Shown in pieces: positions 1 to 64,000 of a DNA stretch of 64,000 bases; position 1 is the first letter of the stretch; the number at the start of each line of letters is the position of its first letter. Where the stretch lies: assembly GCA_900319975.1 (NCBI GenBank), contig ONQP01000001.1, positions 50,824-114,823 of the forward strand, given 5' to 3'. The notes below the pieces were generated by a model that saw only the letters and a program-made list of their open reading frames with translations, did no database searches and was not told the origin of the DNA. Made by a program: the position numbers and the translations under genes. This DNA is from an uncultured Bacteroidales bacterium (GTDB taxonomy: Bacteria > Bacteroidota > Bacteroidia > Bacteroidales > UBA932).

Positions 1-1
1 C

Positions 2-694
2 GCCGAATCCAACTACGGCTACGCAATCCGGATCGACGCCAGTGGCGCGCATGTGGTCGACTCGGTCCTCGTCAACGAGCAGGTGGCACAGGAGCGCCCC
101 GTCTGGGTGATCAACCGCAACGACGACGCGGCCTTCACCCCGATGGAACTCTTCGAGCCGGAGGGCAAGGCGGATGGGACCAAAGCCGGGAAGAACGACG
201 ACGGCAAAGAGTACCTTCTCAGCATCCAGAGCTTCAAGACCCTGCGCAACTACGACAGCTGGTTCGGCGGCGCGTCGGAATTCTTCATCAAGACGGGTGC
301 CGTGGACGGCTTCAAGGCCACCAAGGAAGAGGATCTCAGGAACTACTCGCCCAGCGTGACCGACCTGATGCTGGTCGTCCGCCGCAGCCAGCTAGGCAGG
401 AAAATCCCCTTCAACGCCATCCTGCTGACCAACTTCACGGACCAGATGGAGAAGATCGCCTTCATGGTGACCGAAGACGACGGCGGCACCACCACCAACT
501 GGAAATGCAGCGCCGTGGTCAAGTACAACTCCAAGCAATACGGATTCGAGCTGGACATCCCCTACAAGGACAAGGACGACATCGTCTGGCGCGGACAGCT
601 GACGCGCAACTTCTTCCAGGAAGTCTTCGAAAAAGGCGGCGGCACCCTCACCGGCCGCTTCGGCGACGTAGAGATTACTTTTGGTCTGCAGTGA
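2..694 (+). CDS. Unknown protein, 5' end cut off by the window edge
   Basis: The reading frame is open from base 2 to a TGA at 692-694, so the true start lies upstream of the window; a GTG at 53 is in frame but there is no reason to treat it as the start. The visible 230 residues are soluble-looking, with no membrane segment. I do not recognise the family. The C-terminal half has a compact conserved-looking core (VVRRSQLGRKIPFNAILL, then VTEDDGGTTTNWKC, then DDIVWRGQLTRNFF), which reads like a small beta-rich domain. Its 3' end overlaps the convergent U32 peptidase gene by 20 bases. Codon use matches the GC-rich neighbours, so it is probably a real resident gene. Confidence 0.75.
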   Translation, partial: AESNYGYAIRIDASGAHVVDSVLVNEQVAQERPVWVINRNDDAAFTPMELFEPEGKADGTKAGKNDDGKEYLLSIQSFKTLRNYDSWFGGASEFFIKTGAVDGFKATKEEDLRNYSPSVTDLMLVVRRSQLGRKIPFNAILLTNFTDQMEKIAFMVTEDDGGTTTNWKCSAVVKYNSKQYGFELDIPYKDKDDIVWRGQLTRNFFQEVFEKGGGTLTGRFGDVEITFGLQ

Positions 695-2429
695 CGGTCA
701 TCTCGCAGGCGGCGCAGTCGAAATGGAGCGCCAGCCGGCGGCCGTTGTTGAGCAGGAAGAGCTCCTTCGGCGGCTTGGCGCCCTGGTATTTCGGGCAGAG
801 GCCGAGCTCGTAGCGGACGCAGTATTTGCTGCGCATCAGTTCGGATTCTTCGCTGCGCTCAGAATGACAGGGGGCGACAGAATGACAGGGAGCAGGTCGG
901 GAATGACGGGAGACAGCGGGAAGGGAATCCAGGTCCTCGGCGACCAGGCGGCGGATGCCGTTGATGGTCGAGGCGCTGAGCAGCGGCAGGCGTTCGCCGG
1001 CCGTCTCGACCTTCAGCTCTTCGAGCGAAAAATGATAGACGCCGCTGCGCTTGGACAACTGCTCACGCAGCATCGCCTCCGCGCGCTCGCGGTTCTCGGC
1101 CGTCTCCACGTCCATGTGGAACGGACTCAGCACCTCGCGGCCGTCCGCCGTGACGGCGCGCACCTCCAGGACATATTTGCCGTGCAGGCGCAGCGCGAGG
1201 CGCACCGGGATCTCCCGGTGGCAGACCTGCGTCTCCAGCATCTTCTCGAAGGCGGTGTTGATGTTGCGGTAGAGGGTCATCCCCTCCCGGAGGTCGGGGA
1301 CGTCCTTGCAGCTGACCTGCAGGCCCTCGCAGACGTCGCCGCGGAAGCCCGTGACGCCGTCGGCGGTCGCGATGGCGAAGCCGTCGCCGTTGTGCAGCAC
1401 GAGGTCGCGCCGCAGCGGCCGGACGTCGAAAGACATCGTCCGGCCCGGCTGGCGCCGGATGCGCTGCACCGTCCCCACGGCCTCGCCCATCGACTTGGGC
1501 GCGTCCATCGAGGACCACGGGCCCCGCTTGCCGTCCAGGAAGAGCTCGGTATAGCCGCGGTTGAAGGTCTTGGCGGTGTCGGGCTCGAAACCGCCCGTCA
1601 CCGTGCCGAATGAGGCGCGGCAGTAGCGGTCGGGATACTTCGCCACCAGCGCGTCCAGCGCCAGGGAATAGTCCCGCACCACGTTCTTGACATAAGAGGC
1701 GTTCTTGAGCCGGCCTTCGATCTTGAAGGACATCACGCCGGCGTCGGCCAGCTCCTCGAGCCGGGCCTTGAGGTTGAAGTCCTTCAGGGAGAGGATGGCC
1801 TTGTTGCGCAGCAGCACCCGGCCGTCGCCGTCCACCAGATCATAGAGCGAACGGCAGGCCTGGATGCATTCGCCGCGGTCGGCGCTGCGCCCGTCGATGT
1901 ATTCCGAAAGGCGGCAGTCGCCGCTGTAGCAGACGCAGAGCGCGCCGTGCACGAAGAACTCCACGTCGCACGACACGGCCGCGCAGATCTCCCGGACGGT
2001 CGAGAGCGGGAGCTCCCGCTCCAGGACGATGCGCTCGCAGCCCAGCGACTCGAAATATCTGGCGCGCTCCACGTCGCGGATGGCGCACTGCGTGGAAGCG
2101 TGCAGGGGGACGGTGATGTCATCCCAGGCCGCGATGCGCGGCTCCCGGATGATGAACGCGTCCGCCCCCACTTCCTGCGCGCGCAGCATCTGCGCGTGGG
2201 CTTCTTCTTCCTCACCCTCGCGCCAGAGGGTGTTGTAGGTGACGAATATCTGCACCCCGAAACGGTGTGCGTAGGTGCAGAGCTCGGCGATGTCCTCGAA
2301 GCTGTTGCCCGCCGCCTTGCGGGCCCCGAATCCGGGGCCTGCGATATAAACGGCATCGGCACCGCAGTCGATGGCCGCGATGCCGATATCTTTGTTCCTG
2401 GCGGGAGCCAGCAGTTCGAGACGTTGCAT
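675..2429 (-). CDS. U32 family peptidase (RlhA/YhbU-like, with C-terminal extension)
   Basis: The 584-residue protein begins LELLAPARNKDIGIAAIDCGADAVY, the typical U32 TIM-barrel start, and carries the U32 cysteine-rich signature around residues 165-195 (HGALCVCYSGDC, then RGECIQACR). Family members include enzymes that hydroxylate tRNA or 23S rRNA and putative collagenases; length and the long C-terminal region fit the RlhA-like group, so an RNA hydroxylation role is the best inference. The C-terminal part ends with two more Cys pairs (KYCVRYELGLC and CAAC). A dispersed repeat is inserted in frame near residues 505-530, giving CHSERSEES. The start ATG overlaps the stop of the upstream TPR gene (TAATG), so the two are translationally coupled. 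Confidence 0.9.
   Translation of the reverse strand: MQRLELLAPARNKDIGIAAIDCGADAVYIAGPGFGARKAAGNSFEDIAELCTYAHRFGVQIFVTYNTLWREGEEEEAHAQMLRAQEVGADAFIIREPRIAAWDDITVPLHASTQCAIRDVERARYFESLGCERIVLERELPLSTVREICAAVSCDVEFFVHGALCVCYSGDCRLSEYIDGRSADRGECIQACRSLYDLVDGDGRVLLRNKAILSLKDFNLKARLEELADAGVMSFKIEGRLKNASYVKNVVRDYSLALDALVAKYPDRYCRASFGTVTGGFEPDTAKTFNRGYTELFLDGKRGPWSSMDAPKSMGEAVGTVQRIRRQPGRTMSFDVRPLRRDLVLHNGDGFAIATADGVTGFRGDVCEGLQVSCKDVPDLREGMTLYRNINTAFEKMLETQVCHREIPVRLALRLHGKYVLEVRAVTADGREVLSPFHMDVETAENRERAEAMLREQLSKRSGVYHFSLEELKVETAGERLPLLSASTINGIRRLVAEDLDSLPAVSRHSRPAPCHSVAPCHSERSEESELMRSKYCVRYELGLCPKYQGAKPPKELFLLNNGRRLALHFDCAACEMTVTADQK
843..910. repeat. Dispersed GC-rich repeat inserted in the U32 gene, copy 1
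   Basis: The core at 843-871 reads GGATTCTTCGCTGCGCTCAG followed by AATGACAGG, and the tail AATGACAGGG recurs twice more at 881-890 and, with one change, at 902-910. Related cores lie at 41003-41029 in dapF and 53180-53208 in a beta-barrel gene. On the coding strand this copy encodes CHSERSEES in frame, so the gene stays open. Confidence 0.75.
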
Positions 2430-3361
2430 TACTTCAGCGCGTCGAGCATCTTCTTGGCGTCAGCGCCGTATTTGGGATCGCTCAGGGCCTTGGTGTAGAA
2501 CTCCTTGGCCTTGGCGTTGTTCTTGGCGGTCTGGTAGAGGGCACCGACGGTGAAGGCGATGGCACCGAAGTTGGAAGCGGTCGGAGCGGCCTCCAGGTAC
2601 TGCTCGAAGTACTTGATGGCGTCGGCGTTCTTGCCAGCGGCCTGAGAAGCCTGACCGGCCACCTGCAGTGCCTGGGCGTTGGGGGCGAACTCGTTGGCCT
2701 TGAGGGCGGAGGAGACGGCGTCGGCGTACTTCTTGGCCTTGAGGGCGGCAGAAGCCTCCTTCAGGTAGATGTTGCCGAGCTGCTTGTTGGCCTTGGCCTC
2801 CTGGCCGTTGGCGGCAGCCGTCTCGAAGGCGGCCTTGGCCTCGTCGTTCTTGCCGGCGCTCAGCAGGGAGGCGCCCATGAAGAACGCGGCGTTGCCGTCG
2901 GTCGGGTCGGCGTCAAGGATCTCCTTGAACGCAGCGGCGGCGGCGTCGAACTCCTTGGCCTTATAGAGGTTGTTGGCCTTGGAGAGCTTGAGCTGGGGGA
3001 TCAGACCGGCGGCCTCATCCACAACGGAGAAAGCCTCGTATGCTTCAGCCACCTTCTGCACGTCCTGCAGGGCGGCGATCGCTTCATCGAATTTGGATTC
3101 CTTGACCAGGTCCTTGGCCAGGGAGAGCTTCAGGTTGGGGATGATATTCTTGCAGTTGGTCACGATCTCCTGTCCCTCCTCTCCAAGTGCTTCGGCGAGC
3201 TTGAGCGCCTGCTCGAAAGAACTCAGGGCGCTGGCCTTGTCCGTGGAGATGGCTTCGGCACCAGTATTGTAGAGTTCAGTAACCGCGGCCAGATCCTGGG
3301 CGGAAACGGTTCCTAAAGCAACAACAAGCGTTGCGATCGTTGCGAGAATTTTTTTCATCAT
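2429..3361 (-). CDS. Periplasmic tetratricopeptide repeat protein
   Basis: A signal peptide (MMKKILATIATLVVALGTVSAQ) is followed by about 290 residues of alanine- and lysine-rich helical repeats. At least five TPR-like units are visible, for example KEFDAAAAAFKEILDADPTD and GKNADAIKYFEQYLEAAPTA, so this is a scaffold for protein binding in the periplasm. I take the first ATG of the ATGATG pair (3361); 3358 is equally possible, while the in-frame ATG further upstream sits beyond the promoter box. Transcription probably starts from the TAnnTTTG box at 3398-3405. The gene is coupled to the downstream U32 peptidase by a one-base stop/start overlap. The partner is unknown. Confidence 0.85.
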   Translation of the reverse strand: MMKKILATIATLVVALGTVSAQDLAAVTELYNTGAEAISTDKASALSSFEQALKLAEALGEEGQEIVTNCKNIIPNLKLSLAKDLVKESKFDEAIAALQDVQKVAEAYEAFSVVDEAAGLIPQLKLSKANNLYKAKEFDAAAAAFKEILDADPTDGNAAFFMGASLLSAGKNDEAKAAFETAAANGQEAKANKQLGNIYLKEASAALKAKKYADAVSSALKANEFAPNAQALQVAGQASQAAGKNADAIKYFEQYLEAAPTASNFGAIAFTVGALYQTAKNNAKAKEFYTKALSDPKYGADAKKMLDALK

Positions 3362-3397
3362 GCTTATCTGTTTTGTTAGTTTTAAATGTCGCAATCA

Positions 3398-3405
3398 CAA
3401 ATGTA
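3398..3405 (-). promoter_or_regulatory. Promoter -7 box (TACATTTG) for the TPR-U32 operon
   Basis: The minus strand reads TACATTTG, an exact match to the Bacteroidetes primary sigma -7 consensus TAnnTTTG. It is 36 nt before the ATG at 3361 and is divergent from the plus-strand box at 3419-3426. Confidence 0.7.
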
Positions 3406-3418
3406 AGCATTTTCTTCG

Positions 3419-3426
3419 TACTTTTG
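3419..3426 (+). promoter_or_regulatory. Promoter -7 box (TACTTTTG) for the M16-like gene
   Basis: Exact match to TAnnTTTG with only 8 nt between the final G and the ATG at 3435, so the transcript is expected to be leaderless or nearly so. Confidence 0.7.
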
Positions 3427-3434
3427 CAATTGTT

Positions 3435-6008
3435 ATGCGGAAGTTGTTTCAGCACATATCGTGCCTGATTTGCTTTCTGTTATCTTGTATAATGATGCAA
3501 GGACAGGAGCTTCCGTCCCTTGGCACCGCTCCGGAAATCAAAAGAGGCAGCCTGCCTGACGGCATCCAGTTCTATCTGGTCACCAATCCCGACCAGAAGG
3601 GCTTCGCTGATTTCGCGCTGGTGCAACGGGGACGGCGGGACGGTGCGGAGGCGCGCGCACTCCTGCGCGAGCTGCCGCATTTCGGCCGCCGTGCACCCTA
3701 CCGTTTCCTGGCGGACCACGGCATCGGCTACGGCCAGGAAGGCTACATCTCCCTGCCGGCCGACGCGGCCCTTTTCTCCTTCCACGACGTGCCCACGTAC
3801 GACGAGCGCGTCGCGGACTCCACCCTGCTGATGCTTTTCGACATGGCGGCGGCCTACGACAAGCCGCAGGCCGTCATCATCTGCGGCGACATCGACGCGG
3901 CCCGCATCCGCGAGCGGATGGACCTGCTGTCGATGATGGTGCCGCCGCTCGGATACGACTTCCCCGGCATCGCCTATGAATGGAAGCCGCAGGACACGCT
4001 CGCGCTGCGCGTCAGCGGCAACGGCGCCACGGAAGTCGCGGCGGTCAACGCCATCTTCCGGGCGGCCCGGCTGGACAAAGAATCGATGAACACCCCGCTG
4101 CCGCTCATCACCCAGGCCTACTCCGACCAGCTCGGACACATCCTCGGCAAGCGGATGGAGCGGCGCTTCCGGGAGGCCGGCATCCCCCTGGCCGGATTCC
4201 GCTACCGCTATGACGACAGCTCCCGGGGCCCGGGCGACGAACGGCACCGGATGACCGCCTACGTGCCCGCCGCGCAGCTGGACAGCGCCGCCCGGCTGTT
4301 CGCCTCCGTGCTCGGCACGCTGGACCGGGAAGGCGCGAGCCTGGATGAATTCCTGCTGGCCCGCGAACGCCAGATCGACGACGCCCGGCGCAATGGCGCC
4401 CGGCGTCTGCACAACGACGAATACCTGGACCGCTGCGTCGCGTCCTATCTCTATGGCGCCAACCTCGCCTCCGGCGAAATGCTGAGCAGCTTCATCGGCA
4501 CGCGCCGCCTGGACGACGCGCGCGAGCTGGAGCTGTTCAACAGCTACGCCCGCGCGTTGCTGGACTCCACCCGCAACCTCACGCTGCGCTTCGACGTCCC
4601 CGTCCCGCAGGCGCTGGACGACGCCGGCCTGCGCCGGGCCTTCGCGGACGGCTGGGCCGAGACGGCCGGCACCCGGCCGGAGCCCGCCGGCCGGCTGGAG
4701 CCGACGGCGACGCCCCGGCGCCTGCGCCTGAGCGGCGACGCCGCCGAGCCGCTCTCCGGCGGCCGCCTGTGGACCTTCTCCAACGGAATCAAGGTCATCT
4801 ATAAGAAAATGAACACGCCGCGCGAGTTCCGCTACGCCCTGATGCTGCGTGGCGGCGTGGCCGACGTGCCGCAGCTCCACGCGGGCGAGGGCGCGTTCGT
4901 GGCCGACATGCTCGGCCTGAGCCGCATCGGCGGCCTGAGCGGGCTGGAGCTCCGGGAACAGCTCGCCGCAAACGGGATTACCCTCGAGACGGCCGCCACG
5001 CTCTCCGACCTGCGCATCACCGGCCGGGCGCCTTCCGCGCAGCTGTCGCTGCTCCTGCAGACGCTCCTGTCAGTGGCCGACGCGCGCCAGCCCGATCCGG
5101 CGGCCTTCGCCGCCTACCGCGCCGCCGAGGCCCTGCGCGTAGACCGCGAGGCCCTCTCGCCGCGCGACGTCGACGCCCTGATGGACGACATCCTGCGCCC
5201 GGACTATCTCTACCCGGAACGCAAGCGGATGGAGAACCTCCACGACGGGCTCCCCGAGCGCGCGGAAAGCTACTTCGCCGCGCTCTTCGACAAGGTGGGC
5301 GACGGCATCTTCGTGCTCATGGGCGACCTCGACGAGGACGCGCTCAAGAAAGAACTCACCCGCACGCTCGGCGGCTTCCGGACCAGCAAGCGCTTCTCCA
5401 GCCGGCCGCGCGTGGACAGCCGCTTCGTCGCCGGATCCGTGACCCGCTACGACCTGGCCGTTCCGGGCCTGGTCGGCGGCCGGGAGATCGGCGTCAGCGT
5501 GGCGCGCTCCGCGGCCGTGCCGTTCAGCCTGGACGGCTACATGTCGTTCCGCGTGGCCTGCGAAATGGTCCGCAGGCAGCTCGCCTCGGCGCTGGCTCCC
5601 CTGGGAGCCCGGGTGGACTGCTCCGGACGGCTGGAGCTCTTCCCCGCCGAGCGCATCACCCTCTACGTCCACTGCCATCCCTGCCCGGAGGACGGCCTGC
5701 CGGCCGGCATCGCCCCCGGCAAGCCGGAAGACCTGCTGGACGCCGTCCGCACCGTGACCGGGCACCTGGCGGACCTCCCCCTGCCGGAGCATGTAGTCAA
5801 CGCCACCCGGGACGCCCTGCTCAAGGAGCTGGAGCGGCGCTACGCCGACCCGGAGACCCTGATGGAGGACGTGCTGGTGCGCTACAGCGAAGGCAAGGAC
5901 CTGATTACCGGCTACAAGGCGGCCGTACGGCGGGTGTCCGTCGCGAGCGTGCGCGACATCCTCGTCAAGCTGGGCGCCGGGGCCGAAGTTGAATATGTGA
6001 TTGACTGA
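3435..6008 (+). CDS. Secreted M16-like (insulinase fold) protein without the zinc motif
   Basis: After a signal peptide (MRKLFQHISCLICFLLSCIMMQG) the protein has the two-half organisation of M16 peptidases: an N-terminal half opening with LPDGIQFYLVTNPDQKGFADFALV and a second half opening with FSNGIKVIYKKMNTPREFRYALMLRGG. The HXXEH zinc motif that normally follows the first strand pair is absent; the equivalent region reads ELPHFGRRAPYRFL. It is therefore probably a non-catalytic family member, perhaps a structural or regulatory partner of an active M16 elsewhere. Length, 857 residues, is normal for two-domain bacterial members. ATG 3435 is chosen because it begins the signal peptide and follows the promoter box. 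The stop overlaps the next start by one base (TGATG). Confidence 0.85.
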   Translation: MRKLFQHISCLICFLLSCIMMQGQELPSLGTAPEIKRGSLPDGIQFYLVTNPDQKGFADFALVQRGRRDGAEARALLRELPHFGRRAPYRFLADHGIGYGQEGYISLPADAALFSFHDVPTYDERVADSTLLMLFDMAAAYDKPQAVIICGDIDAARIRERMDLLSMMVPPLGYDFPGIAYEWKPQDTLALRVSGNGATEVAAVNAIFRAARLDKESMNTPLPLITQAYSDQLGHILGKRMERRFREAGIPLAGFRYRYDDSSRGPGDERHRMTAYVPAAQLDSAARLFASVLGTLDREGASLDEFLLARERQIDDARRNGARRLHNDEYLDRCVASYLYGANLASGEMLSSFIGTRRLDDARELELFNSYARALLDSTRNLTLRFDVPVPQALDDAGLRRAFADGWAETAGTRPEPAGRLEPTATPRRLRLSGDAAEPLSGGRLWTFSNGIKVIYKKMNTPREFRYALMLRGGVADVPQLHAGEGAFVADMLGLSRIGGLSGLELREQLAANGITLETAATLSDLRITGRAPSAQLSLLLQTLLSVADARQPDPAAFAAYRAAEALRVDREALSPRDVDALMDDILRPDYLYPERKRMENLHDGLPERAESYFAALFDKVGDGIFVLMGDLDEDALKKELTRTLGGFRTSKRFSSRPRVDSRFVAGSVTRYDLAVPGLVGGREIGVSVARSAAVPFSLDGYMSFRVACEMVRRQLASALAPLGARVDCSGRLELFPAERITLYVHCHPCPEDGLPAGIAPGKPEDLLDAVRTVTGHLADLPLPEHVVNATRDALLKELERRYADPETLMEDVLVRYSEGKDLITGYKAAVRRVSVASVRDILVKLGAGAEVEYVID

Positions 6009-6607
6009 TGGGAAACAACAGATTCGGAACGATCGTACAGATCGGAGACATACTCGTATCGGAAGATGTCGTGATGGAATATTTCGCGTGCGACTACGCG
6101 GTCTGCCGCGGCGCCTGCTGCATCGCGGGCGACAGCGGCGCGCCGCTGGAGGAGCGCGAACTCGAAAGCCTGGAGCGGGACTACCCCGCCTACAGCGGCC
6201 TGATGACCCCGCAGGGGCGGGCCGCCGTGGACGCCAAGGGCTTCTTCGAGGTGGACCGGGACAACGACATCGTCACCCCGCTGATGGCCCCCGAAGGGGA
6301 AGACGCGAAGGACCTGCCCTGCGCGTTCTGCCATTTCGGCGAGGCCGGCGAATGCCTCTGCGCCATCGAGATGGCCGGCAAGGTCAAGCCCGCCTCCTGC
6401 TCGCTCTACCCCATCCGCGTCACGAAACTCACCGGCGGCGGACTCGCCCTCAACGTCCACCACTGGGACATCTGCAAACCGGCCTTCGAGAAGGGTCAGC
6501 GCGAAGGGATCCGGGTCTTCCAATTTCTAAAAAATCCCCTCACGAAGAGCTTCGGAGAGGATTTCTATGCTGCGTTGAGCGCTGCCGCTACACATCTGAT
6601 CGGGTAG
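6008..6607 (+). CDS. DUF3109 family protein (cysteine-rich, YkgJ-like)
   Basis: This 199-residue soluble protein has the cysteine pattern of DUF3109, a Bacteroidetes family related to the YkgJ metal-binding group: CDYAVCRGACC near residue 30, CAFCHFGEAGECLC near 105-118, then SCSLYP and WDICKPAF. The cysteines probably bind zinc or an iron-sulfur cluster; the cellular role is not established. Translation is coupled to the M16-like gene by a one-base overlap. The last 20 bases overlap the convergent gene on the other strand. Confidence 0.88.
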   Translation: MGNNRFGTIVQIGDILVSEDVVMEYFACDYAVCRGACCIAGDSGAPLEERELESLERDYPAYSGLMTPQGRAAVDAKGFFEVDRDNDIVTPLMAPEGEDAKDLPCAFCHFGEAGECLCAIEMAGKVKPASCSLYPIRVTKLTGGGLALNVHHWDICKPAFEKGQREGIRVFQFLKNPLTKSFGEDFYAALSAAATHLIG

Positions 6608-7049
6608 CCTCCAGCGCGGAGATGATCCGCGGGAGGTCGCGCGTCAGTCCTTCGACCTCCACGCCCGCACCCGCCGGCGTCAGGACGATGCGGTCTTCCA
6701 TCATCTTGAGCACCCGCGACACGACCGAACGGCGCCGGAAGCTCCAGCCGCCGTCTCTCTCTCCTTCGAGGACATAGCCCAGCCGCTCCATGACCGGGAC
6801 CACGACCGGCTGCAACTCCTCCCGGGAGCCGAAAACGTGCGCCGTGCGCCTGGAGAAACCGAAGCGGGGATAGATCAGGGCAAAGACCAGCAGGACAATC
6901 CCCATCTGCCACAGGGAATCATAGCCGTTGACGAACATTTTGGACAGGTCAGCCTCCACGAATCCGGTCAGGACAAAGGCGGCGACGACGAGGGTCAGGA
7001 AGATAAGCAGGAAGCAAAAATACTTGGCTGCGCGGATTATATATTTCAT
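6588..7049 (-). CDS. Small inner membrane protein of unknown function
   Basis: The 153-residue product has two hydrophobic helices, about residues 8-30 and 46-62 (MGIVLLVFALIY), followed by a roughly 85-residue cytoplasmic domain rich in charged residues (for example RLGYVLEGERDGGWSFRRR). It resembles conserved Bacteroidales hypothetical proteins but I cannot assign a family. The promoter box at 7055-7062 is only 5 nt from the ATG, and the next in-frame methionine is far downstream, so this mRNA is probably leaderless. It is convergent with and overlaps the DUF3109 gene. Confidence 0.78.
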   Translation of the reverse strand: MKYIIRAAKYFCFLLIFLTLVVAAFVLTGFVEADLSKMFVNGYDSLWQMGIVLLVFALIYPRFGFSRRTAHVFGSREELQPVVVPVMERLGYVLEGERDGGWSFRRRSVVSRVLKMMEDRIVLTPAGAGVEVEGLTRDLPRIISALEATRSDV

Positions 7050-7054
7050 AATTA

Positions 7055-7062
7055 CAAAATTA
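7055..7062 (-). promoter_or_regulatory. Promoter -7 box (TAATTTTG)
   Basis: Exact TAnnTTTG on the minus strand, 5 nt before the start codon at 7049. Divergent from the box at 7076-7083. Confidence 0.65.
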
Positions 7063-7075
7063 GCATAAAATTTGC

Positions 7076-7083
7076 TATTTTTG
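7076..7083 (+). promoter_or_regulatory. Promoter -7 box (TATTTTTG)
   Basis: Exact TAnnTTTG, 26 nt before the ATG at 7110 of the coiled-coil protein gene. Confidence 0.68.
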
Positions 7084-7109
7084 TCTTAACCTTTAAAAAT
7101 CTTACCAAA

Positions 7110-8024
7110 ATGGAAAAAGAAGATCCCATCGAGAAGCTTGAGAGACAGCAAGCTGAAAAGAAGTCCAACGGAGGCCTCAAAGCCGTGATGATCGCGATGA
7201 TCGTGGTCGCCCTCGGTCTGGCCGCCGCACTCTATTATGTGATGAGTTCCAAGAACAAACTCGTGGGCGAACTGAACCAGGAAAAAGCCGACCTGACCGA
7301 ACAGATCATGGCCCTGCAAAGCGACTACGAGAACCTCTCGTCCGAATATGACTCGATCAACGCCCAGCTCGATTCCTCCCGCGAGGAGATCGCCCAGCTC
7401 GTCGACCGCGTCAAGCGGACCGAGGCTACTGACCGCTCCAAGATGCGCCAGTACGAGAAGGAACTCGGCACCCTGCGTTCCATCATGCGTGGATACATCA
7501 ACCAGATCGACTCCCTCAACACGCTGAACCACAAACTGGCAGCGGAGGCCGCTTCGGCCCGCAAGGAAGCCGAGGAGACCAAGCAGATCAACACCCAGCT
7601 GAGCCAGCAGGTGGAGAACCTGACCAGCCGCGTGACCGCCGGTTCCATCCTCAAGGCCCACAACTTCGTGATGTATGCCTACAACAACAACGACAAGATC
7701 ACGGACAAGGCCAACCGCGTCGCACGCTTCCTGGTCAACCTCAGCCTCGTCGAGAATGAGCTGGCCGCCCGCGGCCCGGTGCGCGTCTATGTGCGCGTGA
7801 CCGACCCGAACGGCAACCTCCTCTCCGACGGCCGCGGCACCACCTTCACCTTCAACGGCGAGACGCTGGAGGCCACGGCTTCCCGCGAGGTAGACTACCA
7901 GGGACAGGAAGTGGATCTGGGCATCTATGTCAACAACGTGGGCTCCTTCATGAAGGGCATCTACGTGGTTGACGCCTACACGACCCAGGCTCAGCTCGGC
8001 CACGGCGAGCTCCTGCTCCGCTAG
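7110..8024 (+). CDS. Membrane-anchored coiled-coil protein
   Basis: The start at 7110 gives a short charged cytoplasmic tail, one membrane helix at about residues 24-45 (AVMIAMIVVALGLAAALYYV), a long coiled coil at about 50-180 rich in heptads (NQEKADLTEQIMALQSDYEN), and a C-terminal beta-type domain of about 120 residues (VYVRVTDPNGNLLSDGRG). This architecture is common in Bacteroidales and is a likely envelope-spanning or scaffolding protein facing the periplasm, but no enzymatic domain is visible. The in-frame extension upstream of 7110 passes through the promoter and is not coding. The stop TAG is followed after one base by hemW. Confidence 0.85.
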   Translation: MEKEDPIEKLERQQAEKKSNGGLKAVMIAMIVVALGLAAALYYVMSSKNKLVGELNQEKADLTEQIMALQSDYENLSSEYDSINAQLDSSREEIAQLVDRVKRTEATDRSKMRQYEKELGTLRSIMRGYINQIDSLNTLNHKLAAEAASARKEAEETKQINTQLSQQVENLTSRVTAGSILKAHNFVMYAYNNNDKITDKANRVARFLVNLSLVENELAARGPVRVYVRVTDPNGNLLSDGRGTTFTFNGETLEATASREVDYQGQEVDLGIYVNNVGSFMKGIYVVDAYTTQAQLGHGELLLR

Positions 8025-8025
8025 G

Positions 8026-9115
8026 ATGGTCTATCTGCACGTCCCCTTCTGCAGGAGTTTCTGCACGTATTGCGATTTCTATTCGGAGATCGCCTGCCGG
8101 GGGCGGGACGCGCAGTCTTTCGAACAGTACACGCAGGCGCTGTGCGCCGAGGCGTCCCTTCGCCGGGACGAGATCGAGGCCACGCGTGACCTGAATACGC
8201 TTTACATTGGAGGCGGCACCCCATCGGTGCTGCCTCCGTCGTTGTTACGACGGATGCTCGCTTCGCTCCGGGACCGAGCAGCAACATGGCAGCTTTCCGG
8301 AACCGTTTTCCGAGTTCACCATCGAAGTGAATCCCGAGGATATCGTGGAGAAGGGGCCCGACTATGTGCGGGAGCTGCTCGCGCTCGGGGTCAACCGGGT
8401 GAGCATGGGGGTGCAGTCGCTGGACGACGGCATCCTGCGCTGGATGAACCGGCGCCACGATGCGGCGCGCGCCCGGCAGGCGTTCGGCATCCTGCGCGAG
8501 GCCGGGGTGCGGAACATCAGCGTCGATCTGATTTTCGGCATCTCACAGCTGTCGGAGGCCATTTTTGCAGAGACGCTCCGCGAGGTGCTGGCCTGGCGGC
8601 CGGAGCACGTGAGCGCCTATCAGCTCAGCATCGAGGGCGGGAGCGCGCTGGCGGAACTCGTGCGCCAGGGGCGCTACCGCGAGGCGCCGCAGGAGCAGTG
8701 CGCGGCGCAGTACCGCCAGCTCTGCGACGCGCTGCGCGCCGCCGGCTACGTCCATTACGAGATCTCCAACTGGGCCCTGCCGTGCCACGAAGCCGTCCAC
8801 AACAGCGCCTACTGGTCCCGTCACCCCTATGTCGGCCTGGGCCCCGCCGCCCATTCGTTCCATGACCACATACGGTCCTGGAACGCCTACGACGGCCATC
8901 CGGCCGGAAGCGAAACGTTGAGCGAAGAGGAAGAGAGGGAGGAGGAGATCATGCTGGGGCTGCGGACGGCGCGGGGCGTGGCGGACGGGCGGATCGACGC
9001 GGCGAAAGCCGCGGCGGCACTGGCCGACGGCCGCCTGGAGCGCGCCGGCGGACGGCTGCGCATCCCCGAGGACCGCTGGTTCGTCAGCGACGACATCATC
9101 GCCGACCTCGTCTGA
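8026..9115 (+). pseudogene. hemW: hemW-like radical SAM heme chaperone, single-base frameshift
   Basis: The first part, from ATG 8026, has the radical SAM cluster motif CRSFCTYC, then LNTLYIGGGTPSVLPPSLL. The second part, in the next frame, continues correctly with FPEPFSEFTIEVNPEDIV, RVSMGVQSLDDGIL and VDLIFGISQL to the TGA at 9113-9115. The two parts are joined only if one base is removed between about 8260 and 8296; reading GGACCGAGC with one C fewer restores a continuous 362-residue protein, close to the usual HemW length. Family role: binds heme and a 4Fe-4S cluster and transfers heme to acceptor proteins. The frameshift sits in a GC-rich, repeat-like stretch, so it may be real or an assembly error. 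Every other block of the protein looks intact, which favours error or a very recent mutation. Confidence 0.82.
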
Positions 9116-9155
9116 TCCTTTCTTTTCCGGACGGCGGAGATACACGGAAATTTAC

Positions 9156-9163
9156 TATCTTTG
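9156..9163 (+). promoter_or_regulatory. Promoter -7 box (TATCTTTG) for aminopeptidase P
   Basis: Exact TAnnTTTG match with 8 nt to the ATG at 9172, consistent with a leaderless transcript. Confidence 0.7.
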
Positions 9164-9171
9164 TCTCCACT

Positions 9172-10584
9172 ATGTTTGGAAAAGAGGTATATGTCGCACG
9201 CCGCAAGGCGCTGCTCGAAAGACTTCAGGGAGAGCGGGGCATCGCCCTGTTTCTCGGCAACGTAGACGCCCCCGCCCAATACAAGGACAATTGCTACAAG
9301 TGGCGTCAGGACAGCAACTGGATCTATTTCTTCGGCATTGACGAGCCGCGCTTCGCGGCCACCATCGACCTGGAGACGGGCGAAGAGACCGTCTATGCCG
9401 ACGACTTCGGAATCGACGACATCATCTGGATGGGACCGATGCCCTCCGTGCGCTCGCTCGCCGAGCGCGCCGGCGTGGCCCGTACGGCGCCGTACGACGC
9501 CCTGGGCGCCGCGCTGAAGGGCCGCCAGGTCCATTTCCTCCCCGCATCCCGCTACTACAACCGCATCCAGCTCGCCTCCCTGCTCGGGCTCACGCCCGAC
9601 GAGGTCACGAGCGCCGGCAAGGGCGGCTGCCCCAAGGCCTCCGAGCCGCTGGTGCGCGCCGTCATCTCCCTGCGCCTCGTCAAGGAGCCGCTGGAGATCG
9701 CCAGCATCGACGCCGCCTGCAACCTCGGCTACGAGATGCACACCATCGCCCGCCGCGGCATCCGCCCGGGCCGCATCGAGCAGGAGATCGTGGGCGAGAT
9801 GGAGGGCGTGACCCTGGCCAAGGGCTGGGGCGTCAGCTTCCCCACCATCCTCACGCAGCACGGCGAAATCTTCCACTGCCACAGCCACGAAATGCCCATC
9901 GAGCCGGGCAAGCTGATGGTCATCGACGCCGGCGCGGAAGCCAACGACCACTACGCCTCCGACTTCACCCGCACCTACCCGACTTCCGGCCGTTTCAGCC
10001 AGAAGCAACGCGATATCTACCAGACGGTCTATGAGTGCAACGAACTCGCATTCAGCATGATTCGCCCGGGCATCGCCTACCGCGACGTCCACCTCGCCGT
10101 GGCCGCCCACATGCTGGACAACCTCCGGCAGCTGGACCTCGTGCGCGGCGACGTCGACGGGATGGTGACCGACGGCATCGCCGGCCTCTTCATGCCCCAC
10201 GGCCTGGGCCACAACTTGGGTCTGGACGTGCACGACATGGAGGACCTGGGCGAGAACCTGGTGGGCTACGACGCTGGCCAGACCCGCTCGCCGCAGCTCG
10301 GCCTGGGCAGCCTCCGCATGGCCCGCGCGCTGGTCCCCGGCAACGTCATCACCGACGAACCGGGCATCTACTTCATCCCGGACCTGATCCGGCTGTGGAA
10401 GCGCGAGGGCACGGACAAGGGCCGCGTCAATTACGACAAACTCGAAAGCTATTTCGACTTCGGCGGCATCCGCCTCGAAGACGACGTCCTGGTGACGGCT
10501 GACGGCGCGCGCCGGCTCGGCGCGCAGCGCCTGCCCATCGCCCCGGACGACATAGAATCCGTCATGAAAAACGAACAACTTTAA
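9172..10584 (+). CDS. pepP: Xaa-Pro aminopeptidase (M24B, aminopeptidase P)
   Basis: The 470-residue protein has the creatinase/prolidase N-terminal domain (residues 1-165) and the pita-bread M24 catalytic domain. All five metal ligands can be seen: Asp in VIDAGAEA, Asp in SDFTRTYP, His in HGLGHNLGLDVHD, Glu in TDEPGIYF and Glu in GIRLEDDVLV. It removes N-terminal residues preceding proline from peptides, using two manganese-type metal ions, in the cytoplasm. The length fits the bacterial enzyme. It is the first gene after its own promoter box, and fabG follows after 5 bases, so the two and the ComF-like gene probably share a transcript. Confidence 0.95.
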   Translation: MFGKEVYVARRKALLERLQGERGIALFLGNVDAPAQYKDNCYKWRQDSNWIYFFGIDEPRFAATIDLETGEETVYADDFGIDDIIWMGPMPSVRSLAERAGVARTAPYDALGAALKGRQVHFLPASRYYNRIQLASLLGLTPDEVTSAGKGGCPKASEPLVRAVISLRLVKEPLEIASIDAACNLGYEMHTIARRGIRPGRIEQEIVGEMEGVTLAKGWGVSFPTILTQHGEIFHCHSHEMPIEPGKLMVIDAGAEANDHYASDFTRTYPTSGRFSQKQRDIYQTVYECNELAFSMIRPGIAYRDVHLAVAAHMLDNLRQLDLVRGDVDGMVTDGIAGLFMPHGLGHNLGLDVHDMEDLGENLVGYDAGQTRSPQLGLGSLRMARALVPGNVITDEPGIYFIPDLIRLWKREGTDKGRVNYDKLESYFDFGGIRLEDDVLVTADGARRLGAQRLPIAPDDIESVMKNEQL

Positions 10585-10589
10585 AGAAT

Positions 10590-11327
10590 ATGGGATTACT
10601 GCAAGGTAAAGTCGCCCTGATCACGGGCGCCTCCCGGGGCATCGGCAAGGCCATTGCCCTGAAGTTCGCCGCCGAAGGCGCGGACATCGCATTCACCGAC
10701 ATCAAGATCAGCGAAGATACCGTCAACGAGCTGGAAGCGCTCGGCGTCAAGGTTCGCGCCTATGCGTCCAACGCCGCCGACTTCGCCCAGACGCACGAGA
10801 CCGTGGAGCAGATCATGGCCGACTTCGGCCACATCGACATCCTGGTCAACAACGCCGGCATCACCCGCGACGGTCTGATGCTCCGGATGGACGAGGCCCA
10901 GTGGGACGCCGTCATCAACGTCAACCTCAAGTCCGCCTACAACTACATCCACGCCGTCACGCCGATTATGGCGCGCCAGCGCGGGGGCAGCATCATCAAC
11001 ATGTCCTCCGTGGTGGGTGTCAGCGGCAACGCCGGACAGTGCAACTACTCCGCATCGAAGGCCGGCCTGATCGGTCTCGCGAAGTCGATCGCCAAGGAGA
11101 TGGGGCCGCGCGGCATCCGTGCCAACTGCATCGCCCCGGGCTTCATCATCTCCGACATGACCGCCGCCCTCCCCGAGGAGGTGCGCGAGGCCTGGATCAA
11201 GACCATTCCGCTGCGTCGCGGCGGCACCCCGGAGGACGTGGCCAAGGTGGCCCTCTTCCTCGCCAGCGACCTCTCTTCCTATGTGAGCGGACAGGTCATC
11301 CACTGCTGCGGTGCGATGAACTGCTAG
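10590..11327 (+). CDS. fabG: 3-oxoacyl-ACP reductase FabG
   Basis: A 245-residue short-chain dehydrogenase with the nucleotide-binding TGASRGIG motif at about residue 13, NNAG at about 88, the catalytic Ser (NMSSVVG) and YSASK motif at about 150. These are the FabG hallmarks; the enzyme uses NADPH to reduce 3-oxoacyl-ACP in fatty acid elongation. The C-terminus ends SYVSGQVIHCCGAMNC, slightly divergent from the usual VDGG ending, with three cysteines in the last seven residues. Lies 5 bases after pepP and 2 bases before the next start. Confidence 0.93.
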   Translation: MGLLQGKVALITGASRGIGKAIALKFAAEGADIAFTDIKISEDTVNELEALGVKVRAYASNAADFAQTHETVEQIMADFGHIDILVNNAGITRDGLMLRMDEAQWDAVINVNLKSAYNYIHAVTPIMARQRGGSIINMSSVVGVSGNAGQCNYSASKAGLIGLAKSIAKEMGPRGIRANCIAPGFIISDMTAALPEEVREAWIKTIPLRRGGTPEDVAKVALFLASDLSSYVSGQVIHCCGAMNC

Positions 11328-11329
11328 GG

Positions 11330-12073
11330 ATGGACCCCCGCCTGACCGGACTTACGTTGAAAACTTCCCTCTCGGCGCTGCTGGACCTGGTCCTGCCGAG
11401 GGTATGCGTGGTGTGCGGCCGTCCGCTCCTCCCGCAGGAGCGACACCTCTGTTCGGAGTGCCTGTCGGACCTCCCGGAGACCCGCTACTTCACGCTCGGC
11501 CACAATCCGATGGCCGACCGTTTCAACGCCAAGGTACAGGTCGACGAATATGAGCCGTATGCGTATGCTGCGGCTCTTTATCATTATCGGGCGGACGCCG
11601 GCTACAAGCGGATCTCCCAGGCGCTGAAATACCGCCGGGACTTCGGCACGGGCCGCTGGGCCGCGCGCCTGCTGGGCACGCGCCTGGCCGCCTCGCCCCT
11701 CTATGCGGACGTGGACCTCGTGGTCCCCGTCCCGCTGCACTGGACACGGCGCTGGCGGCGCGGCTACAACCAGGCGGCGGTCATCGCGCGCGAAGTGGCG
11801 CGGGCGCTGGGGGCGCCGTGCGCGGAGCGGATGCTCCGCCGCTGCCGGCGCACCCGCAGCCAGACGCGCCTGAGCGGCGAGGCCAAGGCCGCCAACGTCG
11901 CGGGCGCCTTCGCGCCGCGCGGCGGCCGGTTGCCGCAGGCCCGGCACATCCTGCTGATTGACGACGTGTTCACCACCGGCGCCACGCTGGCGGCCTGCCA
12001 CCGGGCGCTGCGCACGGCCTACCGGCCGGACACGCGCATCTCCGTCGCCACGCTCGGCGCCGTCGGAGAATGA
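11330..12073 (+). CDS. ComF family phosphoribosyltransferase-like protein
   Basis: The 247-residue protein has the ComF layout: an N-terminal zinc finger with two Cys pairs (CVVCGRPL and HLCSECL), a middle region ending VPVPLHWTRRWRRGYNQA, and the PRPP-binding motif ILLIDDVFTTGATL near residue 205. ComF proteins support DNA uptake in transformable bacteria and may process or sense nucleotides; the exact activity is not defined. The start at 11330 follows the fabG stop by two bases, so the gene is likely co-transcribed with it. Confidence 0.9.
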   Translation: MDPRLTGLTLKTSLSALLDLVLPRVCVVCGRPLLPQERHLCSECLSDLPETRYFTLGHNPMADRFNAKVQVDEYEPYAYAAALYHYRADAGYKRISQALKYRRDFGTGRWAARLLGTRLAASPLYADVDLVVPVPLHWTRRWRRGYNQAAVIAREVARALGAPCAERMLRRCRRTRSQTRLSGEAKAANVAGAFAPRGGRLPQARHILLIDDVFTTGATLAACHRALRTAYRPDTRISVATLGAVGE

Positions 12074-12088
12074 TCTGAAAGGGAAAGC

Positions 12089-12973
12089 TTAGCGCACCCG
12101 CAGGCGGTCGCCCAGGCGGAGGACGGAACGCTTGTTGAGCCCGTTCATCTCGAGCAGCGACTCCACGGAGATGCCGAACTTGCGGGCGATCTTCTGGAAG
12201 GTGTCGCCGCCGCGGACGGTGTAGTATTCGGCCGTCGTGGCCTCCTCGCTGCGCCAGGTGCCGTCTGCATTGAGGATGAAGTCGCGGCCGCCGTCCGGCT
12301 CGAAATACTTGCCGTCCTCCCCCACGAAGGCCCAGCTGCCGTCCGGGAAGAGGACGAGCGGGCGCTCCCGCACGGCGTTGAGCACGGAATCGCGCGCCGC
12401 ACCCGTCTTGCCGCCCAGCAGCTCGGACAGGCTGAAATGGCTCTTGCGCGCCCGCTCCCGCTCCTCCGGCGGGAAATCCGGCAGGATGCGGCGCACGCCG
12501 ATGAAGCGCTGCGCGAAATAGGGTTCGTCGATGTGCGAGATGGTCACGCCGGAACTGCTGGCGTGGATGAAGGTGAAACTCTGCTTGAGGCTGTCCAGGG
12601 CGATGAAAATGCCGACATGGCCCGGGGTCTTCTTGTTGACCCGGCCGCCGAAGATGATGATGTCGCCCTTCTGCAGCTTGTCGTAGCCGCCCTTGACCTC
12701 GCGGCCGTCATGGGCCTGGTCGGACGAGGTGCGGGACAGGTTGTAGCCGAACTTCCTGTAGACATAACAGGTGAAGCCGGTGCAGTCGAAACTCTCCGGG
12801 CCGTTGCCGCCATAGACATAGGGCTTGCCCAGGTGCCGGCCCGCCTCCTTGACGATGGCGTCGGCCACCTTGCGGGGGTTCTCCTGTCCGGAGGAGGAGG
12901 CCTCCTGCGCCACCGCGAGAGGCGCGGCGAAGCAGAGCAGGAGCGCGGTGACAAGCAGGCGAAACGGCTTCAT
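12089..12973 (-). CDS. NlpC/P60 cell wall hydrolase with C-terminal LysM
   Basis: A signal peptide (MKPFRLLVTALLLCFAAPLAVAQ) is followed by an NlpC/P60 domain with the catalytic Cys in ESFDCTGFTCYV, His in GHVGIFIALD and a further His in FIHASSSG. The C-terminal 45 residues form a LysM peptidoglycan-binding module (YTVRGGDTFQKIARKFGIS). The family cleaves D-gamma-glutamyl-diaminopimelate or similar bonds in peptide stems, so it acts in the periplasm on the wall. ATG 12973 is chosen over the upstream in-frame ATG at 13036 because it begins the signal peptide and lies 6 nt after the promoter box. It is divergent from the GH43 gene. Confidence 0.92.
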   Translation of the reverse strand: MKPFRLLVTALLLCFAAPLAVAQEASSSGQENPRKVADAIVKEAGRHLGKPYVYGGNGPESFDCTGFTCYVYRKFGYNLSRTSSDQAHDGREVKGGYDKLQKGDIIIFGGRVNKKTPGHVGIFIALDSLKQSFTFIHASSSGVTISHIDEPYFAQRFIGVRRILPDFPPEERERARKSHFSLSELLGGKTGAARDSVLNAVRERPLVLFPDGSWAFVGEDGKYFEPDGGRDFILNADGTWRSEEATTAEYYTVRGGDTFQKIARKFGISVESLLEMNGLNKRSVLRLGDRLRVR

Positions 12974-12979
12974 ATGCAG

Positions 12980-12987
12980 CAAAGATA
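12980..12987 (-). promoter_or_regulatory. Promoter -7 box (TATCTTTG) for the NlpC/P60 gene
   Basis: Exact TAnnTTTG on the minus strand, 6 nt from the ATG at 12973; expected leaderless transcript. Confidence 0.7.
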
Positions 12988-13018
12988 GCAAAAATGTCAC
13001 TATTTGTCCGGAAATCAT

Positions 13019-13026
13019 TACTTTTG
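13019..13026 (+). promoter_or_regulatory. Promoter -7 box (TACTTTTG) for the GH43 gene
   Basis: Exact TAnnTTTG, 24 nt before the ATG at 13051. Confidence 0.68.
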
Positions 13027-13050
13027 TAGATACCACATAAATCCCGATCC

Positions 13051-14664
13051 ATGAACCGAAAGACCCGCACCCGCATCGCGTCCATCCTCGCAGGCACCTG
13101 TCTGATCTGCGCCGGCGCTTCCGCCGCCAACCCTTATCTTCCCCTTTGGGAATACATCCCCGACGGGGAACCTTATGTGTTCGAGGACCCGGACAACCCG
13201 GGACAGTTCCGCGTCTATATCTACGGCTCGCACGACATCGAGCAGACCACCTACTGCGGCCGCGACCAGGTCGTCTGGTCCGCTCCGGTGGACGACCTGC
13301 GCCACTGGCGCTTCGACGGCGTGATCTTCGAGTCCCGCCTCGACGCCAAGGGCCGTCCCCTCAATCCGGACGGCAAGGGCGACATCCTCTACGCGCCGGA
13401 TGTCGTGGAGAAGGTCGGGGCAGACGGCAAGAAGACCTACTACCTCTATCCCAACACCCAGGCGGCCGGGCGCAACTCGATGATCGCCCGCTCGGAGCGA
13501 CCGGACGGCCCGTTCACCGTGTGCAACTGGGATCCCAAGGACCCGACCCGCACCGTCGGCGTGCTGGGCTTCGACCCGGCGGCCTTCATCGACGACGACG
13601 GCCGCGTCTATGGCTACTGGGGCTTCCAGCAGTCTTTCGGCGCCGAGCTCGACCCGGACACGATGTGCACCGTCAAGAAGGGCACCAAGCCCGTCGTGAA
13701 CATGGTCTCCAGCCTCAACCAGGAGGGCGTCTTCCGCTTCTTCGAAGCCTCTTCGATCCGCAAGGTCAAGGACAAATACATCTTCGTCTTCAGCCGCTGG
13801 ACGGCGGACGGCGACTTCGGTCTCGGCGAGGCCAACAACACCCTCGCCTACGCCTGGAGCCATTCGCCGCTGGGTCCCTGGACCTACGGCGGCACCGTCA
13901 TCGACGCCCGCGGGCGCGACGTGGACGCCTCCGGCAAGGCCATCTGCACGGCCGCCCCGGGCGGCAACACGCACGGCAGCCTCTGCGAGATCGGCGGCCA
14001 GTGGTACATCTTCTACCACCGGCAGGCCGGCCTGGGCGGCTTCGACCGCCAGGCGATGGTCGCGCCGGTCGAGGTGAAGGTCACCGAGGGCCCGGACGGC
14101 AAGGTGGAGATTACCGAAGGGGAATACACCTCCGAGGGCTTCGAGCTGGGCGGCCTGGACCCGCTGGTCCGGCATTCCGCAGGCATCGCCTGCTGGTTCA
14201 CCGGCCCGCGCCCGGCCGAGAAGGACAACCTCGGCAACACCTACTACGGCTCCTACGTCCAGCCCGCCCGCCCCGTCTGGGACGGCGAGTCGGACCCCTA
14301 TGACCTGCGCGTCAACCACAACCCGGTCGTCAACAACACGGCCGGCTCGGTCGTCGGCTACAAGTATTTCAATTTCGACGGGCTGCGCGCCGCCAAGGCC
14401 CGCAGGCTGCTCGTCCGCCTAGTCCCGCAAGGCGTCAGGGGACGCATCGTCATCATGGCCGACCACCCGCGCCACGGCACCCGCCTCGGCACGATCCGCC
14501 TCAACGGCCGCCAGCCGCAGGAGCTCACGCAGATGAGCGCCCGCGTGCCCCGCGCAGCCAGGCTGCGGGGCAAGCACGCATTGTATTTCGTCTTTGAATC
14601 CCGGACGCCCGGGCAGTCCCTCTGCGAGCTCGACGACTTCGTCTTCGCGCGTCGCGCCAAATAG
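13051..14664 (+). CDS. Secreted glycoside hydrolase family 43 protein with CBM6-like C-terminus
   Basis: A signal peptide (ending about residue 25, ICAGASA) precedes a GH43 five-bladed propeller of about 340 residues. The three acidic catalytic positions are visible: Asp in IPDGEPYVFEDPD, Asp in GFDPAAFIDDDGRVYGYWG and Glu in RFFEASSIRKVKDKY. A later block, HGSLCEIGGQWYIFYHR, is also typical. The last 100 residues form a jelly-roll-like module (DGLRAAKARRLLVRLV ... CELDDFVFAR) resembling CBM6. Family members release arabinose or xylose from plant polysaccharides; the exact substrate cannot be told from sequence. It stands alone on this strand and abuts, stop to stop, the convergent RND pump gene. 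Confidence 0.88.
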   Translation: MNRKTRTRIASILAGTCLICAGASAANPYLPLWEYIPDGEPYVFEDPDNPGQFRVYIYGSHDIEQTTYCGRDQVVWSAPVDDLRHWRFDGVIFESRLDAKGRPLNPDGKGDILYAPDVVEKVGADGKKTYYLYPNTQAAGRNSMIARSERPDGPFTVCNWDPKDPTRTVGVLGFDPAAFIDDDGRVYGYWGFQQSFGAELDPDTMCTVKKGTKPVVNMVSSLNQEGVFRFFEASSIRKVKDKYIFVFSRWTADGDFGLGEANNTLAYAWSHSPLGPWTYGGTVIDARGRDVDASGKAICTAAPGGNTHGSLCEIGGQWYIFYHRQAGLGGFDRQAMVAPVEVKVTEGPDGKVEITEGEYTSEGFELGGLDPLVRHSAGIACWFTGPRPAEKDNLGNTYYGSYVQPARPVWDGESDPYDLRVNHNPVVNNTAGSVVGYKYFNFDGLRAAKARRLLVRLVPQGVRGRIVIMADHPRHGTRLGTIRLNGRQPQELTQMSARVPRAARLRGKHALYFVFESRTPGQSLCELDDFVFARRAK

Positions 14665-17600
14665 CTACGCTTTCGCCTTGCGCCGCTTCCGGCCCAGCAC
14701 GAAGACCGGGAGATAGATCACCAGGGCCAGGACGGAGAAGAGCAGGCCCGCGATCGTACCCACGGCGAAGGAGAACCAGAACACTTCGCCCGGCCCGTCG
14801 AACAGGAACGGGATCAGGCCCAGCACCGTGGAAAGGATGGTCAGCGAGATGGGCAGGATCTTGCGGGAGAACGCGTGGAGATAATTGCCGTCCGCGCGCC
14901 ACTCGGACACCAGGTAGATGCCGGCGTTGACCGTGATGCCGCACAGCATCACGAACGCCGCGAAACCGCCCTTGTCGAAGGTGAAATTGGTCAGGCCGAA
15001 GATCAGGAACAACCCCACGAACGACAGCGGGATCATCAGGATGATGGCCAGCGGCAGGCGCAGGGAGTTGAAATGGATGGCGCAGATCACGAAGATGATG
15101 GCGATCACCAGCAGGATCAACGCGGCATATTTCTCTTTCTCCTGATAGAACCAGCCGCCGCGGGTATCCTCCGCGCGGTAGCCGATCGGCAGCACGCTCG
15201 TATTCATCCAGTCGACGGCTTCCTTCACCGTCTTGTTGAGGAGCGCGTAGGAGCCGATGAAATCGAAGCGGACGCTGATCGAATACGACTGGTTTTCCTT
15301 CTCGATCGGCAGGCCGGTCCGGTCTTTCGAGATGCCGCCCACTTCGGAGAGTTTCATCTTCCGCCCGCCGTCCAGGTCGACGGCCGTGTTGTCGACATGC
15401 CAGAGGTCCAGGTCTTCCCGCTCCGAGGACACCAGCCGCAGGCCCACGGTGCCCGACTCGGCCGGGAGCGTCATCACGCTCGCGGCATAGAGCGGCGACT
15501 GGAGGGCGGAATAATAGGAATAGGGACTGATGTCGCGGGCTGTCAGCGCCTCGAAATCATAGCGCAGGTTGAACTCCGTCCAGGGGCGGTCCCAGCCCGC
15601 GCCCCAGATCTCGGGGCCGGAGACGCGGCGGTTCTCCGCCAGGTAGGCGCGCAACCGTTCGCCATAGGTGAGCAGTTCGTCGTAGTTGTAGCCCTTCAGG
15701 GTGATGCCGTTGCTGCGGGAAGTCGAGACGATGTTGTTGTTGAAGTAGGAGTCGTCGATGCCGGTGACGCGCCAGTTGGCCCCGCCGAAATTGATGGCCA
15801 TCGAGATGATGTCTCCCTTGATCCGGATCGGCAGCCAGGTCTTCTCATATTCGGGCTTGAACCAGACCGTGATGGCGCCGTTCTCCGGCGAAGAGATCCG
15901 GGTCTCGAACACCTCGATCTCCTCGAAATGCGCCAGGTAGTTCTCCATGCTGCGGATCACCTGGTCCAGCTGCTGCACCGTGCAGCCTTCGGGCATTCCG
16001 GCCCGGACATAGAGCTGCGGACGGGCGGGTTCGCGGTAGAAGTCCGACCGCTCCATCGCCTTGTAGAAGAGACCGAAGGACGAGCTGAGGATCTTGTCCA
16101 CGTTGGCCTTGTTGTCGGCATAGGGCTGCCAGCCCACGATCTTGTTGAGCACCATCTCGTGCTTCTTGAGCGGCGCGACGTCTTCGTTGCCGAACTTCGT
16201 GGGCAACAGGCAGGTCGGGATGCCGAACAGCACGATGAGCAGCACCCAGTAGACCCAGCGGTGGCGCAGGCCGCGCTGGACGGCGCGCCCGTAGGCGGCG
16301 CGGCGGCGCGCCAGCCGGCGCAGGCGGCGCGGCCGGTAGGTGGAGGAGCCGACGGACACGGGGAAATAGTCCAGCAGGGCCGGGACGAACAGGTACGAGA
16401 CCAGCAGCGAGACGCACAGGTTGACCACGATCACCCAGGAGAAGTCCATCAGGTTGGCCCGCTCCTGCTCGGGCATCAGCAGGATGACGAGCAGGGCGGC
16501 GACCGTCGTGAAGACGGCGCAGAGCAGCGACGGGAAGACGCGCCGGTCGTGATGGCGGACATAATGGTCGATCATCACGATGCTGTTGTCGATGATGATG
16601 CCCAGCGAGACGGTCACGCCGGCGAGCGTATAGATATGGATCTGGAGTCCGAGGAGGCAATACAGCGAGATCGAGATCAGGAGGTTGACCGCGAGGGTGA
16701 TGGCGATCACGACCATATAGCGCCACGACCGCGCCACCGCGAACACGAAGACCAGCAGGATCAGCAGGCACAGCGCCGTCCGGAAATAGATCTTGTCCAG
16801 CTCGTCGGCGACATATTCCGAGGAGTCGTACGCCACGGAGATGCCGATCTCCTCCGGGAAGGTCTTCTGCATCTCCGCCACGCGGGCCTTGATGTCCTTC
16901 ACGACCGCGAGCAGGTTGGCGTTGGCCGACACCTCCACGCGCAGGGTCAGGACGTTGAGTCCGTTGACCCGGTAGTAGGTATTGGGCAGCGCCTCCTGGT
17001 AGCGGAACGAGGCGATGTCGCCCAGATGCACCACGCGCCCCTCCACCCGCTTCACGGGAATCGTGCCGAGCAGCGTCTGCATCCCGGCCGTGCCGCCGCG
17101 GCGGGTCGCCTCGCGGCCGTCCGCGCTGCGCAGCCGCACGCCGTAGGACTGCCCGTCCATCTGGGTCAGGCCCACGATTTCGTCGGCGAAAAAGTCGTTC
17201 AGGGCCTGTCGGATGTCGTCCGCGCGGAGGCCCAGTTCCGCGGCCAGGCCCGCATCGAAGGTGACCACCCATTCGAAGGGCGTCTGCCCGAAGAAGTCCA
17301 CGCTGCTCACGCCTTCGACCGTGGAGATCGGATAAAGGATCTCCCGCTCCACGAAATCGGCGATCTGCTGCGAAGGGAGGGCACTGCGGATGCTGTAGGT
17401 GATGGCCGTCTGCGACTTCTCGCCGCGCGCGTTCACGGAGATGGCGGGATACGAGCAGCCTTCCGGCAGCTTGGAGTAGATGTTGCGGATCTGCGAGGCC
17501 ACCTCGAAACGGATCGCCTCGATGTCGGAGCGGCGGCCGGCCACGACGGTCACCGAGCCGGAGCCCTCCTCCGACACGCTGTTCGTGTAGGAGACCTCCC

Positions 17601-17817
17601 GGATCGAGGAAAGGACGCCCTCCAGCTTGGAGGTCACCTCCGCCTCGACCGTGCGCGCGGAAGCGCCGGGATAGCTGTAATGGACCGTGATCTCGCTCGA
17701 TGCGGTGGTCGGGTTATACTGCACCTTGAGCCGCGGGAGACAGGCGATGCCCACCACGGCCGCCACCGCCATCAGCAGCAGCACGGAAAAAGACGATATA
17801 CCCCGGCGCCCCGCCAT
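14665..17817 (-). CDS. RND efflux pump permease, second of the tandem pair
   Basis: A 1050-residue RND protein with the usual two repeats of six helices and two large periplasmic loops. The helix 4 region reads SLGIIIDNSIVMIDHY, with a single Asp-Asn where AcrB has Asp-Asp. The block after helix 4 is divergent from the preceding pump (AVFTTVAALLVILLMP in place of the usual motif), suggesting specialisation. It starts with an ATG that overlaps the previous stop (ATGA-type overlap at 17817), so it is translated together with the other pump. Two permeases in one operon recall MdtB/MdtC, which form a mixed trimer; a heteromer here is an inference. Substrates are unknown, with drugs, bile acids or lipids all possible. 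Confidence 0.9.
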   Translation of the reverse strand: MAGRRGISSFSVLLLMAVAAVVGIACLPRLKVQYNPTTASSEITVHYSYPGASARTVEAEVTSKLEGVLSSIREVSYTNSVSEEGSGSVTVVAGRRSDIEAIRFEVASQIRNIYSKLPEGCSYPAISVNARGEKSQTAITYSIRSALPSQQIADFVEREILYPISTVEGVSSVDFFGQTPFEWVVTFDAGLAAELGLRADDIRQALNDFFADEIVGLTQMDGQSYGVRLRSADGREATRRGGTAGMQTLLGTIPVKRVEGRVVHLGDIASFRYQEALPNTYYRVNGLNVLTLRVEVSANANLLAVVKDIKARVAEMQKTFPEEIGISVAYDSSEYVADELDKIYFRTALCLLILLVFVFAVARSWRYMVVIAITLAVNLLISISLYCLLGLQIHIYTLAGVTVSLGIIIDNSIVMIDHYVRHHDRRVFPSLLCAVFTTVAALLVILLMPEQERANLMDFSWVIVVNLCVSLLVSYLFVPALLDYFPVSVGSSTYRPRRLRRLARRRAAYGRAVQRGLRHRWVYWVLLIVLFGIPTCLLPTKFGNEDVAPLKKHEMVLNKIVGWQPYADNKANVDKILSSSFGLFYKAMERSDFYREPARPQLYVRAGMPEGCTVQQLDQVIRSMENYLAHFEEIEVFETRISSPENGAITVWFKPEYEKTWLPIRIKGDIISMAINFGGANWRVTGIDDSYFNNNIVSTSRSNGITLKGYNYDELLTYGERLRAYLAENRRVSGPEIWGAGWDRPWTEFNLRYDFEALTARDISPYSYYSALQSPLYAASVMTLPAESGTVGLRLVSSEREDLDLWHVDNTAVDLDGGRKMKLSEVGGISKDRTGLPIEKENQSYSISVRFDFIGSYALLNKTVKEAVDWMNTSVLPIGYRAEDTRGGWFYQEKEKYAALILLVIAIIFVICAIHFNSLRLPLAIILMIPLSFVGLFLIFGLTNFTFDKGGFAAFVMLCGITVNAGIYLVSEWRADGNYLHAFSRKILPISLTILSTVLGLIPFLFDGPGEVFWFSFAVGTIAGLLFSVLALVIYLPVFVLGRKRRKAKA

Positions 17818-20800
17818 CAGCTCCGTTTACGATAGATGGCGGCGTAGACCGTCGGGACATAGAACAGACTCACGAGCGTACCGGCGGCCATGCCGACGAT
17901 GACCACGAGGGCCATCGGGTACTGCAGGTCGGCGCCCATGTTGCCGCGCGACAGGAAAGGCGCCACCGCCAGGATGGTCGTCAGGGACGTCATCAGGATG
18001 GCCTTGAGGCGGCGATGGCCGGCTTCGTGGACGGCGTCCTCCACGGCCATGCCGGAACGGGCCAGGCGGTTGATCGTGTCGATCTTGAGGATCGAGTCGT
18101 TGATCACGATACCCGTGATGACCACCAGGCCGATCAGCGACATCATATTGATGCTCACGCCCAGCAGCCACAGGAAGCCCAGCGACACGGCGATGTCGAT
18201 CACCACCTCGGAAAGGATGATGAACGGCTGCAGGAGCGATTCGAACTGCGAAGCGAGGATCAGGAACAGCAGCGCCAGGGCGACCAGGAGCACCAGCAGC
18301 ATCTGGCGCATCATCTCCCGGTTGGAGAACCAGGCGCCGGTGAAGGCTGCGTCAAAGGCGCCGCCGCCGGCGTGGAGCGCCTGGCGGACCGCCGTCATCG
18401 CGGCCGGCACGTCGCGCGCCGGAATATCCAGCGCGAGCGGATAGAAGTTGCCGTCGTCGCCCGACACGAGCGCCTTGAAATCCAGGTCGAAGGTCTGCCG
18501 CATCAGCGCCGAAGCGGGAATGTCCACCTTCCGGTCACGCTCCTCGCTGTCCAGGACGCTGATGGTCGTATGGGCCAGGATCTCGGAAAGCTCCTCGGCG
18601 TCCGTTCCCAGCACGACGGGCACGGAACGCGACCCCTGGACGATCTCGAAGAGGCGGTTGCCGTTGAGCGCGTTGCGCAACGCATCCGTGAGGTCGCCGA
18701 AGCGGACGCCGTAGATGGCCATCCGCTCGGGATCGGCCACATACAGCACGTCCTGCTTGAGCGGGACGTCCTCGATCCGGACGTTCGGCAGGGCCGCACG
18801 GACACTGCGGATGGCCGACTTGACGCCGTCGACGGTCATGCCTTCGTCGGACGCGGGCCGCAGGCGGGCGAGCAGCTCCGGTTCGCGCTCCGCGAACACC
18901 ATCTCGAAGATGTTGCCGCTGCTGCCCCAGGCCGTGATGGCCGTCGGATACCTTTCGCGCAACTGCGCGGAAAGCCGCTCCTGCAGGCCGGCCAGCTCGC
19001 GCGCCGAACGGCAGCTCACATACAGGGAAGCTTCGCTCATCGACTGGTCGTCGCTGTGGCCCAGCACGAACTGCTGCACGCCCACCAGCGCCGTCGTCTG
19101 CTGCGAAACGCCCGCGGCCGCCTGCTCCAGCGAGACGATGCGCGCGCGGTTCTCCTCCAGGGTGATATGTTCGTTCCAGTCGATGCGCAGGAGCGCGTCG
19201 GTGTAGGTGATCGGCGGCAGTTTCTCCTTGTGCATCCCGACCACGCAGATGGCCGTCAGGGCGGCGCAGGCGAGGGGAAGCGCCCAGGCAATCCATTTGT
19301 GCGCGAGGCACCAGCCGACCGTGCGGTCATAGAAGCGCGTCGCGCCGTCGAAGCGGAGCCGCGACAGGAAGGCGTTCGGCTTGAAGGCCGGGAGCTTCTT
19401 GTAGAGCGCCCAGTAATAGACCGGCAGCACGATGACCGTCACGGCGTAGGAGACCAGCAGGACCGTGGTCACGGCGATGGCCTGGTCGTAGAAGAGCTGG
19501 CCCGCAAGGCCGTTGAGGAAGATCAGCGGGATAAACACGGCGCAGGTCGTGAGCACGGAGCTCAGCATCGCGCCGCGCACCTCCTTGGTGCCTTCGATCA
19601 CGGCGCTGCGCAGGGCCTCGCCCCGCTGCCAGCGGGCCGTGATGTTGTCCGTGAGCACGATGGTATTGTCCACCATCATACCGACGCCCAGCAAGAGGCC
19701 GGACAGGGAGATGATGTTGATCGAAAGGCCGATGGCGTAGAAGACGAAGAACGAGACGATCAGCGACACCGGAATCGTGAGCGCCACCAGCAGCGGCGAG
19801 CGGAGGTCCTTCATGAAGAAGAAGATCACGACGATGTCCAGCAGGATCGCCATCAGGATGTTGAGCAGCAGGTTGCGGATGGAGTAGTCCAGCAGCTCGG
19901 TCTGGTCGCGGGACATCGAGAACGCCATCTGCGGATAATCCTCGCGGAAATGGTCGAGCTGCTCCGCGATGCCCTTCTTGAGGTCGGACATCCGGGCCTC
20001 GCTCTGCTTGATCACGGCCAGCACCACGGCGTCGCGCCCGTCGCTCCGGGCGAAGCCCGTCCGCGGCGCTTCCTGCTCCCGCACGGCCGCCACGTCCTTG
20101 ATCTGGAGCACGCGCCCGCCCACCTTGAAGTAGACGTTGCCGATGTCCTCGCACGTCGCCGCGAAGGAACGGAACTTGACGTTGTAGTGGTATTCGCCGT
20201 CACGGATCGTCAGGTTGGAGAGATGGACGTTGGCCGACGAGACGCTCTGCTCGAACTGGGAGACGGACAGGTCCAGCCGCGCCAGGGCCTGGAGGTCCGG
20301 CACCACGAGGATCTCCCGCGAGGCGCCGCCGCTCAGGTCCACCATCGCCACCTCGGGCAGCTGCTCGATGCGCTTGGCAATCACGTCCTGCGCGAATTCA
20401 CTCATCCGCAGGAAGTTGCCGCCCTCTTCGCGCAGCGTCATGTTGATATAGAACGCCGGGATGTCCGTGGCGCTCGCCTTGAAGACCTTCGGGCGGTCGA
20501 TGCGCGGGAGCGAACCCATCGCCCGGTCGATCTTTTCGTTGACTTCGATGTAGAAATAGTCGATGTCCTGCCCCTCTTCGAACGAAAGCGTCATCGTGGC
20601 GCTGCCGTCCTTGGCCTCGGAGCGGATGTCCTTGAGATAGGCGATCTGCACGAGGGACTGGCGCAAGGGGGTCACGACGGCGTCGTTGAGCTCGCGCGCC
20701 GACATGTCCGGCGCCGCCACCTGCACGGTCACATAGGGGATGTCCACGTCCGGGATCAGCGACACGGGCAGCCGCCCGATGCCGACGAATCCCAGCACCA

Positions 20801-20858
20801 CGAAGACCAGCAGGATCATCGAGACGGAGACGGGGCGGTCCAGAAGCTTGCCGAGCAT
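17817..20858 (-). CDS. RND efflux pump permease, first of the tandem pair
   Basis: A 1013-residue HAE-type RND transporter. The N-terminus MLGKLLDRPVSVSMILLVFV and the strand after helix 1 (LPVSLIPDVDIPYVTVQVAA) are typical. Helix 4 carries LLLGVGMMVDNTIVLTDNI, the proton-relay region, and the following LFLNGLAGQLF-like block (PLIFLNGLAGQLFYDQAI) is intact. Final helices read VSINMMSLIGLVVITGIVIND. It works in the inner membrane with the adaptor just upstream (6 bases before its ATG) and the TolC-type channel, using the proton gradient to push substrates out of the cell. Confidence 0.93.
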   Translation of the reverse strand: MLGKLLDRPVSVSMILLVFVVLGFVGIGRLPVSLIPDVDIPYVTVQVAAPDMSARELNDAVVTPLRQSLVQIAYLKDIRSEAKDGSATMTLSFEEGQDIDYFYIEVNEKIDRAMGSLPRIDRPKVFKASATDIPAFYINMTLREEGGNFLRMSEFAQDVIAKRIEQLPEVAMVDLSGGASREILVVPDLQALARLDLSVSQFEQSVSSANVHLSNLTIRDGEYHYNVKFRSFAATCEDIGNVYFKVGGRVLQIKDVAAVREQEAPRTGFARSDGRDAVVLAVIKQSEARMSDLKKGIAEQLDHFREDYPQMAFSMSRDQTELLDYSIRNLLLNILMAILLDIVVIFFFMKDLRSPLLVALTIPVSLIVSFFVFYAIGLSINIISLSGLLLGVGMMVDNTIVLTDNITARWQRGEALRSAVIEGTKEVRGAMLSSVLTTCAVFIPLIFLNGLAGQLFYDQAIAVTTVLLVSYAVTVIVLPVYYWALYKKLPAFKPNAFLSRLRFDGATRFYDRTVGWCLAHKWIAWALPLACAALTAICVVGMHKEKLPPITYTDALLRIDWNEHITLEENRARIVSLEQAAAGVSQQTTALVGVQQFVLGHSDDQSMSEASLYVSCRSARELAGLQERLSAQLRERYPTAITAWGSSGNIFEMVFAEREPELLARLRPASDEGMTVDGVKSAIRSVRAALPNVRIEDVPLKQDVLYVADPERMAIYGVRFGDLTDALRNALNGNRLFEIVQGSRSVPVVLGTDAEELSEILAHTTISVLDSEERDRKVDIPASALMRQTFDLDFKALVSGDDGNFYPLALDIPARDVPAAMTAVRQALHAGGGAFDAAFTGAWFSNREMMRQMLLVLLVALALLFLILASQFESLLQPFIILSEVVIDIAVSLGFLWLLGVSINMMSLIGLVVITGIVINDSILKIDTINRLARSGMAVEDAVHEAGHRRLKAILMTSLTTILAVAPFLSRGNMGADLQYPMALVVIVGMAAGTLVSLFYVPTVYAAIYRKRS

Positions 20859-20864
20859 GGTGCG

Positions 20865-21944
20865 CTATTGCTTTTTGACGATGACGGTGGAGCCGTCGGC
20901 CAGGTTGAGATTGCCCGAGACGATGATTTCGTCGCCTTCGTTCAGCGTGGCGCCGCGGTCGGTGTTGGCCGTCACGGCGAAGGACTCGCTGTTGGCGTTG
21001 ACCGTGTGGACATAGACCCACTCCGCCTTGCCGCCCCGGTGGCGGAAGAGCACTTCCAGCCCGTCGCGGATCACGACGGCGCTCTTGGGGACGACCAGCT
21101 GCGCCGGGAGGTCCTTGTCGACGGTCACCTTGACGTTCATGCCGTCCAGCAGGCCGGCGGCGCCGGGGATGGTGGCCGTGACGGAGATCTGCCCGTTGCG
21201 GTCCACGGTCGGGTTGATCTGGCGGATCTGGCCGGCGAAGCGGCGCTCCGAGCCGAACGGCGACACGCTCACGCGCTGTCCGCGCGCCAGGAACCCGTAT
21301 TCCGACTCGAGGGCGGAGAACGTCACGTCATAGGTGCCGTCCGCGATCAGGGTGCACAGCGGATCGCCTCCGGTCCGGTCCCATTTCTTCAGCTGGAGGT
21401 CAGCCACCTTGCCGGAGAACGGGGCGCGGAGGACCGTGCCTTCGAGCGCGCGCTGCGCGCGGGCGTAGTCGTTGCGGGCGTTGCTATAGCCAGAGCGGAT
21501 GCCGGCAAGCTCCCGCACGTCGGCGGGGACGGATGCGCTGTCCGCAACGGCCCAGCCCTGGGTCGCCAGCACGTCGAGATACTCCAGGCGCGTGCGCGCC
21601 AGCTCGATGCGCGCCGACTCCAGCGCCAGGCGCTGCTCCGCGTCGTCCAGACGCGCGAGCACCGCGCCGCGCGCCACCGAGGCGCCGTTCTGCACCGGCA
21701 GGTCGACGATCTGGCCGCTTTCGCGGAAAGACAACGCGCTCCGCTGCGCGGCCACCAGCTTGCCGTTCGCGACCAGCTGCATCGGGAAAGACGTGCGCCG
21801 GAGCGTAATCACCTCCACTTCGTTCGTTTCAGGGCTGTAAGCAAGTTTGGACGCATCCTCCGGGTCCTGCTCCTGCGGGCCCTTGCAGGCCGCCAGGCAC
21901 AGGACGGCGAGCGTCACACACCAGGAAATCTTTCTTGTATTCAT
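20865..21944 (-). CDS. RND efflux periplasmic adaptor lipoprotein
   Basis: A 359-residue membrane fusion protein. A lipoprotein signal ends in LAVLCLAAC (Cys about residue 20), so the adaptor is lipid-anchored. The barrel-sandwich hybrid halves are visible (VVAAQRSALSFRESGQIVDL and GTVLRAPFSGKVADL), separated by a helical hairpin of about 75 residues, followed by the beta-barrel and membrane-proximal domains. It bridges the pump and the outer membrane channel. The gene follows the channel gene by one base and precedes the first pump by 6 bases. Confidence 0.93.
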   Translation of the reverse strand: MNTRKISWCVTLAVLCLAACKGPQEQDPEDASKLAYSPETNEVEVITLRRTSFPMQLVANGKLVAAQRSALSFRESGQIVDLPVQNGASVARGAVLARLDDAEQRLALESARIELARTRLEYLDVLATQGWAVADSASVPADVRELAGIRSGYSNARNDYARAQRALEGTVLRAPFSGKVADLQLKKWDRTGGDPLCTLIADGTYDVTFSALESEYGFLARGQRVSVSPFGSERRFAGQIRQINPTVDRNGQISVTATIPGAAGLLDGMNVKVTVDKDLPAQLVVPKSAVVIRDGLEVLFRHRGGKAEWVYVHTVNANSESFAVTANTDRGATLNEGDEIIVSGNLNLADGSTVIVKKQ

Positions 21945-21945
21945 C

Positions 21946-23427
21946 TTATTGCGTCATTTCTTCGAAGTTGACCGTCAGGTCGTCGCCGGCCAGGAAATCA
22001 TACAGCGTCAGCTTGCGCAGCGTGTAGTAGTATCTCCAGAAACTGGAGATGTCCTGGACATATTTCTGGATGGCTCCGTCGCTCTCCGTCCGGGCGTTGT
22101 TGAGCTCCAGGACCGTGGCCTTGCCGCTGCGGAATTTCTCTATCATAAGGCCATAGCGCTCCTGCGCGATGGCGGAAGCGCGGCGCGACACGTCGCACAG
22201 CTGGCGCTGGTTGTTGAACTGGCCCACGGCCGTGAAAAGGGAAATGCGCTTGTCATTCTCGGCCTGTTCCACCTGTGCGCGTACCACGTCGGCGGCCGCC
22301 TCGGCCTTCTTCACGCGCCCCCGGCCCCGGCCCCAGTCCAGGATCGGAATCGAGAAAGAGAGACCGACCACTTCCTGGTCTATCGTATTGGCATAGGCCG
22401 CCCGGAACTCCGGGGCCACGGAGGAGAGGCCGAATGAGGCGTTAAGCTGCAGCGTAATGCCCCGGTCGGCCTTGGCGCGGGCCACCGCAGATTCCGCCTC
22501 GAGCAGGCTGATGTCGTTGGCGAGATGGAACGAGGAATTCTCGGCGGTCTTCCGGAGCACGAGGTCGTAGTCCATGACCAAGGCCGGGAGCGCCTCCTCC
22601 AGGACCGTCTCCACCTCGCGGGTCTCGTCCAGGCCCAGCAGCGAGTTGAGCTGCATTCGCGCTTCGCGCAGAGACACGCCCCGCTCGCTGATGGTGAGGC
22701 TGTCCGAGAGCATGTCCAGCTCCAGCTGGAGGTAGTCTTCTCGCGTGATGCTCCCCAGCGCGAGGCGCTCCTTGGCGATGGAGAGATTCCGGGTTGAATT
22801 GTCGTAGTTGGTCTGGGCGACCTCATAGAGCTTCTGGGCCTCCATCACGCCGAAAAAACACTGCACGGCGCTCAGGGTCACGTCCTCCATGGTCTCCATA
22901 TAGACGCGCTTCGCCTTCTCGTAGGCTTTCGGGGAAATCAGTTTGTCCCACTTGAACGAATTGTAGGAGAACAGCGGCTGGTCATAGGAGAAACTGACCG
23001 GCACGGCGTTCCAGCCCGTCTTCTGGAGGCCCAGTTCATCGGTCCGGTAGAGACTGGTGGAAAGATTCAGGGTACCGCCGGTCAGCGCGATGTTCTGCGA
23101 GGCCTGCAGCGTCAGGCCGTTCTGCAGGTTGTTGGTCCGGACATAGACATACTCGGCCTTGTCCGGATGCAGGCTCCGCTGCCAGCTCCGGTTGAGGTTG
23201 CCGAGCTGCCCGATCAGGGACAGGGTCGGCAGCCGGCTCGCCTGATAGGCGCGCCAGGCCCAGTAGTCGGACACGAAAGCGGCGCGCGCCTCCAGCGCCG
23301 GCACGGACCGCATCCGCGCCGTGGCGATGGCCTCGTCGAGCGTCATCGGCTGCGCCGCCGCGCCAAGTGCGAAAAAAAATAAGGGCAAAACGCCTAATCC
23401 GAGTCTTACGAATCGCCAGTTCTTCAT
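21946..23427 (-). CDS. TolC family outer membrane channel
   Basis: Start ATG 23427 gives a clean signal peptide (MKNWRFVRLGLGVLPLFFFALGAAAQ). The mature part opens with MTLDEAIATARMRS, the standard outer membrane efflux protein start, and shows the duplicated long helical hairpins, with RLALGSITREDYLQLELDM in the first and KFRSGKATVLELNNARTES in the second. It forms the outer membrane exit duct for the two RND pumps encoded downstream. First gene of the operon. The 100-base gap upstream contains a near-match -7 box (TAACTTTA, one mismatch) but no perfect one. Confidence 0.92.
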   Translation of the reverse strand: MKNWRFVRLGLGVLPLFFFALGAAAQPMTLDEAIATARMRSVPALEARAAFVSDYWAWRAYQASRLPTLSLIGQLGNLNRSWQRSLHPDKAEYVYVRTNNLQNGLTLQASQNIALTGGTLNLSTSLYRTDELGLQKTGWNAVPVSFSYDQPLFSYNSFKWDKLISPKAYEKAKRVYMETMEDVTLSAVQCFFGVMEAQKLYEVAQTNYDNSTRNLSIAKERLALGSITREDYLQLELDMLSDSLTISERGVSLREARMQLNSLLGLDETREVETVLEEALPALVMDYDLVLRKTAENSSFHLANDISLLEAESAVARAKADRGITLQLNASFGLSSVAPEFRAAYANTIDQEVVGLSFSIPILDWGRGRGRVKKAEAAADVVRAQVEQAENDKRISLFTAVGQFNNQRQLCDVSRRASAIAQERYGLMIEKFRSGKATVLELNNARTESDGAIQKYVQDISSFWRYYYTLRKLTLYDFLAGDDLTVNFEEMTQ

Positions 23428-23528
23428 TTCTAAATCATTTTTTCTCCCCCTCGCACCGAGGAAACCCACTTTAAGATTTAAAGTTAGAGATTTTATTTTG
23501 TTTTAGCAATCAATGGAGCATTGCTTGG

Positions 23529-24107
23529 TCATGAAAAATATTTCTCTTTAATCGTTTCCAAATATGCCTCGTAAACGGCATTATACCGGCTATTTGGTGT
23601 AAATATGTGAAATACGGTGCCATTAAACAAAATGAAAAGACACGGTTCGTTCGTATTCTCCGACTCAAGCCCCCAGTTTTCGCCATATTTTAAAGTAATC
23701 GTGTTCCCAAGTTTCTTCTGCGGCTCCGTTTTTAAATCTGACACAACAAATAGAACCCTCTTGTTTGATTGATAATCCGGGAATGCTTTACCTAAACCCT
23801 TGACGACATTGTTAAGACAACTCGAGCACGAGAAATTCGAATATCGGATTATTAACAACGGCGTATCCTGAAGCTCGTTTTCTTGGACATATTCACAGAT
23901 TCTTTTCGCATCAATATGTGTAGCATCATCCAGGATAGAAGCGATTGTCTGGTTAATCTGAGTCATATACAAAAGCTTTGCTTCTTCGGAAGTGTCCCCC
24001 TTGATTCGGCTGACCTTGGAAAGAATTGCGACGGAAATACCTAGCAGAGCAATTAAAGCAAGTGCGAGGATGCCAACGATCAACTTATTTCGCAAGTTCT
24101 TATTCAT
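23529..24107 (-). CDS. Membrane-anchored thioredoxin-like protein (module A)
   Basis: One N-terminal membrane helix (about residues 8-30, LIVGILALALIALLGISVAI) is followed by a thioredoxin-like domain with a CxxC motif in NFSCSSCLNNVVKG near residue 98, preceded by a predicted strand LLIIRY and followed by KRVLFVVSD. It probably faces the periplasm and reduces or isomerises disulfides, or acts as a redox sensor. It overlaps the upstream propeller gene by 8 bases. Base composition is much more AT-rich than the rest of the window. The same order, propeller then thioredoxin-like protein, recurs at 28087-27544. Confidence 0.85.
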   Translation of the reverse strand: MNKNLRNKLIVGILALALIALLGISVAILSKVSRIKGDTSEEAKLLYMTQINQTIASILDDATHIDAKRICEYVQENELQDTPLLIIRYSNFSCSSCLNNVVKGLGKAFPDYQSNKRVLFVVSDLKTEPQKKLGNTITLKYGENWGLESENTNEPCLFILFNGTVFHIFTPNSRYNAVYEAYLETIKEKYFS

Positions 24108-25290
24108 CTATAAATTCATATCTTACAAGAATGATGTTCGATTCATCCTTTATTTGTTTAAGCGTCTCTAAATCTCGGCGATCTTTTAATACATTCTCAT
24201 TGACAACAATACCAATGATACTGGGGTTAATCAAATAATACATCTTGTTCTCGACAATTTCTCCCGCCAAGAGGTAAACCCCTTCCTTAGTCTGTTTGAC
24301 GATCGTTGCTTGATTCCGTTCTTTATCAAACACAATGGCATTCCAATTATTGCGTCCTTTGAAACGGAAATTTTGGAGGAGATATTTGCGGGTTTCCGCA
24401 GTACGGCAGAATGAGAAAGCGGACTTGCGTGTCATCGTTTCCGCCAACCGGGAATAATAGAAATAGTCTTTATCCGGTGTCAACTCTTCGGCATTAAAAC
24501 TATACTTCCCCATATCCCAACTCGACTCCCTGGCTAAAGACTTCCCGTCAAAGCGATACACCGAACCATCACTTTTCTCAACATAAAACAATCCTTGATC
24601 GGTGTCAAAAAACGGAGACCCACCTCCGCAGAAAGAAGACCTTCGAAGCCACTCAGGGACAGAGTTGCTCAATGGACGAGCGGCAATATCTTCATCAGTA
24701 GAACAAATGAAAACCGCCGGAGAATCAACTAACGAATAAAAAAGATACTCTTTTTGAGACGCTGCCGCGAAAAAATGGGCCGAGTTCATTTTCTCAGACA
24801 GATCTATGGTTTGTTCCCAAGACAAGTCCTGTAAGCGATATTTATATATGATTCCTCGAGGATCCAGAATATCCAATGTGTTTGTGTACTTGTTTACAAT
24901 CATATCTTGAGCCATTGTAAACTCTCCCGGTCCACGCCCAAAATAATTAGATGTAGAAATAAGCTTACCTTGATAATCAAACCTTTTCAGCAAATGATCT
25001 CCGCGATCCAGGAGAAAGAAAGAAGAGTCCCCAAAAGCCTTGCATATAATGGTCTCTTCAGCAACTTGTGCGTTGAGCGCATTCTCCAACTCCACTATTT
25101 CTACTTTGGAAAAAACATCGAAAATGGAGAACTCCTTGGAAAAGCCCGCGTCAAGGTTTATAACAATACCGTCAGAAGCGCCCTGGGAGTCTCGTGTGTT
25201 ATTTGAACAAGAAGCGCACAGAACGGAAAGGGCGCCAATAATCAAAAAGGAGCGGAGGTGCTTTACTGTCGGGTAATAACCGTATACCAT
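24100..25290 (-). CDS. Six-bladed beta-propeller lipoprotein (module A)
   Basis: From ATG 25290 the product has a lipoprotein signal ending SVLCASC (about residue 27) and about 370 residues of propeller-like repeats. A family hallmark is NYFGRGPGEFTMAQDM, the RGPGE block that also occurs in the propellers at 35244-36401 and 36455-37540. Such proteins (the Bacteroidetes 6-bladed beta-propeller group) usually sit at the cell surface or in the periplasm and are thought to bind ligands; no enzymatic residues are evident. The longer in-frame start at 25431 runs through the hairpin region and is not preferred. The gene is AT-rich and follows the small peptide gene after 92 bases containing a perfect hairpin. 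Confidence 0.85.
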   Translation of the reverse strand: MVYGYYPTVKHLRSFLIIGALSVLCASCSNNTRDSQGASDGIVINLDAGFSKEFSIFDVFSKVEIVELENALNAQVAEETIICKAFGDSSFFLLDRGDHLLKRFDYQGKLISTSNYFGRGPGEFTMAQDMIVNKYTNTLDILDPRGIIYKYRLQDLSWEQTIDLSEKMNSAHFFAAASQKEYLFYSLVDSPAVFICSTDEDIAARPLSNSVPEWLRRSSFCGGGSPFFDTDQGLFYVEKSDGSVYRFDGKSLARESSWDMGKYSFNAEELTPDKDYFYYSRLAETMTRKSAFSFCRTAETRKYLLQNFRFKGRNNWNAIVFDKERNQATIVKQTKEGVYLLAGEIVENKMYYLINPSIIGIVVNENVLKDRRDLETLKQIKDESNIILVRYEFIDE

Positions 25291-25327
25291 AAATAACCTG
25301 AACAAAAAAAGGGAAAACAGCAAGGAA

Positions 25328-25358
25328 ACAACCGTATTTAGTATGCCAATACGGTTGT
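25328..25358 (-). promoter_or_regulatory. Intercistronic hairpin between peptide and propeller, module A
   Basis: ACAACCGTATT (25328-25338) and AATACGGTTGT (25348-25358) form a perfect 11-bp stem with a 9-nt loop. It lies between the stop of the peptide gene (25383) and the propeller start (25290). There is no T-run directly after it on the minus strand (the nearest is about 20 nt away), so it looks more like an mRNA processing, stability or attenuation element than a plain terminator. A hairpin of the same size and position occurs in module B at 29162-29190. Confidence 0.7.
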
Positions 25359-25382
25359 CGAAAGAATTAATCTCTGATAGTT

Positions 25383-25658
25383 CTAACAGTAAAGGAAGAA
25401 ATCCCGGAGGAAAACGCCCAAGAGTGTACAATTATCACTTTGTCTTCCCGTCCAAATACATGTATACATAGGGATGGTTGTTGACGCATCTCCATAGGTA
25501 AAACAACGACCCCATTCTCCTGCGCTACAAACAATCTCTGCCCCCTCTATTTCATCTTGCTTCTGTTCCTGTTTCGCGCTTGCATTAACCGCTAACATAG
25601 AAAACAGACAAACAGCTGCCCCTAACAGCATTCCCAAAAACTTTACTCGAGATTTCAT
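25383..25658 (-). CDS. Small secreted cysteine-containing peptide (NVEALA-like, module A)
   Basis: The start at 25658 gives a 91-residue precursor with a signal peptide (KFLGMLLGAAVCLFSMLAVNASA), a short charged linker (KQEQKQDEIEGAE) and a mature part of about 50 residues with five cysteines, the last being the C-terminal residue (FFLYC). The DEIEGAE stretch sits where NVEALA proteins have DNVEAL, so I regard it as a divergent relative or functional analogue of the peptide at 29212-29484. An upstream in-frame ATG at 25754 would bury the signal peptide and is rejected. The gene is AT-rich. Function unknown; a secreted effector, signal or surface peptide is the natural guess. Confidence 0.72.
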   Translation of the reverse strand: MKSRVKFLGMLLGAAVCLFSMLAVNASAKQEQKQDEIEGAEIVCSAGEWGRCFTYGDASTTIPMYTCIWTGRQSDNCTLLGVFLRDFFLYC

Positions 25659-26115
25659 AATGATGTTTTGATAAATTCTGCCGCCCTTCCGTTGCAGAGA
25701 TAACAAAAAAGAAGGCGCGATGGCCGGACTCCATTCCTCCCCATCGCCGAGCACAATCGATCTCTAAATAAATAACTTATGTCCGTGTGAATGGGGCATA
25801 TGAGTATCGCCTTCCTCAGGGCCGTTAGCGCAACTCTCATACATTACCGCATACCCGTAATGCAAAAGCCATTAACACTTCCGACCTTATTCCAAACCAT
25901 TAGACGCCAACTTTCTCATCAAAAGTTATAGCATCTTCGTTTGATAAAAATATGAATTCTCCTCTAGTCTGGCAATAACGTCATCCTGCTGTTATCATTT
26001 TCTTCGTCCCATCCTTAATAGATACGCCTCAGATGGCGTTTTTCGGGTGATGCTGTTAGCATTTTTGTTCGTCTAAATCTCCATGTTTTCATCTTCATAA
26101 AGAAGATCGAAACCA
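25659..26115. other. AT-rich intergenic region between the two peptide modules
   Basis: No convincing gene is seen in these 457 bases. Just upstream of the module A peptide lies a one-mismatch -7 box on the minus strand (TATCTCTG, 25695-25702). Two short hairpins with T-tails read in the plus direction: CGCC/GGCG followed by TTTTT near 26025-26041, and ATGCT/AGCAT followed by TTTTT near 26050-26066. On the minus strand, ATCTTC/GAAGAT near 26092-26108 follows the stop of the O-antigen-ligase-like gene. The longest plus-strand frame starting at an ATG is about 46 codons and shows nothing recognisable. Confidence 0.5.
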
Positions 26116-27519
26116 TTATCTCAGGGTGGTCCCGGCATGTCCCGCCGAAGCGTTCGTGACGGCCTGCAGGGAGTCCAGCGTCGCCATCGATTCTTCGCGC
26201 AGGCGGACCATGCCCGCGTGCCGGTCGTTCACCGGCATCAGCGCGATCTGACGCGCCGTGCGCAGGGCGTCCTTGTCCCGCCCCTGGCGGATCTGCAGAC
26301 GCATCTGACGCACCAGCGGATACAGGCGTGACGGCACCATATAGTGCGCTTTCTCGTAGAGCGCCTCCGCCTTGTCAACTTCGCCGAGCGCCTCGGCGTT
26401 CCGCCCCAGGATGACCTCGAACATCGGGTCGCAGCTCAGCTTCGCGCCCCGCTCCAGCACCGCCGAGCTTTCGGCAAAACGCCCCTCCTGTTGCAGCGCG
26501 TACCCTTGCCGGTACAGGATTTCGTGCTCGTGCCGGTCGGTCTGCCCCGGCACGCCCCGGAATCCGACCCAGCCGGCCAGCAAGACGGCCGCAAACAGCG
26601 GGAGGAATCCGGATAAATGTAGTTTCCGATGGCCCAGCACCCCGGTCACGACGGCGGCCAGGATGAGTACGCCGCCCAGGATGCGCGAACGGGGCTCGGA
26701 CAGTGGATAGGAAGCGAAGGCGAACAGGGCCCAGGCCGTCAGGCCCGCGGCGAAAGGACTGTTTCTCCGGTATAGCACGACCAGCGCCGCGACGACCAGC
26801 ACGACGGCCAGCAACAGCCCGGGCAGCCCATATTCCACGCCTGCTCCAAGGTATTCGTTGAAAGCGAATTCCGGGCAACCGGCCACGCGGACGACCGTCG
26901 GCGAGACCGTTTCAAGATTATCCCGGAAAAAGGCTTCCTGCGCCTCGCCATAAGCCCAGGCGAACATCCCGGGGCCCGCGCCCGTCAGCGGGCGCTCGGC
27001 GATAGCGCGGCATTCCACTCGCCAGATATGCAGCCGCCCGATGGCGGAATCCGGCTTGAGCAGGAATGCACCCACCAGCAGCACAAGGATCAGCCCGATG
27101 CTGATGGGTATGACTTTCTGATGTCGGCGGACCCAGACCCGCACACGCGGCAGGCGCAGGACTTCTGCGCCCAGGGCCACCCCCAGGGCCAGCCATCCGG
27201 TCCGGCTCATCGATACTGGAAGCACCAGCATCCCCATAACCAAAACCGCACCGGCCAGCAACCTTGTACCCAGTCGGACAGGTTTCGGAAGAATAGGGGT
27301 CTTGAGGAGCCAGGCTCCGGCCACCGCCATCACACAGGCGATGAAGCAACCGAACGGACCCGGGTTGATGAAATGCCCCGTCAGCGCAAACGCAGCGTTC
27401 CGCGAATGCCGCCAGCCCATCAGCTGTGCCAAGCCACAGCCTGCCTCCTCAATGCCCCAGAGAAAGATTCCGGCCGCCAGGCAAGTCAACAGGACAATAT
27501 GCAAACTCTTCCGATTCAT
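26116..27519 (-). CDS. O-antigen-ligase-like polytopic membrane protein with TPR tail
   Basis: About nine to eleven hydrophobic helices fill residues 5-325, including SMSRTGWLALGVALG and a large loop carrying RPLTGAGPGMFAWAYGEAQ, the conserved region of the Wzy_C/O-antigen ligase family. The last 130 residues form TPR-like helices (YRQGYALQQEGRFAESSAVL; NAEALGEVDKAEALYEKAHY). Known relatives ligate or polymerise surface glycans; in this setting it might modify an exported peptide or propeller lipoprotein with sugar, but that is only inferred from context. Follows the thioredoxin-like lipoprotein gene after 24 bases, so it is probably the last gene of the module B transcript. GC-rich, unlike module A. 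Confidence 0.82.
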   Translation of the reverse strand: MNRKSLHIVLLTCLAAGIFLWGIEEAGCGLAQLMGWRHSRNAAFALTGHFINPGPFGCFIACVMAVAGAWLLKTPILPKPVRLGTRLLAGAVLVMGMLVLPVSMSRTGWLALGVALGAEVLRLPRVRVWVRRHQKVIPISIGLILVLLVGAFLLKPDSAIGRLHIWRVECRAIAERPLTGAGPGMFAWAYGEAQEAFFRDNLETVSPTVVRVAGCPEFAFNEYLGAGVEYGLPGLLLAVVLVVAALVVLYRRNSPFAAGLTAWALFAFASYPLSEPRSRILGGVLILAAVVTGVLGHRKLHLSGFLPLFAAVLLAGWVGFRGVPGQTDRHEHEILYRQGYALQQEGRFAESSAVLERGAKLSCDPMFEVILGRNAEALGEVDKAEALYEKAHYMVPSRLYPLVRQMRLQIRQGRDKDALRTARQIALMPVNDRHAGMVRLREESMATLDSLQAVTNASAGHAGTTLR

Positions 27520-27543
27520 AAACGATATCCGACTCTATATTGA

Positions 27544-28083
27544 TTATTTCTTGCGCACGACGTCTTCAAACACCGTCCACAGCTCCTCGGAAGATATCGG
27601 ATCTCCGACAAACTTGGGGTGGCCCTTTGCATCCATGTAGAAACGATGGAAGAAAGGATAGTCTTCCATGGCGGGATTGGCCTTGTAGAAAGACTGGTTC
27701 ATATCGATCAGGACCGGATGGGCCAGGTCGAAAAGCTCCATGGTCTCCACCGTCTTCTTCGCATCCTTCGCCTCAGGCGAGAACACCAGCAGGACATCAA
27801 AAGGCGACTCCGTCTCAGCCAGGCGATACAGCGGATCCAGATAAGCCAGCCGCTTGGCATTGCACATCGAGCATTGGGTCGAGTCGAACCAATAGATCAT
27901 CTTGGGCATGTTCTCCCGGAGATCGGCGGCACCGGACTGGCCGTCAAAGACCTGTACCAGGCCGGAAGGAACGGTAATCGTCTCCCTGGAGAAGTTCTGG
28001 GCCATCCGCTCCATATGCCCCAGTCTCTCATTGCAAGCCACCAGAAGCAGCCCGGCGGCGATCATAAACAATACTTTCTTCAT
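27544..28083 (-). CDS. Thioredoxin-like lipoprotein (module B)
   Basis: A lipoprotein signal (MKKVLFMIAAGLLLVAC) anchors a thioredoxin-like domain with CxxC in FDSTQCSMCNAKRL near residue 73, a strand before it (KMIYWF) and DVLLVFSPEAKDAKK after it. At 179 residues it is close in size to the module A thioredoxin-like protein (192), although the anchor differs: lipid here, a membrane helix there. Likely role: thiol-disulfide chemistry in the periplasm, plausibly on the cysteine-rich peptide encoded just upstream. The start lies 3 bases after the propeller stop. Confidence 0.86.
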   Translation of the reverse strand: MKKVLFMIAAGLLLVACNERLGHMERMAQNFSRETITVPSGLVQVFDGQSGAADLRENMPKMIYWFDSTQCSMCNAKRLAYLDPLYRLAETESPFDVLLVFSPEAKDAKKTVETMELFDLAHPVLIDMNQSFYKANPAMEDYPFFHRFYMDAKGHPKFVGDPISSEELWTVFEDVVRKK

Positions 28084-28086
28084 CTT

Positions 28087-29145
28087 TTATTTCCCCGCCA
28101 TTGCGACCAGGGCCTCCAATTTAACTTTCCAGATAATCATTCCTTCGTCATCGCCGAAGCCAAAGAAATACGCCGAGTCACCTTGCAGGGTGCTGTTCGT
28201 CACCTGCCAGCCTTCCGGCATCCTGAGATTGAAGCAATAGGTCTTTCCTTCCTGCATGTCATGCAGGGCATACATCGCCCTCTTGCGGGAAGACAGATAA
28301 GAGAAGCCCAGATACTTGCCAGCCTCGCTGAGGCAGGTGATGGAATACGAGAAATCCTTGTTCTCAAGCTCCTTGGCAATATCGTTGATCATTTCGAACT
28401 CGTCCTTGTAGTTGTCCAGGTTCGGGGTTCCGTCCGTGAACTCCACCCGATACTTCACATAGCGGTCGTTTTCGGTGACCTGCCAGATCTTGTCCTTCAG
28501 CGGGCCGACGAACAGCGTCCCTTCCTCGTTTTTGGCAAAAGGATATCCGATGCGCATTCCGGACAGGAGCGTCTCTTCGCCGATCAGATGAATCAGCTGG
28601 TAATCGTTGTCAAAAAGACCCAGTTCGACCGTCTCACCCTTCACGCCCCGATAGGTCATCCGGCCAATCCAATGGTCGGCGTCCAGTCGCACCATCGCCT
28701 GGAAAGGATTTTCGCCCTCGGACGCAGGCTTCACGTCCTGGAAGATACCGTCGCGGGAATAGCGCAGGATCTTGTGAGAGTCCAAGTCATACAGACAGAT
28801 GTCTTCTCCGTCGAACCAGTGCTCCCAAAGGCGGATGTACTCCTCCTGCGCGCGGCCGCGGCGGCCGATCACCAACTCTTTCCGACCGTCCTGGAGAGAA
28901 TAACGGTACAGCGTGTCTCCGGCGTTGAAATACGCACTGCCGTCTCCCGGAATTTCCACGTGGACCGGCGCAGCAAGCGGACTGGGATTCAAGGCGATTT
29001 CCTCGAAGATCTCGGAATCGAACGGATTGACCTCGATAGCATTCTTCGTGTCGCAGACGATCGTGTCCACGTTCTCGCTCTGGCGACATCCGTTCAAGGC
29101 GACGAGCGCAAGGCCCGAAACCAACAGAATGATGATTCTTTTCAT
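28087..29145 (-). CDS. Beta-propeller-like lipoprotein (module B)
   Basis: The signal MKRIIILLVSGLALVALNGC gives a lipid-anchored protein of 352 residues. The body consists of strand-rich repeats such as GDTLYRYSLQDGRKELVIG, EDICLYDLDSHKILRYSRDG and NEEGTLFVGPLKDKIWQVTE, fitting a six-bladed propeller of the BF3164/DUF4934 type. It lacks the exact RGPGE block, having RRGRAQEEYIRL at that place. Probably periplasmic or surface-exposed and ligand-binding. It follows the NVEALA peptide gene after 66 bases that hold a hairpin, and precedes the thioredoxin-like gene by 3 bases. Confidence 0.84.
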   Translation of the reverse strand: MKRIIILLVSGLALVALNGCRQSENVDTIVCDTKNAIEVNPFDSEIFEEIALNPSPLAAPVHVEIPGDGSAYFNAGDTLYRYSLQDGRKELVIGRRGRAQEEYIRLWEHWFDGEDICLYDLDSHKILRYSRDGIFQDVKPASEGENPFQAMVRLDADHWIGRMTYRGVKGETVELGLFDNDYQLIHLIGEETLLSGMRIGYPFAKNEEGTLFVGPLKDKIWQVTENDRYVKYRVEFTDGTPNLDNYKDEFEMINDIAKELENKDFSYSITCLSEAGKYLGFSYLSSRKRAMYALHDMQEGKTYCFNLRMPEGWQVTNSTLQGDSAYFFGFGDDEGMIIWKVKLEALVAMAGK

Positions 29146-29161
29146 TTTCTTCTTTTTTAAG

Positions 29162-29190
29162 AGGGTTGCAGACAGGGCGCCTGCAACCCT
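29162..29190 (-). promoter_or_regulatory. Intercistronic hairpin between NVEALA peptide and propeller, module B
   Basis: AGGGTTGCAG (29162-29171) and CTGCAACCCT (29181-29190) form a perfect 10-bp stem with a 9-nt loop. On the minus strand it is followed by CTTAAAAAAGAAGAAAATG, a purine-rich stretch holding the propeller ribosome binding region, and not by a T-run. Position, loop length and stem length match the module A hairpin although the sequences differ, which points to conserved function, for example making the peptide message more abundant than the downstream genes. Confidence 0.75.
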
Positions 29191-29211
29191 GATTTCTTCT
29201 AAATACTTCGA

Positions 29212-29484
29212 TTAGACACAGAAGCAGCCGCGGGCGCCGCAGCAGGCATAACCGGAACCGCAGCTGACGCTGCAAGAAATACCACTGCCGGCAATGTTAC
29301 CTTCAATGCTGCAGCCATTGGCACCGGGGCCACCGGCGAGACAGCGGGGGTCTTCACTTGCACACAGAGCCTCTACATTGTCAGCCCAGGGGTTCTGGTT
29401 CATGCCAGCTTTCTTGATGCCCATGGCAACACCAACACTGAGGACGAGCATCATAGCAGTCGCGATAAGGATTCTTTTTTTCAT
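29212..29484 (-). CDS. NVEALA-family secreted peptide, nine cysteines (module B)
   Basis: The 90-residue precursor has a signal or anchor segment (ILIATAMMLVLSVGVAMGI), a short linker, then the family signature WADNVEALC at about residues 33-41. The remaining part of about 55 residues is rich in Gly and Cys, with nine cysteines counting that of the signature, including SCSVSC, ACC and a GCFCV ending. The NVEALA family is restricted to Bacteroidetes and has no settled function. No radical SAM, lanthipeptide or YcaO enzyme is nearby, so disulfides rather than RiPP chemistry seem likelier. The gene lies between a signal peptidase I gene (57 bases upstream) and a hairpin. The AT-rich leader of about 57 bases has no perfect TAnnTTTG box. 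Confidence 0.88.
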   Translation of the reverse strand: MKKRILIATAMMLVLSVGVAMGIKKAGMNQNPWADNVEALCASEDPRCLAGGPGANGCSIEGNIAGSGISCSVSCGSGYACCGARGCFCV

Positions 29485-29541
29485 GATTTTAATTTTTTGA
29501 ATAGTTAAACGTTAAATGTTATTAAATAAACCGGTTTGTTT

Positions 29542-30384
29542 TCAAATGATTCCCATTACAAATTCCTCCGGGACGAAACCCAGATAGCGGCTGTCCCGCG
29601 AATCCAGCACGTTGTCTCCCACAAAGAAGCACCAGTCCTTCCGGAAGGTATATTCTTCGACCTGACGGCCCTCCAGCCAGGCCTGGCCCCGGGTCCATTC
29701 GGGGCGGAAGCCCGTCTCATAGCAGATCGCCTTGGCGTAATGCCGGACTCCGACGCTGTCCAGGCGGACGGTCATGCCCCGCGCCGGCACCACCAGCGGG
29801 CCGAAGTCCCGGATCGTCCAGTTCCTGTGCTCCCGGGCGAAGTAGCCCGCCTCGTAGCCACACAGATCTGCCGTTTCCGCATCGGACATCGCGCGCAGCT
29901 CCGCTTCCCGTTCCAGGGGAATGCCGGTCGGATCGGCTCCGGAGCTGTAGTAATGGGCGTTCCGCGCACCGACCGTGTCCCCTGCCGCTCCCAGGCAACG
30001 CTTCGCGTAAACGTTGTTGATCTGGAACGTGACCGTGTCGAAGTGCTCCCATCCGTCCGGTCCGTTGAAGACCGCGATGTCTCCGGCGCGCAGCCGGCGG
30101 AGTCCCGGCAGTCGGAAGCAGTGCAACGGTTCTCCCTCTTCGAAGTTGAAGCGCGTGAAGATCCGCGGTCCCATCAGGTATTTCCGAACCCACATGCTCT
30201 GGCCGGACACCAGCGTCGGCGTCATGGACGGCCCCCGGGCGATGACATGGTCGCACACCAGAATCCTGCGCCCGTAGTGCAGCACCACCAGGCCGATGAC
30301 CGCTACGCCAAGCCAGATGACCGCCTTGGCAATCCGATCCGCCGTCCGCGAGGACAATGCCTTTATGATCCGCTCCTTCTTCAT
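29542..30384 (-). CDS. lepB: Signal peptidase I, S26 family
   Basis: A 280-residue protein with one N-terminal helix (AVIWLGVAVIGLVVLHY), the catalytic Ser in ARGPSMTPTLVSG, the catalytic Lys in NNVYAKRCLGAAGD, and the terminal S26 block FFVGDNVLDSRDSRYLGFVPE. All S26 signature elements are present, so it should be active. It is set inside the accessory cluster, directly before the NVEALA peptide gene and one base after the CBM9-like gene, so it is more likely a dedicated enzyme that frees the cluster's exported peptide than the housekeeping signal peptidase. That specialisation is an inference from position. Confidence 0.92.
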   Translation of the reverse strand: MKKERIIKALSSRTADRIAKAVIWLGVAVIGLVVLHYGRRILVCDHVIARGPSMTPTLVSGQSMWVRKYLMGPRIFTRFNFEEGEPLHCFRLPGLRRLRAGDIAVFNGPDGWEHFDTVTFQINNVYAKRCLGAAGDTVGARNAHYYSSGADPTGIPLEREAELRAMSDAETADLCGYEAGYFAREHRNWTIRDFGPLVVPARGMTVRLDSVGVRHYAKAICYETGFRPEWTRGQAWLEGRQVEEYTFRKDWCFFVGDNVLDSRDSRYLGFVPEEFVMGII

Positions 30385-30385
30385 G

Positions 30386-31426
30386 TTATTGCTCCAATGC
30401 GTAAATCTTGATTCCAGTATACTGCTCGGCGGGCGGGACGTCGTCCCAATGACCGGTCGCGTGGCACTCGTCCGTCTCCAGACGCAGCACGTACTTCCCG
30501 GCAGGCAGCCGGAGGGTATTCTCCTGGCGGCGGTTCTTCAGTGCTCCGCCCGCATGGACCGACTTGTCGAAGTCCAGCTGCCACAGCACTTCTCCCGACT
30601 CATTCTCCAAGCTCCCGTTGTCGAACATGAAGGCCGCCTGCCGCTTCACATCATCATTTATAACCACCAATACATATAAATTCTCCTGATCCCATAGCAG
30701 GCGATACTCGCCCGAGAGGTCGGCCTCGTCCCGCACCTTCCCCAAGATCACATGGCCGATCGGGAAGCGGTCCTGCTTCGCCCAGACCGCATCTTCCGCA
30801 CCGTCGATCTGCGGAGCGACTGCCGCGCGGTGTCCCGCCAGCGGGAAATCTCCGAACTGCGACCAGTCCATGAACAGCTGTGCGTCAATGCCGCTCCAGG
30901 CAATCTGCGACTTGCGGCTCTGGCCGTCGTTGTCGATGGCGCTCACGTCCAGGCGGAGCACCGTCCTGTCCGTCGGGACCCCGGCGAAGCCAAGGGTCTT
31001 CCAGGGGAAAGCGAGCTCAAACACATAGCTCGTCTCCGAAGGATCGCTCTGCGCGAAACGGACGCCCGTCGTGTCCGCGTTGTTGCCCGTCACCCGCCTG
31101 GAGTCCCAGACGAAGCGGTACTGCCGGCACACGGTCCCCAGGTCGATGAAGAACTCGATGCAGTCGTTGAGATAGGCCTCCACGAACCCGGGCACCAGCT
31201 CGAAGGATGTCCCCTCGGCCTGGCCGACGATCCGCACCGGCGCCTCCTTGCGGAGCGTGAAGGTGCGCGTCAGGGCCTGGTTGTTGTCCGAGGCGATCAG
31301 CTCGGCAAGGCAGGCGGGGTCCGAGGCCGGCGCGGGAGCCTCGGCCGGCAGGTGCACGCGCACCGGGCGGCAGGCGGCCAGCAGGCCGACAAGGGCCAGA
31401 CCGTATATGAGCTTTCTCAATACCAT
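30386..31426 (-). CDS. Lipoprotein with CBM9-like domains
   Basis: The signal MVLRKLIYGLALVGLLAAC makes this a lipoprotein. Two regions resemble the CBM9/DOMON-like fold: residues about 55-200, with VFELAFPWKTLGFAG and SAIDNDGQSRKSQIAWSG, and residues about 205-346, beginning PQIDGAEDAVWA and continuing EYRLLWDQENLYVLVVINDD. CBM9-like modules bind sugars or heme-like ligands. No catalytic motif is seen. It overlaps the transglutaminase-like gene by 10 bases and is followed one base later by the signal peptidase gene, so all three are co-expressed. Role in the cluster is unknown; surface display or ligand capture are possible. Confidence 0.8.
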   Translation of the reverse strand: MVLRKLIYGLALVGLLAACRPVRVHLPAEAPAPASDPACLAELIASDNNQALTRTFTLRKEAPVRIVGQAEGTSFELVPGFVEAYLNDCIEFFIDLGTVCRQYRFVWDSRRVTGNNADTTGVRFAQSDPSETSYVFELAFPWKTLGFAGVPTDRTVLRLDVSAIDNDGQSRKSQIAWSGIDAQLFMDWSQFGDFPLAGHRAAVAPQIDGAEDAVWAKQDRFPIGHVILGKVRDEADLSGEYRLLWDQENLYVLVVINDDVKRQAAFMFDNGSLENESGEVLWQLDFDKSVHAGGALKNRRQENTLRLPAGKYVLRLETDECHATGHWDDVPPAEQYTGIKIYALEQ

Positions 31427-32817
31427 ACCTGTTTACCGTTTTCGTAAGTGAATATTCTCTCCTGCTCCCCTTTGTCCAGGTTGCGCAGCCACAGCAGCGC
31501 GCCCTTGGGTACCCGTTCGTATACCAATACCGTGTCGGTCGCTTCCTGTTTGCCCAGGGATTCCCATTGACCGCGCCAGCAGAACAACTCGTAATGCTCT
31601 CCCGGGAAGATGGCATTGCTGTCGTCTTCGGGGTATTTCGCCGTCAGGCGGACCGTCTGGCTCCATATGCTCGGCCGGAAGATCTTCACGGTGCCGTCGC
31701 GCTTCACGACCAGCGGCCAGTTGAGCGAGCGTTTGCGGCCGTTCTCAAGGAGCACCGGCAGGAAGGCCACTTCCCGTGCAACCGCTTTGTATTCAACACG
31801 CAGGCCCTTCCACTCGCCTTCGCCCACACAGACCCAGTTGGCATTGTCAAAGACCATCAGCTGCGGCTCACCCGAGCGGTTCCACCGCCCCCATACGGAC
31901 AGGTCGGCCGTCTGCAGATATTCCGTCGTCACGTCGATGCTCCCGGCGTTCAGGTAGTCCTTCCGCAGGACTTTCGGGCGTTTGCGGATCATCCGGCCCA
32001 CGCCGACGAACTCCTGCTTGGCCCTGCCCGGCTCCAGGTCGGTGGAGCTGAACGGGATCAGCCTGCCGTCTACATACATGCCGTTCCATGCATGCTCGCC
32101 GCTTCTGTTGCCCCAGTTCGGCACATAGTCGTAGGTAGCACACACGCCCAGCGCACGCAGCGGATAGAGGATCATCAGCGAGGCGCCTTTGCACGTGCCC
32201 TCCCGCAGTTGCTTCGCTTTCAGGTAGCCGGCGTCGGTCGGATAGTTCCAGTTGAAACGGAACGTAAACCATTTGCGGGCCTCGCGGGCAACCCGGCAAC
32301 AAATCTCGGGGGCTGTCATCCCTGCTTCCGCAAGCGCCTGCTGACGCAATGCCGCAAATTCTTCCCAGACGGCGGCACGCCAGCGCTCCGGCGCTTCGTT
32401 CCCCATTTTATACGGAAGCAGGTACCGACAGAAATCTTCGAAGGATACATCTTTCGCCCAAGGCAGTTCCCAAGCCTTGAACGCGTAGTCGATATTCTCT
32501 GCCAGATAGTCCGCGTCGATCACCTTCATATCGGACACCCGCACGAGCGCGGTCGACTCCTCGAGCTGCGTCACGTCGTAGTGCCACTGCTCGGGAAGGC
32601 CGGCCAGCAGGTATTCCGCGGCCTTGCGCTTCAGGCTGTCGGCCTCAGATGCGTAGCGCGACAGCAGGTTCCCGGAAATCTCCAGGAAACGCCGGGACTG
32701 CACCTGGGCCGGCTGCGCCTGGGAAGAGACACCCGCCCCCTCCTTGCCGCCGCTACAGGCGGTGGCAAGAAGGAACAGGCAGGCGATGGACAGGATCCGG
32801 CGCATAGACTTGGACAT
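31417..32817 (-). CDS. Transglutaminase-like lipoprotein
   Basis: With ATG 32817 the protein has a lipoprotein signal (MRRILSIACLFLLATAC) and 466 residues. A transglutaminase/protease-like core spans about residues 190-290, with the Cys in LREGTCKGASLMIL, the His in RSGEHAWNGMYVDG and the Asp in PFSSTDLEPG, so the catalytic triad is complete. The C-terminal 200 residues look like strand-rich domains (KIFRPSIWSQTVRLTAKYP). Relatives act as cysteine peptidases, amidases or cross-linkers. Here it could process or cross-link an exported peptide or surface protein; this is inferred from its place between a DUF3244 gene and the CBM9-like, signal peptidase and NVEALA genes. Confidence 0.85.
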   Translation of the reverse strand: MSKSMRRILSIACLFLLATACSGGKEGAGVSSQAQPAQVQSRRFLEISGNLLSRYASEADSLKRKAAEYLLAGLPEQWHYDVTQLEESTALVRVSDMKVIDADYLAENIDYAFKAWELPWAKDVSFEDFCRYLLPYKMGNEAPERWRAAVWEEFAALRQQALAEAGMTAPEICCRVAREARKWFTFRFNWNYPTDAGYLKAKQLREGTCKGASLMILYPLRALGVCATYDYVPNWGNRSGEHAWNGMYVDGRLIPFSSTDLEPGRAKQEFVGVGRMIRKRPKVLRKDYLNAGSIDVTTEYLQTADLSVWGRWNRSGEPQLMVFDNANWVCVGEGEWKGLRVEYKAVAREVAFLPVLLENGRKRSLNWPLVVKRDGTVKIFRPSIWSQTVRLTAKYPEDDSNAIFPGEHYELFCWRGQWESLGKQEATDTVLVYERVPKGALLWLRNLDKGEQERIFTYENGKQVWY

Positions 32818-32842
32818 AGAATAGAAAAGAATAGAGAATGGG

Positions 32843-33244
32843 TTATTCGACCACAAATGATCCTGTATAGGTGCGCCCATCGGGCAGGTCCAGTTGGACT
32901 CTATAAAGGCCCGTCTCTCCGAAGAGCGTGACAGGGATGATTCCGAAGGAAGGATCCAGGTCAGAGCGCCAGACGGCTCCGTTCGACGTGTTCTCGATCT
33001 CGACCGAGGCGTTCTCCGTATTGGAGAGGACCGTCACGATGACCGTTTCAAACATCTTTTGATACGACACCTGCACGGACGTGCCCGAATACGCACGGAG
33101 AATGGGGCCGTCCCCCTCCAGTTCTCCGATCAGGATCGCGAGGGGATCTCCTCCCTCCTGTGCGTAAGTGCGCGGGGCGACGAAAGCAGAGAAAAGCGCG
33201 ACGATCGACATCGCAACCAAGAGAATGTGTTCGTACTTTTTCAT
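32843..33244 (-). CDS. DUF3244 small secreted protein
   Basis: From ATG 33244 the product is 133 residues, with a signal peptide (HILLVAMSIVALFSAFVAPRTYAQ) and a mature beta-sandwich-like domain of about 105 residues ending GLYRVQLDLPDGRTYTGSFVVE. This fits DUF3244, a family of small secreted Bacteroidetes proteins with a fold like C-terminal sorting domains. It is the first gene after a perfect -7 box (33269-33276) and is followed after 25 bases by the transglutaminase-like gene, so it heads the operon that includes the NVEALA module. The in-frame ATG at 33286 lies upstream of the promoter box and is rejected. Confidence 0.84.
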   Translation of the reverse strand: MKKYEHILLVAMSIVALFSAFVAPRTYAQEGGDPLAILIGELEGDGPILRAYSGTSVQVSYQKMFETVIVTVLSNTENASVEIENTSNGAVWRSDLDPSFGIIPVTLFGETGLYRVQLDLPDGRTYTGSFVVE

Positions 33245-33268
33245 TTTTTTTCGTGTTTGATTCTGGTC

Positions 33269-33276
33269 CAAAGGTA
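33269..33276 (-). promoter_or_regulatory. Promoter -7 box (TACCTTTG) for the DUF3244-to-module-B operon
   Basis: Exact TAnnTTTG on the minus strand, 24 nt before the ATG at 33244. Candidate operator repeats lie just upstream, at 33317-33411. Confidence 0.7.
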
Positions 33277-33316
33277 TGCAGTCCAAAACGATATTTCCAA
33301 ATTTTCGGCGAAACGA

Positions 33317-33411
33317 GGCGTTACAGACGACCCTCGCAACGCGTTGATTATCAGCGCTTTACGAATCTGTAACACAAAGCGGCGTTACAGGACCTGCCCG
33401 AACGCCGCTTT
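33317..33411. promoter_or_regulatory. Repeated GGCGTTACAG boxes and large inverted repeat, candidate operator
   Basis: GGCGTTACAG occurs at 33317-33326 and again at 33381-33390. Its 7-base core in the opposite direction, CTGTAAC, occurs at 33367-33373 and, beyond this feature, at 33481-33487. In addition AAAGCGGCGTT (33376-33386) and AACGCCGCTTT (33401-33411) form a perfect 11-bp inverted repeat with a 14-nt spacer. The array sits 40-135 bases upstream of the -7 box of the DUF3244 operon and just downstream of the TPR-HTH regulator gene, a natural position for that regulator's binding site. Confidence 0.55.
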
Positions 33412-33449
33412 AACGGAATGCAACTATTTGATTATCAAGATATAATGAA

Positions 33450-33478
33450 CCCCCTCCGCGTATGCTCGCCGAAGGGGG
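33450..33478 (-). terminator. Probable terminator of the TPR-HTH regulator gene
   Basis: On the minus strand AGCCCCCTTCGGCG and CGCGGAGGGGGT can pair (core CCCCCT/AGGGGG, 33450-33455 with 33473-33478), starting 11 bases after the stop at 33490. Only a weak T-rich tail follows (TTCATTATATCTT), so termination strength is uncertain. Confidence 0.5.
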
Positions 33479-33489
33479 CTCTGTAACGA

Positions 33490-35178
33490 TTAACGCCGTA
33501 TTCCGAACAGAGAATCGAGATCGGAATCGTTCAATTTTGCGATTTGTTCTTTGAGACGGTGCTTTCTGACCCGCACATTGTTGGGTGTAATCTCCAGTTT
33601 TGCACCCACAAGATCGGACGGAAGGTCCAGCAGACAGTAGGCCAGAAGCAGCTGATCCTGCTTGTTGTTCTTGATGTCCAGCTTCTCCAGCAGGGGGGTG
33701 ATCACGCCGCCCAGTTCGCGGTCCATCCGCTGGAGCAGCTTCTCGCCGGAGTCGTCGATATCGTAGACATAGGACAGCTCTTCCTTGATGGCCGTCAGGG
33801 ACTGGTCTTTCTTGAACCAGGCAGGAAGGCCCAGCTGGTCCAGGCGCCAGATCGAACTGCGCATCCGGCCGGCCTGCCGGAAACGCAGGACGCGCTCCTG
33901 CCGGGCGACCTCCCGGAAATGCATCAGCTGCTGCTGGAGGTCGGCCGTCTGGGCGCCATGCTCGGCGACTTCCTCTTCCAGGATGGTGCAGATGCCCTGC
34001 ACGCGGTTCTTTTCTTCCTTGAACCTGTTTTTCCGGGAATTGACCAGCACCAGCGCGAGGATCAGGAGCAGCAGGATAGACGACAAAAGGAGAATGCCGA
34101 CCTGGTACTGCAGGCGTTTCTGCTTGGCGGTCATCTCCTGATAGGTGGAAATCGCCTCCGACACGGAATCCGACAGGATGCCCTGGATCTTGTATTCTTC
34201 GTCCACGGAAGAGCGGTTCAGCGCTTCATAGGCCAGCCGGTAATCCCCGTTGACCACGGCGCAGCGGCAAATCCACCGCCACACCTCCGTCGGAGAGAGC
34301 TCCGCCCGCTGCTGCAATTGCTCCAGCAGCCCCTGCGCATCGCGTTTCCTTCCGGAAAGCGTCAGCGCGTAGGCATAGGCGCCGGCATCCCGCAGGGACA
34401 GGGGGAAGCCATATTCTTTCTGCTTCCTGTTCAGCAATTCGACCGCCCCCGCCGGGTCGGGACAGGGCTGCAGGACCTTCATCCGGGCATAATTCGACAG
34501 GTATGACGCCATCGCATTGCGGTTGCAGGCCGCCGCCGAGATCCCCTCTCTGTACAGGGAATCCGCCAGCGCCCACTCCCGCTGGACGAAATAGATGCCG
34601 GCCAGCTGCCCGAGGGTCTGGGCATAGGAAGCGTCTCCCGTGGCCTGGAACACGTCCAGGGCCTTCTCGATATAGGCTTTTTCCTTCTTGGTGTTGAACG
34701 CCGTATTGTAGACGGAGGCCTTCGCCAGATAGAGCAGGCCCAGCGCGTGCTTGTCCGTGACCCCCTCCGCATAGGCCTCGGCCCGGGAATAGAACACCGC
34801 CGCCATGTTGGGGTCGCCCTTTTCCTGCGCGATCCGGCCCTGATAATGGAGGGTCTTCATCCTTTCGTCCGGCGTCCCGTGGTGTTCGTAATACTGGACT
34901 GCCGGATCCAGAAGCCCCGGGACAGTGATGTCCTGGTAGCTCTTGTCCAGCGCCATCGTATATAAAAGGGAATACCGGGCGCGAAGGGCGCGCGAGGTCA
35001 GGTCTGCGGTGTTGATCCGCTGCAACAGTACGAGTGCACTGTCCGACTGCTCGTTGACACGCATTTCTACGTCATCCAGCACAGCTGCCGCGGGACCGTG
35101 GGAAGTCGGTTCACACGCCACCAGGGAGGACGTAACGAGCACCGCAAACAGGAAGAAATAGAAACGGGGCATTTTCAA
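33490..35178 (-). CDS. TPR, transmembrane and C-terminal HTH regulator
   Basis: The 562-residue protein has an N-terminal lipoprotein-like signal (FLFAVLVTSSLVAC), about 300 residues of TPR-like helices facing the periplasm (for example LLYLAKASVYNTAFNTKKEK), one membrane helix near residues 348-370 (GILLLSSILLLLILALVLV), a cytoplasmic coiled coil and a C-terminal helix-turn-helix of the sigma region 4/LuxR type (LPSDLVGAKLEITPNNVRVRKHRLKEQ). It can therefore bind an envelope signal and DNA with one polypeptide. It sits between two propeller genes and the operon with the repeated GTTACAG boxes, so it is the likely local regulator. A lipobox plus a later membrane helix is an unusual combination for a transcription factor. 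Confidence 0.82.
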   Translation of the reverse strand: MKMPRFYFFLFAVLVTSSLVACEPTSHGPAAAVLDDVEMRVNEQSDSALVLLQRINTADLTSRALRARYSLLYTMALDKSYQDITVPGLLDPAVQYYEHHGTPDERMKTLHYQGRIAQEKGDPNMAAVFYSRAEAYAEGVTDKHALGLLYLAKASVYNTAFNTKKEKAYIEKALDVFQATGDASYAQTLGQLAGIYFVQREWALADSLYREGISAAACNRNAMASYLSNYARMKVLQPCPDPAGAVELLNRKQKEYGFPLSLRDAGAYAYALTLSGRKRDAQGLLEQLQQRAELSPTEVWRWICRCAVVNGDYRLAYEALNRSSVDEEYKIQGILSDSVSEAISTYQEMTAKQKRLQYQVGILLLSSILLLLILALVLVNSRKNRFKEEKNRVQGICTILEEEVAEHGAQTADLQQQLMHFREVARQERVLRFRQAGRMRSSIWRLDQLGLPAWFKKDQSLTAIKEELSYVYDIDDSGEKLLQRMDRELGGVITPLLEKLDIKNNKQDQLLLAYCLLDLPSDLVGAKLEITPNNVRVRKHRLKEQIAKLNDSDLDSLFGIRR

Positions 35179-35243
35179 ATCTTCGGGGTTTTAGTGTTCT
35201 AAATCCCGAATTTAAGAAAATAACCGATTAATACCAAGGGTTT

Positions 35244-36401
35244 TCAGTCCTTAATCTTGCAGAACAGCAGGGCCGGGCCGCCCGCGGCGGCGACCAGCCC
35301 GTCCTTGACTGCGGCCAGCGCCGGGGCATCTGCGAGCGCGGCGTCGAGCAGCTCGGAATCGACGATGTAGACGACTTCGTCCTGCGCCGTCAGTAGCTGC
35401 GGGAGGCCCAGGAAGCCGAAGAATTCGCCGTTGTAGTCCAGATATTCGATGCGGGAAGAGCCGTCGCGCTTGTCGACCAGCCACTGGCCCCGCAGCGATT
35501 CCACGCCATTCGACACGTATTCGAGGTTCAGCAGAAGATGGCTGCCGTTCTCAAACACACGGGAGCAGCAATACATATCTGGCGTATTATTCATCATCAG
35601 CGCCAGAATTTCTTCGAAATCGTCCGCCCGCAGGATAGCCTCGGGCACCGATTTGCCCTTGAGGTCCAGCACATAAGAGGAGATGATTCCGTCCTTGTTG
35701 CATTTGTGCAGCTGGGTCGAGACCGGCTCCAGATAGAGGAAGGTCCCCGGCTCGCCGACAACCGGCACCAGGCTCGATGCGTAGTTGAAGATCTGGAAGC
35801 CCTGCGGGCAAAAGCTGCTCACCGGCCGGTAGTCGGCATCACAGACCAGGATCTTGTCCGACACCTCGGCCGGATCGCCGTCGACGCGGGAGACCAGGAG
35901 GACCGGCTGTCCCTCCACGATGGCGAGATCCATCAGGTCATGCTCCTGGGCGATTTCGCGAATCAGCTCGCCCTGCCCGTCATATTCGATCACGCGTCCG
36001 CCGTCGACAAGGGCGATGTACTTGCCGTCATGATACTCGCAGGCGGCCAGCTGCATATACTCTCCCGGGCCGCGTCCGACCTTCATGATCCGCCCCAGCA
36101 GCTTGCCGGAATGGTCGAAGGTATAGATGGCGTTCGCCTCGGCATCGGTGAGGATATATTTCCCGCCTTCGTCCTTGAGCCGCAAGCCGCCCGATGCGCC
36201 CAACGCGATGTCGCCGGTCTGCAAAGGCACGACCCGGAAGCCGGAATAGACATCCTGGAAGAAGGAAGCGTTGGTTTTCGTGGAGAAGGAATCGATCAGG
36301 ACCGTCCCTTCGCCGGTCATTTTCGCCGGCCTGCAGGAGACGGCAAGCGCCAGCATGGCAACAGGAAGCAGTCGGCGCAGCTCAAGTTTGGAGAAGTGCA
36401 T
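35244..36401 (-). CDS. Six-bladed beta-propeller lipoprotein with shared 40-bp leader
   Basis: Signal LRRLLPVAMLALAVSC gives a lipid-anchored protein of 385 residues. Propeller-type repeats are clear: NAIYTFDHSGKLLGRIMKVG is followed by the family block RGPGEYMQLAACEYHDGKY, and RVIEYDGQGELIREIAQEHD follows. Probably periplasmic or surface ligand binding. The 40 bases up to and including its start codon are identical to those of the propeller gene just upstream (36455-37540), while the coding regions have diverged. Follows that gene after 53 bases and precedes the TPR-HTH regulator by 65 bases, so the three may form one transcript with internal starts. Confidence 0.87.
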   Translation of the reverse strand: MHFSKLELRRLLPVAMLALAVSCRPAKMTGEGTVLIDSFSTKTNASFFQDVYSGFRVVPLQTGDIALGASGGLRLKDEGGKYILTDAEANAIYTFDHSGKLLGRIMKVGRGPGEYMQLAACEYHDGKYIALVDGGRVIEYDGQGELIREIAQEHDLMDLAIVEGQPVLLVSRVDGDPAEVSDKILVCDADYRPVSSFCPQGFQIFNYASSLVPVVGEPGTFLYLEPVSTQLHKCNKDGIISSYVLDLKGKSVPEAILRADDFEEILALMMNNTPDMYCCSRVFENGSHLLLNLEYVSNGVESLRGQWLVDKRDGSSRIEYLDYNGEFFGFLGLPQLLTAQDEVVYIVDSELLDAALADAPALAAVKDGLVAAAGGPALLFCKIKD

Positions 36402-36438
36402 AGGATGTCAGGTTCATTAATGATGATATAAATATAGG
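36399..36438 (-). repeat. 40-bp direct repeat covering a propeller gene leader and start codon, copy 1
   Basis: Identical over 40 bases to 37538-37577 and ending exactly with the ATG of the gene. On the minus strand it begins CCTATATTTAT, close to a -7 box (TATATTTA against TAnnTTTG), then an AT-rich leader of about 25 nt. Flanking bases differ on both sides, so identity stops sharply at the start codon. Confidence 0.85.
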
Positions 36439-36454
36439 CAAAAATTCATATCAA

Positions 36455-37540
36455 TCAGAGCACGACCTTATACAACGTTGCTTCATCCTCTTCTCCTATG
36501 GAGATGAAACCGTCTTTCCCTACGGCAACCGGCTGGAAAAGCTCAATGCCGCTTTCCCTGGGGAGACGAACTACATAATATGTGTTGGCTTCCCCGCCCT
36601 CGATGCTGCAATAGGATAATGACGGCAGATTATGATTCTGGATGGAATCCCCATTCATATACCAGAAACCGATCTTGTCTTTCGACACCTGAAGGCAGAA
36701 AACACCCAAAGCCAGGCTTAGGTTTCCATCCGATACAGACGCGAGAGCCTTTCCCTCTTTCTCTGCGCTATACTCGCCACTCCAGTATTCCTTTCCGAAA
36801 GGATTGGGACTGAAAGACACGCTTGCGACCTTTTTCAGGTCCCCGTCATAAGAATAGATATCCGTCGTCAGGCCCGTCACGCCAAAATAGATCTTGTCAT
36901 CCACCCGGCAAAAGGAAAGGTCATGGAAAAATTCCACCTGATCTTCACGAAGAGACAGGAGCTGCGTCTGTTCCCCGGAAGACAAATCATACGCAAACAA
37001 CCCGGCCGGACCGCCCAGAGAAGCCGCCTCCCTTGCATACAGGATTTTATCATCCGACAAAGCTTCCATCGCGATGGCATAAAAGTCCACCGGAATCTGG
37101 CGGGTCATTGCCCCATCCTTGTAGAAACGGAGCTTGCGGCCCGCACGTTCGAAGATGACCAATTCCTCAGTTTCGGGCACATACGTGAACGCCCCGATAT
37201 CGGAATACTCTCCTGGGCCGCGCCCACGCTTGTCCAGCGCCAGCCTGACCGTATCGCCTTCCACGCTATAGATGCGCATGTTGGCTTCGTCAAAGAAGAA
37301 AAGACAGTCGCCATAGGATTTTCCATACATTACGTTGCCCAGCGGGACTTCCTCGACGAGAGGCAGTATCTGCAGCGCATCCTGGGGCACGGACAAATAC
37401 CGCAGTTCATCGAGGCGGCCCCGGACAGACAGACCGTCTCCCCGGTTAGAGCAGGACGGGAAGAACGCCGCCAGGGCAATGGTAAGGAAAGGGAGAAGCC
37501 CGTATGCACGAATACGGAAGCTTCGACGCAGGTCAAACAT
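36455..37540 (-). CDS. Six-bladed beta-propeller lipoprotein, second copy with shared leader
   Basis: A 361-residue lipoprotein (signal ending ALAAFFPSC) of the same propeller group: FDEANMRIYSVEGDTVRLAL, then KRGRGPGEYSDIGAFTYVPE carrying the RGPGE block, and later ALGVFCLQVSKDKIGFWYMN. It heads this part of the cluster. The leader repeat at 37538-37577 ends with its start codon. It is less similar to the next propeller in the coding region than in the leader, indicating that the leader itself is kept by selection or by recent gene conversion. Ligand unknown. Confidence 0.87.
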   Translation of the reverse strand: MFDLRRSFRIRAYGLLPFLTIALAAFFPSCSNRGDGLSVRGRLDELRYLSVPQDALQILPLVEEVPLGNVMYGKSYGDCLFFFDEANMRIYSVEGDTVRLALDKRGRGPGEYSDIGAFTYVPETEELVIFERAGRKLRFYKDGAMTRQIPVDFYAIAMEALSDDKILYAREAASLGGPAGLFAYDLSSGEQTQLLSLREDQVEFFHDLSFCRVDDKIYFGVTGLTTDIYSYDGDLKKVASVSFSPNPFGKEYWSGEYSAEKEGKALASVSDGNLSLALGVFCLQVSKDKIGFWYMNGDSIQNHNLPSLSYCSIEGGEANTYYVVRLPRESGIELFQPVAVGKDGFISIGEEDEATLYKVVL

Positions 37541-37577
37541 AGGATGTCAGGTTCATTAATGATGATATAAATATAGG
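37538..37577 (-). repeat. 40-bp direct repeat covering a propeller gene leader and start codon, copy 2
   Basis: Exact copy of 36399-36438, again ending with the gene's ATG. It lies 20 bases downstream of the tRNA terminator, so it must carry or sit beside the promoter of the propeller gene. Confidence 0.85.
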
Positions 37578-37597
37578 AATAATGAGCGGGAATCCTA

Positions 37598-37628
37598 TAA
37601 AAAAAACAGAGACCGTGAAAGTCTCTGT
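37598..37628 (-). terminator. Intrinsic terminator of tRNA-Val
   Basis: On the minus strand ACAGAGAC, a 7-nt loop and GTCTCTGT form a perfect 8-bp stem followed by a run of eight or more T, immediately downstream of the tRNA. Confidence 0.9.
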
Positions 37629-37633
37629 CTTCG

Positions 37634-37711
37634 TGGTGAGGCTTAGCAGATTTGAACTGCTGACCTCTTGCCTGTCAAGCAAGCGCTCTGAACCAACTGA
37701 GCTAAAGCCTC
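37634..37711 (-). tRNA. tRNA-Val (anticodon GAC), CCA encoded
   Basis: The minus strand folds as a complete cloverleaf: acceptor GAGGCTT/AAGCCTC, D stem GCTC/GAGC, anticodon stem CTTGC/GCAAG with loop TTGACAG (anticodon GAC, reading GTC valine codons), variable loop AGGTC, T arm AGCAG-TTCAAAT-CTGCT, discriminator A and encoded CCA (37634-37636). A perfect -7 box TATCTTTG lies at 37724-37731 and a strong terminator at 37598-37628, so it is a single-gene transcript. Confidence 0.95.
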
Positions 37712-37723
37712 GATTTGGGACTG

Positions 37724-37731
37724 CAAAGATA
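37724..37731 (-). promoter_or_regulatory. Promoter -7 box (TATCTTTG) for tRNA-Val
   Basis: Exact TAnnTTTG on the minus strand, 12 nt before the mature tRNA 5' end, leaving room for a very short 5' leader. This helps calibrate the distance from box to transcription start elsewhere in the window. Confidence 0.72.
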
Positions 37732-37781
37732 CGCAAATTTTTGAATAATCCGCTATTGGCCGAAGATTTCTTCAAAAAAAG

Positions 37782-38429
37782 TCATCTCCCTGCCTTTTCC
37801 TGGGGCAGCAGGTACTCTTTGCGGAAGGTCAGGATGACCTCGCGATAGCCCATCGCGAGGAAAAGATTGCGGAGCTGGTTGCCTGCGGAAGCCTCCGCCT
37901 GCGTCAGGATGCCGTCGCGGATGGCGTTCGTGCGCAGGTGCTGCTTGGCCTGCAGCAGGAGCCCCGTGGTCTGCTCGTGCGTCCGGTGGCCGGCGAAGAG
38001 TTCGTAGTCCGCCGGATTGAGGACCACGTCCAGGATCTCGACGGGCGGGAGGGTCATCCGGAGGGTGTCGCCCGAGACGGAGAAATCGGCCGCCTCCACC
38101 TTCGTCAGGTCGAAGCCGGCCCGCACGCGGCCCTTGCAGATGATGACGAAGTCGCTGTTGCCGGTGAGGCGGTTCAGCCCGCTGGCGCGCTTGAGCTCGC
38201 CCAGGTAGGACTCGTCCCGGTCGGTCAGCACCAGCTCCTCGTAGTAGCCGGCGCTGGAGAGCTCGCCGATGCGACGGACCTGCTCCACGATGATGGCCGT
38301 CCGGTCGATCTCCAGCTCCCGCGCTCGCTTGCCGCGGGGCTGCAGGAGCAGCACCAGCACGATGGCGAGCAGGAGCGTCAGCGGAATCAGGTAGCGCAGC
38401 GGGATGCGGAAGGACGGCTTCTTTTTCAT
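37782..38429 (-). CDS. DUF4230 membrane-anchored protein
   Basis: One N-terminal helix (LRYLIPLTLLLAIVLVLLL) is followed by about 180 residues matching the DUF4230 layout: an early helix ending EQVRRIGELSSAGYYEELVL, then FVIICKGRVRAGFDLTKVE and TLRMTLPPVEILDVVLNP, and a final helical segment. Function of the family is unknown; the domain likely faces the periplasm. Its start overlaps the stop of the next paralogue upstream (ATGA, 38426-38429). Confidence 0.85.
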   Translation of the reverse strand: MKKKPSFRIPLRYLIPLTLLLAIVLVLLLQPRGKRARELEIDRTAIIVEQVRRIGELSSAGYYEELVLTDRDESYLGELKRASGLNRLTGNSDFVIICKGRVRAGFDLTKVEAADFSVSGDTLRMTLPPVEILDVVLNPADYELFAGHRTHEQTTGLLLQAKQHLRTNAIRDGILTQAEASAGNQLRNLFLAMGYREVILTFRKEYLLPQEKAGR

Positions 38430-38992
38430 TCGAAACGGATCTGGATGTTCTCGAAGCCCATCTGCGCCAGCATCGGGCGGAAGAATTCGAGGGCGTTCTC
38501 CTCCGCCTCGGCCAGGATGCCGAGGTTGGGGAGATCGCGCACGATGTCGCGCTCGCCCTGCTTGAGCAGGGCCTGGCGCTCGCGGTCGTCGAAGTGCTGC
38601 CGGAAGCCGGTCACGTCTTCATATTCCAGCCGGATCTCCTCCGGCGGGAGGTTGATGGACTGGACGGTGGCATGCGGCAGGACCAGCGAGACGGAGCGCG
38701 TGGACGCGTCCACGACGATCTGGTCGAGCGGGATGCGGTCGAGGTTGATGCCGGCCTTGATGTAGGCGGTGCAGGTGAAGAGGATGCGGCGGTTGCCGAT
38801 CTTGAACCAGTCGCCCTCGTCACGGGCGCGTACCGCCTTGCGCACCGTGTACTCCACGGTGCCCAGCTCGGCGGTGCGGCTCATCGTGGCGAGGCGTTCG
38901 GTGAGTTCCTGCTTCATCGACGGACCGTGGGAACAGGCCGTCAGCAGCAACAGCAGCGCCGGGAGCCATCCTTTGATGCGGATCGGCGTCAT
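38426..38992 (-). CDS. DUF4230 lipoprotein
   Basis: Start 38992 gives a lipoprotein signal (KGWLPALLLLLTAC) and a DUF4230 domain: TAELGTVEYTVRKAVRA, RRILFTCTAYIKAGINLDRI and SLVLPHATVQSINLPPEEIR line up with the same blocks in the neighbouring paralogue. The pair probably arose by tandem duplication and may form a heteromer, one anchored by lipid and the other by a helix. It begins 10 bases after the stop of the upstream lipoprotein gene and overlaps the downstream DUF4230 gene by 4 bases. Confidence 0.85.
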   Translation of the reverse strand: MTPIRIKGWLPALLLLLTACSHGPSMKQELTERLATMSRTAELGTVEYTVRKAVRARDEGDWFKIGNRRILFTCTAYIKAGINLDRIPLDQIVVDASTRSVSLVLPHATVQSINLPPEEIRLEYEDVTGFRQHFDDRERQALLKQGERDIVRDLPNLGILAEAEENALEFFRPMLAQMGFENIQIRFE

Positions 38993-39002
38993 CGCTCCGG
39001 GA

Positions 39003-39734
39003 TCAGTCCTGGCCGTCGGACCAGTAGGTGATGGTGCGGATCTCACGGGTCTTGATGACCGTGGTCTCGATCTCCGGCTCTACGCCTTCTTCACAGGCCT
39101 CCCAGCCGTCGGTCTGCCGGGTGACAAACCGCTCCGTCCAGTTGCCCTTGGCGTCGAACTTCGTATATTCATACGTGACCGTCGTCTTCTCGTTCCAGCC
39201 CTCGGAGCCGCCTTCCTTGATGATGACGCTGGGGTACACCTTGGCACCGTCATATTGATAGGTGCGGGTCTCGCCCCACTCCCAGCCGCCGAATTCGCCC
39301 CGGGCCGGACGGCCCTTGGCGTCGTATTCGTAGCTGGCCTTGTAGTACTTCGAGATGTCGTAGTGCGTGAAGTCGACGTCGTCGAGACAGGTGTTGTCGT
39401 AGGCCTCGATCCGGCCCTTGGTGTCGCGGGACATCACGGCCGCGGGGACATCGGTGCTGACGAAAACACCATTTTCATCATATTGGTAGACAGTGCCGTA
39501 GGAGTCGAGCGTGACGCGTCCCTTCTCGTCGAAGGTCATCTCCAGCTTGTCCTTGTCGGCCCAGAAATGCTCGGCGACCTCTGCGGAAGAAGACTCGAGC
39601 ATCTCCTCGGAGAAACGCACTTCCTTGACGTCGCCGGTCAGGCCGAAGGTCCGGGCGTCGTTGGGGTTGTACTTCGGATTGCAGGCGGCGAAAAGAACCA
39701 CCGCCGCCAGGGCGAGGATACTGATCTTTCTCAT
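39003..39734 (-). CDS. Lipoprotein with YD-type repeats
   Basis: A lipoprotein signal (MRKISILALAAVVLFAAC) is followed by about 225 residues with repeated YDEKG-like units: TFDEKGRVTLDSYG, YQYDENGVFVS, YEYDAKGRPARGEFGG and YTKFDAKGNWTERFV. Such repeats recall RHS/YD repeats and form extended beta structures. No further function can be assigned. It heads a three-gene operon with the two DUF4230 genes, behind a perfect -7 box 24 nt upstream. Confidence 0.83.
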   Translation of the reverse strand: MRKISILALAAVVLFAACNPKYNPNDARTFGLTGDVKEVRFSEEMLESSSAEVAEHFWADKDKLEMTFDEKGRVTLDSYGTVYQYDENGVFVSTDVPAAVMSRDTKGRIEAYDNTCLDDVDFTHYDISKYYKASYEYDAKGRPARGEFGGWEWGETRTYQYDGAKVYPSVIIKEGGSEGWNEKTTVTYEYTKFDAKGNWTERFVTRQTDGWEACEEGVEPEIETTVIKTREIRTITYWSDGQD

Positions 39735-39758
39735 AATCTGTCTTGCTTGTTGACAAGA

Positions 39759-39766
39759 CAAATATA
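39759..39766 (-). promoter_or_regulatory. Promoter -7 box (TATATTTG)
   Basis: Exact TAnnTTTG on the minus strand, 24 nt before the ATG at 39734. Confidence 0.7.
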
Positions 39767-39779
39767 CGGATTCTTTTTA

Positions 39780-40904
39780 TTATTGTCCGATGACCTCGGC
39801 CAGCAGCTTGACGCCGGCCTCCATCCGGGAGGCGTCCAGGAAGGAGAAATTGACGCGCATCGTGTTGCGGTGCGACCCGTCGGGATAGAAGAACGAGCCC
39901 GCGACGTAGGCGACGCCTGCGGAGAGGGCGCGGTCGTAGAGCGCGACGGTGTCGAAGCCCTCCGGGAGCGTCACGAACAGGAACAGACCGCCCTCCGGAC
40001 GCGTCCAGGACACGCCGGCCGGCATATACTGCTCCAGCAGGCCGAGCATCTTGTCCCGCTTGGCGCGGTAGAGCGCGATGCTCTTCTGCAGGTTGGCGTC
40101 CAGCGCGCCGCCGCCCATGAACTCGGCGGCGATGTACTGGTCGAAGACGGGCGGGCAGAGGTCGAGCGACTGCTTGCAGACGTAGATCTGGTCCAAGAGC
40201 TCCGGCGCACCGAGGATCCAGCCCAGGCGGAAGCCCGGGGCGAAGACCTTGGAGAAGCTGCCGAGGAACAGGGTGCGCTCCGGCGCGAGCGAGTAGATCG
40301 TCGGGACCGGCTCGCCGCTGTAGCGCAGCTCGCGGTAGGGGCTGTCCTCCACGATGAGGAAATCGCGCTCGCGCGCCAGCGCAACGAGCTTCTTGCGCTC
40401 CTCGAGCGTCATCGTCTCCCCGCTCGGATTCTGGAAATCCGGAATCACGTAGCAAAACTTCGGCGCCTTGCTGAAATCGTAGTCGCCGATCGTGCGGATG
40501 TCCGCGCGGTAGGACTTGAAGGACTGCAGCGCGCCGAGGTAGGTCGGCGCCGTGGTCAGGACGACGTCGCCCGGATTGACGAGCACGCGCGTGCAGACGT
40601 CGATGCCCTGCTGCGAGGACGTCGTGATCTGGACGTTCTCCACCGGCACGCCGTAGCGCTTCGCGATCACCGCCCGCAGCTCCGGCACGCCCTGCGTGGC
40701 CCCGTACTGGAGGGCCTTGGCGCCATACTTCTCCAGGACCTCCGCGCTGATGCGGCGGATGTCGTCGATGGGGAAGGTGGCGGCGTCGGGATAGCCGCCG
40801 GCGAAGGAGTAGATGGACGCGAGGTCGACTTTCTTGAAGATCTCGCGCACGGGGGAACGCATGAACGACGCGACGTCGTCGGAGAAGAATTTATCGTATT
40901 TCAT
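39780..40904 (-). CDS. PLP-dependent aminotransferase, possible DapC
   Basis: A 374-residue fold-type I aminotransferase of the class I/II, MocR/LysN-like group. PLP lysine is in LFLGSFSKVFAPGFRLGW, the Asn/Asp region in PDFQNPSGETMTLEER and VEDSPYRELRYSG, and the Arg in NTMRVNFSF. Located as the last gene of the lysine/diaminopimelate operon, overlapping dapF by 14 bases. The succinylase pathway needs an N-succinyl-diaminopimelate aminotransferase (DapC), and no other candidate lies here, so that role is likely. Sequence alone would also allow an aromatic or 2-aminoadipate aminotransferase. Confidence 0.85.
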   Translation of the reverse strand: MKYDKFFSDDVASFMRSPVREIFKKVDLASIYSFAGGYPDAATFPIDDIRRISAEVLEKYGAKALQYGATQGVPELRAVIAKRYGVPVENVQITTSSQQGIDVCTRVLVNPGDVVLTTAPTYLGALQSFKSYRADIRTIGDYDFSKAPKFCYVIPDFQNPSGETMTLEERKKLVALARERDFLIVEDSPYRELRYSGEPVPTIYSLAPERTLFLGSFSKVFAPGFRLGWILGAPELLDQIYVCKQSLDLCPPVFDQYIAAEFMGGGALDANLQKSIALYRAKRDKMLGLLEQYMPAGVSWTRPEGGLFLFVTLPEGFDTVALYDRALSAGVAYVAGSFFYPDGSHRNTMRVNFSFLDASRMEAGVKLLAEVIGQ

Positions 40905-41706
40905 CGGCAGGGCCCGTGAGATAAACGTCAGTGAAATGGTCGCCCTCCGGGCGGAAGTCCACCGCCAGTCGGGCTATGCGCGCCTGGATGTCGTAATGCT
41001 GAGATCCTTCGCTTCGCTCAGGATGACAGAGGAAAGCAGCGATGGCGGAGGCGGTAATGCCCGTGCCGCAGGCGAGGGTCTCCGCCTCGACGCCCTTCTC
41101 GAAGGTGCGCACGCGGAGCGTCCCGTCGGGATCGACGGACACGAAGTTGGCATTGGCGCCGACGGGCGCGAAAAGGGGATCCCAGCGCGCCTGGCGGCCT
41201 TCTTTCTCGATATCGACGGCCTCCACGTCCGGCACGAAACGCACGAAGTGGCGCGTGCCCGTGTCGAGGAACCAGCCGTCCAGCGCAGGATGGAACGTGT
41301 GCACGTCGATCATCCGGATGCGGACCGTCTTGCGGTCGCCGTCGCGCGCGAGGATCTCGCCGGTGTGCGGGCCGTCGGCCGCGACGAAGCGGAACACGCG
41401 TCCGTCGGCAGGCTGCAGGCCCAGCGCGTCGGCGAAGGCCACGATGCAGCGGCCGCCGTTGCCGCACATCATGCCGCCGGAGCCGTCGGAATTGTAGTAC
41501 TCCATCCGGAAATCATAGTCCGGATCGTCCGTCAGGATCATCAGGCCGTCGGCACCGACACGCCCGTCGGCGGCCACGAAGCCGCTCCGGCGGTCGCACA
41601 GCTCCGCGATGCGCTGCGCCGAGCGGAACGCGGAGACATCCTCCGTCCGCCCGTCGAGCACCACGAAATCGTTGCCCGCACCCGAATATTTATGCAGCTG
41701 CACCAT
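40891..41706 (-). CDS. dapF: Diaminopimelate epimerase DapF
   Basis: The first catalytic cysteine is in MMCGNGGRCIVAFADALG and the second in ETLACGTGITASAIAAF; the opening KYSGAGNDFVVLDGR is also diagnostic. The enzyme converts LL- to meso-diaminopimelate by a two-base mechanism without cofactor. Length, 271 residues, is normal. A dispersed repeat is inserted in frame after the second cysteine helix, giving CHPERSEGSQ. The start overlaps the dapD stop by one base. Confidence 0.95.
   Translation of the reverse strand: MVQLHKYSGAGNDFVVLDGRTEDVSAFRSAQRIAELCDRRSGFVAADGRVGADGLMILTDDPDYDFRMEYYNSDGSGGMMCGNGGRCIVAFADALGLQPADGRVFRFVAADGPHTGEILARDGDRKTVRIRMIDVHTFHPALDGWFLDTGTRHFVRFVPDVEAVDIEKEGRQARWDPLFAPVGANANFVSVDPDGTLRVRTFEKGVEAETLACGTGITASAIAAFLCHPERSEGSQHYDIQARIARLAVDFRPEGDHFTDVYLTGPADEIR
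41003..41029. repeat. Dispersed GC-rich repeat inserted in dapF, copy 2
   Basis: GATCCTTCGCTTCGCTCAGG followed by ATGACAG is the same element as 843-871 with a few substitutions. Read on the coding strand it gives HPERSEGS, in frame, in a surface-type position between the last helix and the final strands of DapF. Confidence 0.72.
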
Positions 41707-42479
41707 TAGCGGAGCAGGTCTTCGAGGACCACGGAGCCGGCCGTCTTCTCGTCGCGGTACTTGACGATGACCGGGCAGTACAGCGACACGCCGCTGCCCG
41801 CGCCGGGACCGCGCTTGAGCGGCTTGCTGCCGCTCACGACCACGGCGCCGCGCGGCACGACCACGCGCCCGTCCGCATTGCGCGGCACGAACTCGCCCGT
41901 CGTGGCGTCGAAGATGGCCGTGGAGGCCGTGATGATCACGCCGGAGGCGATGACCGCCCCCTCCTCCACGATCGTACCCTCATAGATGCCGCAGTTGCCG
42001 CCCACGAAGGCGCCGTCCTCGATGATGGTCGGCATGGCGCCGGACGGCTCCAGCACGCCGCCGATCTGCGTGGCGGCGGAGATGTGGATGTGCTTGCCGA
42101 TCTGGGCGCAGGAGCCGATGGTGACATGGCTGTCCACCATCGTGCCGCTGTCCACGAAGGCGCCGACGTTGATGTAGGACGGCGGCATCACGATGGCGCC
42201 GGGCGCCACGTAGGCGCCGCGCCGGATGCTCGTGCCGCCCGGCACGATGCGCACGCCGTCATCAGCGGCGAACTTGCGCACAGGGTAGGTATCCTTGTCG
42301 AAGAAGGGGAACTGGCCCTGGGACATGTCCGCGATCTGGCCAAGCTTGAAGCCCGCCAGGATCACTTCCTTGACCCACTTGTTGACCTGCCAGGCGCCGT
42401 TCACCTTCTCGGCGACGCGGAGCTGGCCGGCCTCCAGGCCGGCGATCACCTCTTCGAATTTCTCTCTCGTTATTTCCAT
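41706..42479 (-). CDS. dapD: Tetrahydrodipicolinate N-succinyltransferase DapD
   Basis: A 257-residue hexapeptide-repeat protein. The left-handed beta-helix is seen as repeated units (RRGAYVAPGAIVMPPSYINV; GTMVDSHVTIGSCAQIGKHI), with the DapD-specific VGGNCGIYEGTIVEEGAVI. It transfers succinyl from succinyl-CoA to tetrahydrodipicolinate, so this organism uses the succinylase branch, not the LL-DAP aminotransferase or dehydrogenase shortcut. The 5' end overlaps dapA by 10 bases and the 3' end overlaps dapF by one. Confidence 0.95.
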   Translation of the reverse strand: MEITREKFEEVIAGLEAGQLRVAEKVNGAWQVNKWVKEVILAGFKLGQIADMSQGQFPFFDKDTYPVRKFAADDGVRIVPGGTSIRRGAYVAPGAIVMPPSYINVGAFVDSGTMVDSHVTIGSCAQIGKHIHISAATQIGGVLEPSGAMPTIIEDGAFVGGNCGIYEGTIVEEGAVIASGVIITASTAIFDATTGEFVPRNADGRVVVPRGAVVVSGSKPLKRGPGAGSGVSLYCPVIVKYRDEKTAGSVVLEDLLR

Positions 42480-43354
42480 AAATCTGCTAAAACTTTCTGC
42501 ATCAGGGCCTTGGTCGCATCGGAGGCCGTAGCGAGCGGGAGGCGGACCGTGCCGCCGATCACGCCGAGCTGCTCGAGGGCGGCCTTGGCCGGGATCGGGT
42601 TGGACTCCACGAAGCAGGCCTTGAAGAGCGGGAAGAGGCGGTGGTGCAGGGCGCGGGCGCCTGCGAGGTCGCCGCGCTGCATCGCCTCGACCATCTGGGT
42701 GACCTCCTTCGGAGCGATGTTGGACGCCACAGAGATGACGCCGTGGGCGCCCGTGGCCATGAACGCGAGCGTCATGTCGTCGTCGCCGCTCAGCACGGTG
42801 AAGCCTTCCGGCGCGCGCCGGATGATCTCGCTGACCTGGTCGTAGTTGCCGGAGGCCTCCTTGATGCCCCGGATGTTGGGGACGTCGTTGGCCAGGCGGA
42901 TGACCGTGTCGGGCAGCATGTTGGCGCCGGTACGGCCGGGGACATTGTAGATGATGATCGGCAGGGACGTCTCCGCGGCCACGGCCTTGAAGTATTCGTA
43001 CTGGCCCTGCTGGGTCGGCTTGTTGTAGTAGGGCACCACCACGAGCAGCGCATCCGCGCCGAGCGGCTCGAGCAGGCGGATGTTGGCTAGCGTGTCGGGC
43101 AGGCTGTTGACGCCCACGCCGGGCATCAGGGGCAGTCCCTTGGCGTGTTCCTTGACGAGCTGGTAGATGGCGGTCTTCTCGCCGGCTGAGAGGGTAGGCG
43201 TCTCGCCGGTGGTGGCGAGCGGCACGAGGAAATGGACGCCGTTGGCGACCTGGCGGTCTACCATCCGGCCATAGGCTTCATAGTCGACGGCGCCGTCGGG
43301 GGTGAACGGAGTCACCAGCGCCGTGCCGCAACCTTGGAGGACAAGAGGTTTCAT
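42470..43354 (-). CDS. dapA: 4-hydroxy-tetrahydrodipicolinate synthase DapA
   Basis: A 294-residue (beta/alpha)8 class I aldolase. The Schiff-base Lys is in NIRGIKEASGNYDQV, the Tyr in IIIYNVPGRTGANM and the substrate-binding Thr-Thr in PLATTGETPTLS. It condenses pyruvate with aspartate semialdehyde. Separated from dapB by 46 bases, the largest gap inside this operon, which contains a near -7 box (TATATTTA) and could hold a secondary promoter. Confidence 0.96.
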   Translation of the reverse strand: MKPLVLQGCGTALVTPFTPDGAVDYEAYGRMVDRQVANGVHFLVPLATTGETPTLSAGEKTAIYQLVKEHAKGLPLMPGVGVNSLPDTLANIRLLEPLGADALLVVVPYYNKPTQQGQYEYFKAVAAETSLPIIIYNVPGRTGANMLPDTVIRLANDVPNIRGIKEASGNYDQVSEIIRRAPEGFTVLSGDDDMTLAFMATGAHGVISVASNIAPKEVTQMVEAMQRGDLAGARALHHRLFPLFKACFVESNPIPAKAALEQLGVIGGTVRLPLATASDATKALMQKVLADLWK

Positions 43355-43400
43355 AACGCAACACTATTTAACTAACAGCCGTAAATATAGGAAATTATTT

Positions 43401-44066
43401 TTACAAAATAAGGTCCTTGAACTCGTGGACGCCGCTCTGCAGGCCATCTGCCAGCATAGCCGCGACAACGGCTCCCTCGGCGAAGCCCTGGCGGGAGAAC
43501 GCCTCGTGCGTGAAGGTCAGCTTGTCCACGTCGGACAGGAACTCGGCCGTGTGCGTGCCGGGGACCTCGCCGATGCGCTGCGCGCCGATCTCGGGCGTCT
43601 CGCCCAGGTGGTCGGCGATCAGGGCGGCGATGCTCTTGGCCGTGCCGCTGGGCGCGTCCAGCTTGTGGATGTGGTGGATCTCCTCCACGTGCGGCTTGTA
43701 GCCCTGGCCCTTGAGGACGTCGCAGGCGCGCTGGACGGCCGCGAAGAAGGCGTTGACGCCGATGGAGAAGTTGGACGCCCAGATCATCGGGGTGCCGGCG
43801 GCCTCGAAGGCGGAGAAGACTTCGTTGCAGATGTCGTTCCAGCCGGTCGTGCCCACCACGACGGCCTTGAAATTGGCCGCGAGGGTCTTGTAGTTGGCCC
43901 GGAAGGCGTCCGGGGTCGTGAAGTCGATGCAGACGCACTCGCGCGCCACCTCGCGCGGGATGGCGCAGATGTCTTCCGAAGCGCACACGAGCTCGATCCC
44001 GCGGCGCTGGAGAACCCCCTCGATCATATGGCCCATCTTGCCATATCCACTGATAATCACTTTCAT
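43401..44066 (-). CDS. dapB: 4-hydroxy-tetrahydrodipicolinate reductase DapB
   Basis: Start ATG 44066 gives MKVIISGYGKMGHMIEG, the nucleotide-binding loop at the extreme N-terminus. The catalytic block HHIHKLDAPSGTAKS lies near residue 135. At 221 residues it is shorter than the 273-residue E. coli enzyme but typical for Bacteroidetes. It reduces the DapA product with NAD(P)H. The start overlaps the dapE stop by 4 bases (ATGA). A much longer in-frame reading upstream is a shadow of dapE. Confidence 0.94.
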   Translation of the reverse strand: MKVIISGYGKMGHMIEGVLQRRGIELVCASEDICAIPREVARECVCIDFTTPDAFRANYKTLAANFKAVVVGTTGWNDICNEVFSAFEAAGTPMIWASNFSIGVNAFFAAVQRACDVLKGQGYKPHVEEIHHIHKLDAPSGTAKSIAALIADHLGETPEIGAQRIGEVPGTHTAEFLSDVDKLTFTHEAFSRQGFAEGAVVAAMLADGLQSGVHEFKDLIL

Positions 44067-45046
44067 AAGGTAATCACTTGTTGATAAATATTGACATAAT
44101 TGGAAATGGCTTGCTCGAGGTCCGCGAAGGCGAGGAACTCGTCGTCGCGGTGCGCGACGGTGATGGTGCCCGGGCCGCAGATGATCTTCTGGGCGAAGTT
44201 GGACAGGTGCGGGGCGTCGCTGCCGAAGGAGACCGGCTTGGAGGGGATGCCGGGCAGGGTGAGATAGCGCGCCGGGGCGTCGCCCCCGAAGGGTTCCACC
44301 CGCAGGGTGTCCGACGCCTGCGCGCGCATCCACTCCGTCACCGCCGCGTCGGAAGCGAAGGTGGTGCGGAAATAGATCCGGCAGGTCAGGCAGGGGCTGA
44401 GGATGTTCTGGGGGTTGTCGCTGACCAGCTGGCCGACGTTCCAGGTGGTCGGGCCCAGGACGGGATCGTCCGGGAAGCCCGCCGCGCGGAGCCGCTCCAT
44501 GAAGTCGACGAAGAGCTCCACGGCGCTCAGGCCGTGCTCCGGATAGCCGGAGTGGAAGGCCTTGCCGGTGAAGGTCAGGTCGAAGCGCTTGGTGCCCTTG
44601 GACGCGCTGACCATGCAGTTGTCCGTGGGCTCGCCCACGACCAGCACCGGCGCGCGGAAAGGCAGTTTGGCGAACGCCTTGGCGCCCCAGGAGCCCGTCT
44701 CCTCGCCGCTGACGATCAGCAGCGCGAAGTCCTTGTGGCCGGCCGCGGCGAGGCGCTGGCAGGCGCGGTACATCGCGTAGAACTGGCCCTTGGCGTCGCA
44801 CGTGCCGCGGCCCAGCACCCGGTCCGCCTCGAAGGTCGGCGGGATGTAGGGCGGGACGGTGTCCATATGCGAGCAGAAGACCACGCGGGGCGCGTCGCTC
44901 CAGCGCAGGAGGACGTTGAGCGTGCCGTCGCCGACCTCGAAGGTCTCGACGGACGGCGCCTCCAGGTGGGCGGCGAGCCACTCCCCCAGCTCGCGTTCGC
45001 GGCCGGAGGTGGAGTCGAAGGAAAGGATCTGGCGGAAGAGTTCCAT
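44063..45046 (-). CDS. dapE: M20 peptidase, probable succinyl-diaminopimelate desuccinylase DapE
   Basis: The metal-binding M20 motifs are present: VVFCSHMDTVPP (His, Asp), GRGTCDAKGQFYAM (bridging Asp), IVSGEETGSWG (catalytic Glu pair) and VGEPTDN. The C-terminal ligand His is in TVAHRDDEFL. At 327 residues it is a little short for DapE (about 375), and close relatives include acetylornithine and acetyl-lysine deacetylases. Its place between thrA and dapB in a complete succinylase operon makes DapE the best call. One base separates it from thrA; it overlaps dapB by 4 bases. Confidence 0.87.
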   Translation of the reverse strand: MELFRQILSFDSTSGRERELGEWLAAHLEAPSVETFEVGDGTLNVLLRWSDAPRVVFCSHMDTVPPYIPPTFEADRVLGRGTCDAKGQFYAMYRACQRLAAAGHKDFALLIVSGEETGSWGAKAFAKLPFRAPVLVVGEPTDNCMVSASKGTKRFDLTFTGKAFHSGYPEHGLSAVELFVDFMERLRAAGFPDDPVLGPTTWNVGQLVSDNPQNILSPCLTCRIYFRTTFASDAAVTEWMRAQASDTLRVEPFGGDAPARYLTLPGIPSKPVSFGSDAPHLSNFAQKIICGPGTITVAHRDDEFLAFADLEQAISNYVNIYQQVITL

Positions 45047-45047
45047 A

Positions 45048-47216
45048 CTACATCAGGATGTCTTTGATGATGCCGGTGGCGGCGAGGCGCACGCCTTCGC
45101 CCGCGCCCTTGATGACGAGCGGGGCGGAGTATTCGCTGGTGACCACGGTCACGTTCTCCGTGCCGCTGATCCAGTAGAAGGGGCTGTCGGGGCCGACGCG
45201 CTGCATCTTGATCTCGGCGCGGTAGCCGTGCGGGGCGGCGGAGTCGCGGCGCAGCGAGGCGACGAAGCGCTGGCGCTGGTCCACCGCGTCGAGCTCCGCC
45301 TCGCGGGCGATGAACTGCGGCTCGTAGGCCGCCAGGCGCTCGTAGAACGCATCCAGCGGGCAGTCGAAGAATTCCGGGCCGAGCATCGGGACGATCTCGA
45401 CGTCGTCGGCTTCGAGCGGGACGCCGGCCTCGCGGGCGAGGATGAGCAGCTTGCGCAGCACGTCCTTGCCGCCCAGGTCGGTGCGCGGGTCGGCCTCGGT
45501 CAGGCCCTCGTCCTGCGCGCGGCGCAGGAGGGTGGCGAGGCTGTCGCGCTTGGCGCCGTCATAGCCGGTGATGATATAGTTGAGCGTGCAGGAGACCACC
45601 GCCTCGATGGAGACGATGCTGTCGCTGCAGTTGGCGTCGCTGGCGATCGACTCGAGGATCGGCAGGGAGTTGCCCACGGTGGTGTCGTAGCGGAAGAAGG
45701 CGCCGTTCTGCCGGGCCTCTGCCTTGAGGGCGGCGTACTGCACGAAAGGCAGCGAGAGCGAACGGCGGTTGGAGGTCACGATGTTGAGTCCGCCGCGGAA
45801 CAGCTCGGCGTAGCGCTCGTGGATGTGGTGGTCATTGGTGCAGTCCACGAACACGGCACCGCGCGGGGCGGCGGCCAGGACGGCGTCGATGAACGCGCCT
45901 CCGGCGGCGTTCTCGCCGTCCGCCAGCCGCGCCTCGGCGTCCTCCGGGCGGATGCCGCGCAGGTCAATGGCGAAGCGGGTGCTGTTGGACAGGCCCATGA
46001 TGCGGATCGTGCGGCCGCGGCGCGTGGCGATGCGGTCGGCGCTCAGGCCGATCAGCCGCACCAGCTCGTGGCCCACGGCGCCGTAGCCCGCGATGAAGAC
46101 CGGGATCACGGTCACGGCGCGGTGCTCGAAGAACTCGCGGTGGATGGCACCCACGGCGGCGTTCTCTACGGTCGGGCGGACGCGGATGAAGAAGGCGTCG
46201 CCCTCGCCCGTCACCCCGCCCAGCGGCTGGATGCCGGCTTCGGACAGCGCGGCGAGCATCCGGGCGGATGCCGAGGCGCGCGAGGCGACCGCCTCGCCGA
46301 CCAGGCAGACGACGGACTCGCCCTTGTCGGCCAGCGTGCGGCTGGTCACGCCCATCCACTCGCCCTCCTTGACGGCCGGGCGGCCGGAGACGAGGGTGCC
46401 GGGATGGCGCGGGTCGAAGGTATTGCGGATGGAGAAGGCGATGCCCGCCTCCATCGCCGGCTTCACCGTCGGCGCGTAAAGCACCTTGGCGCCGTTCTCG
46501 GCGAGGGTCAGGGCGGCGTTGTAGGAGATGTCCGGAATGGAGACCGCGGCGGGGACGACCTTCGGGTTTGCGGTCATCATGCCCGGCACGTCGGTCCAGA
46601 TCTCGAGCGCGGAGGCCCGGGCGCCGGCGGCGAACAGCGCGGCACTGTAGTCGGAGCCGCCGCGGCCCAGCGTGGTCACCTTGCCGTCGCCGTCGGAGGC
46701 GATGAAGCCCGGCGCCACGAAGAGGCGCACGTCCGGCGCCGCCTGCACGGCGGCGAGGATGTTGGCATAGGTCAGCCCTTCGGCCACGACGCCGCCCAGC
46801 GTGCGCACGAGCTTGCGGGAGTCGAGCCACTGCGTGGCGACGTCCTCGCAGGCGAACTTGCGCGCCAGGATGCGGGTGGAGAAGAGTTCGCCGAAGGTCA
46901 CGCAGGCCTCCGGCTCCGCGTCGGCGAGCTCCGCGAAAAGGGTGTCGAGCTCCGTGACCATTTCCCGGCGCTCGTCGCCGGTGAACAGCCGCCGCGCGAT
47001 GGCATGGTGCCGGCGGCGCAGCGCTTCGATCTGCTGCGCCCGGCTGGCGGGATCCTGCTCCGCGCCGATCGCGATCAGCGCGTCCGTGCAGCCGCTGATG
47101 GCGGAACTGACCACGATGGTCCGGTCCTTGGCCGCGGCGGCCAGCACGATGTCGATCACCTGCGACATGCGGGTGGCGTCCGCTACCGAGCTGCCACCGA
47201 ATTTGAGTACCTGCAT
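45048..47216 (-). CDS. thrA: Bifunctional aspartokinase/homoserine dehydrogenase, shortened ACT region
   Basis: Residues 1-280 are the aspartokinase domain (KFGGSSVADATRM; TTLGRGGSDYSAALFAAG; EIWTDVPGMMTANP). Residues about 370-722 are homoserine dehydrogenase, with VIPVFIAGYGAVGHELV as nucleotide-binding loop and LTEADPRTDLGGKDVLRK. The regulatory part between them is only about 80 residues and appears to hold a single ACT unit (SVVCLVGEAVASRASASARM), where E. coli ThrA has two in about 160 residues; total length is 722 compared with about 820. It commits aspartate to lysine, threonine and methionine. Nine bases separate it from murA. Confidence 0.94.
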   Translation of the reverse strand: MQVLKFGGSSVADATRMSQVIDIVLAAAAKDRTIVVSSAISGCTDALIAIGAEQDPASRAQQIEALRRRHHAIARRLFTGDERREMVTELDTLFAELADAEPEACVTFGELFSTRILARKFACEDVATQWLDSRKLVRTLGGVVAEGLTYANILAAVQAAPDVRLFVAPGFIASDGDGKVTTLGRGGSDYSAALFAAGARASALEIWTDVPGMMTANPKVVPAAVSIPDISYNAALTLAENGAKVLYAPTVKPAMEAGIAFSIRNTFDPRHPGTLVSGRPAVKEGEWMGVTSRTLADKGESVVCLVGEAVASRASASARMLAALSEAGIQPLGGVTGEGDAFFIRVRPTVENAAVGAIHREFFEHRAVTVIPVFIAGYGAVGHELVRLIGLSADRIATRRGRTIRIMGLSNSTRFAIDLRGIRPEDAEARLADGENAAGGAFIDAVLAAAPRGAVFVDCTNDHHIHERYAELFRGGLNIVTSNRRSLSLPFVQYAALKAEARQNGAFFRYDTTVGNSLPILESIASDANCSDSIVSIEAVVSCTLNYIITGYDGAKRDSLATLLRRAQDEGLTEADPRTDLGGKDVLRKLLILAREAGVPLEADDVEIVPMLGPEFFDCPLDAFYERLAAYEPQFIAREAELDAVDQRQRFVASLRRDSAAPHGYRAEIKMQRVGPDSPFYWISGTENVTVVTSEYSAPLVIKGAGEGVRLAATGIIKDILM

Positions 47217-47225
47217 AGCAATGCC

Positions 47226-48533
47226 TTATTTGCGTTCAATATGGGCTCCGAGCGCATTGAGGCGGCTCTCGATGTCTTCGTAGCCGCGGTCGATCTGCTC
47301 GATGTTGTCGATGGTGGAGGTGCCTTTGGCGGACATCGCCGCCAGCAGCATCGCGATGCCGGCGCGGATGTCCGGCGAAGTCATCCGGCCCGCGCGCAGG
47401 CCGATCTTGTGGTCGTGGCCGATGACCACGGCGCGGTGCGGATCGCAGAGGATGATCTGCGCGCCCATGTCGATCAGCTTGTCCACGAAGAACAGGCGGC
47501 TCTCGAACATCTTCTGGTGGATGAGCACGCTGCCCTTGCACTGCGTGGCCACGACCAGCAGCACGCTCAGCAGGTCCGGGGTCAGGCCCGGCCAGGGGGC
47601 GTCGGCGATGGTCATGATGGAGCCGTCGATGAAGGATTCGATCTCGTAGCTCTTCTGGGCGGGGATATAGATGTCGTCGCCGCGCTGCTCGAGCTTGACG
47701 CCCAGGCGGCGGAAACATTCGGGGATGATGCCGAGGTTGTCCCAGGACACGTCCTTGATGGTCAGTTCGCTCTGCGTGATCGCGGCCATGCCGATGAAGG
47801 AGCCGACCTCGATCATGTCGGGCAGGATGCGGTGCTCCGCCCCGTGCAGGCTCTTGACGCCGTGGATGGTGAGGAGGTTGGAGCCGATGCCCTCGATCTG
47901 CGCGCCCATCGCCGTGAGCAGGCGGCAGAGCTGCTGCACATACGGCTCGCAGGCGGCGTTGTAGATGGTGGTGGTGCCTTCGGAGAGGACGGCCGCCATC
48001 ACGATGTTGGCCGTACCGGTCACGGAAGCCTCGTCCAGCAGCATGTAGCAGCCCTTCATGGCGTGGCCCGAGGAGAGGTTGTAGGCCCGCTTGGCGGTGT
48101 CGTAGGCGCATTTCGCGCCCAGGCGCATGAAGCCCTCGATGTGGGTGTCCACGCGCCGGCGGCCGATCTTGTCGCCGCCCGGCTTGGGGAAGAAGGCGCT
48201 GCCGAAGCGCGCGAGGAGCGGTCCGACGACGAGGACCGAGCCGCGCAGGCGGGCGCACTTCGCGACGAAGTCGGCGCTGTGGATGTAGAACTCGTTGACG
48301 TGGTTCGCCGTGAAGGTGTACTCCCCTTTGGCGCGGCGCTCCACGCCCACGCCCATCCCGCGCAGCAGGTCGATCAGGTTCTTGACGTCCAGGATCTCCG
48401 GGACGTTGGTGATGGTGACCGGCTCGGCGGTGAGGAGGACGGCGCTGATCACCTCCAGGGCTTCGTTCTTGGCGCCCTGGGGATGGATCTCGCCGCTGAG
48501 GCGGTGTCCGCCTTCGATGACAAAACTGCTCAT
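47226..48533 (-). CDS. murA: UDP-N-acetylglucosamine enolpyruvyltransferase MurA, Asp in place of the fosfomycin-target Cys
   Basis: A 435-residue EPSP-synthase-fold enzyme, with the substrate Lys-Asn in HPQGAKNEALEVISAVLL and the active loop in FFPKPGGDKIGRRRVDTH. E. coli MurA has Cys115 in the corresponding PGGCxIG loop; here the residue is Asp. The enzyme transfers enolpyruvate from PEP to UDP-GlcNAc, the first committed step of peptidoglycan synthesis. The start overlaps the murB stop by 4 bases. Confidence 0.96.
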   Translation of the reverse strand: MSSFVIEGGHRLSGEIHPQGAKNEALEVISAVLLTAEPVTITNVPEILDVKNLIDLLRGMGVGVERRAKGEYTFTANHVNEFYIHSADFVAKCARLRGSVLVVGPLLARFGSAFFPKPGGDKIGRRRVDTHIEGFMRLGAKCAYDTAKRAYNLSSGHAMKGCYMLLDEASVTGTANIVMAAVLSEGTTTIYNAACEPYVQQLCRLLTAMGAQIEGIGSNLLTIHGVKSLHGAEHRILPDMIEVGSFIGMAAITQSELTIKDVSWDNLGIIPECFRRLGVKLEQRGDDIYIPAQKSYEIESFIDGSIMTIADAPWPGLTPDLLSVLLVVATQCKGSVLIHQKMFESRLFFVDKLIDMGAQIILCDPHRAVVIGHDHKIGLRAGRMTSPDIRAGIAMLLAAMSAKGTSTIDNIEQIDRGYEDIESRLNALGAHIERK

Positions 48534-49537
48534 ATGTGCTCCACTTCCGGATGCAGGGTCACGCCGAAACGCTCCTGCACCCCGTTGATGATTCTCTGCT
48601 CGAGCGCGAGCACCTCCTGCGGAGTGGCTTCGCCGCTCTGGTTGACGATGACCAGCGGCTGCCTGTCATAGACGGCCGCGCCCCCTTCGGTCGCGCCCTT
48701 GAAGCCGCACTGGTCGATCATCCAGGCCGCCGGGACCTTGACGCTGCCGTCGGGCAGGTCGAAGTGCGGGGCGCTGCCGTCGGGCGAGATGCGCCCGAAG
48801 TCCGCCCGGCTGACGACCGGATTCTTGAAGAAACTGCCGGCGCTGCCGATCTCTTCGGGATCGGGGAGCTTCTGCCGGCGGATGCGGACGATGGCCTCGC
48901 GCACCTCCTGCGGCGTCTCGGGGTCCTTGCCGCCAAGCGCCTCCCGCACGCCCTTGTATTCGAGGCGCGGGTTGTGCTTGCGGCTGAGCCGGAAGAGCAC
49001 GCTCGTGACGACATAGCGGCCGCGGAATTCGGGCTGCTTGAACAGCGAATCACGGTAGCCGTAGCGGCACTCCTCGCGGGAGAACTTGACCTTCTTGCGC
49101 TCCACCAGGTCGAAGCAGACGACGCCGGAGATGAGGTCCTTGGCCTCGACGCCATAGGCGCCGATGTTCTGCACGGCGGCGGCGCCGACCTCGCCCGGGA
49201 TGAGCGAGAGGTTCTCGGCGCCCCAGAGGCCGTGGCGGCAGGTCTCGGACACGAAGTGGTCCCAGACCACGCCCGCGCCGACGATCACAGGCACTTCGTC
49301 CAGCCCCAGGTCGACGTATTTGATGAACTCGATGTTGGAATGCAGCACCGTGCCCGGGAAATCTCCCGTGAACAGGAGGTTGCTCCCCGCGCCGATGTGC
49401 AGCAGCGGCTGCGGGAGGCGGTCGAAATTGAGCCCTTCGAGCTCCTTGACAGTCTCGTACTCGACATAGCACGCGCAGGACACCTTCATCCGGAAAGTGT
49501 TCTGCGCGCTCAGGTCGTAGTTCAACTGGATCCTCAC
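48530..49537 (-). CDS. murB: UDP-N-acetylenolpyruvoylglucosamine reductase MurB, GTG start
   Basis: A 335-residue type I MurB. FAD-binding block [15 protein letters not shown], the [19 protein letters not shown] region, the Arg in [11 protein letters not shown], the catalytic Ser in [11 protein letters not shown] and the final Glu in LHPEVEHI are all present. The start is taken as GTG at 49535-49537, overlapping the aspS stop as GTGA; no ATG lies near, and translation from here gives [14 protein letters not shown], the usual MurB beginning. The open frame continuing upstream is a shadow of aspS. It reduces the MurA product to UDP-MurNAc. Confidence 0.94.
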
Positions 49538-51309
49538 GGCTGCGGCTCGACGTAGGTGGAAGACAGGAAAAGTTCCTCCATCTGCGCGTCGTCGATCCGG
49601 GACGGGGAGTCGATCATCACGTCGCGGCCCTGGTTGTTCTTCGGGAACGCGATGTAGTCGCGGATCGTCTCCTGCCCGCCGAAGAGGGCGCAGACGCGGT
49701 CGAATCCGAACGCCAGGCCGCCGTGGGGCGGGGCGCCGAACTTGAAGGCGTTGATGATGAAGCCGAACTTGTATTCGGCGTCCTCCTTGCTGATGCCGAG
49801 CACCTCGAACATGCGCTCCTGCATGGCGGCCTCGTGGATACGGATGGAGCCGCCGCCGAGCTCGGTGCCGTTGAGCACGAAGTCGTAGGCATTGGCGCAG
49901 ACGCGCTCCAGGTCCTCCTTCTTGTCGGAGTAGAACCATTTCTCATGCTCCGGCTTGGGCGCCGTGAACGGGTGGTGCATCGCATAGAAGCGGCCGTCCT
50001 CCTCGCTCCACTCCAGGAGCGGGAAGTCCACGATCCACAGCGGTGCGAACACGTGCGGGTCGCGCAGGCCCAGGCGGTTGCCCATCTCGATACGCAGCAC
50101 GCCCAGCTGGGTCTGCGTCTTGCGCTTGGGGCCGCAGAGGATCAGCACCAGGTCGCCGGCCTTGGCCTCGCAGGCCGCGGCGACAGCCTGCAGCTGCTCC
50201 GGCGTATAGAATTTGTCGACGCTGGACTTGACGGTCCCGTCGGCGTTGAGACGGATGTAGACGAGGCCCTTGGCGCCCACCTGCGGGCGCTTCACCCACT
50301 CGGTCAGCTCGTCGAGCTGCTTGCGGGTGTATTCGGCGCAGCCGCTCACGGCGATGCCGCCGATGTAGTCGGCGCCGTCGAACACGGAGAAGCCGCAGCC
50401 CTGGACCAGCTTGGTGACCTCGTGGATCTTCATCCCGAAGCGGATGTCCGGCTTGTCGGAGCCGTAGAAGTCCATCGCGTCGTACCAGCTCATCCGCGGC
50501 AGCGGGTTGGGGATGTCGACGCCGAGGGCGTTCTTGAACATCTGGCGCATCATGCCCTCGAAGGTGTTGAGCACGTCTTCCTGCTCCACGAAGGACATCT
50601 CGCAGTCGATCTGCGTGAACTCCGGCTGGCGGTCGGCGCGGAGGTCTTCGTCGCGGAAGCAGCGCACGATCTGGAAGTAGCGGTCATAACCCGCCACCAT
50701 CAGCAGCTGCTTGAAAGTCTGGGGGCTCTGCGGGAGGGCGTAGAACGTGCCCGGGTTCATGCGGGACGGCACCACGAAGTCGCGGGCGCCTTCCGGCGTG
50801 GACTTGATCAGGTAGGGAGTCTCGATCTCCATGAAGCCCTGGCCGTCCAGGTAGGAGCGGATCTCCTGCGCCAGGCGGTGGCGCAGCGCAAGGGCGCGCT
50901 GGAGGGGCGGACGGCGCAGGTCGAGGTAGCGGTACTTGGCCCGCAGGTCCTCGCCGCCGTCGCTCTGCTCTTCGATGGTGAACGGCGGGGTGACGGATTT
51001 ATTCAGGATACGGATGGCGGAGAGCTTGATCTCGATCTCGCCGGTGGGCATCTTGGGGTTCTTGCTCTGGCGCTCGAGGACCTCGCCCGTGGCCTGGATC
51101 ACGAATTCACGGCCCAGGCCGGAGGCCGCCTCGACGAGCTCCGGAGCGGCTTCGCCCTCAACGACGAGCTGCGTGATGCCGTAGCGGTCGCGCAGGTCGA
51201 TGAAGGTCATGCCTCCGAGTTTGCGGGATTTCTGCACCCATCCCGCGAGGGTTACGATCTTGCCTTTGTCGGCGAGGCGCAGCTCGCCGCAAGTGTGGGT
51301 TCTATACAT
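49534..51309 (-). CDS. aspS: Aspartyl-tRNA synthetase
   Basis: A 591-residue class II synthetase. N-terminal OB-fold anticodon domain ([20 protein letters not shown]), motif 2 in [18 protein letters not shown], the bacterial GAD insertion domain in the middle, and motif 3 in [15 protein letters not shown]. It charges tRNA-Asp. It is the first gene of the long minus-strand operon with murB, murA, thrA and the dap genes, behind a perfect -7 box 27 nt upstream. Housekeeping translation thus shares expression with aspartate-derived amino acid and wall precursor synthesis. Confidence 0.97.
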
Positions 51310-51336
51310 ATTTTGAGGACTTTTTGTTCCAATCTA

Positions 51337-51344
51337 CAAATGTA
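51337..51344 (-). promoter_or_regulatory. Promoter -7 box (TACATTTG) for the aspS-mur-dap operon
   Basis: Exact TAnnTTTG on the minus strand, 27 nt before the aspS ATG. No other perfect box was noticed within the 10-gene run. Confidence 0.7.
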
Positions 51345-51379
51345 CAAAAAATCCCCGCTAATCCTACACTTCCGGGGCG

Positions 51380-52420
51380 TCATTCCCCGACCACGTGGCT
51401 CCGCCGGGAGATGTATCCGCTCTCGTCGACAAGGCCTTTGGCCGCCCGCGTGGACAGCCAGTCATAGAGCTGCTCCGCGAGCGGGTCGGGGGCCGGATCG
51501 CGGCGGATGGCGGCATAGATGCTCGTCACGTAAGGATAGCCCCCCGCTTCTTCTTTTACCCCACCCAGGATGGAGTACGCCGACGGGTACACCTTGTCCA
51601 CGGCCAGGACCTTCACGCGGCGCAGGTCGCCGACCATCCGCTCGCAATAGTAATACGGCGTGTAGCCGATGCCCCACTCGTCCGCCTCGATCGAGAAATA
51701 GGGCGACATCATGCCGCCGCCGATCATTTCCGGCCGCTCGACCATCGGCTCGCCCCGCATGACCAGGGTCTCCATCTTCTCCTGGCTGCCGGAGTCCGCG
51801 TTCCGCATGTACGGATGGATCTCGTGGTCCGCGCCGCCGACCTGCTTCCAGTTGGTGATCCGGCCCGCATAGATGCCGCGGATCTGCTCCTGGGTCAGCG
51901 ACTTGACGCGGTTCTGCGGGTTGACGATAAAGATCAGGGCGTCCCAGGCGAGGGGCTTTGTCTGATAAGTCACCCCTTTCTCCTCGGCATACGCCACTTC
52001 GTTGCGCGAAATGTCGCGCGAGTCGATGATCACGTCCGTGACGCCGTCGATCAGGTTGACATAGGCGTCGTGCGAACCGTTGTACCGCCGCAGTTCGTGG
52101 ATCCGGTCCGTGTACGCGACGTGCTCCGGCGAGCCGCTTTCCATCCCTTCGGGAAGGTCGTAATGCAGCTGATATTCCGCGCCGGAAATGAAATTCAGGC
52201 CCCAGTAATACGGGATGTCCAGCAGATTGAACATCACGATGTCCCGCAGGGGCGAGGTGCTCGTCGAGCAGTCGACGAACGGGAAATTGTCCAGCGTCAG
52301 GCCCTCTATCCGGAAGTTCTGGACTTCATCGGGGTCGACGAAGACGAAATACTTGTCGCCCTTGACGCAGGAACAGGCGGCGAGAACGGCGAACAGGAGG
52401 CAAAGGAAGCTTCTTTTCAT
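51380..52420 (-). CDS. PstS-like substrate-binding lipoprotein
   Basis: A lipoprotein signal (SFLCLLFAVLAAC) precedes about 325 residues with the phosphate-binding PstS family layout: FVDCSTSTSPLRDIVMF, DVIIDSRDISRNEVAYAEEKG, then WDALIFIVNPQNRVKSLTQEQIRGIYAGRITNWKQ-type text, and SGSQEKMETLV for the anion-binding loop. No pst permease genes are nearby. Instead it is the third gene after an ECF sigma factor and a beta-barrel protein (11 bases after the latter), so it may sense or scavenge a ligand for that regulatory unit. Confidence 0.84.
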   Translation of the reverse strand: MKRSFLCLLFAVLAACSCVKGDKYFVFVDPDEVQNFRIEGLTLDNFPFVDCSTSTSPLRDIVMFNLLDIPYYWGLNFISGAEYQLHYDLPEGMESGSPEHVAYTDRIHELRRYNGSHDAYVNLIDGVTDVIIDSRDISRNEVAYAEEKGVTYQTKPLAWDALIFIVNPQNRVKSLTQEQIRGIYAGRITNWKQVGGADHEIHPYMRNADSGSQEKMETLVMRGEPMVERPEMIGGGMMSPYFSIEADEWGIGYTPYYYCERMVGDLRRVKVLAVDKVYPSAYSILGGVKEEAGGYPYVTSIYAAIRRDPAPDPLAEQLYDWLSTRAAKGLVDESGYISRRSHVVGE

Positions 52421-52431
52421 ATTTTAAGTAT

Positions 52432-53709
52432 CTATAACTCAAATCGAAGGCCCGCATGGAGAGACACGCTCAAAGGGTTCTCCGTACGGCTGGTAGCCAG
52501 CTCCGTGCGGGTGAAATAATAAGACAGCTCCGGCTGGAAATAAAGCTGGACCCGCGGGCCGAGCCGGTACTGGGCGCCGGCGAAGAGCTCGGAAGACCAT
52601 TGCAGTTTCTTCTCGTCGGACCGGACATGGCCCAGAATGGCATAGACGCATTTCTCCACCTTGCCGCCCAGGCCGGCGTAAAGCGAGAAGCGTTCGCCGG
52701 ACCAGAGGCGGACATCCGCCCGGACCGGAATGCCGATGAAATGGAGCCGCTGGTCCAGGGATTCGGAGCCGAGGCTTTCGACAGAATGGAGATACGAGTA
52801 CTCCAGGCCGCTCTCCAGGCCGATACGCGGCGTCAGGTCCGCCCGGACGGAGAGACCCAGGGTGAGGGGCAGGTCGTGGCGGAAATGGGGGCCGCCGTAC
52901 GCGTCATGGACACTGCCATAACTGCCATAGTTGATCATTCCGTTCGAGAGGAAATAGCCGTACAGGTCTCCGCCCGAATTGGATTTGACGTAGTCGAGCA
53001 GCTCCGGATCGAGGGAGTTGGCGAGATTCAGCGCCAGCAGGGTGGGGTACTTCACCATGTCGATGTCTGACTGGCGGCGCGCCAGGGCGGCGCCGCCCCG
53101 GACGCCGAACGACACGCGTGCGCGCTGCGGCCGGGCGTCCTCGAAGAAGACGCTCTCGTCGAAGGGTTCGTCGGAGGCAGATTCTTCGCTGGCGCTCAGA
53201 ATGACCGGGGCGGCAGGAGTGACCGGAGCGGCGTCGGAGGTGACGGTCGGGGACGGGTTGTGTGTCCCAAGGCCGTACCCGACGACGACAGGGGTGTCGT
53301 CGGGAAGGTCCGTCCCGGCGGGGACGGAGACGGCAGGGTCGGCGGCGGCGAGTTGCGTGCCGCCGGCAGATATGGTCAGTTTGTGGGAACGGGGCGTTTG
53401 ATTCGGGGTGGCGGGGGCGGCCTCCGGGACGACGGGAGCGGGAGCGGCCGTCGTGTCGGGCGCCGGGGCGACCTGCGTCACGGCCGGCCCGGCAGGGACG
53501 AGCTGCGCAGGGCGGTGCCAGGGCGCCCAGAGCAGGAGCGCGGCGACGGGCACCAGCGCGACGGCGGTGAGCCCCGCGCGGCGGAGGGCGGCCGCCCGGC
53601 GCACGCGCCGGCCCACCACCTCCCAGCTTGCGGGAGATGGTGTTGCGCCTTCCGGGAGTCCTTTCTCCCGGAGGGCGTCCAACCAATCCTTATTCATACC
53701 GTTGCTCAT
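52432..53709 (-). CDS. Membrane-anchored outer membrane beta-barrel protein, probable sigma factor partner
   Basis: A short cytoplasmic N-terminus (MNKDWLDALREKGLPEGATP) is followed by one helix at about residues 42-63 (GLTAVALVPVAALLLWAPW), a long Pro/Ala/Thr-rich linker to about residue 195, and a C-terminal barrel-like domain (VSFGVRGGAALA ... SVSLHAGLRFEL) of PorT/OmpA-like type. Such proteins often follow ECF sigma genes in Bacteroidetes, as here (42 bases after the sigma gene), and are candidate anti-sigma factors or sensors. The linker contains a dispersed repeat read in frame as ILSASEESAS. The second methionine (53697) is an alternative start. Confidence 0.8.
   Translation of the reverse strand: MSNGMNKDWLDALREKGLPEGATPSPASWEVVGRRVRRAAALRRAGLTAVALVPVAALLLWAPWHRPAQLVPAGPAVTQVAPAPDTTAAPAPVVPEAAPATPNQTPRSHKLTISAGGTQLAAADPAVSVPAGTDLPDDTPVVVGYGLGTHNPSPTVTSDAAPVTPAAPVILSASEESASDEPFDESVFFEDARPQRARVSFGVRGGAALARRQSDIDMVKYPTLLALNLANSLDPELLDYVKSNSGGDLYGYFLSNGMINYGSYGSVHDAYGGPHFRHDLPLTLGLSVRADLTPRIGLESGLEYSYLHSVESLGSESLDQRLHFIGIPVRADVRLWSGERFSLYAGLGGKVEKCVYAILGHVRSDEKKLQWSSELFAGAQYRLGPRVQLYFQPELSYYFTRTELATSRTENPLSVSLHAGLRFEL
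53180..53208. repeat. Dispersed GC-rich repeat inserted in the beta-barrel gene, copy 3
   Basis: GATTCTTCGCTGGCGCTCAG followed by AATGACCGG matches the copies at 843-871 and 41003-41029. It falls within the low-complexity linker, in frame, encoding LSASEES. Confidence 0.7.
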
Positions 53710-53751
53710 GCTTGGGTCTGATTCTACTTTAATAACTCCGTTTCTTCCGAA

Positions 53752-54321
53752 TTACTGCGCCGGGGCGGTATCATTTCCGTCCAGATACTGCCGGATGCTC
53801 CTGGCGAGGATGGCCCGGGCGCGCGCCAGGCTGGCGGAAGAACTCTTTTCCTTGATGCCGAGCAAGTCTGCGATTTCCTTGTGCGAGAGCTCCTCGAAAC
53901 AGTAGAGCTCGAACACGGTGCGGTAGCCGTCCGGCAGGGCGGCGATCATCCGGTGGATCGCCTCGGCGGGCACGGCGGCCGTCTGCTCATAGTCCGGCTC
54001 GTCGACCACCTCGCCCTTCAGCGCATCCACGTCCACCAGGTCGCGGGTGATGCGCTTGCGCTTCCTGGCGGAGTCGAAGGCCAGGTTGAGCGCCACGCGC
54101 GCCATCCAGGAATAGAGGGAACCGGGCCGCGTCCAGCGGAAGCGGCCGATCACCCGGAATATCTTGACGAAGGAATCCTGCATCAGGTCTTCCGCATCAG
54201 CCGCGTCCACGGCGTAGCGGCGGCAAAGCGAGAGGAGCCTGGAGCCATACGTTTCGTACAGCTCCCGCCGCGCGGCGTTATCGCCCCGATGACAGCGGCT
54301 GGCCAGTTCCTGCTCGTCCAT
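53752..54321 (-). CDS. ECF-type RNA polymerase sigma factor
   Basis: Start ATG 54321 gives 189 residues with region 2 (YAVDAADAEDLMQDSFVKIF and RPGSLYSWMARVALNLAFD) and region 4 (LPDGYRTVFELYCFEELSHKEIADLLGIKEKSSSASLARA). It directs RNA polymerase to a small regulon, typically envelope functions. The upstream in-frame ATG at 54417 lies within the terminator of the neighbouring GH43 gene and is rejected. It heads an operon with the barrel protein and the PstS-like lipoprotein. Confidence 0.92.
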   Translation of the reverse strand: MDEQELASRCHRGDNAARRELYETYGSRLLSLCRRYAVDAADAEDLMQDSFVKIFRVIGRFRWTRPGSLYSWMARVALNLAFDSARKRKRITRDLVDVDALKGEVVDEPDYEQTAAVPAEAIHRMIAALPDGYRTVFELYCFEELSHKEIADLLGIKEKSSSASLARARAILARSIRQYLDGNDTAPAQ

Positions 54322-54373
54322 ATTACCGTAGTAAAAACTGCAGAATCGGAAAAATACTGCGTCCCTTTTTAAC

Positions 54374-54408
54374 AAAAAAAGGGCCATCCTCTTTCGGGAC
54401 GGCCCTTT
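54374..54408 (-). terminator. Intrinsic terminator after the GH43 gene
   Basis: On the minus strand AAAGGGCC (54401-54408) pairs with GGCCCTTT (54378-54385) around a 15-nt interior and is followed by a run of seven T. It begins 15 bases after the GH43 stop at 54423. Confidence 0.85.
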
Positions 54409-54422
54409 CCTTATCATTTATC

Positions 54423-55871
54423 CTAGCGGATCTTGATGTCCCACTTGGCGTTGTCGTTGTTGAAGTCGAACTTGGCCAGGGTCGGGGTGCTGTCAGCCAC
54501 GGAGTAGAGGCAGAGGCGCTCGCTGCAGCCGGGGATGGCCTTCGGCATGATGCGCCAGGTGCCGTCGGTGAGCTGCTCGATCTGCCAGAGCTGCTCGTCG
54601 GCGCCGGTGAACTCCGGCACGGTCACGACCTCGGCGCCTTCGGCGGCCGCGAGGGCGCGGTTGGTGCCTTCGATCACGATCTTGTAGTACGGGCCACCGA
54701 GATAGCCGCCGGCCTCGGGAACAGCCTGGATCGTCCACTTCTGGTGAGGACGGGCCATGTAGTCGTTGGCGCGGGCGGGGATCTCACCGGCCGGCCAGCC
54801 TTCGATCACTTCCTCGAGCTTCTGGTTCTCGATCACGACGATGGTCTCGTCCTGACGGCCGAAGAAGCCGCGCATGCCGCCCGCGGTGCGGACGAAGTCG
54901 ACGGCGAGCTCCAGGGCGTAGCCGCGACGGCGGGAGAGGATCTTGTAGTTGCCGTCCGCCAGGACCTGACCGGCCTCGGGCCAGCCGTTGTTCCAGATGA
55001 TCGGACGGATGGCGAGCGTGCTGCGGCCGCTCAGGTCGAGGTCAGCCTCCCAGTGGAAGGACATCTTCTCGACACCCGGCTCGACGATGTAGCGGCCGAA
55101 GTGACCGGCGCCGAAACGGCGCTCCTCGGCGGCGACGACCATCTTGCCACCACCCTGCAGCATGTCGCGGCCCACGTTGTCAAGGAACGGGCCGTACGGG
55201 CTGCGGGAGCGGCCGACGATGATGTTGTAGGTGGAGTTGGCGCCGTCGCAGCAGGTGCCGTGCGTGCCTAGCAGGTAGTACCAGCCGTCGCGGTACATCA
55301 TCGAGGAGGCCTCGCAGTCGATGGCCACGTCGATGGGCTTGCTGCCCTCCTTGAGGGCGCCCGTGGCGGGATCGAGCTCGACCTGGCGGATGTTGCCGAA
55401 GTAGGTGCCGTAGGTGCAGAAGAGACGGCCGTTGTCGTCCATCAGGAAGCCGACGTCGATGGCGTCGCAGTCCTCGTCATACTCGGAATGCGCGACCTCG
55501 ATGGGCTCGCTGTACGCGAAGTCCGGGGAGTTGGGATCCAGGGTCTTGTTCCACATCGTGAGGATGCGGCCGGCGTGACCGCCACCCAGGCCACCGCCCG
55601 TGGCGCTGTAGCCGACGAGATAGCGGTCACCGATCTTGATGGCGTCCGGGGCTGCGCCGCCGCCGGGACGGACGGCACCGCTCTTCCACACCCAGCCGTC
55701 TTCGGAGATCAGGCCACCGCCACCGGTACCGAAGGTGTAGTACTTGCCGTCGCACTCGGCGATCGTGCTCGGGTCATGGATATAGGGAGCGCCCACCTGG
55801 GCGGCTGCAGACAGACTGACAAGGGCGAAAGCGCCCGAGAGAAGGATATTTCTGGTTTTCATATGGCGCAT
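54423..55871 (-). CDS. Secreted GH43 arabinanase-like protein with ricin-like C-terminus
   Basis: Signal peptide (NILLSGAFALVSLSAAAQ), then a five-bladed GH43 domain with the three acids in YIHDPSTIAECDGKYY, DAIDVGFLMDDNGRLFCTYG and DCEASSMMYRDGWYYL. Residues about 365-482 form a beta-trefoil-like module (YYKIVIEGTNRALAAAEGAE; DEQLWQIEQLTDGTWRI), probably for carbohydrate binding. The family fold suits endo- or exo-acting arabinanases. The ATG at 55871 is taken; ATG 55862 is an alternative that also keeps the signal peptide. It lies 3 bases after the companion gene, so the two are co-expressed. Confidence 0.87.
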   Translation of the reverse strand: MRHMKTRNILLSGAFALVSLSAAAQVGAPYIHDPSTIAECDGKYYTFGTGGGGLISEDGWVWKSGAVRPGGGAAPDAIKIGDRYLVGYSATGGGLGGGHAGRILTMWNKTLDPNSPDFAYSEPIEVAHSEYDEDCDAIDVGFLMDDNGRLFCTYGTYFGNIRQVELDPATGALKEGSKPIDVAIDCEASSMMYRDGWYYLLGTHGTCCDGANSTYNIIVGRSRSPYGPFLDNVGRDMLQGGGKMVVAAEERRFGAGHFGRYIVEPGVEKMSFHWEADLDLSGRSTLAIRPIIWNNGWPEAGQVLADGNYKILSRRRGYALELAVDFVRTAGGMRGFFGRQDETIVVIENQKLEEVIEGWPAGEIPARANDYMARPHQKWTIQAVPEAGGYLGGPYYKIVIEGTNRALAAAEGAEVVTVPEFTGADEQLWQIEQLTDGTWRIMPKAIPGCSERLCLYSVADSTPTLAKFDFNNDNAKWDIKIR

Positions 55872-55874
55872 CGG

Positions 55875-56663
55875 TTATTTCGTGGAGAGGGTGATGTTCT
55901 TGACCGGCTTGCCGGCCTCATCGATGAAGCGGCAGCAGAAGTCGCTCATGCCGGGACCGTTGATGACGGCACCCCAGATGACGTTGCGGCCCTTCTTGAG
56001 GGTCAGGCGCTTGGACGCGCAGTCGTCCATCACGCGGCGGCGGTCGCCGGACAGGATGACGGCCTCTTCGCCGTTGACCCACCACATCGAAGCGGAGTTG
56101 GAACCGACGGACAGGCGCACGTTGGGGATGTCCTCCTCGCAGTTGACCACGGTCACGGCCCAGAAGATGACGCCGTAGCGGTCTTCGGTGAGGTTGGTGG
56201 CGAAGCGGAAGAGCTTCACGTTCGGCATCTTGCTGTCGAAGGCGTGCCACTTGAGGGTGACCTTCTTCTGCTCATACTTCGGCGGGGCGTTGAAGTTGAA
56301 CGACGGGCGGCCGCCCTGGAGATTCACCGGGGGCTGATACTCGACCGTCATCTTGACCTTGGCGCCATCCTTCGGGAGGACGTCGCCGAGCTGGCCGGGG
56401 AAGTACTGGACGCCGAAGACCTCGCGGATATAGCTGTCCACGAAGACGGTGTTGGAACGGTTCGGCTTGCTGATCGGCTCGAGGAGCAGCCAGCGGCCGA
56501 GGAAGCCCTGCGCGTCAGGAGCCGCCGTCGGCGTGGTCACGGGAACAAGATACTTCTCGAGATTGATGGACGAGTCGGCATAGACCTGGGCCTGTGCGGA
56601 GTTACCCGGCATCAGGAGCGCCAGACCGATGGCGACGAGGAAAGGTTTGAGGATGGTTTTCAT
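55875..56663 (-). CDS. Secreted protein of unknown function, co-transcribed with GH43
   Basis: A signal peptide (FLVAIGLALLMPGNSAQAQ) and 240 mature residues, mostly strand. The C-terminal part resembles the jelly-roll modules found beside glycoside hydrolases (SNSASMWWVNGEEAVILSGD, then LTLKKGRNVIWGAVIN and RFIDEAGKPVKN). The pattern of an NG-turn, a DD pair and a LKKGRN strand suggests sugar binding rather than catalysis. It precedes the GH43 gene with a 3-base gap and likely helps target or bind the same glycan. I cannot name the family with certainty. Confidence 0.72.
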   Translation of the reverse strand: MKTILKPFLVAIGLALLMPGNSAQAQVYADSSINLEKYLVPVTTPTAAPDAQGFLGRWLLLEPISKPNRSNTVFVDSYIREVFGVQYFPGQLGDVLPKDGAKVKMTVEYQPPVNLQGGRPSFNFNAPPKYEQKKVTLKWHAFDSKMPNVKLFRFATNLTEDRYGVIFWAVTVVNCEEDIPNVRLSVGSNSASMWWVNGEEAVILSGDRRRVMDDCASKRLTLKKGRNVIWGAVINGPGMSDFCCRFIDEAGKPVKNITLSTK

Positions 56664-56778
56664 AAACGGTATGAATTGTTATTAGTAGCTCCAAAAGCGG
56701 TCTGGCTAAGGTAGCACAAAACTTCAACCCTCGAAAATCCCCTTCACCCCTTTGCGGATATTTAAAAGAAATAGACCG

Positions 56779-56814
56779 AAAAACAAAAGGAGGAACGGCA
56801 CCTGCCGTCCCTCC
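56779..56814 (-). terminator. Intrinsic terminator of EF-G2
   Basis: On the minus strand a 12-bp stem with one mismatch (56789-56800 with 56803-56814) is followed by TTTTGTTTTT. It starts 24 bases after the stop at 56838. Confidence 0.85.
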
Positions 56815-56837
56815 CTCTGGGATCATGTTCCGGAAGA

Positions 56838-58949
56838 TTAGTCTTCGTCCTTTTCGGCTGCGGCGTATTCCGCGAGGAGCTTGGTCTGGACGTCGCCCGG
56901 GACCGGCTGGTAGTCGGCGAACTCCATCGTGAAGGTGGCGGAGCCGGCGGTCAGCGAGCTCAGGGACGTGGAGTAGCGGTAGAGCTCTGCGAGAGGCACG
57001 CGGGCCTTGAGGATGGCGAAGCCCTTGTCGGCACCCATCTCGCCGAGGACGCCGCGGCGGTTCTGCAGGTCGCTCATCACGGAGCCCTGGTAGTCGGCCG
57101 GGGTCATGACCTCGACGTTGTAGATCGGCTCGAGGATCTTCGGACCGGCGTTGCGGAAGGCCTCACGGAAGGCGTTGCGGCCGGCGATGATGAAGGCGAT
57201 TTCCTTGGAGTCCACCGGGTGCATCTTGCCGTCGTAGACGAAGACGCGGATGTCGCGGGCGTAGGAACCGGTGAGCGGGCCCTCGACCATGCGCTCCTTA
57301 ATACCCTTGAGGATGGCGGGCATGAAGCTGAGGTCGATGGCGCCACCGACGACGCAGTTGTAGAACTCGAGCTTGCCGCCCCACTCCAGGTCGGTGATGT
57401 CCTGGGTCTTGATGTTGAGCTGGGTCTCCTTGCCGTTGATCATGAACTTGGTGTTGAGCTCACCCTCGGCCGGGCAGACCAGGAGGTGCACCTCACCGAA
57501 CTGGCCGGCGCCGCCGGACTGCTTCTTGTGGCGGTACTGGGCGCAGGCCACCTTGGTGATGGTCTCGCGGTACGGCACCTTCGGGGCGAAGAGCTCGACA
57601 TCGAGCTTGTATTCGTTGTTCAGCATCCACTTGACGATGTTGATGTGCTGCTCGCCGTTGCCGCTGAGGATGGTCTGGCGGAGCTCCTTGGAGTACTCGA
57701 CGATGACGGTCGGGTCCGTGGAGGCGATGCGCTTGAGGGCGTCGCCGAGCTTCTGCTCGTCCTGCTGGACCTTGGCCTTGATGGCGCAGCGGTACTTGGG
57801 AGCCGGATACTGGATCTTGTCGTAATTGATGTTGGAGCCGGGCAGGGAGAGGGTCGTGTTGCTGCGGCCGTTCTTGAGCTTGACGGCGCAGCCGAAGTCG
57901 CCTGCGTGCAGGGTGTTGACGGGCTCCTTCTTGACGCCGGCGACGGCGTAGATGGCGGAGAGGCGCTCCTTGTTGCCGGTGGCGGGATCCTCGAGATCCA
58001 GGCCGGCGGTAATGGAACCGCTCATCACCTTGAAGTAGGAGACCTCACCGAGGTGCTGCTCCACGTCGTTCTTATAGATGAAGAGGGACGGGGCGCCGCC
58101 TTCCTTGACGTCCGGGGCCGGAGCTACGTTCTTGGTGAACTCGAGCAGGCGCTTCACGCCGATGTCCTTCTTGGCGCTGACGCAGAAGATCGGGTAGGCC
58201 TCGCCGGCGGCGATGCCCAGGTTGAGGCCCTTGCGGATCTCGTCCTCGGTGAGGACGCCCTCCTCGAAGAACTTCTCCATCAGGGTGTCGTCGAACTCGG
58301 CGGCCTTCTCGATGAGGGCGCCGCGGTATTCCTCGGCCATGTCCGCCAGGTTGGCGGGGATTTCGAGGTCTTCACGGGTGCCGTTGGCATCCTTGAAGTG
58401 GTAGTATTTCATCTTGAGCACATCCACGAAGCCGTCGAAGTTGGGACCGACGTTGACCGGGAACTGGACATAGACGCCCTTGCTTCCGAAGGACTCCTTG
58501 ATGGAGTTCTGGATGTTGTCCCAGTCGGCCTTCTCGCCGTCGAGCTGGTTGATGGCGATCACCAAAGGCAGCTTCTTGCTGTCGGCCAGGCGCAGGAAGT
58601 TCTCCGTGCCGACCTCGACGCCCTGCTGGGCGTTGATCAGCAGCACGCCGCTCTCGCACACCTTGAAGGCGGAATAGGCGCCGCCGATGAAGTCGTCGGA
58701 ACCCGGGGTGTCGATGATATTGATCTTGGCGTTCATGAACTCGGCGTACAGCGGGGTCGCGTAGATGGAGCGCTGGTTGAGCTTCTCGAGTTCGTCGTTG
58801 TCGGAGATGGTGTTCTTGTCCTCGATGGTACCTCTGCGGTCAATCACCTTGCCCTCGAAGAGCATGGCTTCTGCAAGCGTGGTCTTACCGGATTTGGTGG
58901 CTCCAAGCAAGGCCACGTTGCGGATGTCTTTGGTAGAATAATCTTTCAT
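56838..58949 (-). CDS. fusA2: EF-G2-like translation factor lacking the catalytic histidine
   Basis: A 703-residue protein with the EF-G domain order: GTPase (P-loop GATKSGKTT), domain 2, and domains III-V (GNGEQHINIVKWMLNN; SGGAGQFGEVHLLV; LEPIYNVEVMTPADYQGSVM). Switch II reads DTPGSDDF where canonical EF-G has DTPGHVDF, so the His that activates water for GTP hydrolysis is replaced by Ser; the switch I text is also unlike RGITI (NQRSI). This matches the Bacteroides EF-G2 group, reported to support translation without GTP hydrolysis during carbon limitation. The canonical fusA is not in the window. It has its own terminator. Confidence 0.9.
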   Translation of the reverse strand: MKDYSTKDIRNVALLGATKSGKTTLAEAMLFEGKVIDRRGTIEDKNTISDNDELEKLNQRSIYATPLYAEFMNAKINIIDTPGSDDFIGGAYSAFKVCESGVLLINAQQGVEVGTENFLRLADSKKLPLVIAINQLDGEKADWDNIQNSIKESFGSKGVYVQFPVNVGPNFDGFVDVLKMKYYHFKDANGTREDLEIPANLADMAEEYRGALIEKAAEFDDTLMEKFFEEGVLTEDEIRKGLNLGIAAGEAYPIFCVSAKKDIGVKRLLEFTKNVAPAPDVKEGGAPSLFIYKNDVEQHLGEVSYFKVMSGSITAGLDLEDPATGNKERLSAIYAVAGVKKEPVNTLHAGDFGCAVKLKNGRSNTTLSLPGSNINYDKIQYPAPKYRCAIKAKVQQDEQKLGDALKRIASTDPTVIVEYSKELRQTILSGNGEQHINIVKWMLNNEYKLDVELFAPKVPYRETITKVACAQYRHKKQSGGAGQFGEVHLLVCPAEGELNTKFMINGKETQLNIKTQDITDLEWGGKLEFYNCVVGGAIDLSFMPAILKGIKERMVEGPLTGSYARDIRVFVYDGKMHPVDSKEIAFIIAGRNAFREAFRNAGPKILEPIYNVEVMTPADYQGSVMSDLQNRRGVLGEMGADKGFAILKARVPLAELYRYSTSLSSLTAGSATFTMEFADYQPVPGDVQTKLLAEYAAAEKDED

Positions 58950-59014
58950 TTCTAGTATAGAGTATTAATTATTACTTGGTTTTCGCCTTGTTTAGGGTTA
59001 CAAGGCTCGCAAAG

Positions 59015-59236
59015 CTAATCATTTTTGCAGCCAATCGCAAGGGATTCCGCAAGCAATTCCGCACGGATTTGCAAGAATAATTCTTCGCCGCAAAAACCGG
59101 TCTGGCGGAGCAGCGTTTCGCTGAAAACGCCGGGCGTGACGCGCAGGCGACGGCAGGCGGAAGGGTAATCGGGAAGGGCGGGGTCGGCGGCCATCAGGCG
59201 GACGAGCCGGTCGAAGGGAGAATCGATGGATGTCAT
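59015..59236 (-). CDS. Small HTH-like hypothetical protein
   Basis: A 73-residue reading frame, mostly helical, with a pattern like a helix-turn-helix fragment: YPSACRRLRVTPGVFSETLLR followed by a third helix GEELFLQIRAELLAESLA. No perfect -7 box precedes it. It is divergent from the XRE regulator gene 184 bases away and convergent with nothing. It may be a small regulator, or an overcalled frame in GC-rich DNA; the composition of residues argues mildly for a real protein. Confidence 0.5.
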   Translation of the reverse strand: MTSIDSPFDRLVRLMAADPALPDYPSACRRLRVTPGVFSETLLRQTGFCGEELFLQIRAELLAESLAIGCKND

Positions 59237-59346
59237 GGCTATACGTTTTTCATTTCCGGCAAAAATGGGACACTGTCACGAAAATCGCAACATCCGGAAG
59301 GAAGTACGGCGGGGGTAAGACTACAAAAAAATACGATTCTTACGCT

Positions 59347-59375
59347 TTTGTCCGCCTTTTGCGGACATTGTCCGC
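59347..59375. promoter_or_regulatory. TGTCCGC inverted and direct repeats, candidate XRE operator
   Basis: TTTGTCCGC (59347-59355) is followed after 5 bases by GCGGACA (59361-59367), a perfect 7-bp inverted repeat, and then by a further TTGTCCGC (59368-59375). The cluster ends 33 bases upstream of the -7 box at 59409-59416, so a bound repressor would block the promoter of the XRE gene and could also affect the divergent small gene. Confidence 0.6.
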
Positions 59376-59408
59376 ATTTTTCAGACACTTATTCCCGTGC
59401 GCAAGCAG

Positions 59409-59416
59409 TAATTTTG
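59409..59416 (+). promoter_or_regulatory. Promoter -7 box (TAATTTTG) for the XRE regulator
   Basis: Exact TAnnTTTG with just 4 nt to the ATG at 59421, the clearest candidate for a leaderless mRNA in the window. Confidence 0.68.
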
Positions 59417-59420
59417 AATT

Positions 59421-59822
59421 ATGCAGCAAGATTTCTTTCATAGCAATCTGCGTCGCGCACGCGAAAGCGCCGGAATCTCCCAGGCCGGACTGGCGGACGA
59501 GATCGGCATCGCGCGGACGACCATTGTCTCGCTCGAGAGCGGCAAGACGCGGCTGTTCAACAAGAATCTACAGCTGGTCGCCGACCACCTCCATCTCTCG
59601 ATCGAAGAGCTGCTCTGCGGTGCGTCCGCCGATGTCCTCTTGAAGGACGAGCCGTCGCGCGCAGAGCGGGAAAAGGCCCTGAAGGCCGAATACGAAGGGC
59701 GCATCGCCCTGCTTCAGGAAAAACTCGAAGCGGAAAAGCGCCTCAACGAAGCCCTGCAGTCCAACGTCGATTCGCTCACGCGGTCGAACCAGTACCTGCT
59801 CGAACAGCTCCGCAAAGAATAG
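59421..59822 (+). CDS. XRE family transcriptional regulator with coiled-coil tail
   Basis: A 133-residue protein with an N-terminal Cro/CI HTH (RRARESAGISQAGLADEIGIARTTIVSLESG) through about residue 65 and a C-terminal coiled coil (EREKALKAEYEGRIALLQEKLEAEKRLNEA) for dimerisation. Likely self-regulated through the TGTCCGC repeats upstream. No toxin, phage or restriction gene is adjacent. A strong inverted repeat follows the stop. Confidence 0.9.
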   Translation: MQQDFFHSNLRRARESAGISQAGLADEIGIARTTIVSLESGKTRLFNKNLQLVADHLHLSIEELLCGASADVLLKDEPSRAEREKALKAEYEGRIALLQEKLEAEKRLNEALQSNVDSLTRSNQYLLEQLRKE

Positions 59823-59864
59823 CCGCCCCGGGAGCGGACTCGGGGCTATATGCTCCCGGGGCGG
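59823..59864. repeat. 13-bp perfect inverted repeat between XRE and rnhB
   Basis: CCGCCCCGGGAGC (59823-59835) and GCTCCCGGGGCGG (59852-59864) pair perfectly with a 16-nt loop, directly after the XRE stop. There is no T-run, so it is a stable hairpin that might stop transcription without one, or a dispersed GC-rich element. Confidence 0.75.
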
Positions 59865-59892
59865 GGTGTGGGCGGAGGTCGGGAAAAATGTG

Positions 59893-59900
59893 TATCTTTG
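59893..59900 (+). promoter_or_regulatory. Promoter -7 box (TATCTTTG) for the rnhB operon
   Basis: Exact TAnnTTTG, 6 nt before the ATG at 59907; expected leaderless transcript. Confidence 0.7.
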
Positions 59901-59906
59901 CACATT

Positions 59907-60524
59907 ATGCACGAACCGCAACTTCTTCCGTTCCTCGAAGCCGGCCGGCTGGAAGCCGGATGCGACGAGGCCGGACGCGGCCCGCTCGCCGGTCCCGTCT
60001 ACGCCGCCGCCGTCATCCTGCCCGCGGATTTCCATCATCCGCTGCTGGACGACTCCAAGAAGATGACGGAGAAGCAACGGGACCTGCTCCGCCCCATCAT
60101 CGAGCAGGAGGCCGTGGCGTGGGCCGTGGAGGCTGTCCAGGCGGAAGAGATCGACCGCCTCAACATCCTCGGCGCCTCGCTGGAAGGGATGCGCCGGGCC
60201 GTCCGGCGGCTGGCCGTGAAGCCGGATTTCCTGCTGATCGACGGCAACCGCTTCCGGCCGTTCGACGGCTACCCCTACCAGACCGTCGTGCACGGGGACG
60301 CCACCTACGCGAGCATCGCGGCGGCGTCCGTGCTCGCCAAGACCTGGCGGGACGAGCGGATGCGCGAGCTCGCGAAACTGTATCCCCAATACGGATGGGA
60401 GCACAACATGGGCTACCCGACTCCGGAGCACATCGCCGCCATCAAGGCGCACGGCTACTGCCCGGAGCACCGCAAGTCTTTCCATCCCAAGGAACTGGAA
60501 CCTACTTTATTTGATCAAATATGA
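59907..60524 (+). CDS. rnhB: Ribonuclease HII
   Basis: A 205-residue protein with the RNase HII catalytic Asp-Glu in EAGCDEAGRGPLAGPV, LDDSKKMTEKQR, the third acid in DFLLIDGNRFRP and the final Asp region in VHGDATYASIAAASVLAK. It nicks RNA in RNA-DNA hybrids and removes misincorporated ribonucleotides. ATG 59907 is chosen because it lies 6 nt after the -7 box; the open frame before it is non-coding. Its stop overlaps the S46 peptidase start by 4 bases (ATGA). Confidence 0.96.
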   Translation: MHEPQLLPFLEAGRLEAGCDEAGRGPLAGPVYAAAVILPADFHHPLLDDSKKMTEKQRDLLRPIIEQEAVAWAVEAVQAEEIDRLNILGASLEGMRRAVRRLAVKPDFLLIDGNRFRPFDGYPYQTVVHGDATYASIAAASVLAKTWRDERMRELAKLYPQYGWEHNMGYPTPEHIAAIKAHGYCPEHRKSFHPKELEPTLFDQI

Positions 60525-62632
60525 AAAAAATCCTCTTAACCGTTGCCACGGCTCTCCTTCTGCTGCCGACCGCCCTGCGCGCCGACGAAGGAATGTGGCT
60601 CCTCCCGCTGATTGAGAAAATGAACAGCGACGCCCTGCGTAACCTCGGTTCCCGTCTCACGCCGGAGCAGATCTACAGCATCAACAATGCTTCCATCAAG
60701 GACGCCGTCGTTCAGTTCGGCGGCGGATGCACCGGCGAGCTCATCTCCGGCGACGGCCTGCTGGTGACCAACCACCACTGTGGCTACAGCAACATCCAGG
60801 CGCTCTCCTCCACCGAGCACAACTACCTCGAGGACGGCTACTTCGCCATGTCCCGCGAGGAGGAGATCCCCTGCCCGGGCCTGACCGTCCGCTTCCTGCA
60901 GAGCATGACCGACGTGACGGACGAAATCGCGGCCGGCAAGGACCGCCGCGACCTGATCGCCGCGGCCGGCAAGGAGAACCCCAACTGCCAGGTGCGCATC
61001 GTGAGCTTCTACGATGACAACGTCTATTACCTGATCGTCTCCAAGATCTACCGCGACGTCCGCTTCGTGGGCGCCCCGCCGGCATCCTCCGGCAAGTTCG
61101 GCGGCGACACCGACAACTGGATGTGGCCCCGCCACACCTGCGACTTCTCGATGTTCCGCGTCTATGCCGACGCCAACAACGAGCCGGCCGACTATTCCCC
61201 CGAGAACGTCCCGATGCACCCGCGCCAGTTCCTCAACGTCTCGCTCAAGGGTTTCCGGGAAGGCGATTTCGCCATGGTCATGGGCTATCCGGGCAGCACG
61301 CAGCGCTTCCAGACCGCCGCGCAGCTCAACCAGATGATCGAGAGCAACGACATCCGCATCGCCGCCCGCGGCATCCGCCAGGACATCATCTGGAAGGCCA
61401 TGCGCGCCGACGAGAAGGTGGGCATCCAGTATGCCAGCAAGTACTCCGGCTCCTCCAACGGCTGGAAGAAATGGATCGGCGAGAAGCAGGCTTTCGCGGA
61501 CCTCGACATCATCGGCCGCGAGGAGCAGAAAGAGCGTGAGCTGAACGCCTGGATCGCCGCCGACCCCGAGCGCCAGGCCGCCTGGGGCGACGCCATCAAG
61601 ACCCTGGCCGACCTCACCGAGGCCGTCAAGCCCGCCTATAACGCCGCCGTCCTCCTCAGCGAGACCGTGCGCCGGATCGAGATCTGCAGCTTCGCCGCCG
61701 AAATGGCGGTCCTCCCCAGCTACATCGAGCAGGCGCGCCAGCGCAATCCCGAATCCGACGTCAAGGAGGAGGATTACTACGACCAGATCGTCGCATACCT
61801 CGACGACCAGTATAAGGACTATGATATCAACGTGGACCGCGAGGTGGCCATCGCGATGATCGACCACTACAAGGCCAACGTCAATCCGGCCGACGCCATC
61901 CAGATCAAGGGCAAGAGCATCCTGACCATGGATACCCGCAAGTTCGTGGACAACCTGTTCAAGAAGAGCATCTTCACCTCGAAGGAGAAGCTCCACGCGA
62001 AGCCCCTCACCAAGAAGATGCTCGAGGCGGATCCCGCCTATCAGCTGGCCAAGGCCTACATCGACGGCGTCTCGCCGCTGAGCGACAAGATCGCCGAGCT
62101 CGACGAGGCGGCCACCCCGGCCAGCAAGGCCTACACCGCCGCCCTCCTCAAGTGGCAGGAAGGCAAGCCGAGCTATCCCGACGCCAACAGCACCTGCCGC
62201 TTCACCTACGGCACCGTGATGAGCTACGAGCCCAAGGACGGCGTGCTCTACAAGCACTACACGACCCTCAAGGGCGTGATGGAGAAGGAAGATCCGGACA
62301 ACTATGAGTTCATCGTCCCCGCGAAGCTCAAGGAAATCTACCAGAACAAGGACTACGGCCAGTACGCCAACGAGAATGGTGAGGTCGTGACCTGCTTCCT
62401 GACCAACAACGACATCACGGGCGGCAACTCCGGCAGCCCCGTCATGGACGCCGACGGCAACCTGATCGGCCTCGCCTTCGACGGCAACTGGGAGTCGATG
62501 AGCAGCGACGTGATGTTCGAGCCGAACCTGCAGCGCTGCATCTGCGTGGACATCCGCTATGTCCTGCTGATGGTGGACAAGTTCGCCGGCGCCGGCTACC
62601 TCCTCGACGAAATGAATCTTGTAAAGGAATAA
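60521..62632 (+). CDS. S46 dipeptidyl-peptidase (DPP7-like)
   Basis: Signal peptide (MKKILLTVATALLLLPTALRA) and 680 mature residues of the S46 family. The catalytic His is in LLVTNHHCGYSN, Asp in GGDTDNWMWPRHT and Ser in DITGGNSGSPVMD. The specificity region reads LAFDGNWESM: a Gly after FD is typical of DPP7 (hydrophobic P1), whereas DPP11 has Arg there. It removes dipeptides from oligopeptides in the periplasm, feeding an amino-acid-fermenting or protein-using lifestyle. Translation is coupled both to rnhB (4-base overlap) and to mrp (one-base overlap). Confidence 0.94.
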   Translation: MKKILLTVATALLLLPTALRADEGMWLLPLIEKMNSDALRNLGSRLTPEQIYSINNASIKDAVVQFGGGCTGELISGDGLLVTNHHCGYSNIQALSSTEHNYLEDGYFAMSREEEIPCPGLTVRFLQSMTDVTDEIAAGKDRRDLIAAAGKENPNCQVRIVSFYDDNVYYLIVSKIYRDVRFVGAPPASSGKFGGDTDNWMWPRHTCDFSMFRVYADANNEPADYSPENVPMHPRQFLNVSLKGFREGDFAMVMGYPGSTQRFQTAAQLNQMIESNDIRIAARGIRQDIIWKAMRADEKVGIQYASKYSGSSNGWKKWIGEKQAFADLDIIGREEQKERELNAWIAADPERQAAWGDAIKTLADLTEAVKPAYNAAVLLSETVRRIEICSFAAEMAVLPSYIEQARQRNPESDVKEEDYYDQIVAYLDDQYKDYDINVDREVAIAMIDHYKANVNPADAIQIKGKSILTMDTRKFVDNLFKKSIFTSKEKLHAKPLTKKMLEADPAYQLAKAYIDGVSPLSDKIAELDEAATPASKAYTAALLKWQEGKPSYPDANSTCRFTYGTVMSYEPKDGVLYKHYTTLKGVMEKEDPDNYEFIVPAKLKEIYQNKDYGQYANENGEVVTCFLTNNDITGGNSGSPVMDADGNLIGLAFDGNWESMSSDVMFEPNLQRCICVDIRYVLLMVDKFAGAGYLLDEMNLVKE

Positions 62633-63771
62633 TGATCAGCAAAGAAGATATTTTGCAGGCCCTGCGGGAGGTTCATCATCCCGCACGCCAGGACCGTGAC
62701 ATCGTGGACCTCGGAATGGTCGCGAATGTAGAGATCTTGCCTGGCGAACAGGCAGGGGGTTCCGGGGGGAACGCCCCCCGTCATGATGCCGAAGGCAGCG
62801 TTACGACCACCGCGGTGGTCGTGACGCTCGCTTTTCCCAAGCGCCGCGACCCGCTTGCCGAGTACCTGATCGGCAGCACCCGCGCGGCCCTCATCCGCCA
62901 CCTGCCCGCCTCCGTCGCTTCGGAGGTCAAGACGGTGGTGGTCGATGAGGAGAAACCCAAGAAGAAAAAGAACCTCGACCTCGGCCTGGAACAGCTCGCC
63001 GAGGTCCGGCACATCGTCGGCATCGCCTCCGGCAAGGGCGGCGTGGGCAAGTCCACCGTGGCCGTCAACCTGGCCTGCGCGCTGGCGCGCATGGGCTACA
63101 AGGTCGGCCTCGCGGACGCGGACGTCTATGGCCCTTCGATCCCCGTGATGACGGGGACCGAAGGCGCCACGCCCGCCGCGGAACCCGGCGCGGAAGAGGG
63201 CCAGGAACTCATCCTCCCGCTGGAGAAATACGGCGTGAAATGGATGTCCATCGGCTATTTCGCCGAACGCGGCCAGGCCCTGATCTGGCGCGGCCCGATG
63301 GCGTGCAACGCGCTCAAGCAGATGATCCTGCAGGTCAAATGGGGCCCGCTGGACTTCCTGCTCATCGACATGCCCCCGGGAACGGGCGACATCCACATCA
63401 GTCTCGTGCAGGACATCCCGATGCAGGGCGCCGTGATCGTGACGACGCCGCAGGACGTGGCCCTCGCCGACGTGGAGAAGGGCGTCAACATGTTCCGCAA
63501 CGAGAACGTGAACCGCCCCATCTTCGGCCTGGTCGAGAACATGGCCTGGTTCACGCCGGAGGAGCATCCGGACGAGAAGTACTACATTTTCGGCCGCGAC
63601 GGCGGCGCGAAGATGGCCCGCGAGCTGGGCGTCGACCTGCTCGGCCGCATTCCCCTCGTGCAGGGCATCCGCGAGAGCGGCGACGCCGGTGAGCCGGTGG
63701 CGCTGGGCAGCCGCCCGGACGGCCTTGCGTTCCTCGAACTGGCCGGCCGTCTGGCCGAAAAACTCGGTTAA
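62632..63771 (+). CDS. mrp: Mrp/ApbC family iron-sulfur carrier ATPase with in-frame repeat insertion
   Basis: An N-terminal MIP18-like domain (residues 1-105) and a deviant Walker A ATPase domain (IASGKGGVGKSTVAVNLACA), with DADVYGPSIPVM and LLIDMPPGTGDIHIS. Role: assembles and hands on 4Fe-4S clusters. Within the N-terminal domain, between VEILPG and VVVTLAFP, about 22 residues (EQAGGSGGNAPRHDAEGSV and a few more) appear to be inserted, encoded by palindromic GC-rich DNA at 62764-62822; relatives have only a short turn there. The start overlaps the peptidase stop (TAATG). The rsmA start follows after 5 bases. Confidence 0.93.
   Translation: MISKEDILQALREVHHPARQDRDIVDLGMVANVEILPGEQAGGSGGNAPRHDAEGSVTTTAVVVTLAFPKRRDPLAEYLIGSTRAALIRHLPASVASEVKTVVVDEEKPKKKKNLDLGLEQLAEVRHIVGIASGKGGVGKSTVAVNLACALARMGYKVGLADADVYGPSIPVMTGTEGATPAAEPGAEEGQELILPLEKYGVKWMSIGYFAERGQALIWRGPMACNALKQMILQVKWGPLDFLLIDMPPGTGDIHISLVQDIPMQGAVIVTTPQDVALADVEKGVNMFRNENVNRPIFGLVENMAWFTPEEHPDEKYYIFGRDGGAKMARELGVDLLGRIPLVQGIRESGDAGEPVALGSRPDGLAFLELAGRLAEKLG
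62764..62822. repeat. REP-like palindromic insertion inside mrp
   Basis: GGGGGG-AACG-CCCCCC (62764-62779) forms a perfect hairpin, and 62803-62822 is a 20-bp perfect palindrome (ACGACCACCG and its complement). The stretch keeps the reading frame of mrp. Confidence 0.7.
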
Positions 63772-63776
63772 AGCAT

Positions 63777-64000
63777 ATGGAAGTCCGCGCTAAAAAGGCA
63801 TTAGGCCAACATTTCCTGACCGATCAGGGTATCGCACGAGGAATCGTCGATGCCCTGACCGTCAGCGAAACCCGGGATGTTTTGGAAATCGGTCCCGGAA
63901 TGGGTGTGCTGACACAGTATCTGCTGCAGCGCGAAGACATCGACCTGAAGCTGGTGGAACTGGACGGCGAATCCGTCGACTACCTGCTGACCCATTTCCC
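63777..64000 (+). CDS. rsmA: 16S rRNA dimethyladenosine transferase RsmA, 3' end cut off by the window
   Basis: From ATG 63777 the first 74 residues read MEVRAKKALGQHFLTDQGIA, then DVLEIGPGMGVLTQYLLQ, the SAM-binding motif I of the KsgA/RsmA family, and LVELDGESVDYL. The enzyme dimethylates two adjacent adenosines near the 3' end of 16S rRNA. The frame is open to the last base, so the rest lies outside. Only 5 bases separate it from mrp. Confidence 0.93.
   Translation, partial: MEVRAKKALGQHFLTDQGIARGIVDALTVSETRDVLEIGPGMGVLTQYLLQREDIDLKLVELDGESVDYLLTHF

Follow-up and report, generated by a model that had tools for sequence, protein, structure and literature searches.

What is the function of a gene set that encodes a small exported cysteine peptide, a propeller lipoprotein and a thioredoxin-like (Trx-like) CxxC protein, and that occurs twice within one locus? 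The DNA analysed here, called the window, is a stretch of 64,000 nucleotides from an uncultured Bacteroidales bacterium and contains two such sets, modules A and B. An earlier note on this DNA had described them as a duplicated module in which the disulfides of the peptide are handled by the Trx-like protein and the peptide or its target is bound by the propeller. Bacteroidota peptide signals and bacteriocins are poorly known, and RND pumps have mostly been studied as drug exporters. We consider it rather probable that the locus belongs to a chromosomal system which makes and secretes small disulfide-containing peptides, exported by a pump and accompanied by propeller partners. The gene set recurs in gut-type bacteria and has the look of a peptide-secretion system not yet described, which is probably used in signalling or competition.

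Results

The six ORFs of modules A and B lie where the earlier note had placed them (Table 1). On the minus strand, both modules show the order peptide, hairpin, propeller and CxxC protein, confirming the duplicated arrangement. A recent duplication of A into B was rejected, because the two Trx-like proteins fall in separate profile searches and the peptides have no visible common motif. The interpretation as conserved architecture and no recent copy is borne out by peptide-propeller-Trx sets in other Bacteroidales, Bacteroides ihuae among them, a recurrence whose absence would have refuted the note. Its assignment to named families holds for the propellers, which both score above the PF17170 cut-off in Pfam, but not for the peptides. 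Peptide B carries an N-V-E-A-L-A type motif (NVEALC) after its N-terminal helix and matches PF14055 (NVEALA) below threshold (12.7 bits versus a curated cut-off of 27 bits, E 0.235). Peptide A shows neither the motif nor a PF14055 match in the Pfam search; its relative in locus L195 reads NLEALT. Neither peptide gave a convincing family match in Pfam or NCBIfam.

Table 1. Features of the window in order of position
Feature	Position	Strand	Remarks
RND permease 2	14665..17817	-	PF00873 1.5e-97
RND permease 1	17817..20858	-	PF00873 1.6e-157
HlyD/RND periplasmic adaptor	20865..21944	-	TIGR01730 above cut-off; anchor for locus selection
TolC-family outer membrane protein	21946..23427	-	Likely ATG at 23427; PF02321 3.5e-33
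CxxC protein A, TM-anchored, A-type Trx-like	23529..24107	-	CSSC; relatives with invariant CxxC in L193, L194, L195, L197, L010
Propeller A lipoprotein	24100..25290	-	Likely ATG at 25290 (ORF opens at 25431); PF17170 5e-19
Hairpin A	25328..25358	-	Perfect 11-bp stem, 9-nt loop; 0/500 shuffles as good
Peptide A, secreted Cys peptide	25383..25658	-	91 aa; signal-like N-terminus; Cys-containing C-terminal part
O-antigen-ligase/TPR membrane protein (Wzy-type)	26116..27519	-	PF04932 1.2e-10; relatives adjoin peptide loci
CxxC protein B, B-type Trx-like lipoprotein	27544..28083	-	CSMC; 20 further ORFs in fetched loci by iterated profile
Propeller B lipoprotein	28087..29145	-	PF17170 1e-12
Hairpin B	29162..29190	-	Perfect 10-bp stem, 9-nt loop; 0/500 shuffles as good
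Peptide B	29212..29484	-	90 aa; signal-like N-terminus; NVEALC leader; Cys-containing C-terminal part, 8 Cys after motif
Signal peptidase I (S26)	29542..30384	-	PF10502 5.7e-18; TIGR02227 above cut-off
CBM9-like lipoprotein	30386..31426	-	PF06452 1.7e-26; also in L195
Transglutaminase-like lipoprotein	31417..32817	-	Likely ATG at 32817; PF01841 0.0041, below cut-off
Small secreted protein, presumably DUF3244-like	32843..33244	-	No Pfam match; relatives in L087, L195
TPR-TM-HTH candidate regulator	33490..35178	-	No own Pfam match; also in L195; L087 relative with weak TPR and sigma-70 region 4 matches
Third propeller	35244..36401	-	PF17170; no peptide seen beside
Fourth propeller	36455..37540	-	PF17170; no peptide seen beside

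The core of peptide A (C..G..G.C ... C.WTG...DNC) is common to L193, L195, L196 and L198. Among the 198 other genomes of this family that were searched, 10 gave matches to it at E<=0.01. Three of these matches are fair (5.5e-8, 7.2e-7, 2.7e-5) and the others weak; two contain an internal stop and one sits in a 408-aa frame. Seven of the match places (L193-L199) were fetched for inspection of their neighbourhood. The order peptide-propeller-TrxA-type is present in three (L193, L195, L197), and L198 has a peptide-propeller-Trx set twice, adjoining TolC-HlyD. L196 has peptide and propeller on a contig without a TrxA call. In L194, propeller and TrxA are present and the peptide A match lies just upstream of them, though no ORF with a signal peptide was recovered there; no module genes were found in the fetched neighbourhood of L199. 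This homology supports the ORF of peptide A, a lack of translation of which would have refuted the note, as a real gene. A third locus of the window's genome encodes six further Cys peptides, which makes eight in all.

Many of the peptides have a common leader ending in an NVEALA-like, A-x-A motif, and their cores diverge. In favour of the proposed system, this pattern ends in A, T, G or C in 41/45 precursors, the number of Cys is even in 37/45, and leaders are more alike than cores in five of six within-genome sets. Against it, the cleavage-like site is located 15-27 residues past the helix in 40/45 precursors, which is far for an ordinary signal peptidase I. The NVEALA family has the same leader, with its motif after a hydrophobic helix, and a short Cys-containing tail. 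Loci chosen by true NVEALA members have an adjoining propeller in 18/19 cases, again in support of the system. The window peptides differ from this family by their scores, and the motif is wider here (NLEALT, NSKALA, NTDAFA, HIEALA).

The CxxC proteins A and B gave only sub-threshold Pfam matches (E 0.1 and 0.023), and the fold model of protein A, at pLDDT 58, is not confident, which counts against the proposed system. Propeller A contains a lipobox-like LCASC and had no match among viral contigs. Fold modelling, done for propeller B, yielded pLDDT 88.8 with 4RAA as best PDB match and a resemblance to 3S9J. Among the six-bladed propellers of the DUF5128/TolB_like kind (PF17170, PF15869), those of the window match PF17170, and the L069 propeller belongs to PF15869. 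The database entries for these families give no function; here such propellers are tied to a peptide.

Related propellers adjoin related cores in 9/11 versus 7/850, which speaks for the proposed system, and hairpins are enriched in the peptide-propeller gaps (10/20 versus 9/64), the limits of these analyses (similarity 0.2 and Z 4) having been set after seeing the data. Over all 42 peptide-propeller pairs, the doubtful ORFs L092:7318 and L138:7301 included, peptides and propellers correlate weakly (r 0.08, p 0.022), and many propellers lack an adjoining peptide, two of the four in the window among them; both findings count against the system. The earlier note had taken a hairpin with a 9-nt loop as a feature of the module. 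Both perfect stems are present, but hairpins are not universal and those of different loci cannot be aligned. The equal loops of A and B are a coincidence, since loop length varies from 3 to 10 nt among the eight other significant stems. The hairpin was also rejected as a defining part, because 22 of the 42 pairs, with gaps <40 nt, leave no room for one; this count uses the propeller A start at 25290 (23/42 with the mechanical start), and some of these short gaps may reflect miscalled starts. Where room exists, we read the hairpins as elements which balance peptide against propeller expression.

The data fit the module of the earlier note, in which a Cys peptide is exported and has a Trx-like partner as well as a propeller beside it, but that picture is incomplete. 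The module had not been connected with the larger neighbourhood in which it recurs, namely the genes for a signal peptidase I, a transglutaminase-like lipoprotein, an O-antigen-ligase/TPR protein and a TolC-HlyD-RND pump. Gene order also varies, Trx often preceding the peptide (L085, L087, L090, L091). The window contains a complete tripartite RND exporter gene set (permease, adaptor and outer membrane factor) at 14665-23427, and the genes of module A run collinearly with those for TolC, HlyD and the two RND permeases, as the proposed system would have it. In the signal peptidase I, Ser53 and Lys128 are invariant in seven relatives, in keeping with the Ser-Lys pair of the S26 family. Cys210 and His243 of the transglutaminase-like protein are likewise invariant in seven relatives.

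Loci chosen by HlyD contain a propeller, SPase, Trx, transglutaminase-like or Wzy gene in 14/20 cases versus 1/20 other RND operons (Fisher 4e-5), with a bits>40 limit set after seeing the data. Some of these genomes had gone into building the profiles, namely five with HlyD loci and, on the control side, B. ihuae; leaving them out gives 11/15 versus 0/14 (5e-5). Two RND ORFs are found in 16/20 HlyD loci. Several observations weigh against the proposed system: six of the 20 HlyD loci lack any partner gene, only five have a peptide pair (one doubtful), HlyD occurs in 30/198 genomes versus 8/198 for NVEALA, and other substrates are conceivable for two RND permeases and a CxxC protein. In its favour, HlyD is present in 6/8 NVEALA genomes versus 24/190 others. 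The same holds for a full-length transglutaminase-like gene (7/8 versus 21/190), full length meaning E<=1e-60, a limit set after seeing the data (28 genomes, counted by hand; next best genome 6e-38). L091 encodes an SPase-transglutaminase fusion of 843 aa, which is further support.

Discussion

From the gene content, order and recurrence, the leader/core pattern and the linkage to one HlyD/RND type observed here, we infer what the proposed system does for the cell and each of its biochemical steps. Precursors would cross the inner membrane by Sec. The dedicated signal peptidase I, perhaps together with the transglutaminase-like protein, would cleave at the N-x-E-A-L-A type site to remove the leader, and disulfide formation or proofreading may fall to the Trx-like CxxC proteins. 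Export of the mature peptide through the outer membrane would be the task of a dedicated two-permease RND-HlyD-TolC pump, for which the peptide is a putative substrate by linkage. The propeller lipoprotein encoded just downstream presumably binds the peptide and may serve as its receptor, as its carrier or as an immunity protein. Some peptides could be tied to gene control by sensors encoded nearby. Most likely the action of the peptides is intercellular, either that of pheromones or that of narrow bacteriocins.

Regulated class II bacteriocin loci of Gram-positives comprise an inducing peptide, a kinase, a regulator, peptide-immunity pairs and an exporter. The present loci resemble them in precursors with a common leader, a partner gene beside each, sensors and an exporter. 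Class II loci, however, have a GG leader, an ABC exporter and small immunity proteins, in contrast to the Sec leader with a signal-peptidase-like site, the RND pump and the propellers seen here. MdtABC-type systems are tripartite RND exporters with two permeases. The present loci likewise encode an adaptor, a TolC-family protein and a pair of RND permeases, but in linkage with peptide, propeller and signal peptidase genes. Our searches of the open-licence literature, which used some broad terms and may have missed a relevant paper, found no description of the gene set. NVEALA had no match there, and the matches listed for PF14055, BF3164 and a propeller phrase looked unrelated by title. If the proposal is true, several families without a known function (NVEALA, DUF5128, TolB_like) would gain one at once. 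The gene set ties Cys peptides to one RND pump type, a signal peptidase and adjoining propellers, and cultivable Bacteroides offer a way to test it. With more doubt than confidence we extend the proposal to a new Gram-negative secretion class: Sec-exported disulfide peptides matured by signal peptidase I, two-permease RND-TolC pumps, paired propeller receptors or immunity proteins and linked sensors, forming a widespread Bacteroidota peptide language or weaponry.

A bacteriocin system, in which the divergent cores are toxins, the adjoining lipoprotein gives immunity and sensors make production dependent on density, is possible but somewhat unlikely. It would account for the conserved leader with a divergent core in 5/6 sets, for several peptides per genome (eight here), for a peptide and lipoprotein that adjoin and are inherited together, and for the patchy occurrence (PF17170 in 6/25 genomes of the genus). 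Yet to our knowledge a soluble-type propeller is no known immunity fold, many propellers stand without a peptide, and ten window proteins gave no match in PADLOC, the result by which phage defence was also rejected. Equally tentative is a pheromone system. In it, a histidine kinase or TM regulator encoded nearby would sense the short two-Cys peptides with the propeller's help, and these peptides would control the other genes of the set. Histidine kinases (L072, L073, L074) and response regulators (L072, L073) do lie beside a two-Cys peptide and its propeller. So do TM proteins with a C-terminal winged helix in L066 (above the Pfam cut-off), L069 (below it), L068 and L155 (both by resemblance), four loci in which the two-Cys peptide type is kept. 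Five other inspected loci, however, have no such sensor gene, and kinases are common in these bacteria. The bacteriocin and the pheromone are the two roles left within the preferred secretion system.

Attachment of the peptides to surface polymers by the O-antigen-ligase and transglutaminase-like proteins, with structural propellers, seems improbable to us. Both genes recur in the set, and the transglutaminase-like protein has a stretch like the carbohydrate-binding modules of PDB 2yb7 and 5g56. But attachment needs neither an RND-TolC pump nor sensors, and the genes are absent from most HlyD loci (Wzy in 2/20, transglutaminase-like in 3/20). Bacteroidota often encode propellers, Trx-like proteins and RND pumps, small ORFs may be over-called with lenient calling (several calls are doubtful, such as the two ORFs named above), and MAG contigs are short. 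A neighbourhood formed by chance is nevertheless very improbable and already disfavoured, given the single match among 20 control RND operons, the co-occurrence across 198 genomes, the SPase-transglutaminase fusion and the recurrence of the same gene set from three anchors, which also supports the proposed system.

Two modules within a larger locus

The earlier note had described two sets of peptide, hairpin, propeller and CxxC protein; the order and strand of both are borne out, and this architecture is a true core of a larger putative system. Modules A and B lie on the minus strand and each runs peptide, hairpin, propeller, CxxC protein. Both propellers match PF17170 (DUF5128), and the structure model of propeller B (pLDDT 88.8) has 4RAA (BF0058, B. 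fragilis) and 3S9J (DUF4221, B. vulgatus) as its top PDB matches. TolC, HlyD and two RND permeases continue from module A on the same strand. Module B is flanked 5' by signal peptidase I, a CBM9-like lipoprotein, a transglutaminase-like lipoprotein, a small secreted protein and a TPR-TM-HTH protein, and 3' by an O-antigen-ligase/TPR protein (Wzy). The best-supported reading is a putative secretion system in which disulfide peptides would leave the cell via Sec and RND, with propellers paired with them.

Coordinates of features in the window and in loci (L) of other genomes
Feature	Sequence	Position	Strand
HlyD/RND periplasmic adaptor	window	20865-21944	minus
Peptide A	window	25383-25658	minus
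B-type thioredoxin-like (Trx) protein	window	27544-28083	
Peptide B	window	29212-29484	minus
Two further tandem propellers, no adjoining peptide seen	window	35244-37540	
Transglutaminase-like, Wzy and Cys peptide, Joostella atrarenae	L160	9968-16671	
Transglutaminase-like protein	L065	6568-8526	
Trx-labelled protein without CxxC	L084	9621-10136	
B-type Trx with C-terminal DUF1573	L069	7804-8667	
B-type Trx with C-terminal DUF1573	L068	8496-9365	
Precursor with outlying leader distance	L068	10437	
Precursor with outlying leader distance	L069	9737	

The genome containing the window (2.19 Mb, 88% complete; the window lies on contig C57) has eight PF17170 propellers, four of them inside the window. 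Its contig C76 carries a row of propeller, CxxC protein, Cys peptide, propeller and five further Cys peptides, the leaders of these peptides sharing 53% mean identity versus 30% for the cores. Since the genome has a single HlyD of the linked type at E<=1e-40, one pump may serve all its peptides.

Recurrence in other genomes

The set of peptide, propeller and Trx recurs in other genomes, as found from three anchors (NVEALA, HlyD and the transglutaminase-like protein). A survey of 198 genomes of the order gave NVEALA (PF14055) matches in eight. Nineteen loci from seven of these were examined, the eighth genome, with its match inside a 568-aa frame, being left out; iterated profiles, partly built from the same loci, place a propeller in 18 of the 19. 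The lone locus without one, on a 5.4 kb contig, carries a Trx (L098).

HlyD is matched at 1e-40 in 30 of 198 genomes, at 33 places. Twenty of these places were counted, the window and B. ihuae being kept out, and compared with a control set of 20 other RND operons drawn from their genomes, with B. ihuae in place of G079. One or more partner genes (propeller, signal peptidase, Trx, transglutaminase-like protein or Wzy) were found at 14/20 HlyD loci versus 1/20 controls (Fisher 4e-5), and at 11/15 versus 0/14 (5e-5) once the genomes feeding the profiles were excluded. Two or more kinds of partner occur at 6/20 versus 0/20, and a peptide directly 5' of a propeller or Trx at 5/20 (L138 doubtful) versus 0/20. 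A Trx-labelled protein without CxxC adjoins a propeller and TolC-RND in L084.

The B. ihuae transglutaminase-like protein as query gave eight named loci. In B. ihuae itself, peptides, propellers, transglutaminase-like protein, Wzy, HlyD, RND and TolC share one locus (L153), with signal peptidase and Trx farther along the contig (L066). The stretch examined in B. graminisolvens has the whole set except signal peptidase, RND and TolC; a Paraprevotella MAG (L156) has HlyD, TolC, Wzy, signal peptidase, Trx, propeller, a NAEALA peptide and transglutaminase-like protein, and P. xylaniphila has Wzy and transglutaminase-like protein. Three of the eight loci hold the query gene without other set members. 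The clustering of transglutaminase-like, Wzy and Cys peptide genes in Joostella atrarenae (Flavobacteriia) means that the system may span the phylum. On a 5 kb contig that is perhaps misassigned, a MAG labelled Clostridiales (L154) carries a transglutaminase-like gene with 57% identity to that of B. ihuae. In the transglutaminase-like protein of L065, residues 449-517 resemble carbohydrate-binding domains seen in 2yb7 and 5g56.

Taking the 198 genomes of the order sample as the same across the three surveys, on coinciding genome handles, HlyD is present in 6/8 NVEALA genomes versus 24/190 others, and a full-length transglutaminase-like gene in 7/8 versus 21/190, or in 12/30 HlyD genomes versus 16/168 others. 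Signal peptidase and transglutaminase-like protein are fused in an 843-aa protein of L091. The set is accessory: a PF17170 match is present in 6 of the 25 genomes sampled from the genus, counting the window's own.

Peptides and leaders

A search of 198 other genomes of the family with the peptide A core (E<=0.01) gave matches in 10, fair in three and weak in the rest. L195 joins module A, module B and the C76 array in a single locus: one run on one strand comprises TPR-HTH, small secreted protein, A-type peptide (NLEALT), propeller, A-type Trx, transglutaminase-like protein, C76-type peptide (MEALS), propeller, CxxC protein, CBM9 and signal peptidase. In L198, two peptide-propeller-Trx sets adjoin TolC-HlyD, as module A adjoins TolC in the window.

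Leaders were surveyed in 45 precursors that match the loose pattern [NH]xxA[LFI]x, which excludes peptide A, the L086 and L087 peptides and others. A, T, G or C fills the free final position in 41 of the 45, and the pattern ends 15-27 residues beyond the hydrophobic helix in 40 (6, 8, 13, 14 and 28 in the others, at least two of which, in L068 and L069, match just ahead of the true motif). The A-x-A of the leaders agrees with the signal peptidase I rule. Its spacing from the helix is unusual, which a dedicated peptidase might account for. Cores hold 2, 4, 6 or 8 cysteines in 37 of 45 precursors. In five of six within-genome sets (exception G086) the leaders resemble one another more than the cores do, most strikingly in G129 (89% versus 25%).

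Pairing, hairpins and possible roles

Comparisons among 42 peptide-propeller pairs gave similar cores in 9 of 11 cases where the propellers were similar versus 7 of 850 others, one case being two loci of a single genome (L091, L092); over the full set of pairs there is a weak correlation (r 0.08, p 0.022). Because orthology contributes, this similarity shows inheritance as a unit, not binding. For gaps of at least 40 nt, with module A taken from a propeller start at 25290, a stem reached by at most 5% of shuffles occurs in 10/20 peptide-propeller gaps versus 9/64 between other same-strand genes (Fisher 0.002). The hairpins vary in sequence and in the length of the loop. The simplest reading is a partial terminator or mRNA-stabilising element that raises peptide over propeller output.

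Judged from sequence, the peptides could about equally be signals or weapons. In individually inspected loci, chosen non-systematically and without control, sensor genes adjoin a propeller paired with a short two-Cys peptide: histidine kinase and response regulator in L072 and L073, a kinase in L074, and a TM protein with C-terminal winged helix in L066 (above the Pfam cut-off), L069 (below it) and, by resemblance only, L068 and L155. The sensor gene is upstream on the same strand in L155 and divergent elsewhere. No sensors were seen among the few genes scanned in five other loci.

Most aligned B-type Trx (relatives of CxxC protein B) have F-H/Q-x-F where thioredoxin usually has cis-proline, so they may not be ordinary oxidoreductases. 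In one genome, B-type Trx carry a C-terminal DUF1573 domain (L068, L069); separate DUF1573 proteins lie near the set in L072 and, by resemblance, L150.
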